From: Anaerococcus sp. AGMB09787
Lineage (GTDB): Bacteria; Bacillota; Clostridia; Tissierellales; Peptoniphilaceae
Reading direction: 5' to 3'
Length of the DNA: 45,640 nt
Assembly: GCF_022808955.1 (NCBI RefSeq)
Contig: NZ_JAKZEY010000008.1
Coordinates: 1-45,640, forward strand
Shown: positions 1 to 45,640 of the stretch, one piece after another
Layout of the letters: every line of letters starts with the position of its first letter
Numbering within the stretch: position 1 is the first letter of the stretch
Notes under the pieces: model-generated
Told to the model about the DNA's origin: nothing
The model's database searches: none
Seen by the model: the letters and a program-made list of their open reading frames with translations, nothing else
Made by a program: the position numbers and the translations under genes

Positions 1-1176
1 GAGGCAGGCATGGACTATGGTGCTGTCTTTACGAGTACCATTATAGCATCTGTAGTAGCTATGCTCTTTATGGCCTTTTATGCCAACTTGCCATTTGCCC
101 TATCTGCAGGTATGGGACTTAATGCCTTCTTTACCTACACAGTAGTTATGCAAATGGGGAAAACCTGGCAATTTGCTCTAACAGCAGTATTTTTTGAGGG
201 TATTATCTTCTTGGTCTTATCTTTCTTGGGAGTCAGAGAGGCTATTTTTAATTCAATACCAATCAACCTAAAAAAGGCTGTATCAGTAGGAATCGGTTTG
301 TTTATTGCAGAAATCGGACTCTTGAATACCGGCATTATTAATCCAGGAGATGTATCACTAGAACTTGGCACTATCACAAATGCCAACGGATTTGTATTTT
401 TTATAGCACTTATTATAATGGTGGTCCTTACCGCCAAGAATGTAAAGGGAGCCTTACTTTGGGGAATATTGATATCAACTCTTATATCTCTAATCCTAGG
501 GGTAACAAGCTTACCTACTTCAAACATAGTATCCTTGCCACCATCAATTAAGCCAGTAGCCTTCAAGCTAGACTTTTCAAATGTATTTTCCTTGGAGATG
601 TTCTCAGTACTATTCTCCTTCTTGTTTGTAGATATTTTTGATACTCTAGGTACTCTAACAGGGGTCGCTACAAAGGCTAATATGCTTGATGAAGATGGCA
701 ATTTGCCAAATGCCTCAAAGGCCCTCTTCTCTGATGCTGTCGGAACAACAATAGGAGCCTTGCTTGGAACATCTACCGTAACAACCTTTGTTGAGTCTTC
801 TTCAGGTGTTGCTGAGGGTGGTAGGACTGGACTTACTACTTTAGTAACTGCTATCTTGTTTGTAGTAGCTGCCTTCTTCTTTCCAGTATTTTCAATAATT
901 CCAGCACCTGCTACATCAGCTGCCCTAGTTACAGTAGGACTCTTTATGATAACAACAGTTGTTGAAATTGATTTTACGGATATAAGTGAAGCCTTCCCAG
1001 CCTTCATGACAATCTTGATGATGCCTTTGACTTATTCTATAGCTGAGGGAATCTCCTTTGGAATGATTTCTTATGCTCTAATCAAGTTATTTACAGGTAA
1101 GGGCAAGGAAGTATCTCCTCTAGTTTACATCTTAGCTCTTGTATTTATAGTTAGGTACCTACTACCAATTTTTTAA
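1..1176 (+). CDS. NCS2/AzgA-family purine permease, 5' end outside window
   Basis: Integral membrane permease of the nucleobase-cation symporter 2 family, AzgA-like branch, whose known members import hypoxanthine, guanine or adenine by proton symport. The reading frame is open from base 1 (E-A-G before the first Met at 10), and the protein starts inside the conserved region around NLPFALSAGMGLNAFF, so roughly the first 40 residues (first membrane helix) lie upstream of the window. Seen: about 11-12 hydrophobic segments, the family stretch VDIFDTLGTLTGVA, and the substrate-region stretch GTSTVTTFVESSSGVAEGG. The xpt genes further along are in the same purine salvage pathway. Substrate cannot be told from sequence alone. 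No terminator is obvious after the stop; the following T-box has its own. Confidence 0.9.
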   Translation, partial: EAGMDYGAVFTSTIIASVVAMLFMAFYANLPFALSAGMGLNAFFTYTVVMQMGKTWQFALTAVFFEGIIFLVLSFLGVREAIFNSIPINLKKAVSVGIGLFIAEIGLLNTGIINPGDVSLELGTITNANGFVFFIALIIMVVLTAKNVKGALLWGILISTLISLILGVTSLPTSNIVSLPPSIKPVAFKLDFSNVFSLEMFSVLFSFLFVDIFDTLGTLTGVATKANMLDEDGNLPNASKALFSDAVGTTIGALLGTSTVTTFVESSSGVAEGGRTGLTTLVTAILFVVAAFFFPVFSIIPAPATSAALVTVGLFMITTVVEIDFTDISEAFPAFMTILMMPLTYSIAEGISFGMISYALIKLFTGKGKEVSPLVYILALVFIVRYLLPIF

Positions 1177-1196
1177 CTTTACTACTTGACAGATTT

Positions 1197-1466
1197 AAAC
1201 TGATGGACTATAATCTAACTAAATATAAATCATATGCAGAAGTAGTAGTGGGTAAAGCTTTATACAGAAAGAAAATGGTTGATGAGAATTTTCATAAGCT
1301 AGCCTAGTGAATGGATCTGCTAGATCAAAGGTGAACTAAAAGTAGCCTGCGGGTATTCTCGCCTTATTGAGATAGGATATGTATGTATCTAAAGATGTCT
1401 TTTAAAGGATAAGATGGATGGCACCGTGGGTCAAAGCTCGCTCCAATTAAGGAGTGGGCTTTTTAT
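1197..1466 (+). promoter_or_regulatory. T-box riboswitch, tryptophan specifier (UGG)
   Basis: Leader RNA that senses uncharged tRNA. Seen: a stem I region with ACAGAAAG and the GGTTGATGAGAA apical element near 1265-1290; then GAA-TGG-ATC, where the triplet TGG at 1312-1314 sits where the specifier codon is normally found; the T-box/antiterminator core GGATGGCACCGTGGG near 1416-1430; and an intrinsic terminator with a 12-bp stem (1433-1444 pairing with 1451-1462, loop AATTAA) running into TTTTATTTT. The specifier reads Trp, which matches the tryptophan transporter directly downstream. Family knowledge: uncharged tRNA-Trp would stabilise the antiterminator and switch on trpP under tryptophan starvation. 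The exact 5' end is approximate. Confidence 0.92.
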
Positions 1467-1487
1467 TTTGTGAAAAAAGGAGTTATT

Positions 1488-1982
1488 ATGAAAACAAGAA
1501 ATATCACAATATCAGCAATTTTTATGGCAGTTGGACTTGTACTACACTTTGTAGTACCACCAGTATTTTTTGGAGTTAAACCAGACTTTCTCTTATCAAT
1601 GATGTTTATATCATTAATCATGATTGATGATAGAAAAGAAGCCTTACTAGTAGGCGTAGCAGGTGGAGTAATGAGTGCCTTGACAACTGGTTTTCCAGGT
1701 GGACAAATCCCTAACTTTATAGAAAAAATTATAGTTTCTGTATCTATCTTTTATCTAATAAAATCTATGGGCAAAACCAACTTAAACAATATTAAAATTG
1801 TCATAATCTTTGCCCTAGGTACTTGCCTTTCCGGAGTCCTCTTCCTACTAATGGCCCTAGGTTTTACCAACCAACTAAATATGTTTATCCCATCCCTACC
1901 AGTAGTACTCGTAGCTATGGTAGTAAATCCTATCTTTGGAATCCTTCTAAACACTATTTATGGAAAATTTATAAGTAAATGA
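1488..1982 (+). CDS. trpP: Tryptophan transporter TrpP (ECF S-component-like)
   Basis: Small membrane protein (164 aa) of the TrpP/YhaG family, which takes up tryptophan. Seen: N-terminal MKTRNITISAIFMAVGLVLHF, a central GVKPDFLLSMMFISLIM segment and the GGVMSALTTGFPGGQIPNFIEK loop typical of the family, with about five to six hydrophobic helices. I chose ATG 1488 rather than the in-frame GTG at 1470 because AGGAG (1478-1482) lies six bases before 1488, while the GTG has no ribosome site and sits in the terminator tail. The Trp-type T-box directly upstream supports the assignment independently. Single-gene transcript ending at the hairpin at 1992-2033. Confidence 0.9.
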   Translation: MKTRNITISAIFMAVGLVLHFVVPPVFFGVKPDFLLSMMFISLIMIDDRKEALLVGVAGGVMSALTTGFPGGQIPNFIEKIIVSVSIFYLIKSMGKTNLNNIKIVIIFALGTCLSGVLFLLMALGFTNQLNMFIPSLPVVLVAMVVNPIFGILLNTIYGKFISK

Positions 1983-1991
1983 AGAGAAAAA

Positions 1992-2033
1992 ATATGACCT
2001 TCTTTGTCAGACTAAGAACAAAGAGGGTCATAT
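1992..2033. terminator. Bidirectional terminator between trpP and the peptide operon
   Basis: A 16-bp stem (1992-2007 with 2018-2033, one T-G wobble) around a 10-base loop. It is followed by CTATTTA on the plus strand and, read on the minus strand, by TTTTTTCTC, so it can end both trpP and the convergent opp operon. Confidence 0.85.
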
Positions 2034-2037
2034 CTAT

Positions 2038-2814
2038 TTATAGGCTTATAGATTTAAAAAGTTCCTTGGTATATTCGTGCCTATCATCACTTTCTAAATC
2101 GTAAGTGTCAAATAAGTCTACCAGCTCTCCCTTGTATAGGACACCAATCCTGTCACAAAGATAGGCTATTACATTCAAATCATGGGATATAAAGAGGCTA
2201 GTAAAATTATGCTTTTTTTGCAAGGACCTAATCAAGTTTAATATTTGTGCTTGGATTGAAACATCTAAGGCACTCACTCCCTCATCTATTATCAAGAATT
2301 CAGGATTAACGACTAGGGCCTGGGCTATGGCTATCCTTTGCTTTTGCCCACCTGATAGGCTGTCTGGATAGTAGTTTAGCACATCTTCTTCCATCTCTAT
2401 TTCTTCAAGAAGGTCCCTAATTAACTTTCGTCTTTCTTCTTTACTATAAATATCATGAATTTTAAGTATCTCTTCTATAGAAAATCCTATAGTTTTTTTG
2501 GGGTTTAGGGCCTGGTAGGGATTTTGAAAGACAACTTGGACTTCCCTACGATACTTCATTAGCTCATCCTTATTTAAACTTGCTATATTATTCCCCTTAA
2601 ATAAAATTTTCCCTGAACTTTCTTTTACCAACCTCAATATTATATTTGATAGGGTGGTCTTCCCTGAACCACTTTCTCCTACTAGACCAAATATTTCTCC
2701 CTTCTTTATATCAAAGGATACATGATCTAAGGCTAGCTTGTCCTTTTTCCTAAAAAGTATGCCCGATCCCTTATAGGTCTTACTAATATCTTGAATTTTT
2801 AAAATATTTTCCAT
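2038..2814 (-). CDS. Peptide ABC transporter ATP-binding protein (OppF/DppF type)
   Basis: Second ATPase of a peptide-type ABC importer (258 aa), cytosolic face of the membrane. Seen: Walker A GESGSGKTT, Q-loop VVFQNPYQALNP, signature LSGGQKQR, Walker B FLIIDEGVSALD, and the H-loop FISHDL. It lacks the Cys-rich C-terminal extension present in the OppD partner. An in-frame ATG lies at 2826, but ATG 2814 is preferred: GGAG sits six to seven bases before it, and it begins one base after the stop of the preceding gene, so translation is probably coupled. Last gene of the operon. Walker B reads DEGVSALD instead of the usual DEPTSALD, a tolerated variant in this family. Confidence 0.92.
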   Translation of the reverse strand: MENILKIQDISKTYKGSGILFRKKDKLALDHVSFDIKKGEIFGLVGESGSGKTTLSNIILRLVKESSGKILFKGNNIASLNKDELMKYRREVQVVFQNPYQALNPKKTIGFSIEEILKIHDIYSKEERRKLIRDLLEEIEMEEDVLNYYPDSLSGGQKQRIAIAQALVVNPEFLIIDEGVSALDVSIQAQILNLIRSLQKKHNFTSLFISHDLNVIAYLCDRIGVLYKGELVDLFDTYDLESDDRHEYTKELFKSISL

Positions 2815-2815
2815 C

Positions 2816-3781
2816 TTATTCTCCATACAAATGACAATTTACCTCATGGTCATTCCTGTAGGTGGTCGCAGGATAGGTTTTAAAGCACTTATCCATGACA
2901 AAGTCGCACCTATCAGCAAAGGGACATCCTTCGTTAGACCTGTTTTTAAGATCTGGCACACGTCCTTTTATATTGTATAGGTCTTGGCCCCTTTTCTTAT
3001 AATTTGGCACAGCCTTAAGGAGGGCCTTGGTGTAGGGATGGAGAGGACTATCAATTACATCTTTAGTAAGTCCCCTTTCGACAATCCTACCAGCATACAT
3101 TATCATTACTTTTTTTGAAATATTTTCTATAAGGTTTAGGTCGTGGCTAATAAAAACTATGGCTCCCTTGTAGATATGGGATATCTCCTTAAAGAGGTCT
3201 ATAATTTGGCTTTGAACCTTGGCATCTAGGGCTGTTGTTGGCTCATCAGCTATAAGGACATTGGGATTTGCTATAAGGGCCATAGAAATCACTATCCTTT
3301 GTTGCATACCACCGGATAATTCGTGGGGGTACTTGTGATAGAGGCTCTCTACATCCTTGAGTCCACACTTTTCCATAGTAGTATAGACTAGGTCTAGACG
3401 TTTTTTCTTGTCAAAGTCGTAGTGGATTTTTAATACTTCTTCGATTTGCTTACCTACTTTGATTAATGGATTTAGGGCAGAACCAGGCTCTTGGAAGACT
3501 GTAGCTATGTTTCTACTCCTATAGGGAGCCCACTGTTTATCATCAAGACCCAAGATTTCCTTGCCCTTTAATAGGCAAGAGCCTGACTTAATGATAGCAG
3601 ATGGTGATTCTATTCCCAAAATTGTTTGGGTCGCTACGGTTTTGCCACAGCCACTTTCTCCAACAAGACCCACAAAGTCATTTTCAAATAGGTCAAATGA
3701 TATATGGTTTACTGCGTATTTTTCGCCATTTGAAGTTGGAAAGGCAACTGTTAGGTCCTTTACTTCTAATAATTTATTCAT
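2816..3781 (-). CDS. Peptide ABC transporter ATP-binding protein (OppD/DppD type)
   Basis: First ATPase of the peptide importer (321 aa). Seen: Walker A GESGCGKTV, Q-loop TVFQEPGSALNPL, signature LSGGMQQR, Walker B VLIADEPTTALD, H-loop FISHDL, and a C-terminal oligopeptide/HPY-type extension with four cysteines, CPFADRC, then MDKC and NCH, the cluster-binding arrangement found in OppD/DppD proteins. Start ATG 3781 is preceded by AAGGAGAAGG and overlaps the end of the permease gene by eight bases, as in a translationally coupled operon. Works with the two permeases and the lipoprotein upstream in the transcript. Confidence 0.93.
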   Translation of the reverse strand: MNKLLEVKDLTVAFPTSNGEKYAVNHISFDLFENDFVGLVGESGCGKTVATQTILGIESPSAIIKSGSCLLKGKEILGLDDKQWAPYRSRNIATVFQEPGSALNPLIKVGKQIEEVLKIHYDFDKKKRLDLVYTTMEKCGLKDVESLYHKYPHELSGGMQQRIVISMALIANPNVLIADEPTTALDAKVQSQIIDLFKEISHIYKGAIVFISHDLNLIENISKKVMIMYAGRIVERGLTKDVIDSPLHPYTKALLKAVPNYKKRGQDLYNIKGRVPDLKNRSNEGCPFADRCDFVMDKCFKTYPATTYRNDHEVNCHLYGE

Positions 3782-4595
3782 GGTTTACCTTCTCCTTTAG
3801 TCTTCTTGTCCTAAACTTCTCCCCATAGAGGGTAAAGCCTAAAACTAGAAGTGATAGACAAATTCCTGTGGCTATAAAATAGTATGGGGCTTTGGAAAAA
3901 TATACTTGGCTTTCCTTGAGCATCCTACCCCAGGATGGATCAGGAGGTCTTACTCCCAGTCCCAAATATGATAGGCCACTTTCAGCTAGGATAGCCTGTG
4001 AAATTGAAAGGATTATAGCAACCATTAGTTGGTTTTTGATATTTGGCAAAATATGGTTGATGCCTATATAGATAGGACTTGCTCCCTTAACCTGAGCACT
4101 CTTGACAAACTGGGCATTTTTCACTTGCAAGAACCCACTCCTTACAACCCTAGCAAAGTATGGGACAGAAATAATACCTATAGCAAAGATCGTATTTACT
4201 AGGCTTGCACCAAATACCGAAACTAGCATCATGGCAAAAAGTATTCCTGGAAAGGCCATAAGGGAGTCGATAAATCTCATCAATACTTCATCAACCAGTC
4301 CACCAAAATATCCAGCACTGGCTCCAATTATTGCCCCTATCACAAGGGCAAGGCTCACTGTTCCAAAGGATAAGAACAAGGCGTATTTGGATCCTTCCAT
4401 TAGCCTAGATAGGATGTCCCTACCCATATTGTCAGTTCCCAAGAGATGGTCTAGGGATGGGGTCATAAGCTTTTCTTTTGTCATAATAGCATTTGGATCA
4501 TAGGGTGTCCAAAATAATGACAAGATAAATACTCCAAAGTAGAAAAAAAGTATAGCCCTCCCTAAATTTATAGAAATTTTATTATTTTTAATCAT
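3774..4595 (-). CDS. Peptide ABC transporter permease (OppC/DppC type)
   Basis: Membrane permease subunit (273 aa). Seen: an N-terminal helix, the LLGTDNMGRDILSRLMEGSKYAL stretch shared by DppC/OppC/NikC proteins (quoted here as landmark near residue 50-70), about six hydrophobic segments, and the EAA-type loop that contacts the ATPases around SAQVKGASPIYIGINHILPN. ATG 4595 is chosen over an in-frame GTG at 4601 because AAGGAG directly abuts the GTG (no spacing) but lies five bases before the ATG. The start lies within the last codons of the OppB gene (ATGATTAA overlap). Confidence 0.92.
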   Translation of the reverse strand: MIKNNKISINLGRAILFFYFGVFILSLFWTPYDPNAIMTKEKLMTPSLDHLLGTDNMGRDILSRLMEGSKYALFLSFGTVSLALVIGAIIGASAGYFGGLVDEVLMRFIDSLMAFPGILFAMMLVSVFGASLVNTIFAIGIISVPYFARVVRSGFLQVKNAQFVKSAQVKGASPIYIGINHILPNIKNQLMVAIILSISQAILAESGLSYLGLGVRPPDPSWGRMLKESQVYFSKAPYYFIATGICLSLLVLGFTLYGEKFRTRRLKEKVNHE

Positions 4596-5538
4596 TGCCA
4601 CTCCTTATTCTAGGATCTATTATCCCGTACAAGATATCTATTATTAGGTTAATAAAGATTACCAAAAAGGCAACTGCTACAACGACGCTTTGGATTAGTG
4701 GAAAGTCCCTTGATGATATAGATGATACTATCAAAGATCCTACCCCTGGAAGAGCAAAAACATTTTCTACTATAAGGCTTCCACCAACACTTGATGTAAG
4801 ACTCATGCCTATAACTGTGATTACTGGAATCAAAGCGTTTTTGAGGACGTGCTTATAGAGGATTTCTCTAATAGTAAGTCCCTTCATCCTGGCTGTTCTC
4901 ACATAGTCCTTGTTCATTTCATCCAAAATAGCCGCCTGCATATACCTTATAATAGTCGCTATATTTGGTATAGCTATGGCAAGGGATGGCAAGAAGAAGT
5001 TCTTGAGCTTATCCAAAAATCCCCCTGCCATGACATTGTAAGATAGGGTATTAAAAATCCCAAGTTTAACAGCGAATATATAAATTAGCATAAAGGCCAT
5101 CCAAAAGGAAGGAATGGAAATGCCGAGTTGGGTTATTCCTGTAATTATTGATGCATACCACTTGTCAGACTTTAGGGTTATTTGGATTGATAGGGGAATC
5201 GCTATTATTAGTGATAAAAATAAAGAAAAAAGACTTAGATATAGGGTAACAGGAAGTTTTTTGAGAAAAAGTTCACTAACAGGAACCCTGTACTTTAGGC
5301 TCTCTCCCATATCAAGTCTTAAAAGTCCTCCTATCCACTCTATATATCTTTGCGAAATTGGTTTATCAAGTCCCAACTCCCTCTCGATAGCTAGGACTTG
5401 GGCAGGATCTGCTTCGGTTCCCAGGATAATTCTTGCAGGATTACCTGGTATAATTTGGAAAACCAAAAATATTAGCAAGGAAACAAAAAATAAAGTTAGT
5501 AGGATGGACAATAGTTTTTTTACTATTGCTTTAATCAT
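4588..5538 (-). CDS. Peptide ABC transporter permease (OppB/DppB type)
   Basis: Membrane permease subunit (316 aa) forming the translocation pore with the OppC-type partner. Seen: an N-terminal helix ending in QIIPGNPARIILG, the family signature of DppB/OppB proteins, the periplasmic-face LGLDKPISQRYIEWIGG loop, five further helices and the ATPase-contact loop YVRTARMKGLTIREILYKHVLKNALIP, ending in IDPRIRSGND. It overlaps the lipoprotein gene by four bases at its start and the OppC-type gene at its end, so the five transport genes are one translational unit. Confidence 0.92.
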   Translation of the reverse strand: MIKAIVKKLLSILLTLFFVSLLIFLVFQIIPGNPARIILGTEADPAQVLAIERELGLDKPISQRYIEWIGGLLRLDMGESLKYRVPVSELFLKKLPVTLYLSLFSLFLSLIIAIPLSIQITLKSDKWYASIITGITQLGISIPSFWMAFMLIYIFAVKLGIFNTLSYNVMAGGFLDKLKNFFLPSLAIAIPNIATIIRYMQAAILDEMNKDYVRTARMKGLTIREILYKHVLKNALIPVITVIGMSLTSSVGGSLIVENVFALPGVGSLIVSSISSRDFPLIQSVVVAVAFLVIFINLIIDILYGIIDPRIRSGND

Positions 5539-7076
5539 TTTACATCTATATCCTCAAGGTTTAATTTTTGAACTGGATAAGTCTTTAATCCAGTAAGTTC
5601 TTCATTTAGACCATAGATTAAATCTGGGTCAGTTAGGTAGACACTACCAGCATCCTTGGCTATAATGTCTTGGGCATTCTTAACATTTTCAACTATTTCT
5701 TCTTGGCTTGATGCAGACTTAGCAGCTGCTATGGCCTCATCATAGTCTTCTGACTTGTAGTTGATAAAGTTCTTAGTATTATCAGACCTATACCTATCAA
5801 GAATTCTGATTGGATCAGTGTAGCCTATGAATCCTCCGACTGTTGTTTCAAAGTCCCTATTTTGATAAACCTTGTCTAACCAAGTAGAAAATTCTACTGG
5901 ATCTAAGGTAATCTCAACACCGATTTGGCTTAGTTGGGCTTGGATTAGCTCTGCTGTCTCTAGGTGGTACCTATAGTCACTTGGCACTGTAAGGCTTGCA
6001 GCAAAACCATCAGGATAGCCTGCTTCTTTCAATAATTCCTTGGCCTTTTCTACATCATAAGGATATGGATCTTCTTGGTCATTGTAGTAATCCTTTAGGG
6101 CTGGTGAAAATGTTGTATAAAGTGCTGCTGCCCTTCCCCCTGCTGCTGTTTCTATAATTTCTTCTTTGTTTATAGCGTGAGCTAGAGCTTGTCTTACCTT
6201 GATATCACTAAAAGGCTCAATATCGTTATTGAGACCAAAGACTTGGACAAGGTTTTGAGGTTTTGAGTAGATATCAACTCCCTCTAATTGATCAATTTGC
6301 TCATAGGTAAGTCCTGAAGCAAGGTCAACGTCCTTGTTATTAAGCGCCAAGACTAGACTTTGGGCATCAGGCACCCTAATTATTTCGACATTTTCAATCT
6401 TAGCTAGGTGGTCTTGGTTGTGGTAGTCATCAAATCTCTTTAGGACTAGGCCTTCTCCTGGTGTGTAGGATACGAATTGGTAAGGGCCTGTTCCTAGTGG
6501 TTTTGTAGCATTATCCTCATAGTCTTTTTTAACTATTGGTTGGTTAAGCAAATAGATGAAGGAATTATTTTTCTCCTTGAGGATGATTTTGATCTCAGTA
6601 GGTGATACTACTTCAAGGTCAGTTACCCCTTCGAAGTTTGAAGATAGGGCTTCACCACTAGTAATTCCAGCAAGCTTATCTATAGTATAGTAAACATCAT
6701 CTGCTGTAAAGTCTGATCCATCATGGAACTTGACCCCTTCTTTGAGTTTGAAATCATAGGTCAATCCATCTTCACTAATTTCATAAGACTCAGCTAGGTC
6801 TTCCACTAGGGAGCCATTTTCGTCAACATCTAGGAGACCATCAAAAACTTGGTCCATATAGGTCTTGGTATCTCCTGCTGTAGTTAGGAAGGGATCCAAG
6901 CTATCAAGTTCAATAGTCATCGCAACCTTTAGGGTATCCTTACTAGAGCTTGTACTTTCTTCTTCTACTGGTGCTTCTTCATTTTTTTCTTTGTTGCCTT
7001 CTGTGTTATTGTTGGCACAGCCTGTGAATAATAGGGCTGATGCAAATAATCCCAATATTAAATTTTTGCTTTTCAT
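5535..7076 (-). CDS. Peptide-binding lipoprotein of the ABC importer (SBP family 5)
   Basis: Substrate-binding lipoprotein (513 aa), anchored outside the membrane and feeding the importer encoded downstream. Seen: signal sequence MKSKNLILGLFASALLFTGC with lipobox FTGC (Cys20), an acidic/Ser-rich linker, then the family 5 fold with ELDSLDPF, FHDGSDFTADDVYYTIDK, and ALAHAINKEEII landmarks. ATG 7076 is chosen over an in-frame TTG at 7088; GGGAG lies five bases before 7076. Nickel, peptide and other ligands occur in this family; adjacency to an aminopeptidase favours peptides, an inference. Confidence 0.92.
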   Translation of the reverse strand: MKSKNLILGLFASALLFTGCANNNTEGNKEKNEEAPVEEESTSSSKDTLKVAMTIELDSLDPFLTTAGDTKTYMDQVFDGLLDVDENGSLVEDLAESYEISEDGLTYDFKLKEGVKFHDGSDFTADDVYYTIDKLAGITSGEALSSNFEGVTDLEVVSPTEIKIILKEKNNSFIYLLNQPIVKKDYEDNATKPLGTGPYQFVSYTPGEGLVLKRFDDYHNQDHLAKIENVEIIRVPDAQSLVLALNNKDVDLASGLTYEQIDQLEGVDIYSKPQNLVQVFGLNNDIEPFSDIKVRQALAHAINKEEIIETAAGGRAAALYTTFSPALKDYYNDQEDPYPYDVEKAKELLKEAGYPDGFAASLTVPSDYRYHLETAELIQAQLSQIGVEITLDPVEFSTWLDKVYQNRDFETTVGGFIGYTDPIRILDRYRSDNTKNFINYKSEDYDEAIAAAKSASSQEEIVENVKNAQDIIAKDAGSVYLTDPDLIYGLNEELTGLKTYPVQKLNLEDIDVK

Positions 7077-7110
7077 ATTATCTCCCAAAATATTATAGGT
7101 AAGTTATAAC

Positions 7111-7407
7111 TTACATTTTTTCCTTAACTGATTTAATCTTCTCTTCTAGACTTGCCTTCTTGTCACGTCTATCGTCTATCTTTAGTACGGTATATACCCT
7201 ATCTGCTCCCTTTGCAAAGACTTGCTCTTGCATGGCCCTTACAGCCTTAAGACCGAGGTCTATGTCAGCTTCAATTACTGTTCCCATTGGATTTAGCTCA
7301 TACCTTACACCCATCTCTTCCAAAACCTTCTCTGCCTCAGCTATATAGGGGCTGACTGATGTTGTCTTTGTACCGATTGGTATTAGGGTTACTTCTAAAA
7401 TTGCCAT
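7111..7407 (-). CDS. MTH1187/YkoF-like thiamine-binding family protein
   Basis: Small cytosolic protein (98 aa) of the MTH1187 family (ferredoxin-like fold, related to YkoF), members of which bind thiamine or related ligands. Seen: N-terminal strand AILEVTLIPIGTKTTSVSPYIAEAE, the YELNPMGTVIEAD stretch that is diagnostic for the family, and VYTVLKIDDRRDK. ATG 7407 starts at the base next to the aminopeptidase stop (TAA at 7410-7408), with GAGGAGG at 7413-7419 inside the end of that gene, so the two are coupled. The binding lipoprotein follows after about 35 bases. Why a thiamine-binding-like protein sits in a peptide operon is not explained by the sequence. Confidence 0.85.
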   Translation of the reverse strand: MAILEVTLIPIGTKTTSVSPYIAEAEKVLEEMGVRYELNPMGTVIEADIDLGLKAVRAMQEQVFAKGADRVYTVLKIDDRRDKKASLEEKIKSVKEKM

Positions 7408-8685
7408 TTAATCCTCCTCATAAAATCTCTTATAAATTTGATATGCATCTAAATGATCATCTACGCCTGCGCTCTCCCTTATAGAGTGCATGGCAAGGAT
7501 AGCTTCTCCCACATCAATTGATCTAATACCAAGCCTTGATGCTGTGATAGGACCTATGGTAGATCCCCCTACCTTGTCATTCCTATTGTGGAAGAATTGA
7601 AGGTTAAGTCCAAGATCCTTTGCAATATTTATTATCCTAGCCTTAGTCTCGATTGATGTAGAATAAGCACCATTTGCTGCAATTTTTACTACAAGGCCTT
7701 CATTCATATTTACAATATTAGTAGGGTCGGAAAACTCTTTGAAATTAGGATGGATAGCATGTGCCCCATCTGCACTTATTAGGAAAGAATTCTCGATTGC
7801 CCTATAATAATCTTCTAGAGGCTTATCTAGGCTTAGGCAAATTCGCTTCAAGACATCAGATAAAAATGTCCCATCTGCTCCAGTCCTTGTCATCGATCCT
7901 ATCTCTTCATTATCATTTAATATAAGGACATTGGTCTTCACTGAAAAGGTCCCTACAAAGGCCTTCAGTGATGCATGGACTGATGCCAAATTATCAATCC
8001 TACCAACTTGGTAGATAGAATCAGAAATTATAGAACCTTTCTGCCTATCGTATAGACTTAGGTCAAAATCTATAATATCCTTAGAGTCGATTGACAAATA
8101 ATCTCCTAGGAGTCTTTGAACAAAGCCATCTGCCTCTGCCCCATCCTTTATAGTCTTAACTATAGGATAGAGGTGGTTTTGGGGATTGTAGGCAAAGTCC
8201 TTGTTCACATTCCTATTCATGTGAATAGCTGCATTGGGAATAGTTAAAAGATCCCTATCGATATTAACAAGGTCCGTCTTAATCTCCCCATCCTCCTTGT
8301 AGATAACCTTACCTGCAAGGGATAAAGTCCTATCAAGCCATGTTGAATAAATCATACCTCCATAAGCTTCAACATTTAATTTTAAATAACCACTATCGGC
8401 TATTTCGGCATTAGACTTTAACTTAAAGGTTGGAGATTCTGTGTGGGATCCTATAAGGTCAAAACCCTTCACCAGGTCAGACCTTAGGTTAAAGGCGATT
8501 AGGGCAGTGTCATCTCTTTTTACATAATACTTACCCATATCCTCAAGCTCCCAGGAGTCAGCTTCCCTTAGCTCCTCATATCCATTTTCTTCCAAAAAAT
8601 CTACTGCATTATTTACAGCATAGTAAGAAACTGGACTTTGGTCAATAAAACCAATTAAATCTTTAATAAAATCTTCCTTCTTCAT
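7408..8685 (-). CDS. apeB: M18 family aminopeptidase
   Basis: Cytosolic dizinc aminopeptidase (425 aa, the usual M18 length) that removes N-terminal residues from peptides. Seen: metal-ligand region DLIGSHTESPTFKLK, NDNEEIGSMTRTGADG, the SADGAHAIHPNF region, and C-terminal GEAILAMHSIRESAG, all in the order known for M18 enzymes. It heads the operon with the peptide importer, so imported peptides would be cut by the first gene product: a coherent uptake-and-digest unit. No strong ribosome site is seen before ATG 8685. The first ~70 codons exist a second time at 14693-14902, downstream of the RiPP-like cassette. Confidence 0.93.
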   Translation of the reverse strand: MKKEDFIKDLIGFIDQSPVSYYAVNNAVDFLEENGYEELREADSWELEDMGKYYVKRDDTALIAFNLRSDLVKGFDLIGSHTESPTFKLKSNAEIADSGYLKLNVEAYGGMIYSTWLDRTLSLAGKVIYKEDGEIKTDLVNIDRDLLTIPNAAIHMNRNVNKDFAYNPQNHLYPIVKTIKDGAEADGFVQRLLGDYLSIDSKDIIDFDLSLYDRQKGSIISDSIYQVGRIDNLASVHASLKAFVGTFSVKTNVLILNDNEEIGSMTRTGADGTFLSDVLKRICLSLDKPLEDYYRAIENSFLISADGAHAIHPNFKEFSDPTNIVNMNEGLVVKIAANGAYSTSIETKARIINIAKDLGLNLQFFHNRNDKVGGSTIGPITASRLGIRSIDVGEAILAMHSIRESAGVDDHLDAYQIYKRFYEED

Positions 8686-8724
8686 ACTATCTATGCTACC
8701 GTATATTTGGCTAAATGCATTATT

Positions 8725-8752
8725 TTTATATAATTTCTGGTTAAATTTTTAA
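8725..8752 (-). promoter_or_regulatory. Possible promoter of the aminopeptidase-peptide transport operon
   Basis: On the minus strand TTAAAA (8752-8747), a 16-base spacer, then TATAAA (8730-8725). The -35 is weak; the position upstream of the first operon gene is the main support. Confidence 0.35.
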
Positions 8753-8780
8753 TTATCTTAATTAGATAAGCCTTTCCATC

Positions 8781-8808
8781 TTGATAAAACCATTATAAAC
8801 ATTATAAT
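8781..8808 (+). promoter_or_regulatory. Promoter of xpt copy 1
   Basis: TTGATA (8781-8786), 16-base spacer, TATAAT (8803-8808), 38 bases before ATG 8847. Conserved at the same place before xpt copy 2. No purine riboswitch sequence is present between promoter and gene. Confidence 0.7.
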
Positions 8809-8846
8809 AATAAAAAGTACTAAACAAATATCCATAAGGAGTTAAT

Positions 8847-9422
8847 ATGAAAGAACTAGAAGAAAAAATTCTTGAAGAGGGAATCGTTCTAGGTCCTAAC
8901 ATCCTAAAAGTAGATTCTTTCCTAAACCAACAAATAGATAGCGAACTTATCCTCAAAATGGGCAAGGCCTTTGCTCAACATTTCAAAGACAAAAATATCG
9001 ACAAGGTCCTAACAGTCGAATCATCAGGTATTGCCCCAGCCCTAGCTACTGCTATTGAGCTTGGTGTAAAATGCGTATTCGCAAGAAAACAACAATCCCT
9101 CACCACAGGTGATAATGTCTACCACTCATCTGTATATTCCTTCACTAAAGAAGTTACCAATGAACTTATAGTATCCAAAAACTTCCTCAATGAAGATGAA
9201 AACGTCCTAATGATAGATGACTTCTTGGCAAACGGTCAAGCTGCCAAGGGAATGGTTGCCCTAGTAAGACAAGCCGGAGCAAATCCTGCAGGCCTTGGTA
9301 TAGTAATAGAAAAATCTTTCTCTGATGGTAGAAAGGTTGTAGAAGATATGGGAATTGACCTCTACTCCTTAGCAAGAATTAAGAGCCTAGATGATGGAAA
9401 AATTGAATTTGTAGAAGAATAA
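8847..9422 (+). CDS. xpt: Xanthine phosphoribosyltransferase, copy 1
   Basis: Converts xanthine and PRPP to XMP in purine salvage (191 aa, normal Xpt length). Seen: N-terminal [29 protein letters not shown]-like start (here FLNQQID), the [13 protein letters not shown] segment, FARKQQ, and the PRPP-binding signature [15 protein letters not shown]. ATG 8847 has AAGGAG six bases upstream. It is divergent from the aminopeptidase gene. A second copy at 15062 differs at six residues, all but one in the first 75 residues. Unlike copy 2, this copy has no hairpin terminator after its stop: the sequence switches to cassette DNA within a few bases. Confidence 0.95.
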   Translation: [191 protein letters not shown]

Positions 9423-9425
9423 AAA

Positions 9426-9812
9426 AGTAAAGATATTTTGCAAAACTATAAATAATCATTGTGACATTGTTAGTAGATTCTCTTAGACAATTTAGGACAA
9501 TCCCGGTGCTAGATCGTCGAAGTTAAATTAGAGTAGAGGTTATCATAACAATTTTAGAACATTTTATTTTTTAGTAATCCTTTTTTATATGTATATTTTT
9601 CATAAGATTAATTTTCTTTATATGCATTATTAATTATTTTAAAATGACTTTCTATAAAAATACATTTTTTAAATAGTTTATAAAATAAGCTATTACTATA
9701 TAATTCTAAGTCAATTTTAATATAAACATATATGATCGTTATTTAATTTAATAAAGATGCCACAGTATTTATAAATACTAATACTTTTGATAATATTAAT
9801 AGAATTCTACTC
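9426..9812. other. Gene-free left flank of the cassette
   Basis: 387 bases without a supportable gene. A short stretch at about 9465-9540 is less AT-rich than its surroundings (includes CAATCCCGGTGCTAGATCG) and may be a remnant or recombination site; it would encode only about 24 residues before a stop. The rest is AT-rich. A 16-base palindrome AGTATTTATAAATACT lies at 9764-9779, past the end of the cassette operon, and could act as a weak terminator for it. Confidence 0.5.
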
Positions 9813-11195
9813 TTATAAACTTAAAAATTTATATAGCAATGAAGAGAAAATTTTGAATTTCTTTTGTTCGTATCCATATACGAATGATTTGTGTAAATAT
9901 ATAAGATATTTTAACTGTAATGAATTTTCTTTTAGTATATATTGTAAAAACTTTAAAAATTTACCATTTGATACTAAATAATCTCTATATAATACTGACT
10001 TATCAATATACATATATGTATTAAAAAAATAATCTATAAGGACTATTAAGTTATCAATCGTCCCATCTATATTTTTCTTTATATTATAATAATTTGATAG
10101 TAATTTTTTATTTTGTAAAATACTGTAAACATCTTTATTCTTACTATAATTTTCTTCTATTTTATGAGAATCTAATAAAAGTATATCATAAAATTTTTTA
10201 GTTAATTCTGTCTCAGGAAAAAATTGAATTTTATTGATTTCAAAAATAATTAAAGCTTCGTAATTATTAGTTCTTTCTATTTTTTTTAATTCCCATATTA
10301 ATTTCAAGGTCTCATTCAAATCATCTTCCGTTTCCCTAGGATCAGATATTATAAATGAACATATAGTATTTATTTTACTATTTAACAAGTAATTAACATT
10401 ATTATATAATTGGCTCTTATCAATAACTTTATTATAATAATTTTGTATTTTTATACTTCCACTCTCTATTCCTAGAAATATAGATCTACATTTGCTTTTG
10501 CATAACATATCTATGACATTCCTATTTAATACATCTGTCCTCATACTACAAGAATACTCGTAATTTAAATTATTTTTATATTTTACAAACTCTTTAACAT
10601 CTTTCACGTTTTTGAAAAACAATTCATTAGTAAAAAAAACTGATTCGATATCATATTCTCCTATCAATTTATTTAATGTAAAATAGTCTACATCATAATT
10701 ATCATAACTTTTATAAGGTATATTTAAAGCGCAGTATTCACACACATATGGACAACCATTAAATGTATTTATAGAAATGTTCTTATTTTTATTATGATAT
10801 AGCAACTGATTACAGTCAAAAAGCTTTTGATAGTTTAATTTTAAAATATTAATATCGTCATACTTTTCTATCACAAAATCTGATATATAATTTAAATAGT
10901 TACCGAAAAATGTTATTTTATTACTTCCTCGATAAATATAATAAAGATATAAGGCATCTAAAATATTCTTGTATGTGACATGAATATAAATGTTGATGTC
11001 ATTAAATTTATAATTTTTAAAAAAGTGATCAATTATTTTATCATTATAAGTTTTCTTTTCTTTAATTTTCACACTTTTCGAAATATTTATTATTTCATTG
11101 TCTTTTAACAAATTATTCAAAATTAGTATCTCATTATCTACCTCAAAATCATTATTAATATTTAAATCATCTGCATCTAATATTATATTTTTCAT
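9813..11195 (-). CDS. Radical SAM protein (GIESGS-type), second enzyme of the RiPP-like cassette
   Basis: Putative 4Fe-4S radical SAM enzyme (460 aa). Seen: CPYVCEYC with Cys148, Cys152, Cys155 (CxxxCxxC), preceded by ISINTFNG as in cobalamin-domain-type radical SAM enzymes; FLGIESGS further on, a SAM-contact motif of that class; FIISDPRETEDDL. The ~140 residues before the cluster look like a degenerate Rossmann/B12-binding-type region (KITFFGNYLNYISDFV) but lack an obvious DxHxxG cobalamin motif. No SPASM cysteines at the C-terminus. ATG 11195 overlaps the exporter stop (ATGA), so it is the last gene of the cassette operon. Likely acts on the neighbouring peptide; substrate and reaction unknown. 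Strongly AT-rich codon use. Confidence 0.8.
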   Translation of the reverse strand: MKNIILDADDLNINNDFEVDNEILILNNLLKDNEIINISKSVKIKEKKTYNDKIIDHFFKNYKFNDINIYIHVTYKNILDALYLYYIYRGSNKITFFGNYLNYISDFVIEKYDDINILKLNYQKLFDCNQLLYHNKNKNISINTFNGCPYVCEYCALNIPYKSYDNYDVDYFTLNKLIGEYDIESVFFTNELFFKNVKDVKEFVKYKNNLNYEYSCSMRTDVLNRNVIDMLCKSKCRSIFLGIESGSIKIQNYYNKVIDKSQLYNNVNYLLNSKINTICSFIISDPRETEDDLNETLKLIWELKKIERTNNYEALIIFEINKIQFFPETELTKKFYDILLLDSHKIEENYSKNKDVYSILQNKKLLSNYYNIKKNIDGTIDNLIVLIDYFFNTYMYIDKSVLYRDYLVSNGKFLKFLQYILKENSLQLKYLIYLHKSFVYGYEQKKFKIFSSLLYKFLSL

Positions 11196-12787
11196 TTCAA
11201 TTCAACTTTCTTATAATATCTATTTTTATATTCATCGCTACTATTATGAGCTATATGTATTACCATCTTATCCTCTAAATTTAATATCAAATTTTCTATA
11301 TTTCTTGAATTATCGTTGTCTAAGCCTGATAGAATCTCATCTAAAATAATTATCTTTTTATCTGATAATAAAATTTTTGCCATATATAATCTTGATGCTT
11401 CGCCACCAGAAATAGAATTTATATCCTGATCTATAATTCTATCTAATCCATTTTCATCCAATATGTAAGATAAGTTTACATCATTAATAACCTTTAGAAT
11501 ATCTTCATCTGAATGAACACCAAGTGGATCAACGTTTTCTCTAATTGATTGATTAAAGATAAAACGATCTTGTGGAACATACATTATTTGTTTTTCTATA
11601 TCTACATCTTTCAATTCCCTTAGTTCTACATTATTATATTTGATAGATCCAGTATAATTTTCATTATATTTCATAAGAATTTTTACTAAAGTTGACTTGC
11701 CAGATCCACTATGTCCTATAATTAGGTATTTTTTATTATCTTCAAAGTTAATATTTAAGTCTTTCTTAAAAACTTTTTCGCCTATATTGTACTCATAATT
11801 AGCATTTCTAATCTTTATATTCCTAAATATTTCTCTTTTGCTTTTGTAATTATCAATATTTATATCTAAGACTTTCTCTATATTTTCGTTAATTTCTTTG
11901 ACCGTAGATATTCCTATAAAAGAATTGATTATATTTATCACAGGTTCTTGAATATAAACGGATAGTTGTACAAAAGTCATAAACATTCCAAAATCAATAT
12001 TTCCTCTTGTGAAGTATATAAAACTAAGTAGTACTGATGATACTTGAGAAATAGTAACGCCTGCATTCGCAAAGAAAGCTGATAAATTTGAAAGAAACTG
12101 ATCTTTTTTAGCAGCTTTTTTTGATTTATCTACAACTTTCGCCACTTTTCTTATAGAATTTTGATAGGAATTATTATTTTTAATTATTAGTATTGATTCA
12201 AGATACTCTCTCATGAATTCAAGTAAGTTAGAATTTTCTTGAATATTCTTTTTCGTACTTTCCCACATTTTTTTAGGAAAAACTACATTATTAATTATTA
12301 ATGGTAACATAAATACCATAAGAAACAGATTTATTTTTATATCTATTCTTGCTATTAATATAAAGACCCATAATAATGAAAGCGCACTAGTAATTATATT
12401 TATCCAGCTATCTAAATATCTAAATTTCCATGTATCTACCTTTGCCAAAATTTCATTATAAAAATATCCCTTAGGTTTTTTTGCTATATTTGAAGCCTTA
12501 GAATACATAATGTTTTCAAAAGATTTTTTCCTTATTTCAGAGCATATATCTTCCCTTATCAAACCTATATAAATATAATTAAATCCTGAAAATGATAAGG
12601 CAAATAATATAAGTAATACTATCTTAACCAACTCAAAAACTACTATATCTCCATTTTCTGTAAATATATTAGTTAATAAAGAAAAAGAGTAAGATATAGA
12701 AACCTGAGATAAAGATCCCAATAATATAGCGATTGCCAATAAATTTTTTTCTTTTAGTGTTAACAATTTTAAAATTTTTTTACTCAT
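11192..12787 (-). CDS. ABC exporter with fused membrane and ATPase domains
   Basis: Half-transporter of the ABC exporter type (531 aa). Seen: six-helix membrane domain in roughly the first 300 residues, then an ATPase domain with Walker A GHSGSGKS (about 358-365), VPQDRFIFNQSIREN, signature SISGGEASR (about 458-466) and Walker B KIIILDEILSGLD. There is no N-terminal C39 peptidase domain, so leader cleavage would need another protease. I chose ATG 12787 over the in-frame TTG at 12805: AAAGGA lies seven bases before 12787. It follows the candidate precursor gene by 43 bases and overlaps the next enzyme gene, so it probably exports the modified peptide and may give self-protection. Confidence 0.88.
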   Translation of the reverse strand: MSKKILKLLTLKEKNLLAIAILLGSLSQVSISYSFSLLTNIFTENGDIVVFELVKIVLLILFALSFSGFNYIYIGLIREDICSEIRKKSFENIMYSKASNIAKKPKGYFYNEILAKVDTWKFRYLDSWINIITSALSLLWVFILIARIDIKINLFLMVFMLPLIINNVVFPKKMWESTKKNIQENSNLLEFMREYLESILIIKNNNSYQNSIRKVAKVVDKSKKAAKKDQFLSNLSAFFANAGVTISQVSSVLLSFIYFTRGNIDFGMFMTFVQLSVYIQEPVINIINSFIGISTVKEINENIEKVLDINIDNYKSKREIFRNIKIRNANYEYNIGEKVFKKDLNINFEDNKKYLIIGHSGSGKSTLVKILMKYNENYTGSIKYNNVELRELKDVDIEKQIMYVPQDRFIFNQSIRENVDPLGVHSDEDILKVINDVNLSYILDENGLDRIIDQDINSISGGEASRLYMAKILLSDKKIIILDEILSGLDNDNSRNIENLILNLEDKMVIHIAHNSSDEYKNRYYKKVELK

Positions 12788-12807
12788 AATATATCCTTTG
12801 AACAATT

Positions 12808-12820
12808 ATTATGCCGACTT
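12808..12820. repeat. Inverted repeat arm A beside the candidate precursor gene
   Basis: ATTATGCCGACTT, the exact reverse complement of 13045-13057. Lies between the precursor stop and the exporter start. Confidence 0.85.
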
Positions 12821-12830
12821 AAATAATTAA

Positions 12831-13001
12831 CTAATCATTAATCAATTCTTGCTTTTTTAATTTAATAATTTCTATTAGTATGCTTTGTGTACTCCAATTA
12901 TTACATGCACAATTACTCATAACTACTTCTCCACAATTATTTCTCCTAACGTACTCTTCTCTTTGATTTTCTTTTTTTTCTAATAAACTTGTATTCTTCA
13001 C
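12831..13001 (-). CDS. Candidate RiPP precursor peptide, 56 aa
   Basis: Not recognised as a known family. Start GTG 13001 is preferred: GAGGAGG at 13006-13012 is the best ribosome site in the cassette, four bases upstream. A longer frame from TTG at 13067 would run through the inverted repeat and has no ribosome site. The peptide has a charged N-terminal part (KKENQREEYVRR, leader-like), then NNCGEVVMSNCACNNW with Cys23, Cys31, Cys33 and Trp36, then a hydrophobic/basic tail. Position between a SPASM radical SAM enzyme and an exporter suggests it is the substrate; thioether or other side-chain crosslinks at the cysteines would be the sactipeptide/ranthipeptide expectation. The precursor lying after its maturase is a less common order. 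Confidence 0.6.
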   Translation of the reverse strand: MKNTSLLEKKENQREEYVRRNNCGEVVMSNCACNNWSTQSILIEIIKLKKQELIND

Positions 13002-13044
13002 TCTTCCTCCTCGTATATTATATAAGTAAATTTTCTTAATTAGA

Positions 13045-13057
13045 AAGTCGGCATAAT
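13045..13057. repeat. Inverted repeat arm B beside the candidate precursor gene
   Basis: AAGTCGGCATAAT, exact reverse complement of arm A at 12808-12820; 224 bases separate the arms and the whole precursor gene, with its ribosome site, lies between them. Confidence 0.85.
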
Positions 13058-13073
13058 CATTATCCAAAAGTCC

Positions 13074-14351
13074 TTAAATTTTCCCTTCCAATATGTTAAT
13101 CATCATTAATTTTGAATGTATACAAAATCCAACATCAATATTATTTTTATTATATTGCTTATAACAACCACCTCCACATATAGGCAAAGCATAGCATTGT
13201 AAACATATTTCATTATAAATTGGACTTTTACATTTTATATTAATATTTTTATTTTCTATATTTAATAACTTTTGAAAACTGTAAGTTGTTATATTTCCAA
13301 TATAACTATTTTTATAATTAAAATCACAATTACATATACTAACACTTCCATCATAAGAAACAGTTATTTGCTCTCCAGCAATTGCAGAACAATCTGCATA
13401 TTTGAAAATATTCAAATAAAAGGAATTTAACTTTCTATTTATTCTATCTTCATATATATTTGAATTATAATTAAATAAATAACTATTTATTATAAATTTC
13501 GTTGCTTTTTCATAGTAGTTTTTAATATAATCAAAAGCAACATTTTTATCAAAATGAAGCATATTATAATTTATATTCTTTATATTTTCATTTCTATACC
13601 ATTTAATTACATTTTCAAAATTATTAATAACTTTTTCTGTAAGAGTAAGCGATATCCCAAAGTTTATAGAATATTTATCAAGCAATTCTTTTTTATCTAG
13701 TGCATTATTAAATACTTTATTATTATATCCTCTTCTTTCATTTATATTATTTGGTCCGTCTATAGATATACCAACACTTACATTATACTTACTTAAAAAT
13801 TTTATAACTTCTTCGTCTAAAAGAGTTGCATTTGTAATCATCGAAATTTTGTATGTGAATCCTTTTTTTCTTAAAGTTTCAACAATATAAAAAAATTCTT
13901 TTTTATTTAATAATGGTTCTCCTCCATAAAATATCAATATAAATTCTTCACGATTATTTTCTATGTATTCAAATACCCTATTAATTAAAATTTCCGATAT
14001 GGTTCTAGTCATATTCAAATAACCATTACTTATATACTTGTTTTTATAAACAAAACAATAATCACATTTCATATTACAAGAAGCAGATGGGACAACATAT
14101 AGAGTTTTTAAATTAATGTTCTTTTCAAATGTCCTAACAAGTAATTCATAAAGTTCTTTGTCAACTTTTTCATTCACGATATAGATAAATTTACTTAATA
14201 AGATTTTTTTCTCTTCTTTACTTACTTCGAAATTTAATATTCTCCTAAAAAATTCCTTATCTATATATAAAATTTCAAAATATATAATATTGTATATTGC
14301 ATATTCATTTTGTGAGATATTTATAAATTTAGCAAATTTTGATATTTTCAT
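13074..14351 (-). CDS. Radical SAM/SPASM peptide maturase
   Basis: Putative RiPP-modifying radical SAM enzyme (425 aa). Domains seen: an N-terminal ~80 residues of low similarity that may bind the leader peptide; radical SAM core with CNMKCDYC (Cys92, Cys96, Cys99) and GGEPLLN (143-149), NATLLDEE, ISIDGP; C-terminal SPASM domain with Cys321, Cys340, Cys342, Cys374, Cys383, Cys386, Cys392, Cys396 and Cys410, including CLQCYALPICGGGC, enough for two auxiliary 4Fe-4S clusters. This is the architecture of sactionine/ranthipeptide maturases and anaerobic sulfatase-maturase relatives. First gene of the cassette operon; a 56-residue Cys peptide is encoded 72 bases downstream. ATG 14351 has TAGGAG about eight bases upstream. 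Confidence 0.88.
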   Translation of the reverse strand: MKISKFAKFINISQNEYAIYNIIYFEILYIDKEFFRRILNFEVSKEEKKILLSKFIYIVNEKVDKELYELLVRTFEKNINLKTLYVVPSASCNMKCDYCFVYKNKYISNGYLNMTRTISEILINRVFEYIENNREEFILIFYGGEPLLNKKEFFYIVETLRKKGFTYKISMITNATLLDEEVIKFLSKYNVSVGISIDGPNNINERRGYNNKVFNNALDKKELLDKYSINFGISLTLTEKVINNFENVIKWYRNENIKNINYNMLHFDKNVAFDYIKNYYEKATKFIINSYLFNYNSNIYEDRINRKLNSFYLNIFKYADCSAIAGEQITVSYDGSVSICNCDFNYKNSYIGNITTYSFQKLLNIENKNINIKCKSPIYNEICLQCYALPICGGGCYKQYNKNNIDVGFCIHSKLMMINILEGKI

Positions 14352-14419
14352 TTAAACTCCTAATAGAAATTAAACTTTAAATTTTTCTTTATATTAATTT
14401 AAACTACGGTATATAAAAT

Positions 14420-14448
14420 ATAGTAACATATAATATAAATAATTGCAA
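14420..14448 (-). promoter_or_regulatory. Possible promoter of the RiPP-like operon
   Basis: Minus strand: TTGCAA (14448-14443), 17-base spacer, TACTAT (14425-14420), about 70 bases before ATG 14351. The surrounding DNA is so AT-rich that chance matches are likely. The 284 bases between this gene and the apeB fragment hold nothing else I can support. Confidence 0.4.
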
Positions 14449-14635
14449 TTATAATTCAGATAAATTTAGCAACTAAAAAGTCAAGTCCATAATATTGTGT
14501 AAATTAATCTATTTACAATATTCAATATCTCATTTTAATACCTATTCTAAATGATGTTATTCAATTACATTAATTTTTGCTCATTAATATAGTTTCTTAG
14601 CATATATATGTTTATCTCACATCTTCATCTAGTTT

Positions 14636-14902
14636 TCAATCCTTGTATATTTTGCTTCGTGTATGCATTGAGTAAAATTTACTATTAGCCAAATCAGACC
14701 TTAGGTTAAAGGCGATTAGGGCAGTGTCATCTCTTTTGACATAATACTTTCCCTTATCTTCTATTTCCCACGAATCAGTCTCTCTTAGTTCCTCATATCC
14801 ATTTTCTTCCAAAAAATCTGCTGCATTCTTAATAGCATAGTAAGAAACTGGACTTTGGTCAATAAAACCAATTAAATCTTTAATAAAATCTTCCTTCTTC
14901 AT
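14636..14902 (-). pseudogene. Truncated second copy of the M18 aminopeptidase gene
   Basis: Encodes the first ~70 residues of the aminopeptidase (through FNLRSDL), then 18 unrelated residues from cassette DNA and a stop. It keeps start codon and upstream region but none of the metal ligands, so it cannot be an active peptidase. Several substitutions against the intact gene (for example AIKNAADF versus AVNNAVDF, ETDSWEIEDKG versus EADSWELEDMG) show that it is not a recent exact duplication. It marks the right edge of the inserted cassette. Confidence 0.88.
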
Positions 14903-14995
14903 ACTATCTATGCTACCATATACTTCAACAAATGCATCTTTTATATAAATTCTAGTTGAGTTTTTAATTATCTTACTAGGAATACCTAACCCATC

Positions 14996-15023
14996 TTGAT
15001 AAAATCCTTATAAACATTATAAT
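14996..15023 (+). promoter_or_regulatory. Promoter of xpt copy 2
   Basis: TTGATA (14996-15001), 16-base spacer, TATAAT (15018-15023); same spacing and position relative to the start as in copy 1. Confidence 0.7.
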
Positions 15024-15061
15024 AATAAAAAGTACTAAACAAATATCCATAAGGAGTTAAT

Positions 15062-15637
15062 ATGAAAGAACTAGAAGAAAAAATTCTTGAAGAGGGAATC
15101 GTTCTAGGTCCTAATATCCTAAAAGTAGATTCTTTCCTAAACCAACAAATAGATAGCAAACTTATCCTCAAAATGGGCAAGGCCTTTGCTGAATATTTCA
15201 AAGACAAAAAGATCGACAAGGTCTTAACAGTAGAATCATCAGGTATTGCCCCTGCCCTCGCTACAGCTACAGAGCTTGGTGTAAAATGCGTATTCGCAAG
15301 AAAACAACAATCCCTCACCACAGGTGATAATGTCTACCACTCATCTGTATATTCCTTCACTAAAGAAGTTACCAATGAACTTATAGTATCCAAAAACTTC
15401 CTCAATGAAGATGAAAACGTCCTAATGATAGATGACTTCTTGGCAAACGGTCAAGCTGCCAAGGGAATGGTTGCCCTAGTAAGACAAGCCGGAGCAAATC
15501 CTGCAGGCCTTGGTATAGTAATAGAAAAATCTTTCTCTGATGGTAGAAGGGTTGTAGAAGATATGGGAATTGACCTCTACTCCTTAGCAAGAATTAAGAG
15601 CCTAGATGATGGAAAAATTGAATTTGTAGAAGAATAA
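15062..15637 (+). CDS. xpt: Xanthine phosphoribosyltransferase, copy 2
   Basis: Full-length Xpt (191 aa) with the PRPP signature [15 protein letters not shown] intact. Differences from copy 1: Lys for Glu at about 33, Glu-Tyr for Gln-His at about 44-45, Lys for Asn near 50, Thr for Ile near 74, and Arg for Lys near 170. None falls in the PRPP motif, so both copies are probably active. AAGGAG precedes the ATG. A hairpin terminator follows. The 5' third is diverged from copy 1, while the rest is almost identical at the DNA level, a mosaic that suggests recombination or gene conversion between copies. Confidence 0.95.
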   Translation: [191 protein letters not shown]

Positions 15638-15644
15638 AAATTAT

Positions 15645-15671
15645 AGCACAGGTTGTAGATCTGTGCTTTTT
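15645..15671 (+). terminator. Terminator of xpt copy 2
   Basis: AGCACAG / CTGTGCT 7-bp stem, 9-base loop, then TTTTTACTTTG. Absent after xpt copy 1. Confidence 0.8.
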
Positions 15672-16086
15672 ACTTTGATTAATATAACAATACATATGCT
15701 TTTATTTATAAGTCTTATTATTTAACTTTTGTAGGTAATAGGACATAATATTTTATACTATGTAAAGCTTCTAAAAATACACAATATTTTATACTATTTA
15801 AATCTTTCAGATTTAGATTCTTTCTAATCACAAATGATAATGCTCCTTGTTAAGTAAAACAAAAAGACCATTTATTAATTTAATATCTAATGTAGTATTA
15901 ATCAGCAATATATTAAACTTATATATAAGTTATCATATTAATATATATTTTGCAAAAATAATTTATATATTTCAAAGAGAGAAGTAATACTAGCTCTATA
16001 AATATTTGATGATAGAATTTCTCTGTTAAATTCCGATTTTTTATGGCATTATTAATCTTAATCATTTAATAATGCCTATCATTATC
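15672..16086. other. Gene-free AT-rich stretch with small repeats
   Basis: No supportable gene. It contains a 15-bp direct repeat AATATTTTATACTAT at 15747-15761 and 15783-15797 (36-bp period), and a perfect 11-bp inverted repeat GGCATTATTAA (16045-16055) / TTAATAATGCC (16066-16076) with a 10-base loop. No T-run follows the hairpin, so a terminator role is doubtful. Confidence 0.6.
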
Positions 16087-16114
16087 TTTACATATAAAAA
16101 TCCTGTGATACAAT
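16087..16114 (+). promoter_or_regulatory. Promoter of the DUF454 gene
   Basis: TTTACA (16087-16092), 16-base spacer, TACAAT (16109-16114), about 55 bases before ATG 16170. Confidence 0.6.
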
Positions 16115-16169
16115 TTTATTAGTACGTAATAATTTTAGAAGATACATTAATAGCGTAAGGAGTGATTTT

Positions 16170-16538
16170 ATGAAGGCTATTTTTACAGTTTTGGGGATTG
16201 TTTTTTTGGGCTTAGGACTAGTTGGGATTTACACACCAATCCTACCAACAACTCCCTTTTTGTTGGTAGCAGCCTTTTGCTTCCAAAAAAGTTCTGACAA
16301 AATTAATAATTGGTTTAAGTCTACTAATACCTACCAAGTTTATATTAAAGCTATCAAGAATAAAAAGGGTCTATCACTAAGTAAAAAGATAAGGATCCTT
16401 GCCCTAGTAACTCTTTTGGTTATTATATCCTTCTTCTTTATGAAAAACAAAATCGGTAGAAGTGTCTTGATTGTAATTTTGATTTTCCACTACATCTATT
16501 TCCTTTTTGTATTGAAAACACCTGATGAAGGGAAATAA
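16170..16538 (+). CDS. DUF454 (YbaN family) small membrane protein
   Basis: Membrane protein (122 aa, typical for the family) of unknown function. Seen: N-terminal helix ILPTTPFLLVAAFCFQKSS region preceded by LGLGLVGIYTP, which is the diagnostic DUF454 motif, a short loop NWFKSTNTYQVYIK, and two C-terminal helices. TAAGGAG lies seven bases before ATG 16170. It is a single-gene transcript between xpt copy 2 and the convergent flavoprotein gene. Confidence 0.88.
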   Translation: MKAIFTVLGIVFLGLGLVGIYTPILPTTPFLLVAAFCFQKSSDKINNWFKSTNTYQVYIKAIKNKKGLSLSKKIRILALVTLLVIISFFFMKNKIGRSVLIVILIFHYIYFLFVLKTPDEGK

Positions 16539-16570
16539 CAAATAATAAAACAAATTAATAGAAAAGTAAA

Positions 16571-16600
16571 AAGAGCTACAGAGTCTATCTGTAGCTAATT
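16571..16600 (-). terminator. Terminator of the fumarate-reductase-like gene
   Basis: AGCTACAGA / TCTGTAGCT 9-bp stem with a 5-base loop (16574-16596); on the minus strand it is followed by CTTTTTACTTTTC. It may also stop the convergent DUF454 transcript. Confidence 0.8.
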
Positions 16601-16605
16601 ATATC

Positions 16606-18378
16606 TTATTCTGCAAGTTTTGCAGCATTTTCTCCTGCTATTCTTCCGAATACTGTTATGTCTGCCATAGCTACTGATCCAAGTCTGTTTGATCCATGGA
16701 TTCCTCCTGTAACTTCGCCTGCAGCAAAGAGTACGTCTATTTTATTTCCGTCTTCTCTCATAACTTCTGCATTTGTATTTATTACAAGACCTCCCATGGT
16801 GTGGTGGACTGCTGGTCCAGCCTTTAGCATGTAGTATGGGCCCTCTTCTATGCTCCAACCTAGCATTCTTAGGTTAAATTCTGGGTCTTCACCATATTTA
16901 GAGTTTTCATTGAAGGTTTCTACTGTTTGTAGGAGGCTTTCCTTATCTATTTCGAAGTGATCTGCTAGTTCTTCTATTGTATCAGCCTTGTATAGGAGTC
17001 CTCTCTCGTATAAGTCTTCGGCTTCTTCAGGGTTTGATGCCATTGTACCTGTTTCTTCATTTGATTTTTCATCCCAAATTAAGTAACCTACATAATCTGT
17101 TTGATCTTTAATAGCCATGGATATGGCCCTTCTTGTATCAAGCTCTTCTACAAATCTTTTACCTTCTTTGTTTACTAGCAAGGCTCCACCAACAAGTCTT
17201 GTATCACCAACATAGAGTAGCTTTCCAGTTTCTACATCACAAATAGGGTATAGTTGGATTTGATCCATATCTACGGTATCTGCTCCTAGAGCCTCTGCCA
17301 TTACTATACCATCACCCATAGCTCCTGGAGAGTTTGTCGATAGGACATGCTCGTCTATTTCGTTATCATTTTCGTAGGTCATTTCAGCATTAGCACCAAA
17401 TCCACCTGTGGCAAGGACTACTGCCTTTGAGTTCACTATAAGTTCGCCGTCTTCTCCCTCTGCCCTGACTCCAACTACCTTGTCATTTTCTGTGAGGACT
17501 TCTTGTACATCAGTTCCTGTTAGGACTTGTATTCCTAGTTCATCAGCCTTAGCCTTGTAGTTTTTAATAAGTTCATTACCTGAATGGTTTTCTGGAATTA
17601 GGGATCTTTTTACGGAGTGTCCACCAAAGAACATTAGGGAATCTTTCCATTTCACTCCTATTTCATCCCTTAGCCAATAGGCAGCTTCTGTCGCCTTGTC
17701 AGCTAATACTGCTATTAGGTCCTTGTTACCACCAGCGACTTCTACGTCTTTGGCAAATACCTCCTTGCTATCTTCTATGCCTTCTTTTTCTTGAAGGTCG
17801 TTAGCTGGGGCAGCATATTCACCACCAGAAATAAGGGTATTTCCTCCGACTTGGTCTAATTTTTCAAGCAAAATTACATCAACTCCAGCTTCTTTGGCAG
17901 AAATTGCAGCTGCAAATCCTGCTCCACCTCCACCGACAACTACTACATCAGTATCGATAGTCTTGCTTTCGCCATCCTTCTTGGCTACTTCTTTTTCATA
18001 AAGGCTTATATCTCTTCCTGATGCCTCTATTGCTTCTTTGACAGCTACTATTAGGGCTGTAGATGTTTCAGTAGCTCCTGATACGCTATCTACATTTATA
18101 GATTGATTATCAACTATTTCTTTTACTAATTTATCAGCAGCCTTATCTCCGAGACCTTCTGTCTCCTTATGTACTATGTCAATAGATGCGATTTTATCAC
18201 CTTCAAAGCTTAGCTTTGCTTCTATGTCGCCATTGTGGCCCTTGCCAAGACCCTTTGCTTCTTCACTTACTTCACTACTGCCTACTGGTTCTTCTCCCTT
18301 TTTCTCTCCATTTGTTCCACAAGCTGTGATCAGCATTGATAGGGAAAGAAAAATCGGAAACAATTTTCTTTTATTCAT
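16606..18378 (-). CDS. Exported FMN/FAD fumarate reductase-like flavoprotein (lipoprotein)
   Basis: Putative extracytoplasmic reductase (590 aa) of the flavocytochrome c/fumarate reductase type. Domains seen: lipoprotein signal MNKRKLFPIFLSLSMLITAC (lipobox ITAC), a short Glu/Gly linker, an FMN-binding domain (about residues 45-125) with DSVSGATETS, the Asp-x-x-x-Gly-Ala-Thr pattern flavinylated by ApbE transferases, then a FAD-binding domain starting TDVVVVGGGGAGFAAAISA and ending GGLVINTNAEV..AAGEVTGGIHGSNRLGS. Fumarate is one known substrate; others (urocanate, cinnamates) occur in this group, so the acceptor is uncertain. ATG 18378 has GAGGAGG upstream; the longer frame from 18414 does not. 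No ApbE gene is in the window. Confidence 0.88.
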   Translation of the reverse strand: MNKRKLFPIFLSLSMLITACGTNGEKKGEEPVGSSEVSEEAKGLGKGHNGDIEAKLSFEGDKIASIDIVHKETEGLGDKAADKLVKEIVDNQSINVDSVSGATETSTALIVAVKEAIEASGRDISLYEKEVAKKDGESKTIDTDVVVVGGGGAGFAAAISAKEAGVDVILLEKLDQVGGNTLISGGEYAAPANDLQEKEGIEDSKEVFAKDVEVAGGNKDLIAVLADKATEAAYWLRDEIGVKWKDSLMFFGGHSVKRSLIPENHSGNELIKNYKAKADELGIQVLTGTDVQEVLTENDKVVGVRAEGEDGELIVNSKAVVLATGGFGANAEMTYENDNEIDEHVLSTNSPGAMGDGIVMAEALGADTVDMDQIQLYPICDVETGKLLYVGDTRLVGGALLVNKEGKRFVEELDTRRAISMAIKDQTDYVGYLIWDEKSNEETGTMASNPEEAEDLYERGLLYKADTIEELADHFEIDKESLLQTVETFNENSKYGEDPEFNLRMLGWSIEEGPYYMLKAGPAVHHTMGGLVINTNAEVMREDGNKIDVLFAAGEVTGGIHGSNRLGSVAMADITVFGRIAGENAAKLAE

Positions 18379-18491
18379 ACTTCCTCCTCTTATGTCATGC
18401 AAAAATCTTAACAAATATTTTCATAAAAAGCAAGGCCTTAAATTATCATATTAAAGTTATATATGTTAGAAAAAATTTTGACAAAGAAAAG

Positions 18492-18537
18492 CTCCCAAAG
18501 CCTAAAGAATTTTTGTAATCTTTATTGGCTTTGAGAG
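18492..18537 (-). terminator. Terminator at the end of the engB-lon operon
   Basis: CTCCCAAAGCC (18492-18502) pairs with GGCTTTGAGAG (18527-18537) with one mismatch; on the minus strand CTTTTCTTTG follows. Confidence 0.75.
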
Positions 18538-18540
18538 TCT

Positions 18541-19128
18541 CTAGTTATCTAGTATTACTTGGATTTGTTCTTCAAGTACATCTTTGTTGTGTTTGGTTTG
18601 GGATGAGTAGGCGAAGATTAGTCCCTCATCTTCGATTTGGAGTTTTTTCTTTATGGCATTTATGTGCTTTTGGATTTGACCTTTTTTTATCTTGTCATAT
18701 TTTGTTGCTATGACAAATCCCATAAAGCCAGATTCTATTATCCAATCATACATTTGCTTATCTAGCTCTGTTGGCTCGTGCCTTATATCTACCAGAAGGA
18801 AGACTTCCTTTAGGTTCTCTCTCTCATAGAGATAGGTATTTATTAGCTCATTCCACTTTTCTTTTTCCTTCTTGTCAACCTTGGCATAGCCATAGCCAGG
18901 TAGGTCAACAAGTCTAAATTTATCATTTATCCTATAGAAGTTTATTGTCCTGGTCTTACCTGGAGTGGATGAGGTTTTAGCAAGTTTTCTCCTATTCAGA
19001 AATGAATTGATAAAGGAGGACTTGCCTACATTTGACCTACCCACAAAGGCTATCTCGTCCAATTTATCCTTGGGCCATTGGGCCTTAAATCCTGCCACTT
19101 GCTCAAGTTCTACTGTTTTTATCTTCAT
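18541..19128 (-). CDS. engB: Ribosome biogenesis GTPase EngB/YsxC
   Basis: Essential GTPase for late assembly of the large ribosomal subunit (195 aa, typical). Seen: G1 GRSNVGKSS, switch I region TSSTPGKTRTINFY, G3 DLPGYGYAKV, G4 TKYDK, and the G5-like FAYSSQTK. Its ATG overlaps the lon stop (ATGA), and lon followed by engB is a common Firmicute pair, so they are translated together. It ends the minus-strand quality-control operon. Confidence 0.96.
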   Translation of the reverse strand: MKIKTVELEQVAGFKAQWPKDKLDEIAFVGRSNVGKSSFINSFLNRRKLAKTSSTPGKTRTINFYRINDKFRLVDLPGYGYAKVDKKEKEKWNELINTYLYERENLKEVFLLVDIRHEPTELDKQMYDWIIESGFMGFVIATKYDKIKKGQIQKHINAIKKKLQIEDEGLIFAYSSQTKHNKDVLEEQIQVILDN

Positions 19129-21458
19129 ACCAAGGCCTCTTCTATTACTTCTGCTACATTACTTACCTTGATGAAATTGATTTTTTCCCTAATTTCCTTT
19201 GGTATATCGTAGATATCACGCTCGTTTGCCTTTGGTATAATGACATTTTTTATCCCGTAAGAGTAGGCTGCGAGTGCCTTTTCCTTTAGTCCCCCTATGG
19301 CAAGGACATTGCCCCTAATTGTCACCTCGCCAGTCATGGCTATATCAGACCTAACTTTTTTCTTGGTAAGAGCAGATACCATGGCTGTTGTAATAGTAAT
19401 ACCTGCAGATGGGCCATCTTTTGGGGTTGCTCCTTCTGGGAAGTGGACATGGATGTCTTTATTTTCGTAGAATTTGCCCCTAATACCAAGGCTTTGGGCA
19501 TTGGACCTTATATAGACTAGGGCTGCCTGGCAGGATTCTTTCATTACATCACCGAGAGATCCTGTAAAGTCGAGGCTTCCCTTACCTTCCATAACTGATG
19601 CTTCTACCTGGAGCATAACTCCCCCTACGGAAGTCCAGGCAAGGCCGTTTACTAGACCAACTTGGTCTTCCTTTTCTACTTCATCATCCAAGAACCTTAT
19701 TCTTCCTAGGTATTTTTCGTAATTGGTCTTGGATATCCTGACCTTATCCTTACCTTCTAGGATTTCCTTGACTGCCCTACGGCAAATCTTGCCTATAAGT
19801 CGCTCGAGTTCCCTAACACCAGCTTCCCTAGTATAGTTTCTGATTATAATTTCTAAGACTTTATCTGAGATGGTTAGTTCATCTTCACTAAGTCCAGAAT
19901 TTTCCATCTCTTTCTTTACTAGGTATTTTTTGGCTATGGATAGTTTTTCGTTCAAGGTGTATCCAGATATTTCTATCACTTCTAGCCTATCATAGAGGGC
20001 ATCTGGAATTTCATTGGCATCATTGGCTGTTGTGATAAAAAATACATCTGATAAGTCAAAAGGTAAGTCTAAGTACCTATCAATAAATTTATCATTTTGC
20101 TCAGGATCCAATAGCTCAAGGAGAGCACTTGATGGGTCTCCATTGTAGCCATGGCCTAGTTTATCAATTTCATCTAGCAAAAATACAGGATTTTTAACCC
20201 CTATCCTTGAAAGATTGGTCATAATCCTACCTGCCATAGCTCCTACATAGGTTCTCCTGTGTCCCCTGATTTCGCTTTCGTCAGTTACTCCCCCAAGTCT
20301 CATAGAAACAAATTTCCTATCCATAGAGCTTGCTATAGACTTGGCTATAGAAGTCTTACCTACTCCTGGTGGACCTACTAGGCAAATTACTGATCCCTTG
20401 GCATCTTTTTTCTTAGCCCTCACAGCTATTGCCTCAAGTATTCTCTCCTTGACATCAGTTAGACCGTAGTGGTCATCGTCAAGAATCTTTGTGGCCTTCT
20501 TTATGTCTATTTCGTCCTTGCTCTTCTTATCCCAAGGAAGGGAGAAAACGAAGTCAAGGTAGGCTGCCAAGACCCCATAGTCAGGACTCATCTCAGGGAG
20601 AGAATCTATCCTATCTATGTCTTTTTCGATTGATGCCTTGGCTTCCTTATCTATTTTTAGCTTCTTTAGCCTTCTTCTATATTCATCAGCCTCGCTTGTA
20701 GCCTTGCCATTAGTTTCGTTGATTTCTTTTTTGATAACATCCATCTTTTCCCTTAGATAGTATTCCTTTTGGGATTTGTTGATATTATCAGTTACCTTTT
20801 TTTCTATATCTAGGGCTATGTCCTTTAGCTCAATCTCCCTCTTTAAGATCCTTATTAACTCAAGCATTCTTTCCTTGGTATCTAGGGTTTTAAGGAAGTT
20901 ATAGTACTCCTTGGGACTTAATTCCAAGTGGAAGAGGATAACATCTACCAGGCTTTGGAAGTTTTCAATCTCAGATAGTTTGTAGCCAATCTCATCCATG
21001 GCATCATTACCCAAGGTAGCTATATATGTCTCGAAGTATTCTATAAGAACTTTCTTTAGGGCAAGAAGTTCGCTATTATCTTTCTCGCTTTCTTCCTTGT
21101 AGATATATTCTTCTAAGTCTGCCTTCAAAAAACCTTCTCCTACCTTTACCTCTAAGATCTTGGCAACTCCTTCTGGTTGCAAGAAAATTCTTATGGTGTC
21201 ATCTGGCAGATTGTAAACTCTATTGATTGCAGCGACTATTCCATAATCATAGAGGTCATTTTCATGGGGTGTGTCTTCGTAGATGTCTTTTTGGTTTACT
21301 AGGACTAGTTTTGTATTTTTAAGTCTAGCATACTCTAGGGCATTTCTTGATATTGACCTTTCTATGTCAACATTTAATATGGTTGTAGGCATTTGCCACT
21401 GGCCCTTTAGGGGGATTAGTGGCAACTCTTCTCTTACTACTTCGTAATTATCTCTCAT
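19125..21458 (-). CDS. lon: ATP-dependent protease Lon (LonA)
   Basis: Cytosolic ATP-dependent serine protease (777 aa) that degrades misfolded and regulatory proteins. Domains in order: N-terminal substrate-binding domain (about 10-200), coiled-coil linker (about 200-290), AAA+ module with Walker A GPPGVGKTS (362-370) and Walker B VFLLDEIDKL, and C-terminal protease domain with the catalytic Ser in PKDGPSAG and the catalytic Lys in IGGLKEKALAA. It lacks transmembrane helices, so it is LonA type. GAGG precedes ATG 21458 by about six bases. It follows clpX after a 52-base gap containing a hairpin, so its level may be set partly by attenuation or by its own promoter. Confidence 0.97.
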   Translation of the reverse strand: MRDNYEVVREELPLIPLKGQWQMPTTILNVDIERSISRNALEYARLKNTKLVLVNQKDIYEDTPHENDLYDYGIVAAINRVYNLPDDTIRIFLQPEGVAKILEVKVGEGFLKADLEEYIYKEESEKDNSELLALKKVLIEYFETYIATLGNDAMDEIGYKLSEIENFQSLVDVILFHLELSPKEYYNFLKTLDTKERMLELIRILKREIELKDIALDIEKKVTDNINKSQKEYYLREKMDVIKKEINETNGKATSEADEYRRRLKKLKIDKEAKASIEKDIDRIDSLPEMSPDYGVLAAYLDFVFSLPWDKKSKDEIDIKKATKILDDDHYGLTDVKERILEAIAVRAKKKDAKGSVICLVGPPGVGKTSIAKSIASSMDRKFVSMRLGGVTDESEIRGHRRTYVGAMAGRIMTNLSRIGVKNPVFLLDEIDKLGHGYNGDPSSALLELLDPEQNDKFIDRYLDLPFDLSDVFFITTANDANEIPDALYDRLEVIEISGYTLNEKLSIAKKYLVKKEMENSGLSEDELTISDKVLEIIIRNYTREAGVRELERLIGKICRRAVKEILEGKDKVRISKTNYEKYLGRIRFLDDEVEKEDQVGLVNGLAWTSVGGVMLQVEASVMEGKGSLDFTGSLGDVMKESCQAALVYIRSNAQSLGIRGKFYENKDIHVHFPEGATPKDGPSAGITITTAMVSALTKKKVRSDIAMTGEVTIRGNVLAIGGLKEKALAAYSYGIKNVIIPKANERDIYDIPKEIREKINFIKVSNVAEVIEEALV

Positions 21459-21475
21459 ACTTACCTCGCTATAAA

Positions 21476-21506
21476 AGGGGACCCCAAGCTATAGCTCAAG
21501 TCCCCT
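21476..21506 (-). terminator. Hairpin between clpX and lon
   Basis: AGGGGAC / GTCCCCT stem with an inner AGCTATAGCT palindrome; on the minus strand it is followed by TTTTATAG. It probably ends or attenuates the clpX transcript before lon. Confidence 0.7.
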
Positions 21507-21510
21507 CTTC

Positions 21511-22725
21511 TTACTTTTTCTTATAAATGAGTTTATCTTTATCTTCGATAGATTCTTTGGTGACTACAACCTCTCCCAAATCATCCATAGAAGGTATTTC
21601 GTACATAAGATCTAACAACAAATCTTCCATTATTGTCTTAAGACCCCTCGCACCTGTGTTTTGCTTGTAGGCCTTATTGGCTATTTCCCTTATGGCTTCA
21701 TCCTCAAAGCTTAGTTTGACACCATCGAGTTCAAATAGCTTTTGATATTGCTTGACAAAACTATTCTTAGGCTCTGAAAGTATCTTAACCAATGAGTCTT
21801 GGTCCAAGGCTTCAAGGCTTACTATAATAGGAACCCTACCTATAAACTCTGGTATGAGGCCATACTTTAATAAGTCCTCTGTACTTACATTTTTTAGGCT
21901 GGCCTTAGATTTTTTGCTGACATCAGCCCCAAATCCTATAACTTTTTCTGAAAGTCTGCTATTTATAATATCTTCTATCCCCTCGAAGGCTCCTCCTAGG
22001 ATAAAGAGGATATTGGTAGTATCGACTTGGATATACTCTTGGCTAGGGTGCTTCCTGCCCCCTTGAGGAGGTACATTAGCCACAGTTCCCTCTATTAGCT
22101 TAAGGAGGGCCTGTTGAACACCTTCGCCACTTACATCCCTAGTTATGGATGGGTTCTCGCTCTTTCTGGTAATCTTGTCGATCTCATCTACATAGATAAT
22201 ACCATGCTCAGCTGCTTCAATGTCATAGTCTGCTGCTTGAAGGAGCTTAAGAATAATATTTTCAACATCTTCTCCAACATAGCCCGCCTCTGTAAGAGAT
22301 GTTGCATCTGATATAGCAAAAGGCACATTTAATTTACGGGCCAGGGTTTGCGCAAGAAGGGTCTTACCAGATCCTGTTGGACCCAACATTAGGATATTAG
22401 ATTTTTGAAGCTCTACATCGCTGTCTTTTTCGTTAGATTTTATCCTCTTATAGTGGTTATAAACAGCTACTGAAAGGGTCTTTTTTGCATCATCTTGACC
22501 TATTACATACCTATCTAGGAAGTCTTTTATTTCCTTAGGCTTGGATAGGTCAAAGTCGTGATAGTCATGGGCATGCATCCTTTGCTCTTCGCTAATTATT
22601 TCATGGCAAAGATCAACACACTCGTTACAAATGTAGGCATCTGGCCCTGCTATCATCCTTTCAACTTGGGAACTATCTTTTCCACAAAAAGAGCATCTTA
22701 CTTCTTTTTGGTCTATATCTGCCAT
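21511..22725 (-). CDS. clpX: ClpX, ATPase subunit of the ClpXP protease
   Basis: AAA+ unfoldase (404 aa) that feeds substrates to ClpP. Seen: N-terminal zinc-binding domain [21 protein letters not shown] (four cysteines), Walker [13 protein letters not shown], Walker [11 protein letters not shown], pore/RKH region around [18 protein letters not shown], sensor EFIGRVPI, and the arginine-containing [14 protein letters not shown] lies a few bases before ATG 22725, which is six bases after the clpP stop, so the two are co-transcribed. Confidence 0.97.
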
Positions 22726-22731
22726 TGTCTC

Positions 22732-23325
22732 CTACTTACTTTCAATTACTTGATCGATTAATCCATATTCCATGGCTTCTTTAGCAGTCATAGAAAAGTC
22801 CCTATCTGTATCCTTGACAATCTTATCCAAAGGTTGACCAGTGTTTTGAGCCAAGATATTGTTTAGCCTATCCTTTATCTTAAGGATTTGCTCAGCTTGG
22901 ATTACTATATCACTAGCTTGACCTTGGGCACCACCTGATGGTTGGTGGATCATAATATTTGATGACGGTAGGGAAAATCTCTTTCCCTTAGCTCCTGATG
23001 ATAGCAAAACTGCTCCCATAGATGCTGCTTGACCTATACAAATTGTAGATACGTCAGGTTTTATATAATTCATTGTGTCATAGATAGCAAGGCCTGATGT
23101 AACAACTCCACCAGGGGAATTGATATAAAACTGAATGTCCTTATCAGGGTCTTCACTCTCTAAAAATAAGAGTTGGGCTATTATGATATCAGACACTTCA
23201 TCTCTGACTTCGCCTGATAAAAATATAATCCTATCTTTTAGTAGTCTTGAATATATATCGTAGGCTCTCTCGCCTCTATTAGTTTGCTCTATAACTGTTG
23301 GTACTAAATAATCTTTAGCTATCAT
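22732..23325 (-). CDS. clpP: ClpP, proteolytic subunit
   Basis: Serine protease (197 aa) forming the 14-mer chamber used with ClpX. Seen: N-terminal short propeptide-like region, catalytic Ser in [14 protein letters not shown], catalytic His in MIHQPSGG, catalytic Asp in [10 protein letters not shown], and the handle helix [19 protein letters not shown] precedes ATG 23325. Order tig-clpP-clpX-lon is the common bacterial arrangement for this quality-control set. Confidence 0.97.
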
Positions 23326-23355
23326 TATATCTCCTTATATTCCTATATATGGAGT

Positions 23356-24723
23356 CTAGTTTTCTTCGCTTTCCTCGTTAGCTTCTTCATGGTGGTGATG
23401 GTCATCACCTACTGCTTCATGGTATTTTTCATGAGGTAAGGCTTCTGAATTATTAACTAGAAGTTCAACTGCTTTTCTTCTCTTGATGTTTTCTTCTAGG
23501 GTCTTGTCAGAAACATTCTTAGCAAAGATTTCTTTGAATTTTTCTTTATCCTCTACTCCATAGTTTTCTGCTGCTTCGTTTACTTCAGCTTCTTTTTCTT
23601 CTTCGCTTACTTCGATACCTTCTTTTAGGGCAACTTCATCTATTACTAGGTTAGCCTTAACTCTAGCTTCTGCTTCAGCCCTGTATTGGTTTCTAATTGT
23701 GTTGATATCCATCTTGGTCATTTCGATATATTGAGCTAGGGTAATGCCCATGCCTTGTAGTCTTTGATCAAGATTTTGTAGGTCATAGTCGATTTCTGCA
23801 TCAACCATAGCCTTAGGTGCTTCTACCTTAGACTTTCTGATTAGAGCTTCTATTGCTTCATTTTGGTAAACTCTTTCAGCATAGTCTTTCTTATCTGCTA
23901 CTAATTTTTCTCTAAGGTCATTTTTAAGTTCTTCTAGGCTATCAAATTCTGATATATCCTTAGCAAATTCATCATCTATTTCAGGAAGTTCTTTTCTTGT
24001 GATAGAATTAATTTCAACTTCGAATTTCGCATCTTTTCCTTGGAATTCTTTAGCTTGGTAATCTTCTGGGAAGGTTACATTAACATCAAACTTATCTCCA
24101 GCCTTGTGTCCTGCTACTTGGTCTTCAAAACCTTCGATAAAGGTGTGAGATCCGAGTTCAAGTTCATAATCTTCAGCCTTGCCACCTTCAAATCTAACTC
24201 CGTCAAGAGAACCATCAAAGTCTATATTTACAGTATCTCCGATTTTAGCTTCGTCATCTTCTACTGGTACAAGTCTAGCATTCTCTTCTTGTTGTTTCTT
24301 AAGTTCAGCTTCGATATCTTCATCTGTTACTTCGCTTGAAACTTCTTCGATTATAAGTTTGCTGTAGTCTCCAAGTTCTGGATGTGGTTTAGTTTCTACT
24401 TCAACCTTAAATCTAACATCTTTTCCTACTTCGATGTCATCAAGATCAACTGATGGTTGAGCTATTACTTCTAAGCCAAGCTCTTCAACAGCTGCTTCGT
24501 AAGGCTTTGGGAAAACTATTTGGATAGCTTCATCATAGAAAACTTCTGGACCATACATTTTCTCTAGAATCTTCTTAGAGACGTGGCCAGGTCTAAAGCC
24601 ATCTATCCTATATCTGGATTTATTTCTTTTAAAAACTGTATCTGTTGCTTTTTTGAATTCATCATAGGCAACATCAAATTCAAATTTTGCGATATTATTT
24701 TCGTGTGATTTTAATTCTGTCAT
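23356..24723 (-). CDS. tig: Trigger factor, ribosome-bound chaperone and prolyl isomerase
   Basis: Folding helper at the ribosome exit tunnel (455 aa). Seen: N-terminal ribosome-binding domain with the signature RIDGFRPGHVSKKIL (family GFRxGKxP; here GFRPGHVS, a variant at the Lys), central FKBP-type PPIase domain with DTVNIDFDGSLDGVRFEGG, and a C-terminal helical substrate-binding arm. The tail ends in a His/Glu-rich stretch (DDHHHHEEANEESEEN), common in trigger factors and possibly metal binding. GGAGGAG precedes ATG 24723, and a small hairpin lies just upstream. Confidence 0.95.
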   Translation of the reverse strand: MTELKSHENNIAKFEFDVAYDEFKKATDTVFKRNKSRYRIDGFRPGHVSKKILEKMYGPEVFYDEAIQIVFPKPYEAAVEELGLEVIAQPSVDLDDIEVGKDVRFKVEVETKPHPELGDYSKLIIEEVSSEVTDEDIEAELKKQQEENARLVPVEDDEAKIGDTVNIDFDGSLDGVRFEGGKAEDYELELGSHTFIEGFEDQVAGHKAGDKFDVNVTFPEDYQAKEFQGKDAKFEVEINSITRKELPEIDDEFAKDISEFDSLEELKNDLREKLVADKKDYAERVYQNEAIEALIRKSKVEAPKAMVDAEIDYDLQNLDQRLQGMGITLAQYIEMTKMDINTIRNQYRAEAEARVKANLVIDEVALKEGIEVSEEEKEAEVNEAAENYGVEDKEKFKEIFAKNVSDKTLEENIKRRKAVELLVNNSEALPHEKYHEAVGDDHHHHEEANEESEEN

Positions 24724-24735
24724 TTTCTCCTCCTG

Positions 24736-24759
24736 CTACTAGTTTACTCATTCTAGTAG
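24736..24759 (-). other. Hairpin directly upstream of the tig ribosome site
   Basis: CTACTAG / CTAGTAG (24736-24742 and 24753-24759), 10-base loop, with the tig GGAGGAG starting within a few bases. No T-run, so a 5' mRNA structure or processing site is likelier than a terminator. Confidence 0.5.
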
Positions 24760-24775
24760 TATACTTCTTGTTAAT

Positions 24776-26137
24776 CTACCTATCAAGAAATAAAGCTTTC
24801 TTTGTTAAAAACTTTATTATTTCTTCTTTGTCATTTGCAATAACTTCGTCCTCAACTAGATTTTCTATATATGATAGGCTCTCTCCTATAATTTTACCTT
24901 CTTTATATCCAATTTCCTTAAGGTCATTGCCATTAATAGCAAGCTTTGATCTTTTTATAGGAATATTTGATGCTTTTACTTCATCTATTAGTTGCCTTGC
25001 TCTATCTATATTTTCTATATTGGGCTTAGATGTTGATAGGGTATCTGCCATCTGTAGGTCAAGTAATTTTCTAAAAGTCTCTTCTCCCATCATCCTTAGG
25101 TGCTTCCTAACAGACTTTTTAGTGTAAGTATTGGCAGAATCCATGTGCCTTAGGGAAAGGATCTTTACTTCTTCAATTATTTTCTTGGGATAATGAAGCT
25201 TTCTTAGTCTATTGTCTATTATCTTCTCACTATCTAGAGGATGGCCAAAGAACCTCCCCTCACCCCTCTCATCTATAAACATAGTAGAAACCTTGCCCGT
25301 ATCATGGAAAAGTCCTGCAAGTCTTAGGGCTAAGTCAGAAGGAAGCTTATCCAAGACCGAAAGACTATGGTCAAATAAGTCCATATGATGGAAGGATGAA
25401 TGTTGGTCAAAGCCAACCATGGCCTTGACTTCTGGAAGGATATAGGAAAGGAGTCCCAACTCATATAAGATCCTTATCCCCCTAGATGGCTTATCTGCAA
25501 GGAGGATTTTGGAAAGCTCATCCCTAATCCTATCGGCCGATATGGATTCTATTTCTGATGCCCTATCCCTTATAGCACTTTTTAGGTCGTCTTCTATATA
25601 AAAGCCTAGGGTTGTAGCAAACCTAACAGACCTCATGGAGCGTAACATATCTTCTCCTATCCTCTCATAGGGATCTCCTACTGTCCTAAGAATTTTCTTC
25701 CCTAGGTCATACTTCCCACCAAAGGGGTCTATTATCTCTCCCTTCCTATAGGCCATAGCATTTATGGTAAAGTCCCTTCTTTGTAGGTCTTCATAGATGG
25801 AGTCAGAATAGTTAACCCCATCAGGGTGTCTCTTGTCCTTGTAAGAACCATCCTTCCTAAATGTCGTAATTTCGTAGCCTATAGACTTATCTATAACCTT
25901 GATAGTCCCATACTTTTGGCCAAAGCCTATGACTTTTTTATCAGAAAAGATCCTTCTTATATCATCAGGTCTTGCCCTTGTGGTTATATCTATATCATAA
26001 ACTTCTCTACCAAGAAGGTAGTCTCTGATGCAGCCACCTACAAGATAGGATTCATAGCCTTCATCTTCTAGCCTAGCTAGTATATGTTTATAGGGAAGGC
26101 CTAGGTCAATCTCTTCGTGTTTTGTCATTTTTATCAA
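24776..26137 (-). CDS. cca: CCA-adding tRNA nucleotidyltransferase with HD domain
   Basis: Adds or repairs the 3' CCA of tRNAs (453 aa). Seen: nucleotidyltransferase motif YLVGGCIRDYLLGREVYDIDITT (Gly-Gly and two metal-binding Asp, near 32-54), template-type motif DLQRRDFTINAMAYR, neck domain GGKYDLGKKILRTVGDP, and an HD domain with LRLAGLFHDTGK (His-Asp) and HM-D ligands. It overlaps the end of the cdaR-like gene. Start is uncertain: TTG 26137 has AGGA six bases upstream, while ATG 26128 has none; either differs by three residues only. Confidence 0.93.
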   Translation of the reverse strand: MIKMTKHEEIDLGLPYKHILARLEDEGYESYLVGGCIRDYLLGREVYDIDITTRARPDDIRRIFSDKKVIGFGQKYGTIKVIDKSIGYEITTFRKDGSYKDKRHPDGVNYSDSIYEDLQRRDFTINAMAYRKGEIIDPFGGKYDLGKKILRTVGDPYERIGEDMLRSMRSVRFATTLGFYIEDDLKSAIRDRASEIESISADRIRDELSKILLADKPSRGIRILYELGLLSYILPEVKAMVGFDQHSSFHHMDLFDHSLSVLDKLPSDLALRLAGLFHDTGKVSTMFIDERGEGRFFGHPLDSEKIIDNRLRKLHYPKKIIEEVKILSLRHMDSANTYTKKSVRKHLRMMGEETFRKLLDLQMADTLSTSKPNIENIDRARQLIDEVKASNIPIKRSKLAINGNDLKEIGYKEGKIIGESLSYIENLVEDEVIANDKEEIIKFLTKKALFLDR

Positions 26138-27056
26138 CCATTATCCTGTATTTTACCTTATCTTCCTCATCATAAATCTCTATGCCGTCAGGGAGGTTTA
26201 GGCTAATATAGCCAGTCTTATCAAACTTGATATTTGATACATCTACAGGATTTGTTTTGATGGAAGTTAAGTCCTTCATGGCCTTGGTTGTTCCCTTTAC
26301 TATAACTTCATCTGGACTTACACTCTTTAGGGTAACCTCATAATCGTCTGCCACTTTTCCACTTGTTATAAGATCGACCTTGATAGATTTGGTTTCGCTT
26401 ACAAGAAAGGAGATATTAATATCCTTGGCACTTTGCTCAAGCTCTCCTAGGGGTTTTCCGTCTTTGGATAGGATATTTATATTTATATTGTGCATCTTGG
26501 AATCAAGGTATTCTTCCCTATCAATATGGACTTCAGCCCTATCGACATTGTTGATTTGAGATACTGGCCCCTTGACTGTAACTTCCTTTATGCTTTGGTC
26601 AATGACTTCAATATTTCTCTCTTTTTTTAGGGTGTCATCGATTACTAGGTTAATTGGTAATTTCTTTTCTATAACCTTTTGGACATTGACATTTATTTCC
26701 TTGGGTTCAGTCTTTTCAATATTTACTCCATTTGGTGTGTCTACTTTGACTGGGACGCTTTGGACACCTTCCTTGACATCCCCTATGTCAATGCTCGCTT
26801 GGATATCATTTGACTTAAGACCTACTATGTTATCCCTGGATCCTTCTATCTCGACATTTATATCTGCAATTTCGTCTATACCAATTATTGTATAGCCCTT
26901 TTCTTCAAGCTTTTCCTTGTTTTTAATAAGGACTTCTTGACCCCTAAAGTTTCTTGTAACTGAAGGATTAGATGAAGTTGTTACAAAGGCCCACATTACA
27001 AAGGCTAGGAGTATAGAAAGTGCTATTAGCTGTAATTCGTGTTTATTTTCCTTCAT
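26106..27056 (-). CDS. cdaR: CdaR/YbbR-domain protein, regulator of the diadenylate cyclase
   Basis: Membrane-anchored protein (316 aa) with an N-terminal helix (LQLIALSILLAFVMWAFVTT) and three to four YbbR repeats outside the cell, seen as repeated patterns such as LPINLVID, VKVDTPNGVNIEKTEPKEINV and VTLKSVSPDEVIVKG. YbbR proteins encoded next to cdaA bind and control the cyclase. The start overlaps the end of cdaA by 14 bases. In many Firmicutes glmM follows; here cca follows instead. Confidence 0.9.
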   Translation of the reverse strand: MKENKHELQLIALSILLAFVMWAFVTTSSNPSVTRNFRGQEVLIKNKEKLEEKGYTIIGIDEIADINVEIEGSRDNIVGLKSNDIQASIDIGDVKEGVQSVPVKVDTPNGVNIEKTEPKEINVNVQKVIEKKLPINLVIDDTLKKERNIEVIDQSIKEVTVKGPVSQINNVDRAEVHIDREEYLDSKMHNININILSKDGKPLGELEQSAKDINISFLVSETKSIKVDLITSGKVADDYEVTLKSVSPDEVIVKGTTKAMKDLTSIKTNPVDVSNIKFDKTGYISLNLPDGIEIYDEEDKVKYRIMVDKNDKTRRD

Positions 27057-27867
27057 CTTCTGCCCCCTTCTTTAAAAGAATATTTGAAGCTCCTGTATTA
27101 ACTAGCTCCTTCATAAGCTTAATCTTTAATGATTCCTCATCAAAATACCTGTTTATCTTGCCATTTTCTGCTACAGAAATATTTCCTGTCTCCTCTGATA
27201 CAACTACTACTAGGCAGTCGGATTTTTCTGAAATCCCTATTGCTGCCCTATGCCTGGTACCTAGTTCTTTTGAGATGGTATTGGATGGGGAAAGTGGCAA
27301 GTAGCAGGCTGCTGCAGCAATCTTATTTTCTCTAATAATCACAGCTCCATCATGGAGTGGAGTATTAGGGATAAAGATATTTATCAAAAGCTCACTTGAT
27401 ATTTCTCCGTCTATCTTTGTTCCACTTTCCATAATATCAGAAAGACCAACTTCCCTCTCTAAGACCACCAAGGCTCCGATTTTTTGCCTAGATAGGGAGC
27501 TCATAGCAGAAACAAGTTCATTGACAGACCTCTCATTCCTATCTTCCTTGTCAAAGGAAAAAATTGACCTACCACGACCCAATCTCTCCAGGGCTGACCT
27601 AAGCTCTGGTTGGAAGACTACTATTATAAATACTAGGGCAACGGTTAGAAATTGGTTCATGACCCATGATACAGTATTCAAATTAAAAATATCTGCCACC
27701 GAAGCAAAAATAAGCACAAAAATCAAGCCCTTTAGAACCTGCTCAGCACGAGTATTTCTAAGAAGGGAAAATAGCTTATAAATAACAAAGGCAATAATCG
27801 CTATGTCTATAACATCAGTAACCCTTATTATAGTTAAGGATGCTATAATGTTCTCCAAAAAATTCAT
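27043..27867 (-). CDS. cdaA: Diadenylate cyclase CdaA (c-di-AMP synthase)
   Basis: Makes c-di-AMP from two ATP, a signal for potassium and osmotic balance (274 aa). Seen: three N-terminal membrane helices (about residues 10-80) and a DAC domain with the catalytic LHDGAVII and LGTRHRAAIG motifs (Asp-Gly-Ala and Arg-His-Arg), both intact. AAGGAGG precedes ATG 27867. First gene of the block that runs through cdaR, cca, tig, clpP and clpX; no terminator is seen between these genes. Confidence 0.96.
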   Translation of the reverse strand: MNFLENIIASLTIIRVTDVIDIAIIAFVIYKLFSLLRNTRAEQVLKGLIFVLIFASVADIFNLNTVSWVMNQFLTVALVFIIVVFQPELRSALERLGRGRSIFSFDKEDRNERSVNELVSAMSSLSRQKIGALVVLEREVGLSDIMESGTKIDGEISSELLINIFIPNTPLHDGAVIIRENKIAAAACYLPLSPSNTISKELGTRHRAAIGISEKSDCLVVVVSEETGNISVAENGKINRYFDEESLKIKLMKELVNTGASNILLKKGAEDEGK

Positions 27868-27992
27868 ACTTCCTCCTTATATTATCGTACTTTTTTAAAG
27901 GATTATTGGTAGGAATGATAGAGCAAAAATCTATGTGAATAATATTTTTCTCATGTCTATAAATTTCCCACCAAGTCCCAGTCCTTATATGC

Positions 27993-28034
27993 AAAAATCG
28001 CCTTAAGTAAGGGATAACCCTCGACTTAGGCGAC
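27993..28034 (-). terminator. Terminator after the ZIP transporter gene
   Basis: Minus strand: TCGCCTAAGT ... ACTTAAGGCGA stem with one bulged A, an inner AGGG/CCCT stem, then TTTTTGC. Ends the malQ-glgP-ZIP operon. Confidence 0.85.
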
Positions 28035-28049
28035 TCTTCTTTTATATTC

Positions 28050-28841
28050 TTATCCCAAAGCTACATCTAATACCATCATTACCAAAAATCCTATTGAAAA
28101 ACCAATAGTTCCTACGTTGGTGTGGGCTTCTCCCTCTCCTGTCGCTTCTGGAATTAACTCCTCTACTACTACATAGAACATAGCTCCAGCAGCAAAGGCT
28201 AAAAGGTAAGGTAGGATTGGAATCATGATTGTTGATAGGAGAATAGTTATGATTGCTGCTATTGGCTCAACTGCTCCTGATAGCACTCCTTGTCCAAAGG
28301 CCTTATTCTTATCAACTCCCACCGACCTAAGGGGCATGGATATTATAGCTCCTTCTGGGAAGTTTTGGATAGCTATACCTATTGATAGGACTATAGCTTG
28401 GGTAAGGCTAACCTCGCTACCATAGATAGCTCCAGCAAAGGTAACTCCAACCGCCATTCCCTCTGGGATATTGTGGATTACCACTGCCAAGACCATCATG
28501 GTTGTCTTTCTTAGAGATTCGTTCTTTGGTCCTTCTGGCAAGTCAGAATCAATATGTTGGTGGGGAATTGCATTATCCAAGAATAGCAAGAATATTATTC
28601 CCACCATAAAACCTATAACAGCTGGTATGAAGCTCATCCTCCCCATATCTCCTTCTGCCATATCAATAGCAGGGATTAGGAGGGACCAGATGGATGCGGC
28701 TACCATTACACCAGCAGCAAATCCTGAGAGGGATTTTTGAACCTTTATACTTAGTTCATCCTTCATTACATAGACCAAGGCTGCCCCAAGACTCGTTCCT
28801 ATAAAGGGAATCAAGAGTCCTATTATCGCCTGTAAATTCAT
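28050..28841 (-). CDS. ZIP-family divalent metal transporter
   Basis: Membrane importer (263 aa) of the ZIP/GufA type, moving Zn2+ or related divalent ions into the cytosol. Seen: eight hydrophobic segments, the metal-site helices VIHNIPEGMAVGV (His-Asn-x-x-Glu-Gly) and IAIQNFPEGAIIS, and a His-containing loop AIPHQHIDSD. Its ATG overlaps the glgP stop (ATGA), so it is co-translated with glycogen phosphorylase. Metal specificity cannot be read from the sequence. A metabolic link to glycogen use is not obvious. Confidence 0.92.
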   Translation of the reverse strand: MNLQAIIGLLIPFIGTSLGAALVYVMKDELSIKVQKSLSGFAAGVMVAASIWSLLIPAIDMAEGDMGRMSFIPAVIGFMVGIIFLLFLDNAIPHQHIDSDLPEGPKNESLRKTTMMVLAVVIHNIPEGMAVGVTFAGAIYGSEVSLTQAIVLSIGIAIQNFPEGAIISMPLRSVGVDKNKAFGQGVLSGAVEPIAAIITILLSTIMIPILPYLLAFAAGAMFYVVVEELIPEATGEGEAHTNVGTIGFSIGFLVMMVLDVALG

Positions 28842-31231
28842 TTAAGGCCATCCTCCTTATCTATCTTCCAAATATCATCGGCATAGTTTAAGATAGTCCT
28901 ATCTGATGAGAAGAAGCCTGCATTGGCTATATTAATCAACATCTTCCTAGACCAGTCTAACTTGTCCCTATAGGCTTCGTTTATTCTTTCGTGGGCCTTC
29001 TTGTAGGAAGCAAAGTCCTTAAGGAGGTAGTATTGGTCTCCCCTAGATCCACCTTGTGGGTTGACTAGCTCGTTGTAGATGTCTAGGAACATATAGGAGT
29101 CATTGTCGTTAAATTCTCCACTAACTAGACTATCAACTACATCAGAAATGTCAGGATCTTTTCTATAGTATTCTACTGGATTGTAGGTTGATGCGATTTG
29201 GTTAAGTTCGTCTACTGTAGCTCCAAATCTAAAGTTGTTTTCTTCTCCAGCCCTATCGTATATTTCGATATTAGCTCCATCTAGGGTACCTAGGGTCAAG
29301 GCCCCATTTAGCATGAATTTCATATTACCAGTACCTGATGCTTCCTTACCTGCTGTAGAAATTTGCTCAGATATATCAGCTGCTGGGAATAGTTTCTCTC
29401 CATATGAAACCCTATAGTTTTGAATGAAGACTACCTTCATTTTTTTGTTTACATCGCTGTCATTATTTACAACCCTAGCTACTTCATTGATAAGTTTAAT
29501 AATCCCCTTGGCTCTAAAGTATCCCGGTGCAGCCTTTCCGCCAAAAATAAAGGTTGTTGGATAGAAGTCCATGTCTGGGTTAGCCTTTAATTTGTGGTAG
29601 AGGTAGATTACATGGAGGATATTTAGGTGTTGCCTCTTGTATTCGTGGATCCTCTTGACTTGGATATCAAATATTGACTCAGGATCAATCTTAATTCCTT
29701 CAGTATCTAGGATATACTTGGCAAGATCTCTCTTCTTTTTTTGTTTGATATCCCATAGTTCATTGAGAGTCTCATCATCTTCCTTGTACTTCTCAAGGCC
29801 CTTAAGGAGATCAAGATTATACTTCCAGTCTTCGTTACCAAGTTTTCTTGATATAAAGTCTGATAGGTCCCTATTAGCATAGACTAGCCACCTTCTAGGT
29901 GTTATACCATTGGTCTTGTTGTTAAACTTTTCTGGGTAGCACTTGTACCAGTGGTTGAAGGTTTCACCTTTTAGGATTTTAGTATGGATTTCAGCAACAC
30001 CATTTACAGAAAATCCTACATAGATAGCGAGATTTGCCATATGAACTTGGTCATATCTAACAATTCTATATGGGTCGATGGATTCTTCTGATAGGCCCTT
30101 GGCCTTAAATTCCTTAACAAGCTTGTCATTTATTTTTTCAATAATTTCCATACATCTTGGACTAACTTCTTGGACTATGTCCTTAGACCATTTTTCTAGG
30201 GCCTCTTGCAAGACTGTGTGGTTGGTAAAGGCAAAGACCTTGCGGGCTATGGATAGGGCATCTTCAAAGAAGATTCCATTTTCATCGACAAGAACTCTGA
30301 TTAATTCAGGAATTGCCATAATTGGGTGGGTGTCATTTAGTTGGATGATATGGTACTTGGCAAAGTCTTCAAATTTTAGGTCTTCTGGATAATACTTCTT
30401 GTACTTATCTACCATATCTTGGATAGAAGCTGAGCAGAAGAAGTATTGTTGTTTAAGCCTTAGAAGCTTACCTGCCCTTTGCATATCGTTAGGGTAAAGG
30501 ACCCTAGTTATATCCTCTGCACGGTTTTTCTCGCTAACTGCTTGGTCGTATTCATAGTTGTTAAATTTTTGGAAGTCAAACTCTTGGAAGGGTTCACTTT
30601 GCCAAAGTCTTAGGGTGTTTACTACTCCATTTTGATAGCCTAGGACAGGCATATCGAAAGGAACAGCCTTGACTTGTTGATCCCTAAATTTTACGATCTT
30701 TGAGTCACTATCAACCCTGATTGACCAGGCATCTCCATCCTTTAGCCAGCTATCGCCTTGTTCAACTTGGAAGCCGTTTTTGATACTTTGCTTAAAGATT
30801 CCTTCCCTATACCTAACTCCATAGCCGTACATATTTAGGTTTTGGCTAGCAGCTGAGTCCATAAAGCAGGCAGCAAGTCTACCAAGACCCCCATTACCAA
30901 GGGCTGCATCATCTTCGTAGTTCTCGATTGATTCAAAGTCGATGCCTATTTCATCTAGGAGTTCCTTAACTTCATCATAGATACCAAGGTTTATTAGGTT
31001 GTTACCTAGGGACCTTCCTATCAAGAATTCAGCACTAAAGTAATAGGCCTTTCTTTGGTTACGGGTCTTTCTCTTACACTCTCTCCATTCTTCATTAATA
31101 AGTTCCATTATAGTATCTGATAGAGCCTTGTACCTATCCCTATCGCTAGTGTCTTCAAAGCTCTTTAAGGTAATTCTTTGGAGATTTTCAATATAATTAT
31201 CTACAAATTTGTTCTTCTTAAGCTTGTCCAT
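28838..31231 (-). CDS. glgP: Glycogen/starch phosphorylase
   Basis: PLP enzyme (797 aa, normal length) that releases glucose-1-phosphate from alpha-1,4-glucans. Seen: NGGLGRLAACFMDSAASQ, QLNDTHPIMAIPELIR, FIFGGKAAPGYFRAK, and the PLP-lysine region EASGTGNMKFMLNGALTLGTLDGANIEI (Lys in GNMKF). ATG 31231 is chosen over the in-frame ATG 31246 because GGGAGG lies eight bases before 31231. The start lies inside the last codons of malQ. Works with 4-alpha-glucanotransferase to mobilise storage or imported glucans. No glycogen synthesis genes are in the window. Confidence 0.95.
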   Translation of the reverse strand: MDKLKKNKFVDNYIENLQRITLKSFEDTSDRDRYKALSDTIMELINEEWRECKRKTRNQRKAYYFSAEFLIGRSLGNNLINLGIYDEVKELLDEIGIDFESIENYEDDAALGNGGLGRLAACFMDSAASQNLNMYGYGVRYREGIFKQSIKNGFQVEQGDSWLKDGDAWSIRVDSDSKIVKFRDQQVKAVPFDMPVLGYQNGVVNTLRLWQSEPFQEFDFQKFNNYEYDQAVSEKNRAEDITRVLYPNDMQRAGKLLRLKQQYFFCSASIQDMVDKYKKYYPEDLKFEDFAKYHIIQLNDTHPIMAIPELIRVLVDENGIFFEDALSIARKVFAFTNHTVLQEALEKWSKDIVQEVSPRCMEIIEKINDKLVKEFKAKGLSEESIDPYRIVRYDQVHMANLAIYVGFSVNGVAEIHTKILKGETFNHWYKCYPEKFNNKTNGITPRRWLVYANRDLSDFISRKLGNEDWKYNLDLLKGLEKYKEDDETLNELWDIKQKKKRDLAKYILDTEGIKIDPESIFDIQVKRIHEYKRQHLNILHVIYLYHKLKANPDMDFYPTTFIFGGKAAPGYFRAKGIIKLINEVARVVNNDSDVNKKMKVVFIQNYRVSYGEKLFPAADISEQISTAGKEASGTGNMKFMLNGALTLGTLDGANIEIYDRAGEENNFRFGATVDELNQIASTYNPVEYYRKDPDISDVVDSLVSGEFNDNDSYMFLDIYNELVNPQGGSRGDQYYLLKDFASYKKAHERINEAYRDKLDWSRKMLINIANAGFFSSDRTILNYADDIWKIDKEDGLK

Positions 31232-32738
31232 GGTTAAACCTCCCATATAGTTTTGCCATATTTTTTATCTTTTTTGCTAGATCATCATCAAAATCTTCTT
31301 CTAGGCACCTCCACTTCCAATTAATACCGAGAGTTGCAGGAGAATTTATCTTGCTATCATTACCAAATCCAAGGAAGTCTTGGAATTCGAATACCGCTAC
31401 ATCACTTACAGAAGCCATAAGAGCCCTATTTATCTTCCATAGTCTCTCCTTGTTATCTTCTGTATCTAGGTCAAAATACAAGTTAATTAGTTCATTTAGA
31501 GCATCATCTGCATTTTCTAAAAAGCCCATCAAGGTATCACTATCATGGGTTGAGGCATAAACAACAGAATTTCTCTCGTAATTATGAGGCAAGTAGTCGC
31601 TATCAAAATTTTCACCAAAGGAAAACTGGATTACATTCATACCTGGAAATGCATAATAATCTTTTAGCTCATTCACTTCATCCGTTATATAGCCTAAGTC
31701 TTCAGCTATAAAGCAAGCTGCTGGGAATTTTGCCCTTACCCTATCAAATAGTTCATAAGGCTTGCCCTTTTGCCATTCACCAAATCTCGCATTGTCATCT
31801 TCTGCAGGAATTGAGTAGTAGGCTTCAAAGCCTCTAAAATGATCTAACCTCAATATATCATAAAGTCTAAGACTTGATCCTATCCTCTTTATCCAAAAGT
31901 CATAGTCACTTTCTGCTAGCTTCTTCCAGTCATAGAGGGGATTTCCCCATAGCTGACCATCTTGTGAATAGGCATCTGGAGGAGCACCACCTACCTTGAT
32001 AGGCTCCTTTGTATCTGGGTTAAGTTGTAAAATATCTGAATTGACCCAGGCATCCACTGAATCTAAGGCCACATAAATAGGAAGATCTCCTATGATTTTG
32101 ATCTCTTTCCTATTGGCATATTCCTTTAACTTTTGCCATTGGCTAAAAAATTCATATTGGATAAAGACATAAAAATCAATCAAGTCCTTATTTTCCCTCT
32201 TGAACTTATTAAGGGCAGTTTTCTTGCGATTTTTGAGATCATCCTCCCACTCAAGCCAGGATACATCAAATTTCTCATGTTTGATTGCCATAAATAAGGC
32301 ATAGTCATCTAGCCAATAAGCTTCCTTTTTTCTAAAGGCTACTATCTCCTTCTTTAGACTATCCTTGGCCTTATCGTAGGCCTTTTCCAAGATCCTATAC
32401 CTTAGGTTGTATTGGATGCCATAGTCTACAAACCTAGCCTTATCGCCAAAGTTTAAGTTCTCTAACTCTTCTTTTTCCAAAAGTCCTTCTTCTATTAGTA
32501 TATCCAAGTCAATAAAGTAGGGATTACCAGCAAAGGATGAAAATGACTGATAAGGACTATCCCCATAAGAAGTAGGTCCCAGGGGTAATATTTGCCAATA
32601 TTTGATGCCAGCATCTGACAGGAAGTCAACAGCATCATAGGCCGCCTCTCCAAAGGTCCCTATTCCATAATTAGATGGAAGAGAAAATATTGGCAGGATT
32701 ACCCCGTTACCCCTTTCTAGTCTTTTTTGTTTTTCCAT
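31218..32738 (-). CDS. malQ: 4-alpha-glucanotransferase (amylomaltase)
   Basis: GH77 disproportionating enzyme (506 aa) that transfers alpha-1,4-glucan segments and frees glucose. Seen: N-terminal RGNGVILPIFSLPSNYGIGTFG, DLPIYVALDSVDAW, nucleophile region LRLDHFRGFEAYYSIPA (Asp), acid/base FIAEDLGYIT (Glu) and ASTHDSDTLMGF (Asp), and GINWKWR near the C-terminus. GAGAGG precedes ATG 32738, two bases after the stop of the upstream gene. With glgP downstream it forms a glucan-degradation pair. Confidence 0.95.
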   Translation of the reverse strand: MEKQKRLERGNGVILPIFSLPSNYGIGTFGEAAYDAVDFLSDAGIKYWQILPLGPTSYGDSPYQSFSSFAGNPYFIDLDILIEEGLLEKEELENLNFGDKARFVDYGIQYNLRYRILEKAYDKAKDSLKKEIVAFRKKEAYWLDDYALFMAIKHEKFDVSWLEWEDDLKNRKKTALNKFKRENKDLIDFYVFIQYEFFSQWQKLKEYANRKEIKIIGDLPIYVALDSVDAWVNSDILQLNPDTKEPIKVGGAPPDAYSQDGQLWGNPLYDWKKLAESDYDFWIKRIGSSLRLYDILRLDHFRGFEAYYSIPAEDDNARFGEWQKGKPYELFDRVRAKFPAACFIAEDLGYITDEVNELKDYYAFPGMNVIQFSFGENFDSDYLPHNYERNSVVYASTHDSDTLMGFLENADDALNELINLYFDLDTEDNKERLWKINRALMASVSDVAVFEFQDFLGFGNDSKINSPATLGINWKWRCLEEDFDDDLAKKIKNMAKLYGRFNHGQA

Positions 32739-32740
32739 TA

Positions 32741-33349
32741 TTACCTCTCACTAAAATATATTAAACCACTGTAGTCTCTAAATTGCTTATTAAAGTCTTC
32801 CAGATAAAACTTGTAGGGCTTACCCCAACTAGATACAACGACCTCGTGCTTGCCCTTGACCTTATTAAGCTCAGTTATACATAGACCATGGTGGCGCATA
32901 ACCCTTATGTCATTTGATATCCAATTAATTAGAATCGGTGGGCTATCATAAGCTAAAGCCTCCTCTATAAAGGCAATCTTCTTTCCTAGAGGTCGTCTTA
33001 TAAGGGTGTTTTCACTTAATCTCTTACTTTTTAACTCTATACCCATATCATCTCTTACGAGCTCTAGCCTACGATCGAGCCTCCCTACTGTAGAGACTCC
33101 ATTAATCAAAGGTCTTATCCTCCTATAAAAATAATATTGGTATTCATTGTAGATATCTATGTCTATCTTCCTATCCCTATGGAAGAGATAGAAGTATACA
33201 TTGGTAAAGGCTGTTACAACACAGGACCTGTCCCTAAAGAATTGAGATACCCCCTTGGCTCCTAGGGAATTTTGGTAGCCACCATAGAGGATCTTGCCAT
33301 TTTCGATCACAGGGACAAATTCTCCATATCCTGACCTAATTAGCTTCAT
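32741..33349 (-). CDS. Unknown protein with papain/C39-like Cys-His pattern
   Basis: No family recognised with confidence (202 aa, no signal peptide or membrane helix). The order of conserved-looking residues resembles papain-fold cysteine peptidases: Cys43 in RDRSCVVTAFTNVYFYLF at the start of a hydrophobic helix, His153-His154 in MRHHGLCITELN, and HEVVVSSWGKPYKFY (Trp175-Gly176, with Ser where papain-like enzymes often have Asn). Basic overall. The ATG lies within the end of the AI-2E-type gene (overlap 14 bases) and malQ follows two bases after its stop, so it is part of that operon. Peptidase or peptidase-like regulator is an inference; it could be catalytically inactive. Confidence 0.7.
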   Translation of the reverse strand: MKLIRSGYGEFVPVIENGKILYGGYQNSLGAKGVSQFFRDRSCVVTAFTNVYFYLFHRDRKIDIDIYNEYQYYFYRRIRPLINGVSTVGRLDRRLELVRDDMGIELKSKRLSENTLIRRPLGKKIAFIEEALAYDSPPILINWISNDIRVMRHHGLCITELNKVKGKHEVVVSSWGKPYKFYLEDFNKQFRDYSGLIYFSER

Positions 33350-34544
33350 TATTTTCTACATCTCCCAACATATACGTGATTTTCTTCTTCTCATCTATAT
33401 CTGCTTCATCAATGTTTTTCCTCTCAAGTTTCTTATCAATAAAGTCATGGAAGAGGGTATAAAATATTGAAAATACTGGAATACTTACTAGCATTCCCCA
33501 AATTCCAAATAGGGATCCTCCTATTGATACTGAAGCTAGAACCCAGATAGCAGGAAGACCTATTTGCTCACCAGCCATAGCAGGATAGATGACATTTTCT
33601 TGAATTTGTTGGATAACTATGTCAAATATCAAAAATATAATGGCTTGGGCTGGTGATTCCAAAAATATAATTATTGATGAGAATCCTGCTCCAAGTATTG
33701 GTCCAAAGATTGGTATCAAGTCAGATATACCTATAACAATTGATATCATACCAGCATTAGGTATTCTTAGAATTACCATTCCTATAAAGGTCAGCAGGGA
33801 TAGGGTAAATACTGCTATAAGCCTAGAGAATATATATTCTTTGAAGGTGTTATAGGATAGGGAGAATACCTTGTTTATATAGTCAGCCCTTGGTTCATCA
33901 AAAATAGCATAAAGGATCTTAGTGAAGTTGTTCTTTAGCATCTTCTTGTAAACCAATATGAAAACTGAGAAGAAAAATATGGTAAATAAACTAATAAGTC
34001 TTGATCCTATAGAATTGATAAAGCCTGTTGTAAAGCTTAATACTGAAGAAGAATTTCCTTGTAGGAATGACAAGACATTATTTCTAAATTCAAACCAACT
34101 AAAGGAATTTACAAACTTATAGAAATTATCTGCCAAGTCTTCTGTTGCCTCGTGACTAGCCAAAAATTTATAAAACTCATCTACAAATATAGGCCACTTG
34201 TTAAAGGTTGAAGAAATAACTGATATAATTCTAGGTACTAGTATTTTAAGGATGACAATACCAACCACTATAATCACTATCCAAGATAGGATTAAAGATA
34301 TACCAGAAATCATTTTAGCATTTTTTTCGTTACCAAATCTTTTCTTCAATTTGCCCTCGAAAAAGTTCATAGGAATATTTAAAATATAACCCAAAATCGC
34401 ACCTATAATAAATGGGTTAAGGATTCCTAAGACCTTAATGAACATTTCTTTTATATTTGGAAGATAATAAAGTCCGAAAAATAAAAGTATAGCATAAGTT
34501 ATTAATTTAAATAAGGTTCTTTGATTAATGGTTAACTTATTCAT
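33336..34544 (-). CDS. AI-2E family (PerM-type) transporter, paralog 1
   Basis: Polytopic membrane protein (402 aa) of the AI-2E/PerM family; members are linked to autoinducer export or Na+/H+ exchange, and the substrate here is unknown. Seen: N-terminal helices with IRPFIIGAILGYILNIPMNFFE-type sequence (here LNPFIIGAILGYILNIP), a central soluble domain, then GMISIVIGISDLIPIFGPILG and QIQENVIYPAMAG, the family landmarks. ATG 34544 is chosen over ATG 34556 because GGAGGAG lies just before it. First gene of the malQ-glgP operon. A diverged paralog lies at 37356. Confidence 0.9.
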   Translation of the reverse strand: MNKLTINQRTLFKLITYAILLFFGLYYLPNIKEMFIKVLGILNPFIIGAILGYILNIPMNFFEGKLKKRFGNEKNAKMISGISLILSWIVIIVVGIVILKILVPRIISVISSTFNKWPIFVDEFYKFLASHEATEDLADNFYKFVNSFSWFEFRNNVLSFLQGNSSSVLSFTTGFINSIGSRLISLFTIFFFSVFILVYKKMLKNNFTKILYAIFDEPRADYINKVFSLSYNTFKEYIFSRLIAVFTLSLLTFIGMVILRIPNAGMISIVIGISDLIPIFGPILGAGFSSIIIFLESPAQAIIFLIFDIVIQQIQENVIYPAMAGEQIGLPAIWVLASVSIGGSLFGIWGMLVSIPVFSIFYTLFHDFIDKKLERKNIDEADIDEKKKITYMLGDVENNEAN

Positions 34545-34640
34545 AATCTCCTCCATTCTTTGCTAATTATATAATACCATAAAAGCTAGGTCCTTGCTTT
34601 AAATTGGATTTGTTATAAAATGATTTTGTGAGGAGCTTTT

Positions 34641-35258
34641 ATGAAAAAATGTTTTATCTTTGCCGGAGGAGACTTCGACGGTTTTTTTGACACAATAAGT
34701 GATGATGACCTAGTAATAGGGGCTGACAAGGGATACCAATATGCCCTAGCAGAAAATATTCCCTTGGACTATATAATAGGCGACTTTGACTCAGCAGCTA
34801 AACCTGATGGTGACAATATCACTGTCCTAAACCCAGTCAAGGACTTCACTGATACAGTCGCTGCCATAGACCTTGCCCAAGACAAGGGCTACAAGGAAAT
34901 AATAATATACGGGGGCCTCGGTCGTAGGGAATCCCACACCATATCCAACATCCGTAGCCTATACTTTTATAAGAAACAGGGCATTAATATTGTTCTAAAG
35001 GCCAAGGGCAAAAAGATTTTTATAGTTGATGGCACCTTTACCTACAAGCATAAGGGCAAAGACTTCTATGTATCAATCTTTTCACTAAGGGATATATCAA
35101 GGGGCCTTACTATCAAAAATTTATATTATGAACTTGATAACTATGACCTTTCCATGGACTCAAGCCTTGGCGTATCCAACGAAACCTGTGGCAAGGACTT
35201 CTCGATAGAAGTAAGAGATGGGGACTTGCTAGTAATCTTTGAGGACTTTGGCTCATAA
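34641..35258 (+). CDS. Thiamine pyrophosphokinase
   Basis: Makes thiamine diphosphate from thiamine and ATP (205 aa, typical). Seen: N-terminal FIFAGGDFDGFF, VIGADKGYQYA, catalytic DYIIGDFDSAAKP, VKDFTDTVAAIDLA and GGLGRRESHTISNI, plus a C-terminal beta-rich thiamine-binding domain with SNETCGKDFSIEVRDGDLLVIF. GAGGAGC precedes ATG 34641. Single plus-strand gene between minus-strand units; no TPP riboswitch seen upstream. Confidence 0.93.
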   Translation: MKKCFIFAGGDFDGFFDTISDDDLVIGADKGYQYALAENIPLDYIIGDFDSAAKPDGDNITVLNPVKDFTDTVAAIDLAQDKGYKEIIIYGGLGRRESHTISNIRSLYFYKKQGINIVLKAKGKKIFIVDGTFTYKHKGKDFYVSIFSLRDISRGLTIKNLYYELDNYDLSMDSSLGVSNETCGKDFSIEVRDGDLLVIFEDFGS

Positions 35259-35259
35259 A

Positions 35260-35280
35260 AAGTCCCCTCTCGGGGGACTT
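35260..35280. terminator. Terminator shared by convergent thiamine kinase and YhcH-like genes
   Basis: AAGTCCCC / GGGGACTT stem, short loop. On the minus strand TTTTTATG follows, so it serves the YhcH-like gene best; on the plus strand the T-run is weak. Confidence 0.75.
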
Positions 35281-35283
35281 AGG

Positions 35284-35733
35284 CTAAAGTTTTATTTTAA
35301 AAACAGCTTTTTTAACCTTACTTGGTTTTTTATTAATAATCCCAGGCATATGGCCATCATTTGGGAAAAATATAGCTATATCTCCCTCTTCCATTACAAG
35401 ATATCCCTTGCTAGGACCCTTTAGTAACATATAGTCATTTTCTTCATCAAAGGGAGAGCCTTCAAGCTTATCAATAGAATTAAATTTAATCACTTCATCT
35501 CCATCAAGCATTAGTTGTAGATCTAGGTATTTTCTGTGACTCTCATAGGACTTTTGGCTCTCATAGGTAGACTCATATTCTCCAATATTTACAAAAATTT
35601 CATCTCCCTCTATAGGATAAGACCCAGGCTCTAGGCTCTTAAGGTCATTTTCCCTAGCATAATCTAATGCTTTTTTGATTTTTTCTGAAACAATTTCTTC
35701 TGGATTGATATTTTTTATATTAGTATATATCAT
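35284..35733 (-). CDS. YhcH/YjgK/YiaL family protein
   Basis: Small cytosolic cupin-like protein (149 aa, usual length). Seen: ESHRKYLDLQLMLDGDEVI with the His used for metal binding, DIAIFFPNDGHMPGII with a second His, and the C-terminal KKAVFKIKL. Relatives include YhcH (sialic acid pathway), YjgK and the EbgC subunit; the substrate is thought to be a sugar but no sugar operon is adjacent here. GAGAGGG precedes ATG 35733. Ends at the shared hairpin at 35260-35280. Confidence 0.88.
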   Translation of the reverse strand: MIYTNIKNINPEEIVSEKIKKALDYARENDLKSLEPGSYPIEGDEIFVNIGEYESTYESQKSYESHRKYLDLQLMLDGDEVIKFNSIDKLEGSPFDEENDYMLLKGPSKGYLVMEEGDIAIFFPNDGHMPGIINKKPSKVKKAVFKIKL

Positions 35734-36143
35734 ATTTACCCTCTCAAATTTTCTTTATTTAAGTATAACCCTAAAATCCTTTTATTGCAATTATTAAATA
35801 AGAAAAAATTTAAGTAATCTAGGCTCTTATATATACACTCTCTCAGCCAATTTCGATTGTAGAGGTCTAGCAGGTAAAGAATTTTACATTAATTTTACAT
35901 TTTTCTTATAATTCCTTTATAAAATTATGATACAAAATAATTAAAGATAATTTTAATTTATATCTACAATGATAACTCAAATGAGTATAATGTTTATTTC
36001 AGGAATTTCTAATTAATTTAAATTTTGCTAAATTATATACAAAATAATTTGATGTTAATAGGCTGTTTTAGATGGGAATTTTAGCTAAGAGGAGGGAAAA
36101 TAAAGAAACGTATAAATAATAAGTATATCACAAGGAGAAAGAT
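35734..36143. other. Long AT-rich leader before the glycine-zipper gene
   Basis: 410 bases without a gene. Around 35882-35930 two overlapping promoter-like signals occur on the plus strand: tandem TTTTACATT (11-bp period) giving TTTACA -35 elements, with TATAAT and TATAAA 18 bases after the first and second respectively. If used they give a 5' leader of about 200 bases. A short ACTCAAATGAGT hairpin lies near 35975. No known riboswitch recognised. Confidence 0.45.
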
Positions 36144-36917
36144 ATGTCATTAAAATTTAGAAATGTAATTAAAAAAACAGTATTGGTTATTTTATCATTT
36201 ATAATGATATTGCCATATACAACAGTAATTGCTAGTTCAGCTAATTATATTAGTAATAACAATCCAAATATGCAAAGGTCAGATCTTACTTTCATTAAAG
36301 GAAATGCAGGAGATAAAAATGTAATATATACTTACAAAGAAAATGGTAAAAAGTATAAAATAATTGAAAATGCAGATGAGGGTTTTAATAACGTTATCTC
36401 TAAAAAATTCAAACTAACAGAAAATGGAGATTATGAAGAAATACAAAATCAAAATCTTAAGCAAATATCAAATGATTCTTTTATTCTAACAAGCAAGGAT
36501 GAATTAGGTATTAGACAAGAAAAAATAGATATTACCATGGTTAAATCTTACGATGGCAATAGATTAAATGATGAATTAGTAAGTTTATATTATACCGATC
36601 CTGGAACAGGCGAACGGAGAACTCGTGAATATGATGGAAGTAGTAAAATACAAGATATGATGGTATCTGGAATTTCAGCAGTTTTAGGAGCTGCTTTAGG
36701 CGGTAAAGTTGGCGCTGGAATAGGTGCTATAGCATCGACTTATTTTCAAAAGGGAGCTGATCGTGCATATTATCATGTTGTGTATAATTGGATGATGAGC
36801 AAATTACATCCTGTAAATGTAGTCTTAAGAGAGACTCAATACACAGTATTTTATTTAGATGCTGCTCATAACTACAAAACAGGATCTGATTATTATGAAT
36901 ATGACGGAAGATGGTAG
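36144..36917 (+). CDS. Secreted protein with C-terminal glycine zipper, possible bacteriocin
   Basis: Not recognised with certainty (257 aa). Seen: N-terminal signal peptide (basic MSLKFRNVIKK, hydrophobic core to about residue 30, likely cut near ASSA), a polar middle of ~140 residues rich in Asn/Lys/Asp, then SGISAVLGAALGGKVGAGIG (176-195), a glycine-zipper/GxxxG hydrophobic helix typical of membrane-inserting toxins, and a Tyr-rich C-terminal part. AAGGAG precedes ATG 36144. The size and layout recall large secreted bacteriocins of the geobacillin-26 type, but I cannot confirm homology. A small zinc-ribbon membrane protein follows and could be the immunity partner. More AT-rich than neighbours. 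Confidence 0.6.
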   Translation: MSLKFRNVIKKTVLVILSFIMILPYTTVIASSANYISNNNPNMQRSDLTFIKGNAGDKNVIYTYKENGKKYKIIENADEGFNNVISKKFKLTENGDYEEIQNQNLKQISNDSFILTSKDELGIRQEKIDITMVKSYDGNRLNDELVSLYYTDPGTGERRTREYDGSSKIQDMMVSGISAVLGAALGGKVGAGIGAIASTYFQKGADRAYYHVVYNWMMSKLHPVNVVLRETQYTVFYLDAAHNYKTGSDYYEYDGRW

Positions 36918-37042
36918 ATATTATAGCTTGAATACCAATTAGTATATTTTCAACTATTACAGCCTAGTAATATATTTAATTTGAAGCTATGATTACAAAT
37001 AAATCCATTAATTATTATATTATAAATAAAAGTGAGGTAGGT

Positions 37043-37297
37043 ATGAATCTAAAAAAGTTAAGAAGATATCGTTTTGTATTTAATACTTTAGCAGTCCTTG
37101 CAACTATTGGTTTCTTTATAAGAATAGCCCTTAATATTCACGATAAAGCCTCTTTTATATTTTTAATTCTTTTATTAGTATTTGATATAATATTTGGAGT
37201 TGTTAAATTAAGGTGTCCCTATTGTAGGGCTAGACTAAATATATGGGTCAGTAAGCAAAATTATTGCGAATCATGTGGTGCAAAAATTAATGCCTAA
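37043..37297 (+). CDS. Small membrane protein with C-terminal zinc ribbon
   Basis: Unknown function (84 aa). Seen: basic N-terminus MNLKKLRRYRF, two membrane helices (about residues 10-30 and 36-56), then a cytosolic zinc ribbon CPYC ... CESC (four cysteines). ATG 37043 is chosen over ATG 36989 because GAGGTAGGT directly precedes it. Lies 125 bases after the glycine-zipper gene on the same strand, with a terminator after it and none seen between, so the two are probably co-transcribed. An immunity role is only a suggestion from position and topology. Confidence 0.7.
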   Translation: MNLKKLRRYRFVFNTLAVLATIGFFIRIALNIHDKASFIFLILLLVFDIIFGVVKLRCPYCRARLNIWVSKQNYCESCGAKINA

Positions 37298-37313
37298 TTT
37301 GTTGGCAAAAATG

Positions 37314-37341
37314 TAGCCGGAGTCTTAGTTTGCTCCGGCTA
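37314..37341. terminator. Bidirectional terminator
   Basis: TAGCCGGAG / CTCCGGCTA 9-bp GC-rich stem, 10-base loop; TTATTTTAT follows on plus and CATTTTTG on minus. Ends the zinc-ribbon gene and the convergent AI-2E-type gene. Confidence 0.88.
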
Positions 37342-37355
37342 TTATTTTATAGTAT

Positions 37356-38579
37356 TTATTCTTCGTAAGTTTCTTCTCTCATCTCATCAAAGGACTTTTC
37401 TCCCAAATGCACAACTTCGCTTTCTCTAATTTCTTTTTCCTTAAGCTTCCTACGGGTCCTATCTTCAAGTAAGGTATAGAATATTGTCGCTATTGGCATA
37501 AAGCCAATCATTCCTGCTATACCAAATAGCCTTCCTCCAAGTAAGACCGATAGGAAAATCCAAATAGCAGGTAGGCCTTGGTTCTTACCTATTACCAGAG
37601 GATAGACGATTTGCTCTTGAATTTGTTGGATTATCAAGATGAAAATCAAGAATATAATAGATTTGGCAGGACTTTGGATGAAGATAAGAATCATACCAAT
37701 TCCTGTAGCTATTATTGGTCCAAAGTAAGGGATTATATCAAATACACCGACTAGGATTGATATCATTCCTGCCATAGGAAGTCCTAAGATTTTCATTCCT
37801 ATAAAGGATATAAGTCCTAGGGATATACATGATAGAATCCTTCCTTCTAGAAACCTAGCAAAGGAAACATAGGATAGCTTGGCTACATAGTTTACCTTGT
37901 AGACCTTGTCCTTATCAAGGTGGGCAAAGAGGACCTTGTTTATATTTTTCTTTAAGTCTTCCTTGTTTAGGGAAACATATATGGAAAATATAAAGCCCAT
38001 TATCACTGCTATGGTGGTTGATGATAGGGAGTTTATTATGGAAGATGTCCTATTTAGTAGGCCCTTGCTTCCACTTGTTAGAAGATTTCTAATCAATTCC
38101 CTAACCTTCTCTGGGTTAATAGTCTCGACTATATCTGCCATATAATAGCTAGCTTCCTTGAAGTACTTGTTATTTTCTAAGTAGCTTATAAGCTTATCAA
38201 AAAATATTGGCAAATTATCGATTAAGGACTCTATAGCTGATACTAGCTCTGGTATCAAAACTGTAAGGATTACAGTGATTATGGCAAAGAAAACTATCCA
38301 AGATAGGATAATGGAAATTACATTAATGAGCTTCTTATGCTTATCCTCATCCAAAAACTTGCCAAATACCTTCTCTTGGAAGAATTTCATAGGCATATTA
38401 ATGATAAAGGCTATGATCAAGCCATATATTACCGGCCTTATTATGGTGTATGTAGTTTGAAAAAATTCACTTATATTTTTTATATATAAGAGGGTAAAAA
38501 ACAATAAAATCAAGGCTACTCCTACCTTGAGGCTATTCTTGCTCCTCTCATCCAAAAACTTATCTCGATTGTTTTTCAT
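37356..38579 (-). CDS. AI-2E family (PerM-type) transporter, paralog 2
   Basis: Membrane protein (407 aa) with the same architecture as the gene at 33336: two N-terminal helices (IIRPVIYGLIIAFIINMPMKFF), central amphipathic domain, GMISILVGVFDIIPYFGPIIATG, and QIQEQIVYPLVIGKNQGLPAIWI. Charged C-terminal tail. The two proteins are clearly related yet diverged, so this is an old duplication or separate acquisition. AGGTGG precedes ATG 38579. Monocistronic between two terminators. Substrate unknown. Confidence 0.9.
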   Translation of the reverse strand: MKNNRDKFLDERSKNSLKVGVALILLFFTLLYIKNISEFFQTTYTIIRPVIYGLIIAFIINMPMKFFQEKVFGKFLDEDKHKKLINVISIILSWIVFFAIITVILTVLIPELVSAIESLIDNLPIFFDKLISYLENNKYFKEASYYMADIVETINPEKVRELIRNLLTSGSKGLLNRTSSIINSLSSTTIAVIMGFIFSIYVSLNKEDLKKNINKVLFAHLDKDKVYKVNYVAKLSYVSFARFLEGRILSCISLGLISFIGMKILGLPMAGMISILVGVFDIIPYFGPIIATGIGMILIFIQSPAKSIIFLIFILIIQQIQEQIVYPLVIGKNQGLPAIWIFLSVLLGGRLFGIAGMIGFMPIATIFYTLLEDRTRRKLKEKEIRESEVVHLGEKSFDEMREETYEE

Positions 38580-38591
38580 AAATATCCACCT

Positions 38592-38656
38592 ATAAAAAAA
38601 GAAGTGGCTTTAAGCTAACTTAAAGCCATAAGCCTAGCTAAGCTTGCCACCTCTTC
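38592..38656 (-). terminator. Terminator of the amaP-DUF2273-asp23 operon
   Basis: Minus strand: GAAGAGGTGGC and AGCTTA arms pair with TAGCTTAAAGCCACTTC, followed by TTTTTTTA. Confidence 0.85.
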
Positions 38657-38673
38657 TCAAATTTTATTTTTGA

Positions 38674-39123
38674 TTAATATCTATCTTCGCTTGAGTTACT
38701 TTCTTTTCTAGCTTTTTTCTCAGCGTATTCTTTTCTTGTCATAACGTCAACGATGTTTACGTTGATTGTTACAACATCAAGACCTGTCATTTCTTTGATG
38801 TTAGCTTTAACTACTTTTTTAACTTCGTTGAAGACTTTTGTAGCATTTTTACCATATTCAATTATGATGTCTAGGTTAACTTTAGCTTCTTTTTCTCCTA
38901 CTTCTACATCAACACCTGCAGTTGAAGTTTCATTGTCTGATGAGAAGAATGATCCGATTGTATCAGCAAAGTTTCCTTGCATTTCTAGAATTCCGTCAAC
39001 CTTATCAACAGCAATTCTTGCGATTTTAGCTACTACTTTGTCTTCAATAAGAAGTTTTGATTCTTCTACTTCTAGTTCGTTACCATTAAATTGTTCTTGT
39101 TGTAATTGTTTATTTTCTGTCAT
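38674..39123 (-). CDS. Asp23/Gls24 family envelope stress response protein
   Basis: Cytosolic membrane-associated protein (149 aa) of the Asp23 family. Seen: VAKIARIAVDKVDGILEMQG, GVDVEVGEKEAKVNLDIIIEYG and EVKKVVKANIKEMTGLDVVTINVNIVDV, the core pattern of the family, with a charged tail. It ends an operon with its membrane anchor AmaP and a DUF2273 protein. Known members are abundant under alkaline or cell-envelope stress. GGAGG precedes ATG 39123. Confidence 0.93.
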   Translation of the reverse strand: MTENKQLQQEQFNGNELEVEESKLLIEDKVVAKIARIAVDKVDGILEMQGNFADTIGSFFSSDNETSTAGVDVEVGEKEAKVNLDIIIEYGKNATKVFNEVKKVVKANIKEMTGLDVVTINVNIVDVMTRKEYAEKKARKESNSSEDRY

Positions 39124-39134
39124 ATTTCCTCCGA

Positions 39135-39425
39135 TTAACTAAAAATTCTTCTTAAAAATTTGATATACCTTGCATCCCTATCTATAAATGCCCCAATTGT
39201 ATATCCTATTATCATTACTACCCAAATTCCTAAAGTTCTAACAAATCCGAAATTAAATAAGCAAATAAGTGTTAGTACAGAGATGATAAGGGATATTATT
39301 TTACCCTTATTCCTAGCTAAAAATGCTCTTCTTCTTTGTCTATCTGCGTTTTTTCTTTTAATTTCCTTAATTTCTAGGTCATAGATGGCGTAGTCTCTAT
39401 CAGTATTATCATTTAAATGATTCAT
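39135..39425 (-). CDS. DUF2273 small membrane protein
   Basis: Membrane protein (96 aa) with a basic N-terminal half (KEIKRKNADRQRRR) and two short helices ending in IGYTIGAFIDRDARYIKFLRRIF, the DUF2273 signature. Function unknown, but it is regularly found between amaP and asp23, as here. AAGGAGAGG precedes ATG 39425, which lies 17 bases inside the end of amaP. Likely part of the envelope stress complex at the membrane. Confidence 0.88.
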   Translation of the reverse strand: MNHLNDNTDRDYAIYDLEIKEIKRKNADRQRRRAFLARNKGKIISLIISVLTLICLFNFGFVRTLGIWVVMIIGYTIGAFIDRDARYIKFLRRIFS

Positions 39426-39966
39426 AGTTACCTCTCCTTGCTACTTCACCTTCTTTGACCCTATCAAAGTATAGATTAGTCTTTATATTCGTAATTCCAG
39501 TGAGATCTCTTAGGGCTAACTCAATTTTTTCCTTCAATTTATCTGAAAGAATTTGAATGTCAAAGTCCTTAAATAACCTAACCTTACATTCTACATTAAT
39601 CTCTTCGTCATCTTCAATATAAACTTTAATTTTTCTTGCTTCAGTAGATAAGAAACTTTCCACAGAAGCCTTTACTGAATTTTCTAGTGAATCTCTTGAT
39701 ACTAGAATAGAACCATCGTCATATTGGCGAAGACGCTCGTATGAATGATCTGATGATAAAGTAAGGTCAACAAGCATAAATATGGCAAGGAATAGTAGTA
39801 TAATACCTACAACCATTACTCCTATTCTAACATTTGGATTTTGAAGGTATGATAGAAGGTTGAATAGTTCATTTACATCTATCAAGGCTCCAAATACAAA
39901 TAAAGCTCCCAAGAGGATTAGCACTACGGTTATAAATGAAAAAACAAATCTTTTAAATTTTCCCAT
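39409..39966 (-). CDS. amaP: AmaP, membrane anchor of the Asp23 system
   Basis: Membrane protein (185 aa) with two N-terminal helices (about 8-28 and 47-68) followed by a soluble Asp23-like part with VKASVESFLSTEARKIKV and VECKVRLFKDFDIQILSDKLKEKIE. In the known system AmaP anchors Asp23 to the membrane. GAGGAGG precedes ATG 39966. First gene of the operon; 50 bases separate it from the upstream ABC-F gene. Confidence 0.88.
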   Translation of the reverse strand: MGKFKRFVFSFITVVLILLGALFVFGALIDVNELFNLLSYLQNPNVRIGVMVVGIILLFLAIFMLVDLTLSSDHSYERLRQYDDGSILVSRDSLENSVKASVESFLSTEARKIKVYIEDDEEINVECKVRLFKDFDIQILSDKLKEKIELALRDLTGITNIKTNLYFDRVKEGEVARRGNYESFK

Positions 39967-40015
39967 AAGTCCTCCTCACCTTATTATTACCCCCATTTTA
40001 TCTTCTCAAACACTA

Positions 40016-41935
40016 TTATTCAATTTTTAGACTAAGATCTATCCAGTCTTCATTAAGTTTTTCGCTTTTGTTTTGAAGTTCTTTAATCTCAGAAAAAGTT
40101 TCTTCTACTTTAGAGCTGTCCTTGTAGAAGTCTTCTGCCATAGTAAGACTAGTTAGTTCTTCGATTTTTCTATCGATTTCTTCTATGTCTACTTCGATAT
40201 CCCTTATTTGGTTTTTAATTTTTCTAATCTCGCCCTGTTTTAATTTTTCTTTTTGCCTTTGTTTTTTTATTTCGGTCTTGGTAAGGGGATTTTTTTGTGG
40301 ATCTTCTAGCTTACTTTCCTTAAGTTTTTTCTCATAGTAGGAATAATTACCTAGGTACTCATCAATCCCATCAGCCTTCATCACTAAGATTTTGTCAGCG
40401 ATTTTATTTAGGAAGTACCTATCGTGGCTTATAAGTAAGATAGTCCCCTCATAGTCAAGGATGGCATCTTCAAGGATTTCCTTAGAGTCAATATCTAAGT
40501 GGTTGGTAGGCTCATCCATCAAAATAAAGTTGGCATCTGATATCATAAGTTTAAGAAGGGCTATCCTTGACCTCTCCCCTCCACTTAGCTCGCCTATTAC
40601 CCTATCCACATCCTCATCATAGAACATGAACTTAGCAAGGTAAGACCTTATTTCTCCGTAGGTTAGCATAGGGTAGGTCTTTGATAGCTCATCTACTATT
40701 GTATTATCAAGGTTTAGAGATTCCTGCATTTGGTCAAAATATCCTACATTGACACTTTGACCTAGCCTTATGGAGCCTCCATCCTGCCTTTCTGCCCCCA
40801 TTATTATCTTAAAGAGGGTGGTCTTGCCTACTCCATTTTCTCCAATAATAGCAACTCTTTCTCCCCTGTAGATGTTGAAGGCTATGTTATTGAAGATTTC
40901 TTCCATGAAGAAGGACTTTTCCAAATCACTTACCTTAAGTACGTCTGCTCCAGATTTAATTCTTGGAGTAAACTTAAGGCTCATCGAATTTTTTAGAAAC
41001 TCTGGCTTTTCAATCCTCTCCATCTTATCGAGGAGCTTTTGCCTAGACCTTGATTGGGAAATCCCCCTCTTTCTAAGAGAACCCCCCTGGCTTTTGAGCC
41101 TAGAAATAATCTCTTCTTGTCTGGCTATCTCCTTTTGTTGGGCCTTGTACTGGTGGATTCTCACTTCCATATCCTTTTTTCTTTGAACCATGAAGTCTGT
41201 GTAGTTACCATCGTAGGTTTCGAGCCTGCCATTTTCCAAGATGAAAATTTTATTTACAGTATTATCTAGGAAGTACCTATCATGGCTTATTACTATGACA
41301 GATCCCTTGTAATTTTTAATAAAAGTTTCTAGGAAGTTTATAGCCCCTATATCTAGGTGGTTGGTAGGCTCATCTAGGAGGATGAGGTCGGTTTTTTCAA
41401 GCAGGAGGCGGGCAAGTTCTACCCTGGCCTTTTGCCCTCCTGAAAGCTCTGCTATTGATTTATCAAAGTCAGCCTTAGTAAAGCCCATAGCATTGAGAGT
41501 TCCTTCTATCTCTGACCTTATGGCATAGCCATTTTTATCATTAAAGTCCTCAAGTTTTTTGGTATAGGTCTCCATGATTTCTTTTAGCCTGTGATCATCC
41601 TTTTCTTCTTCCATAAGTCTTTCAAGCCTCCTCATATCCTTTTCAGTTTCTATGAGGTCTGTGTATACTTCTAGGACGTAGTCATAAATAGACATGTGAA
41701 GATTAAGGTCCAGGATTTGCTCCAAGTAGCCTACCTTTGTGTCATTGGCTATGTAGAACTCCCCACCATCAGGGTCAAGCTCTCCTGTCAGTATTTTAAA
41801 AAGTGTAGATTTCCCTTGACCATTAGCTCCTATTAAACCGACCTTGTCTCCCTTTTCTATCTTGAAGGAAACATTGTCGAATATATCTTTGAGGGGATAA
41901 GATTTTTTTAAGTTGGAAGCTGTCAGTATATTCAT
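40016..41935 (-). CDS. ABC-F family ATPase (YdiF-like translation factor)
   Basis: Cytosolic duplicated ATPase (639 aa) without membrane domains; ABC-F proteins act on the ribosome. Seen: first domain Walker A GANGQGKST, signature ELSGGQKAR, Walker B LILLDEPTNHLD; a long charged linker around residues 240-310 with KGQGGSLRKRGISQSR-type basic stretch; second domain GENGVGKTT, ELSGGERSR, FILMDEPTNHLD; C-terminal coiled coil rich in Glu and Lys. Next to rex, as ydiF is in Bacillus, which supports a housekeeping role rather than antibiotic resistance. ATG overlaps the rex stop by one base (TAATG). Confidence 0.92.
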   Translation of the reverse strand: MNILTASNLKKSYPLKDIFDNVSFKIEKGDKVGLIGANGQGKSTLFKILTGELDPDGGEFYIANDTKVGYLEQILDLNLHMSIYDYVLEVYTDLIETEKDMRRLERLMEEEKDDHRLKEIMETYTKKLEDFNDKNGYAIRSEIEGTLNAMGFTKADFDKSIAELSGGQKARVELARLLLEKTDLILLDEPTNHLDIGAINFLETFIKNYKGSVIVISHDRYFLDNTVNKIFILENGRLETYDGNYTDFMVQRKKDMEVRIHQYKAQQKEIARQEEIISRLKSQGGSLRKRGISQSRSRQKLLDKMERIEKPEFLKNSMSLKFTPRIKSGADVLKVSDLEKSFFMEEIFNNIAFNIYRGERVAIIGENGVGKTTLFKIIMGAERQDGGSIRLGQSVNVGYFDQMQESLNLDNTIVDELSKTYPMLTYGEIRSYLAKFMFYDEDVDRVIGELSGGERSRIALLKLMISDANFILMDEPTNHLDIDSKEILEDAILDYEGTILLISHDRYFLNKIADKILVMKADGIDEYLGNYSYYEKKLKESKLEDPQKNPLTKTEIKKQRQKEKLKQGEIRKIKNQIRDIEVDIEEIDRKIEELTSLTMAEDFYKDSSKVEETFSEIKELQNKSEKLNEDWIDLSLKIE

Positions 41936-42573
41936 TAAAAGACAAAGTCCTTAGGTGAATTCATGAAATATGTTAGAGTAAAGAGGGACTCATCTAGGTG
42001 GACTGACTCGAGGACAGTTCCATTTTTAACCTTCAAATCAACTGGAGTGAAGTTCCATATACCCTTTACCTTGCCGTCACATAGGACATCACATATCTCT
42101 TGGGCAGCATTCTTTGGTGTTGCTATAATACCAATATCAATCTTATTTTCTTCGAGATAATCCTTTAAGGTATCGATGGATCTAACTTCAAAGTCAGCAT
42201 CCTCGATTTCTATATCGGTATTCTTGTCAAAAACTGCCTTTATCTCATAGCCAAGCTCAGAAAAAGACTTATATTGGTAGAGGGCATGGCCAATATTTCC
42301 AAAGCCTATAAGTACCATAGAATATCTCTTATTAACCCCTATTATTTTTGATAATTCTTCGATTAAGTCTTTTACATTGTAACCATAACCTTGTTGGCCA
42401 AAGCAGCCAAAGTGGTTAAGATCTTGTCTGATTTGACTTGCAGTAAGGCCTGTAATCTCTGCAAGCTCCTTGGATGAAACTCTGATAATTCCCTTATCGT
42501 TTATACTTTCAAGATACCTGTAATATTTTGGGAGTCTTTTTATAACTGATAGTGATATATTTTGCTTACTCAT
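41935..42573 (-). CDS. rex: Redox-sensing transcriptional repressor Rex
   Basis: NADH/NAD+ sensor (212 aa) that represses fermentation and NADH-oxidising genes when NADH is low. Seen: N-terminal winged helix with SVIKRLPKYYRYLE and RVSSKELAEITGLTASQIRQDLNHFGCFGQQGYGY, then a Rossmann domain with LIGFGNIGHALYQY (Gly-rich NADH loop) and IGIIATPKNAAQEICD. GGAGGAG precedes ATG 42573, overlapping the upstream membrane gene by eight bases. No Rex operator (TTGTGAnnnnnnTCACAA type) was found by eye in the window. Confidence 0.95.
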   Translation of the reverse strand: MSKQNISLSVIKRLPKYYRYLESINDKGIIRVSSKELAEITGLTASQIRQDLNHFGCFGQQGYGYNVKDLIEELSKIIGVNKRYSMVLIGFGNIGHALYQYKSFSELGYEIKAVFDKNTDIEIEDADFEVRSIDTLKDYLEENKIDIGIIATPKNAAQEICDVLCDGKVKGIWNFTPVDLKVKNGTVLESVHLDESLFTLTYFMNSPKDFVF

Positions 42574-43135
42574 TTTCTCCTCCTTCTAGGTCATCCTCTT
42601 GACCCAAGATAAATAAATCATCATCTGCCTTGTGGCTATTTAATATTTCTAGATCTTTATCATCTACTACAAAATCGTTTTTTTCGACTGTGTCATCTAG
42701 CTCTACTGGTATATGTTCTTCTTTTGCCTTCGAATTTAATCTCACATAATTAAATACATGGATAAAATATGTAAGTATCAAGGATGTATAAAATATCTTT
42801 TGATTATAGTTTTCTACTACTATCCTAGGTAGGATTAGACCACCTGAAAGATTGTCTACAAAGGTTGATAGGATAAGGACGCTATGACTTGCCAAAATTA
42901 TAAATATGAAGCCTGTTACTATCCCTGTCAAGATTGAAAAGTTGTAAGGGTCCTTGTCGAAAAAAACGACAAGGCCAAATACTACCATCAAAATCCAGCT
43001 TAGTAAAAACACTAAGTTCCAAATCAAACCTATCATTACATTGTTAAAAAACATCCCTGCCAAGGTCAATAGAAAAACACCGAAAGTAGATATAGCTAAT
43101 ATGAAACTTAGGTTTTTTTCTGCTGTCTTTAACAT
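42566..43135 (-). CDS. Unknown membrane protein with acidic C-terminal tail
   Basis: Not recognised (189 aa). Seen: four membrane helices (about residues 10-30, 34-58, 66-92 and 115-132), then a long acidic cytosolic tail (VELDDTVEKNDFVVDDKDLEI and DDLFILGQEDDLEGGENE). It sits between typA and rex with a six-base gap from typA and an eight-base overlap with rex, so it belongs to that transcript. No catalytic motif seen. Confidence 0.75.
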   Translation of the reverse strand: MLKTAEKNLSFILAISTFGVFLLTLAGMFFNNVMIGLIWNLVFLLSWILMVVFGLVVFFDKDPYNFSILTGIVTGFIFIILASHSVLILSTFVDNLSGGLILPRIVVENYNQKIFYTSLILTYFIHVFNYVRLNSKAKEEHIPVELDDTVEKNDFVVDDKDLEILNSHKADDDLFILGQEDDLEGGENE

Positions 43136-43141
43136 AATTTC

Positions 43142-44965
43142 CTACTTATTTTTCTTTGACTTATACCTTAAGTTTGAATCTAAGATTCTCTTTCTAATCC
43201 TTAGATAATTTGGTGTAATCTCGATCAATTCATCATCTTCAACAAATTCCATCATTTCTTCAACACTCATCCTCTTGGCTGGTGTAAGAATTATTGCATC
43301 ATCAGATCCACTAGCCCTGGTGTTGGTAAGTTTCTTCTTCTTGCAGACATTAACATCTATATCAAGACCCTTGGCATTCATACCAACTACAAGGCCCTCA
43401 TAGACCTCTTCTCCTGCTCCCACAAATAGACTACCCCTACTTTGGGCTTGGTTAAGTCCATAGGCCGAAGAAATTCCTGTTTCAGATGCTATAAGAGAAC
43501 CAACTTGTCTCTTTTCGATATCTCCCTTGTAGCTATCATAGCCTTCAAATTCTGAATTTAGTATTCCTGTCCCCTTGGTATCTGTCATAAACTCTGACCT
43601 ATATCCAATTAGTCCCCTAGAAGGAATCCTAAATATTAGCCTATTGTACCCAGAAGCTGAAGGACTCATATCAATCATCTCGCCCTTTCTCCTACCGAGC
43701 TTCTCTATAACAGATCCAGAATAGACTTGGTCAACATCAATAGTAGCAAGCTCGATTGGCTCAAGCTTCTTGCCCTTCTCATCTTCCTTATACATAACTT
43801 CAGGCTTAGAAACTTGGAATTCGTAGCCCTCTCTCCTTAGATTTTCGATAAGGACAGATAGGTGGAGTTCTCCACGACCTGAGACCTTGAAGGCTTCTGT
43901 AGTATCTGTGGCTTCAACTCTTAGAGAAACATCTGTTTCTGCTTCCTTGAAGAGCCTATCTCTTAGGTGCCTACTTGTTACATATTTACCATCCCTTCCA
44001 GCAAATGGTGAATCATTTACAGAGAAGGTCATAGATAGGGTTGGCTCTGAAATCTTGGTAAATTCTATAGGCTCAGAGTCTTCTTCTGTACCGATAGTAT
44101 CGCCTATATTAATATCTTCCATACCAGAAAGGGCTACTATTGAACCAAATTTTGATTCTTCAACCTCATTTCTTTCTAGGCCTTCAAACTCATAAATTGT
44201 AACAATCTTTGACTTAATACGCCTATCAGGATCATTGTAATTAGTAATGACTGCTGGGTGATTTTTGCTAATCACTCCACTTTCAACCTTACCAATGGCA
44301 ATTCTTCCTAGATAGTCATTATAATCTGTTGTAGATACTAGAACCTTGAAAGGCGCATCTTCGTCTGCCTCATAGCTTGGCACATAGTCTAAGATAGTAT
44401 CCAAGAGATCTATCATATCTTCCTTGACTACGCCCTTTTCCTTGCTAGCCCAACCTTGTTTGGCACTGGCATAAACAAAAGGACTCTCCAAATAAGATTC
44501 ATCAGCATCAAGAGATATAAATAAGTCCAAGACTTCATCTTCTACTTCATCAATCCTAGCATCAGCCTTATCAACCTTGTTGATACAAATAATAGCTGGT
44601 AAGCCTAGCTCTATGGCTTTCTTTAGTACAAACTTAGTTTGTGGCATTGGGCCTTCGTGGCTATCTACAACCAAGACAACCCCCTCAGCCATATTTAGAA
44701 CCCTCTCAACCTCTCCACCAAAGTCGGCGTGGCCTGGAGTATCTATAATATTTATCTTTGTATCCTTATAATAAACTGCTGTATTCTTGGAAAGAATGGT
44801 GATTCCTCTTTCTTGTTCGATAGAATTTGAATCCATCACCCTCTCTTTTACCTCTTGATTGTCCCTAAATAAACCACTTGACCTAAGTAGGCCGTCAACT
44901 AAGGTAGTCTTACCATGGTCTACGTGGGCAATGATGGCTACATTTCTAACATCTTCTCTTTTCAT
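43142..44965 (-). CDS. typA: Ribosome-binding GTPase TypA/BipA
   Basis: Translational GTPase (607 aa, normal length) of the EF-G-like group, acting in ribosome assembly and stress or cold growth. Seen: G1 AHVDHGKTTLVDGLL, switch I with SIEQERGITILSKN, G3 DTPGHADFG, G4 NKVDKADAR, domain II around VLVSTTDYNDYLGRIAIG, and the TypA-specific C-terminal GAGEEVYEGLVVGMN and KKKKLTNTRASGSDDAI. GAGTGAGGGG precedes ATG 44965. First gene of the typA-membrane protein-rex-ABC-F run. Confidence 0.96.
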   Translation of the reverse strand: MKREDVRNVAIIAHVDHGKTTLVDGLLRSSGLFRDNQEVKERVMDSNSIEQERGITILSKNTAVYYKDTKINIIDTPGHADFGGEVERVLNMAEGVVLVVDSHEGPMPQTKFVLKKAIELGLPAIICINKVDKADARIDEVEDEVLDLFISLDADESYLESPFVYASAKQGWASKEKGVVKEDMIDLLDTILDYVPSYEADEDAPFKVLVSTTDYNDYLGRIAIGKVESGVISKNHPAVITNYNDPDRRIKSKIVTIYEFEGLERNEVEESKFGSIVALSGMEDINIGDTIGTEEDSEPIEFTKISEPTLSMTFSVNDSPFAGRDGKYVTSRHLRDRLFKEAETDVSLRVEATDTTEAFKVSGRGELHLSVLIENLRREGYEFQVSKPEVMYKEDEKGKKLEPIELATIDVDQVYSGSVIEKLGRRKGEMIDMSPSASGYNRLIFRIPSRGLIGYRSEFMTDTKGTGILNSEFEGYDSYKGDIEKRQVGSLIASETGISSAYGLNQAQSRGSLFVGAGEEVYEGLVVGMNAKGLDIDVNVCKKKKLTNTRASGSDDAIILTPAKRMSVEEMMEFVEDDELIEITPNYLRIRKRILDSNLRYKSKKNK

Positions 44966-45147
44966 CTAACCCCTCACTCCTTATTACATTTTCTATCAAT
45001 ATATTATATTCCATGTCAATACATTATCAATATTTCATCATTAAAATATTCATAGCCTTACTTTAAAAACTATAAATTCAATTATTAAAGATCCTATCCA
45101 TATGTTTAAAGTATTTTTTCTATATATTAGCTATTAACTTTATCTGC
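44966..45147. other. AT-rich gene-free region upstream of typA
   Basis: About 180 bases with no supportable gene. It must contain the minus-strand typA promoter, but several TATAAT-like matches make a specific call unsafe. Confidence 0.5.
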
Positions 45148-45395
45148 TTAGTCATCGTATTTTTTCTTAAGAAACCAAGGCATTTCCTCTCTAGATACAT
45201 TTATCTAAGGCTTTTAGGATTTATGACTTAAACCCTTATTACTAATAATATGGTCTCTATAGTAAGCTTTACTCTCTAGTCTGTCGCTAACAACTAAAAA
45301 TATTCCATCTCAAAGCCTATGTAAATATCCCCACAAGCTTTTTTCACTATCCTTGATATAAATAATAATTGTTTTATCTAATTGTCTCTTCTAAT
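45148..45395 (-). pseudogene. Decayed gene remnant, family unknown
   Basis: One minus-strand frame shows protein-like sequence interrupted by three in-frame stops (TGA, TAA, TAG): RQLDKTIIIYIKDSEKSLWG-YLHRL, stop, DGIFLVVSDRLESKAYYRDH-IISNKGLSHKS, stop, KP, stop, INVSREEMPWFLKKKYDD, then the final stop at 45148-45150. The composition and a natural-looking C-terminal end suggest a broken gene of at least 80 residues. I do not recognise the family. No start codon or ribosome site is apparent. It lies beside an insertion-sequence remnant. Confidence 0.45.
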
Positions 45396-45420
45396 CATAC
45401 GAACCTATTTTATTAAATAT

Positions 45421-45442
45421 AAAAAAGGGATCTTTTGATCCC
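45421..45442 (-). terminator. Terminator-like hairpin next to the IS remnant
   Basis: GGGATC / GATCCC stem with loop TTTT; on the minus strand it is followed by TTTTTTATATTT. Would stop transcription entering from the right. Confidence 0.65.
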
Positions 45443-45570
45443 TGACCTGAACCCCAAAATCCGGAATACGGATGGAGGGATTTTGTATGCCAAAATATAC
45501 AAAAGAATTTAAAATAAAATTAGTATTAGAATATCTTTCAGACCAGCTATCAAATGTCAAGAGAAAATAA
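45443..45570 (+). mobile_element. Remnant of an IS3-family (IS150-like) element: left end and start of orfA
   Basis: TGACCTGAACCCCAAAATCC at 45443 resembles the terminal inverted repeat of IS150-group IS3 elements (TGxxCTGACCCCxAAAA style). About 45 bases later ATG 45487 opens a frame reading MPKYTKEFKIKLVLEYLSDQ, typical of the OrfA helix-turn-helix start, which stops after 27 residues at 45568-45570, far short of the usual ~100-170. GGAGG lies before the ATG. A truncated, inactive copy. Confidence 0.7.
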
Positions 45571-45605
45571 AAAATAATTAATCTTGAATTTAATGTATGG
45601 CAAAT

Positions 45606-45624
45606 AAGCCTAATATTTAGGCTT
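45606..45624. other. Short hairpin after the IS remnant
   Basis: AAGCCTAA / TTAGGCTT perfect 8-bp stem, 3-base loop, followed by AGAAAAATT. Role unclear; too close to the window end to judge. Confidence 0.5.
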
Positions 45625-45640
45625 AGAAAAATTAAATAAC

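Follow-up and report, generated by a model that had tools for sequence, protein, structure and literature searches.

A putative radical SAM RiPP cluster in Anaerococcus with two different radical SAM enzymes and inverted repeats around its precursor gene

Results

A four-gene cluster of Anaerococcus probably makes a short peptide that is reworked by two radical enzymes and exported. Anaerococcus is a human-associated genus. In the window, the 45,640-nucleotide stretch of Anaerococcus sp. AGMB09787 DNA that was analysed as a whole, the ORF list and domain searches reveal on the minus strand a SPASM radical SAM peptide maturase, a 56-aa peptide, an ABC exporter and a second radical SAM enzyme, all at the positions given by a first-pass annotation made from the sequence alone. 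On balance, the gene content and its conservation favour a radical SAM RiPP cluster whose precursor represents a new family, in which two enzymes would modify the peptide, the ABC protein would export it and a stem would bracket the precursor gene. The gene order SPASM radical SAM enzyme, small peptide, peptidase-less ABC exporter and second radical SAM enzyme is common to 3 of 130 genomes of the family, the source genome counted. The other carriers are A. provencensis (locus L010) and one member of a second genus (L045). All three clusters were located by enzyme homology, with the core motif of the peptide playing no part, and in each a radical SAM maturase adjoins a small precursor gene, as in RaS-RiPP systems broadly. 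The three large proteins are 54-71% identical to those of the window in one of the other species and 32-43% identical in the other. The repetition of gene order and core motif in two other species argues against a chance arrangement; cluster comparisons rest on these three clusters. Two of them may be decayed or misread: in the A. provencensis record the precursor ORF is split between two frames, one for the leader half and one for the core half, and the L045 SPASM gene is interrupted by an in-frame TAA.

Searches beyond the family yielded mostly distant relatives. A search of the genome collection gave 35 loci with relatives of the SPASM enzyme, only L010 being close (59%; next best E 1e-23), and plasmid and phage searches gave distant relatives only. 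Viral contigs contained four SPASM loci, all distant, 13 matches to CxCNNW and no relative of the second radical SAM enzyme. With this second enzyme as query, a class sample of 391 genomes returned 11 genomes at 1e-25, including the source and A. provencensis; among the other nine (G052, G442, G481, G323, G570, G463, G598, G482 and G440), the two whose loci were read, G052 and G442, proved to be other systems. A phylum sample (398 genomes) queried with the SPASM enzyme returned the source and one distant locus, G936, where no CxCNNW peptide was seen and the small ORF is a different, Cys-containing one. The low-GC cluster itself sits between two copies of a 950-bp direct repeat (8477..9425 and 14694..15640; 94.3% identical). 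The left copy holds xpt (274.5 bits; cut-off 177) and the 5' end of a gene that we take to encode an M18-type aminopeptidase.

The precursor carries a conserved core around two cysteines and a tryptophan. The 56-aa ORF (12831..13001, minus strand) has a GTG start with a GGAGG ribosome site just upstream. Alignment of the three clusters defines a core, N30-C31-A-C33-N34-N35-W36-S-T38 (codons 12888-12914, minus strand), that is kept as NC[A/S]CNNW[S/Q]T[Q/H] in every precursor. The first-pass annotation had pointed to three cysteines and had held that the precursor assignment would fall if homologous clusters were missing the ORF or had not kept the cysteines and ribosome site. By alignment and reading, the ORF occupies an equivalent position in all three clusters, preceded by a ribosome site and with NC[A/S]CNNWxT intact; Cys31 and Cys33 thus stand, together with Trp36, and Cys23 falls outside the conserved set. 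The peptide would begin with a leader of some 28 residues, continue with a core around SNCACNNWSTQ and end in a C-terminal tail. The precursor has no Pfam match above cut-off and no NCBIfam match, which fits the earlier view that it belongs to no named class, as far as these libraries reach, and the family looks undescribed. CxCNNW as such is widespread, matching in 89 of 249 genomes of the order, including A. provencensis and G103. Among the 30 loci listed, the context NCxCNNWxT occurs only at the window's own, the others lying in frames that span 11 to 65 codons between stops.

The regulatory context differs between clusters. It is possible, though rather unlikely, that the product is a signal, a modified autoinducer of a quorum circuit, instead of an antimicrobial. 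Next to the L010 cluster lie an RRNPP-like regulator of the XRE-TPR kind and a divergent ORF for a hydrophobic, pheromone-like peptide of 42-46 aa, and Rgg/SHP systems are described as controlling RaS-RiPPs in streptococci (PMC13361665). However, neither the regulator nor the pheromone-like ORF adjoins the window cluster, the one relative of the regulator in the same genome lying on another contig next to another operon, and no match to the regulator was found in the L045 genome at 1e-5, with the available L045 sequence starting 256 bases before the SPASM ORF. A search for a shared upstream regulator-binding motif found nothing beyond AT-rich similarity.

In each of the three clusters the precursor cistron is flanked on both sides by inverted repeats, with pairing kept while the sequence has changed. 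In the window the 5' arm (13035..13071, minus strand) starts 2 nt past the SPASM stop codon and the 3' arm (12794..12830, minus strand) starts directly after the precursor stop codon and extends to the ABC gene's ribosome site. The flank duplexes of the three clusters reach -35.1 (window), -32.5 and -22.7 kcal/mol, and 0, 0 and 14 of 2000 shuffles, respectively, are as strong. The precursor flanks represent the best-pairing of 702, 849 and 677 sliding positions in the three clusters in turn. Between the arms of the window and those of L010, which form a perfect 22-bp inverted repeat, five pairs are altered on both sides, four within the continuous helix and one outside it. Because unrelated positions also pair strongly (best values -29.4 for the window cluster, -20.0 for L045), the stems of the window and L045 are less outstanding than their energies suggest. 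With 90-nt flanks, 7 of 251 background positions in the window cluster and 12 of 254 in L045 are as good, and the whole-region fold of L045 has a z of -1.8 (4 of 100 shuffles as good).

Bracketing arms also occur around another type of RiPP precursor in two genomes of the genus; relatives of this second type are present in 4 of 130 genomes, one of which contains a masked stretch (L158). Arms flank six precursors in total (window, L010, L045, L132, L151 and L119), each of them oriented along its operon, and the L132 arms span 28 nt at 93%. No such stem was found at nine small genes of a Clo7bot locus, seven of them annotated Clo7bot peptides, or at the small ORFs of G000:C48, and two FibroRumin precursors pair only weakly (-10.5 and -19.1, raw values with no background set). 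The stem is therefore not a general RiPP feature. The flanks of the G936 small ORF reach -18.9, likewise a raw value with no background set. Across 41 further loci (34 SPASM-relative and 7 others, 542 kb), a precursor being identified in a minority of them, three strict repeats were detected: one in L014 is MITE-like, one in L168 lies inside a 633-aa ORF, and the third, in L169, lies past the last annotated gene. An Rfam search gave no match at E 0.1.

The repeats could instead act as DNA, as recombination or transposon ends that would allow the precursor to invert or be exchanged as a cassette in a fixed operon. Their position at the cistron borders, the perfect L010 repeat, the long L132 arms and the MITE-like repeat adjoining a SPASM-type gene in L014 would suit such ends. 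We nonetheless hold this to be unlikely: arm sequences diverge among clusters while pairing persists, three departures in the window arms and two in L119 (the latter read by eye) are G-U pairs, tolerated by RNA only, visual inspection of the ORFs listed around the clusters brought up no recombinase, and none of the armed precursors is inverted relative to its operon.

The SPASM enzyme resembles RiPP maturases. The 425-aa protein (13074..14351, minus strand; Radical_SAM 63 bits, SPASM 27 bits) contains a CxxxCxxC motif (C92-C96-C99) and the SPASM cysteines C321, C340, C383, C386, C392, C396 and C410, all invariant in the alignment of the three clusters. Among the NCBIfam matches listed, the FibroRumin maturase TIGR04136 scores best (168.3 bits), followed by anaerobic sulfatase maturase (112), PapB ranthipeptide maturase (110) and YhhB (101). 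As the best matches are RiPP maturases, apart from the anaerobic sulfatase maturase, they were counted in favour of a RiPP system. That the cluster is a divergent FibroRumin system is very improbable: TIGR04136 is the nearest named maturase family by score and a Campylobacter FibroRumin maturase shares 30.8% identity with 98% of the query covered, but the enzyme falls far below the cut-off of 400 (a true member scores 707.4), the precursor has no match to TIGR04135 (true precursors, 54.9 and 62.0 bits), the Cys-rich precursors with a YxxLFGLI leader (by reading) have no counterpart here, and the annotation of the Campylobacter stretch examined shows only one radical SAM enzyme. Membership was rejected on the two missed models. 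The NxxC streptococcal RaS-RiPPs (NxxcA/NxxcB), described as one of 16 RaS-RiPP subfamilies tied to Rgg regulators, likewise pair a SPASM-domain enzyme with a short N-x-x-C precursor, and N30-C-A/S-C33 is present in all three precursors. As far as the available description of NxxC goes, the clusters differ in their invariant C-x-C-N-N-W, their second, cobalamin-type radical SAM enzyme and their genus; no NxxC model appears among the 25 of 53 NCBIfam matches listed. The SPASM enzyme would most likely form a thioether between Cys33 (or Cys31) and a carbon of the backbone or of a side chain nearby, with Asn30 the first candidate partner in view of the N-x-x-C of streptococcal NxxcA.

The second radical SAM enzyme is related to cobalamin-dependent enzymes. 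The 460-aa protein (9813..11195, minus strand) has the GIESGS motif recognised in the first-pass annotation. Its N-terminal Rossmann-like region, which that annotation had called degenerate, finds support, weak for this part of the protein, in a profile comparison and a fold search: hhalign against three B12-type enzymes gives 99.95% over 376 columns from column 4 on, with only moderate confidence in the N-terminal columns, and a weak structure model (pLDDT 57) shows alternating strands and helices at the N-terminus. Foldseek returned 18 matches with E up to 0.001 (TM-scores 0.24-0.38), the top ones being OxsB, AprD4, MgmA, MiaB and TsrM. The B12-binding domain PF02310 is absent at E up to 1 from the enzyme in all three clusters; in a control it was found in all three comparison enzymes, in one below the curated cut-off. 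On these profile and model data, the enzyme is a member of the cobalamin radical SAM group, with a Rossmann-like domain N-terminal to the radical SAM domain that no longer scores as B12-binding. AprD4 is not known to need cobalamin and provides a precedent for an eroded domain. AprD4 (PDB 6fd2) also gives a weak sequence match (E 3.5e-4); the substrates of AprD4, OxsB and TsrM differ. The nearest named NCBIfam families are the cobalamin-dependent methyltransferases ApyD (71.5 bits) and PhpK (72 bits), far from the cut-offs of 600 and 750; the lack of a recognisable B12-binding domain also sets the second enzyme apart. ApyD is described as beta-methylating Tyr in a RiPP (PMC10635010). The second enzyme would most likely perform C-methylation or another H-abstraction, perhaps on the invariant Trp36 or its neighbours.

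The ABC protein (11192..12787, minus strand; probable ATG at 12787, a longer TTG ORF starting at 12805) matches ABC_membrane and ABC_tran in Pfam and no peptidase domain, as the first-pass annotation had it. A protease from another locus would trim the peptide, and the ABC protein would export it. That the enzymes serve a metabolic pathway beside an incidental small ORF is highly improbable: radical SAM enzymes have many roles and two of the three clusters carry lesions, but in all three the ORF is retained at one position with an intact core, and it occupies the best-pairing position of each.

Discussion

Our best guess is that the arms form an RNA stem that sets the dose of the precursor. 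From the observed arms and their conservation we infer that pairing in the mRNA would close a loop around the precursor cistron alone and decouple its expression from that of enzymes and exporter, giving much substrate per enzyme. Possible routes are RNase III processing, protection of the short transcript or occlusion of the ribosome site that follows. Selective RNA processing and stabilization (PMC10667835) embodies the broader notion that the dosage of genes in one operon is set through processing of their mRNA. It is quite possible, though we would stop short of calling it probable, that several unrelated radical SAM RiPP operons of the family share such a device, in which arms loop out only the precursor cistron at any operon position and cut out, protect or insulate it for substrate excess, with precursor and arms selected jointly and the stem conserved over its sequence. 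Titles and abstract openings from a literature search made no work on stems around a RiPP precursor evident.

A full-text search on the genus, radical SAM and RiPP returned hardly any literature on radical SAM RiPPs in Anaerococcus. One small operon here brings together, for testing, two different radical SAM enzymes and a precursor family in which CxCNNW is invariant. A conserved precursor stem would open a simple case for testing how many substrates per enzyme come to be made from a single operon.

A RiPP-type cluster whose precursor is new to the searched libraries

The four minus-strand genes proposed in the first-pass annotation were all found at their predicted positions: a SPASM radical SAM enzyme (13074-14351; Pfam Radical_SAM and SPASM), a 56-aa precursor (12831-13001), an ABC exporter (11192-12787) and a second radical SAM enzyme (9813-11195; Pfam Radical_SAM alone). 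As claimed, the exporter combines ABC_membrane and ABC_tran domains with no Pfam peptidase. Nothing above a cut-off was returned by a Pfam search with the 56-aa ORF. The 1-kb bins holding the AT-rich cluster (10001-15000) have a GC content of 21-25%, compared with 34-41% (1 to 9000) and 28-42% (16001 on) elsewhere in the window. On either side lies a copy of a 950-bp direct repeat (8477-9425 and 14694-15640, 94.3% identical) containing the 5' part of an aminopeptidase gene and xpt; in the right-hand copy the aminopeptidase is reduced to an 88-codon ORF. The related cluster of Anaerococcus provencensis (L010) has other neighbors. The flanking copies, the different L010 neighbors and the low GC together suggest that the cluster arrived by recombination on DNA bringing its own copy of neighboring genes. 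Downstream of the right xpt copy, positions 15736-15806 hold two 35-nt direct repeats (83% identical, starts 36 nt apart).

SPASM relatives at E 1e-40 or better are present in 3 of 130 family genomes, namely the window's own, A. provencensis (NZ_HG003686) and a member of another genus, whose cluster (L045) is complete on a 5-kb contig. The proposed comparison of gene order showed it to be identical in all three. Identities to the window proteins are 59% (SPASM), 54% (second radical SAM) and 71% (ABC) for L010 and 43% (SPASM piece after an in-frame TAA), 32% and 41% for L045. The L045 TAA separates ORFs 257-439 and 443-1540 and could represent decay, error or recoding. No further orthologous locus was recognized among the matches read from class (391 genomes) and phylum (398 genomes) samples.

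The aligned precursor core reads NC[A/S]CNNW[S/Q]T[Q/H], with N30, C31, C33, N34, N35, W36 and T38 among the residues invariant in all three clusters. Two of the three cysteines highlighted earlier, C31 and C33, are thus conserved, and nothing corresponds to Cys23 in the other two clusters. Only the window and L010 share the tail IIxLKKxELIN. The L010 ORF is split between frames: one carries the start with its ribosome site and a leader-like half (LEKK), the other the core half, which may reflect error, decay or something else. The precursor had been assigned to no named class, and indeed it has no NCBIfam match and none above a cut-off in Pfam. The RiPP-type cluster is real, and its precursor family is new to these libraries.

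Both radical SAM enzymes are distant from named families

The best NCBIfam match of the SPASM enzyme is FibroRumin (168 bits, cut-off 400), followed by anaerobic sulfatase maturase (112), PapB (110) and YhhB (101); none of the matches listed (25 of 53) reaches its cut-off. A genuine FibroRumin maturase, encoded on a Campylobacter plasmid, reaches 707 bits, and its two Cys-rich precursors reach 55 and 62 bits with TIGR04135, which the window precursor does not match. We therefore reject membership in FibroRumin and consider the window system a relative of that family.

The second enzyme scores 72 against PhpK (cut-off 600) and 71.5 against ApyD (cut-off 750). Profile comparison (hhalign) pairs it with three B12-type radical SAM proteins over columns 4 to 398 at 99.95%, the N-terminal columns at moderate confidence. 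A fold search with a weak model (pLDDT 57) placed OxsB, AprD4, MgmA, MiaB and TsrM within the nine best, at TM-scores of at most 0.38. PF02310 matches all three comparison proteins, one below cut-off, and has no match in the second enzyme of any of the three clusters. Based on these profile and fold matches and the missing PF02310, we place the enzyme in the cobalamin group; its cofactor domain is eroded and may or may not bind cobalamin.

Published work describes β-methylation of Tyr by ApyD (PMC10635010) and, for NxxcB, the joining of Cys to the β-carbon of Asn three residues upstream (PMC13361665, PMC8326336). The N-x-x-C spacing of NxxcB substrates recurs as N30-x-x-C33 in the window precursor and would fit an NxxcB-type Cys-Asn link. 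TsrM methylates Trp, and a TsrM structure with tryptophan is listed in the fold-search results of the second enzyme. Since ApyD methylates Tyr and TsrM Trp, the invariant Trp36 would be the first candidate target of this enzyme. A full-text literature search for Anaerococcus with radical SAM and RiPP returned nothing beyond PMC4289311, which lists Apre_1837 of A. prevotii as a radical SAM locus of thuricin-like type; in the literature searched, no paper came up on RRNPP in Anaerococcus, or on radical SAM together with precursor peptide in Peptoniphilaceae.

RiPP operons beside HTH-TPR regulators

An HTH-TPR regulator adjoins the A. provencensis cluster. Regulators of this kind, the A. provencensis one included, were located at 14 places in 11 of the 130 family genomes, and these 11 belong to a single genus. 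A contig end truncates one neighborhood; of the other 13, all read, four contain a divergently oriented short hydrophobic ORF whose ending is D..TIYLC-like (two found by pattern, all four by eye); three contain a RiPP operon, recognized by eye, and a fourth a remnant. The putative pheromone ORFs (L010:7819-7959, L132:4308-4463, L151 and L152) are short and basic-hydrophobic, diverge from RRNPP-like regulators and have D..TI.LC-like ends. This arrangement resembles Rgg/SHP control of streptococcal RaS-RiPPs. Neither regulator nor short hydrophobic ORF adjoins the window cluster. Elsewhere in A. provencensis, a regulator paralogue is accompanied at L134:4532-6387 (G024:C6) by an exporter and an 88-codon SPASM remnant that corresponds to the end of the L132 enzyme; we read this as a decayed RiPP operon.

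A probable RNA stem brackets the precursor cistron

In each of the three clusters, inverted repeats enclose precisely the precursor cistron. The window's 5' arm (13035-13071) begins 2 nt past the stop codon of the SPASM gene; its 3' arm (12794-12830) reaches from the precursor stop to the exporter ribosome site. The flanks pair at -35.1 (window), -32.5 (L010) and -22.7 kcal/mol (L045), strengths equaled by 0, 0 and 14 of 2000 dinucleotide shuffles. Cross-pairing of L045 arms with window or L010 arms, both ways, falls to shuffle level (-9 to -15), and window with L010 arms still gives -24 and -20. Five pairs are changed on both sides between window and L010 with pairing retained, one beyond the helix. 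When the same geometry was slid along each cluster, the precursor position was best of 702 (window), 849 (L010) and 677 (L045); the next unrelated positions reach -29.4, -19.8 and -20.0, respectively, which leaves a wide margin in L010 alone. The contrast weakens when 90-nt flanks are used, background being as good at 7/251 (window) and 12/254 (L045) positions. Whole-region fold z-scores are -2.8, -5.6 and -1.8.

Another RiPP-type operon, found in the same genome (L132:3311-6463, G000:C16) and alike in L151 (G028:C61), comprises an HTH-TPR regulator, a divergent 51-aa ORF with DNDTIYLC, a bracketed 44-aa SSCGxxCGG peptide ending SSCGKACGGTKNTED, a 153-aa protein and a SPASM enzyme. The 153-aa protein contains HTHP and has no Pfam match above cut-off; we take it to be JAMM-like. 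The peptide gene, at the operon front, is bracketed at -40.0 and -34.9 (90-nt flanks; background as good 0/253 and 10/253), with a fold z of -4.4 in L132. The start codon that follows falls within the 3' arm, and one pair is changed on both sides.

A strict repeat scan (Watson-Crick, 20 nt with up to 2 mismatches, spaced 120-320 nt) of the window and 14 loci (~201 kb) gave four repeats, three bracketing precursors (L010, L132, L151) and one, in L147, not. The window and L045 arms fall outside this definition; with G-U pairs allowed the window passes, the sole one with 1 mismatch among 10 places. A third RiPP-like operon of the same genome (L125:4875-9636, G000:C48) encodes a 611-aa B12-type radical SAM protein, a 307-aa SPASM protein, a 504-aa ABC exporter and a pair of small ORFs whose ends are alike (GIKIGSLYLNV and ASIGSFYIEK); L165 holds like proteins. 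In L119, weaker arms (33 nt, 73% complementary; background 3/252) flank a 44-aa ORF taken as a precursor from its location alone, and a peptide resembling the L125 small ORFs ends GVKVGNVYVDVA. In a Lachnospiraceae MAG, a MITE-like inverted repeat element (L014:7648-7961) lies directly upstream of a SPASM-type gene; no precursor-like ORF was recognized within it.

The bracketing stem is absent at the two C48 small ORFs and at nine small genes of a Clo7bot locus, and flank pairing is weak at two FibroRumin precursors, all of which counts against generality of the device. Non-precursor ORFs also rank high by chance (8/252 in L125, 10/253 in L043). We regard the bracketing stem, above the new precursor family, as the more surprising part of the cluster.
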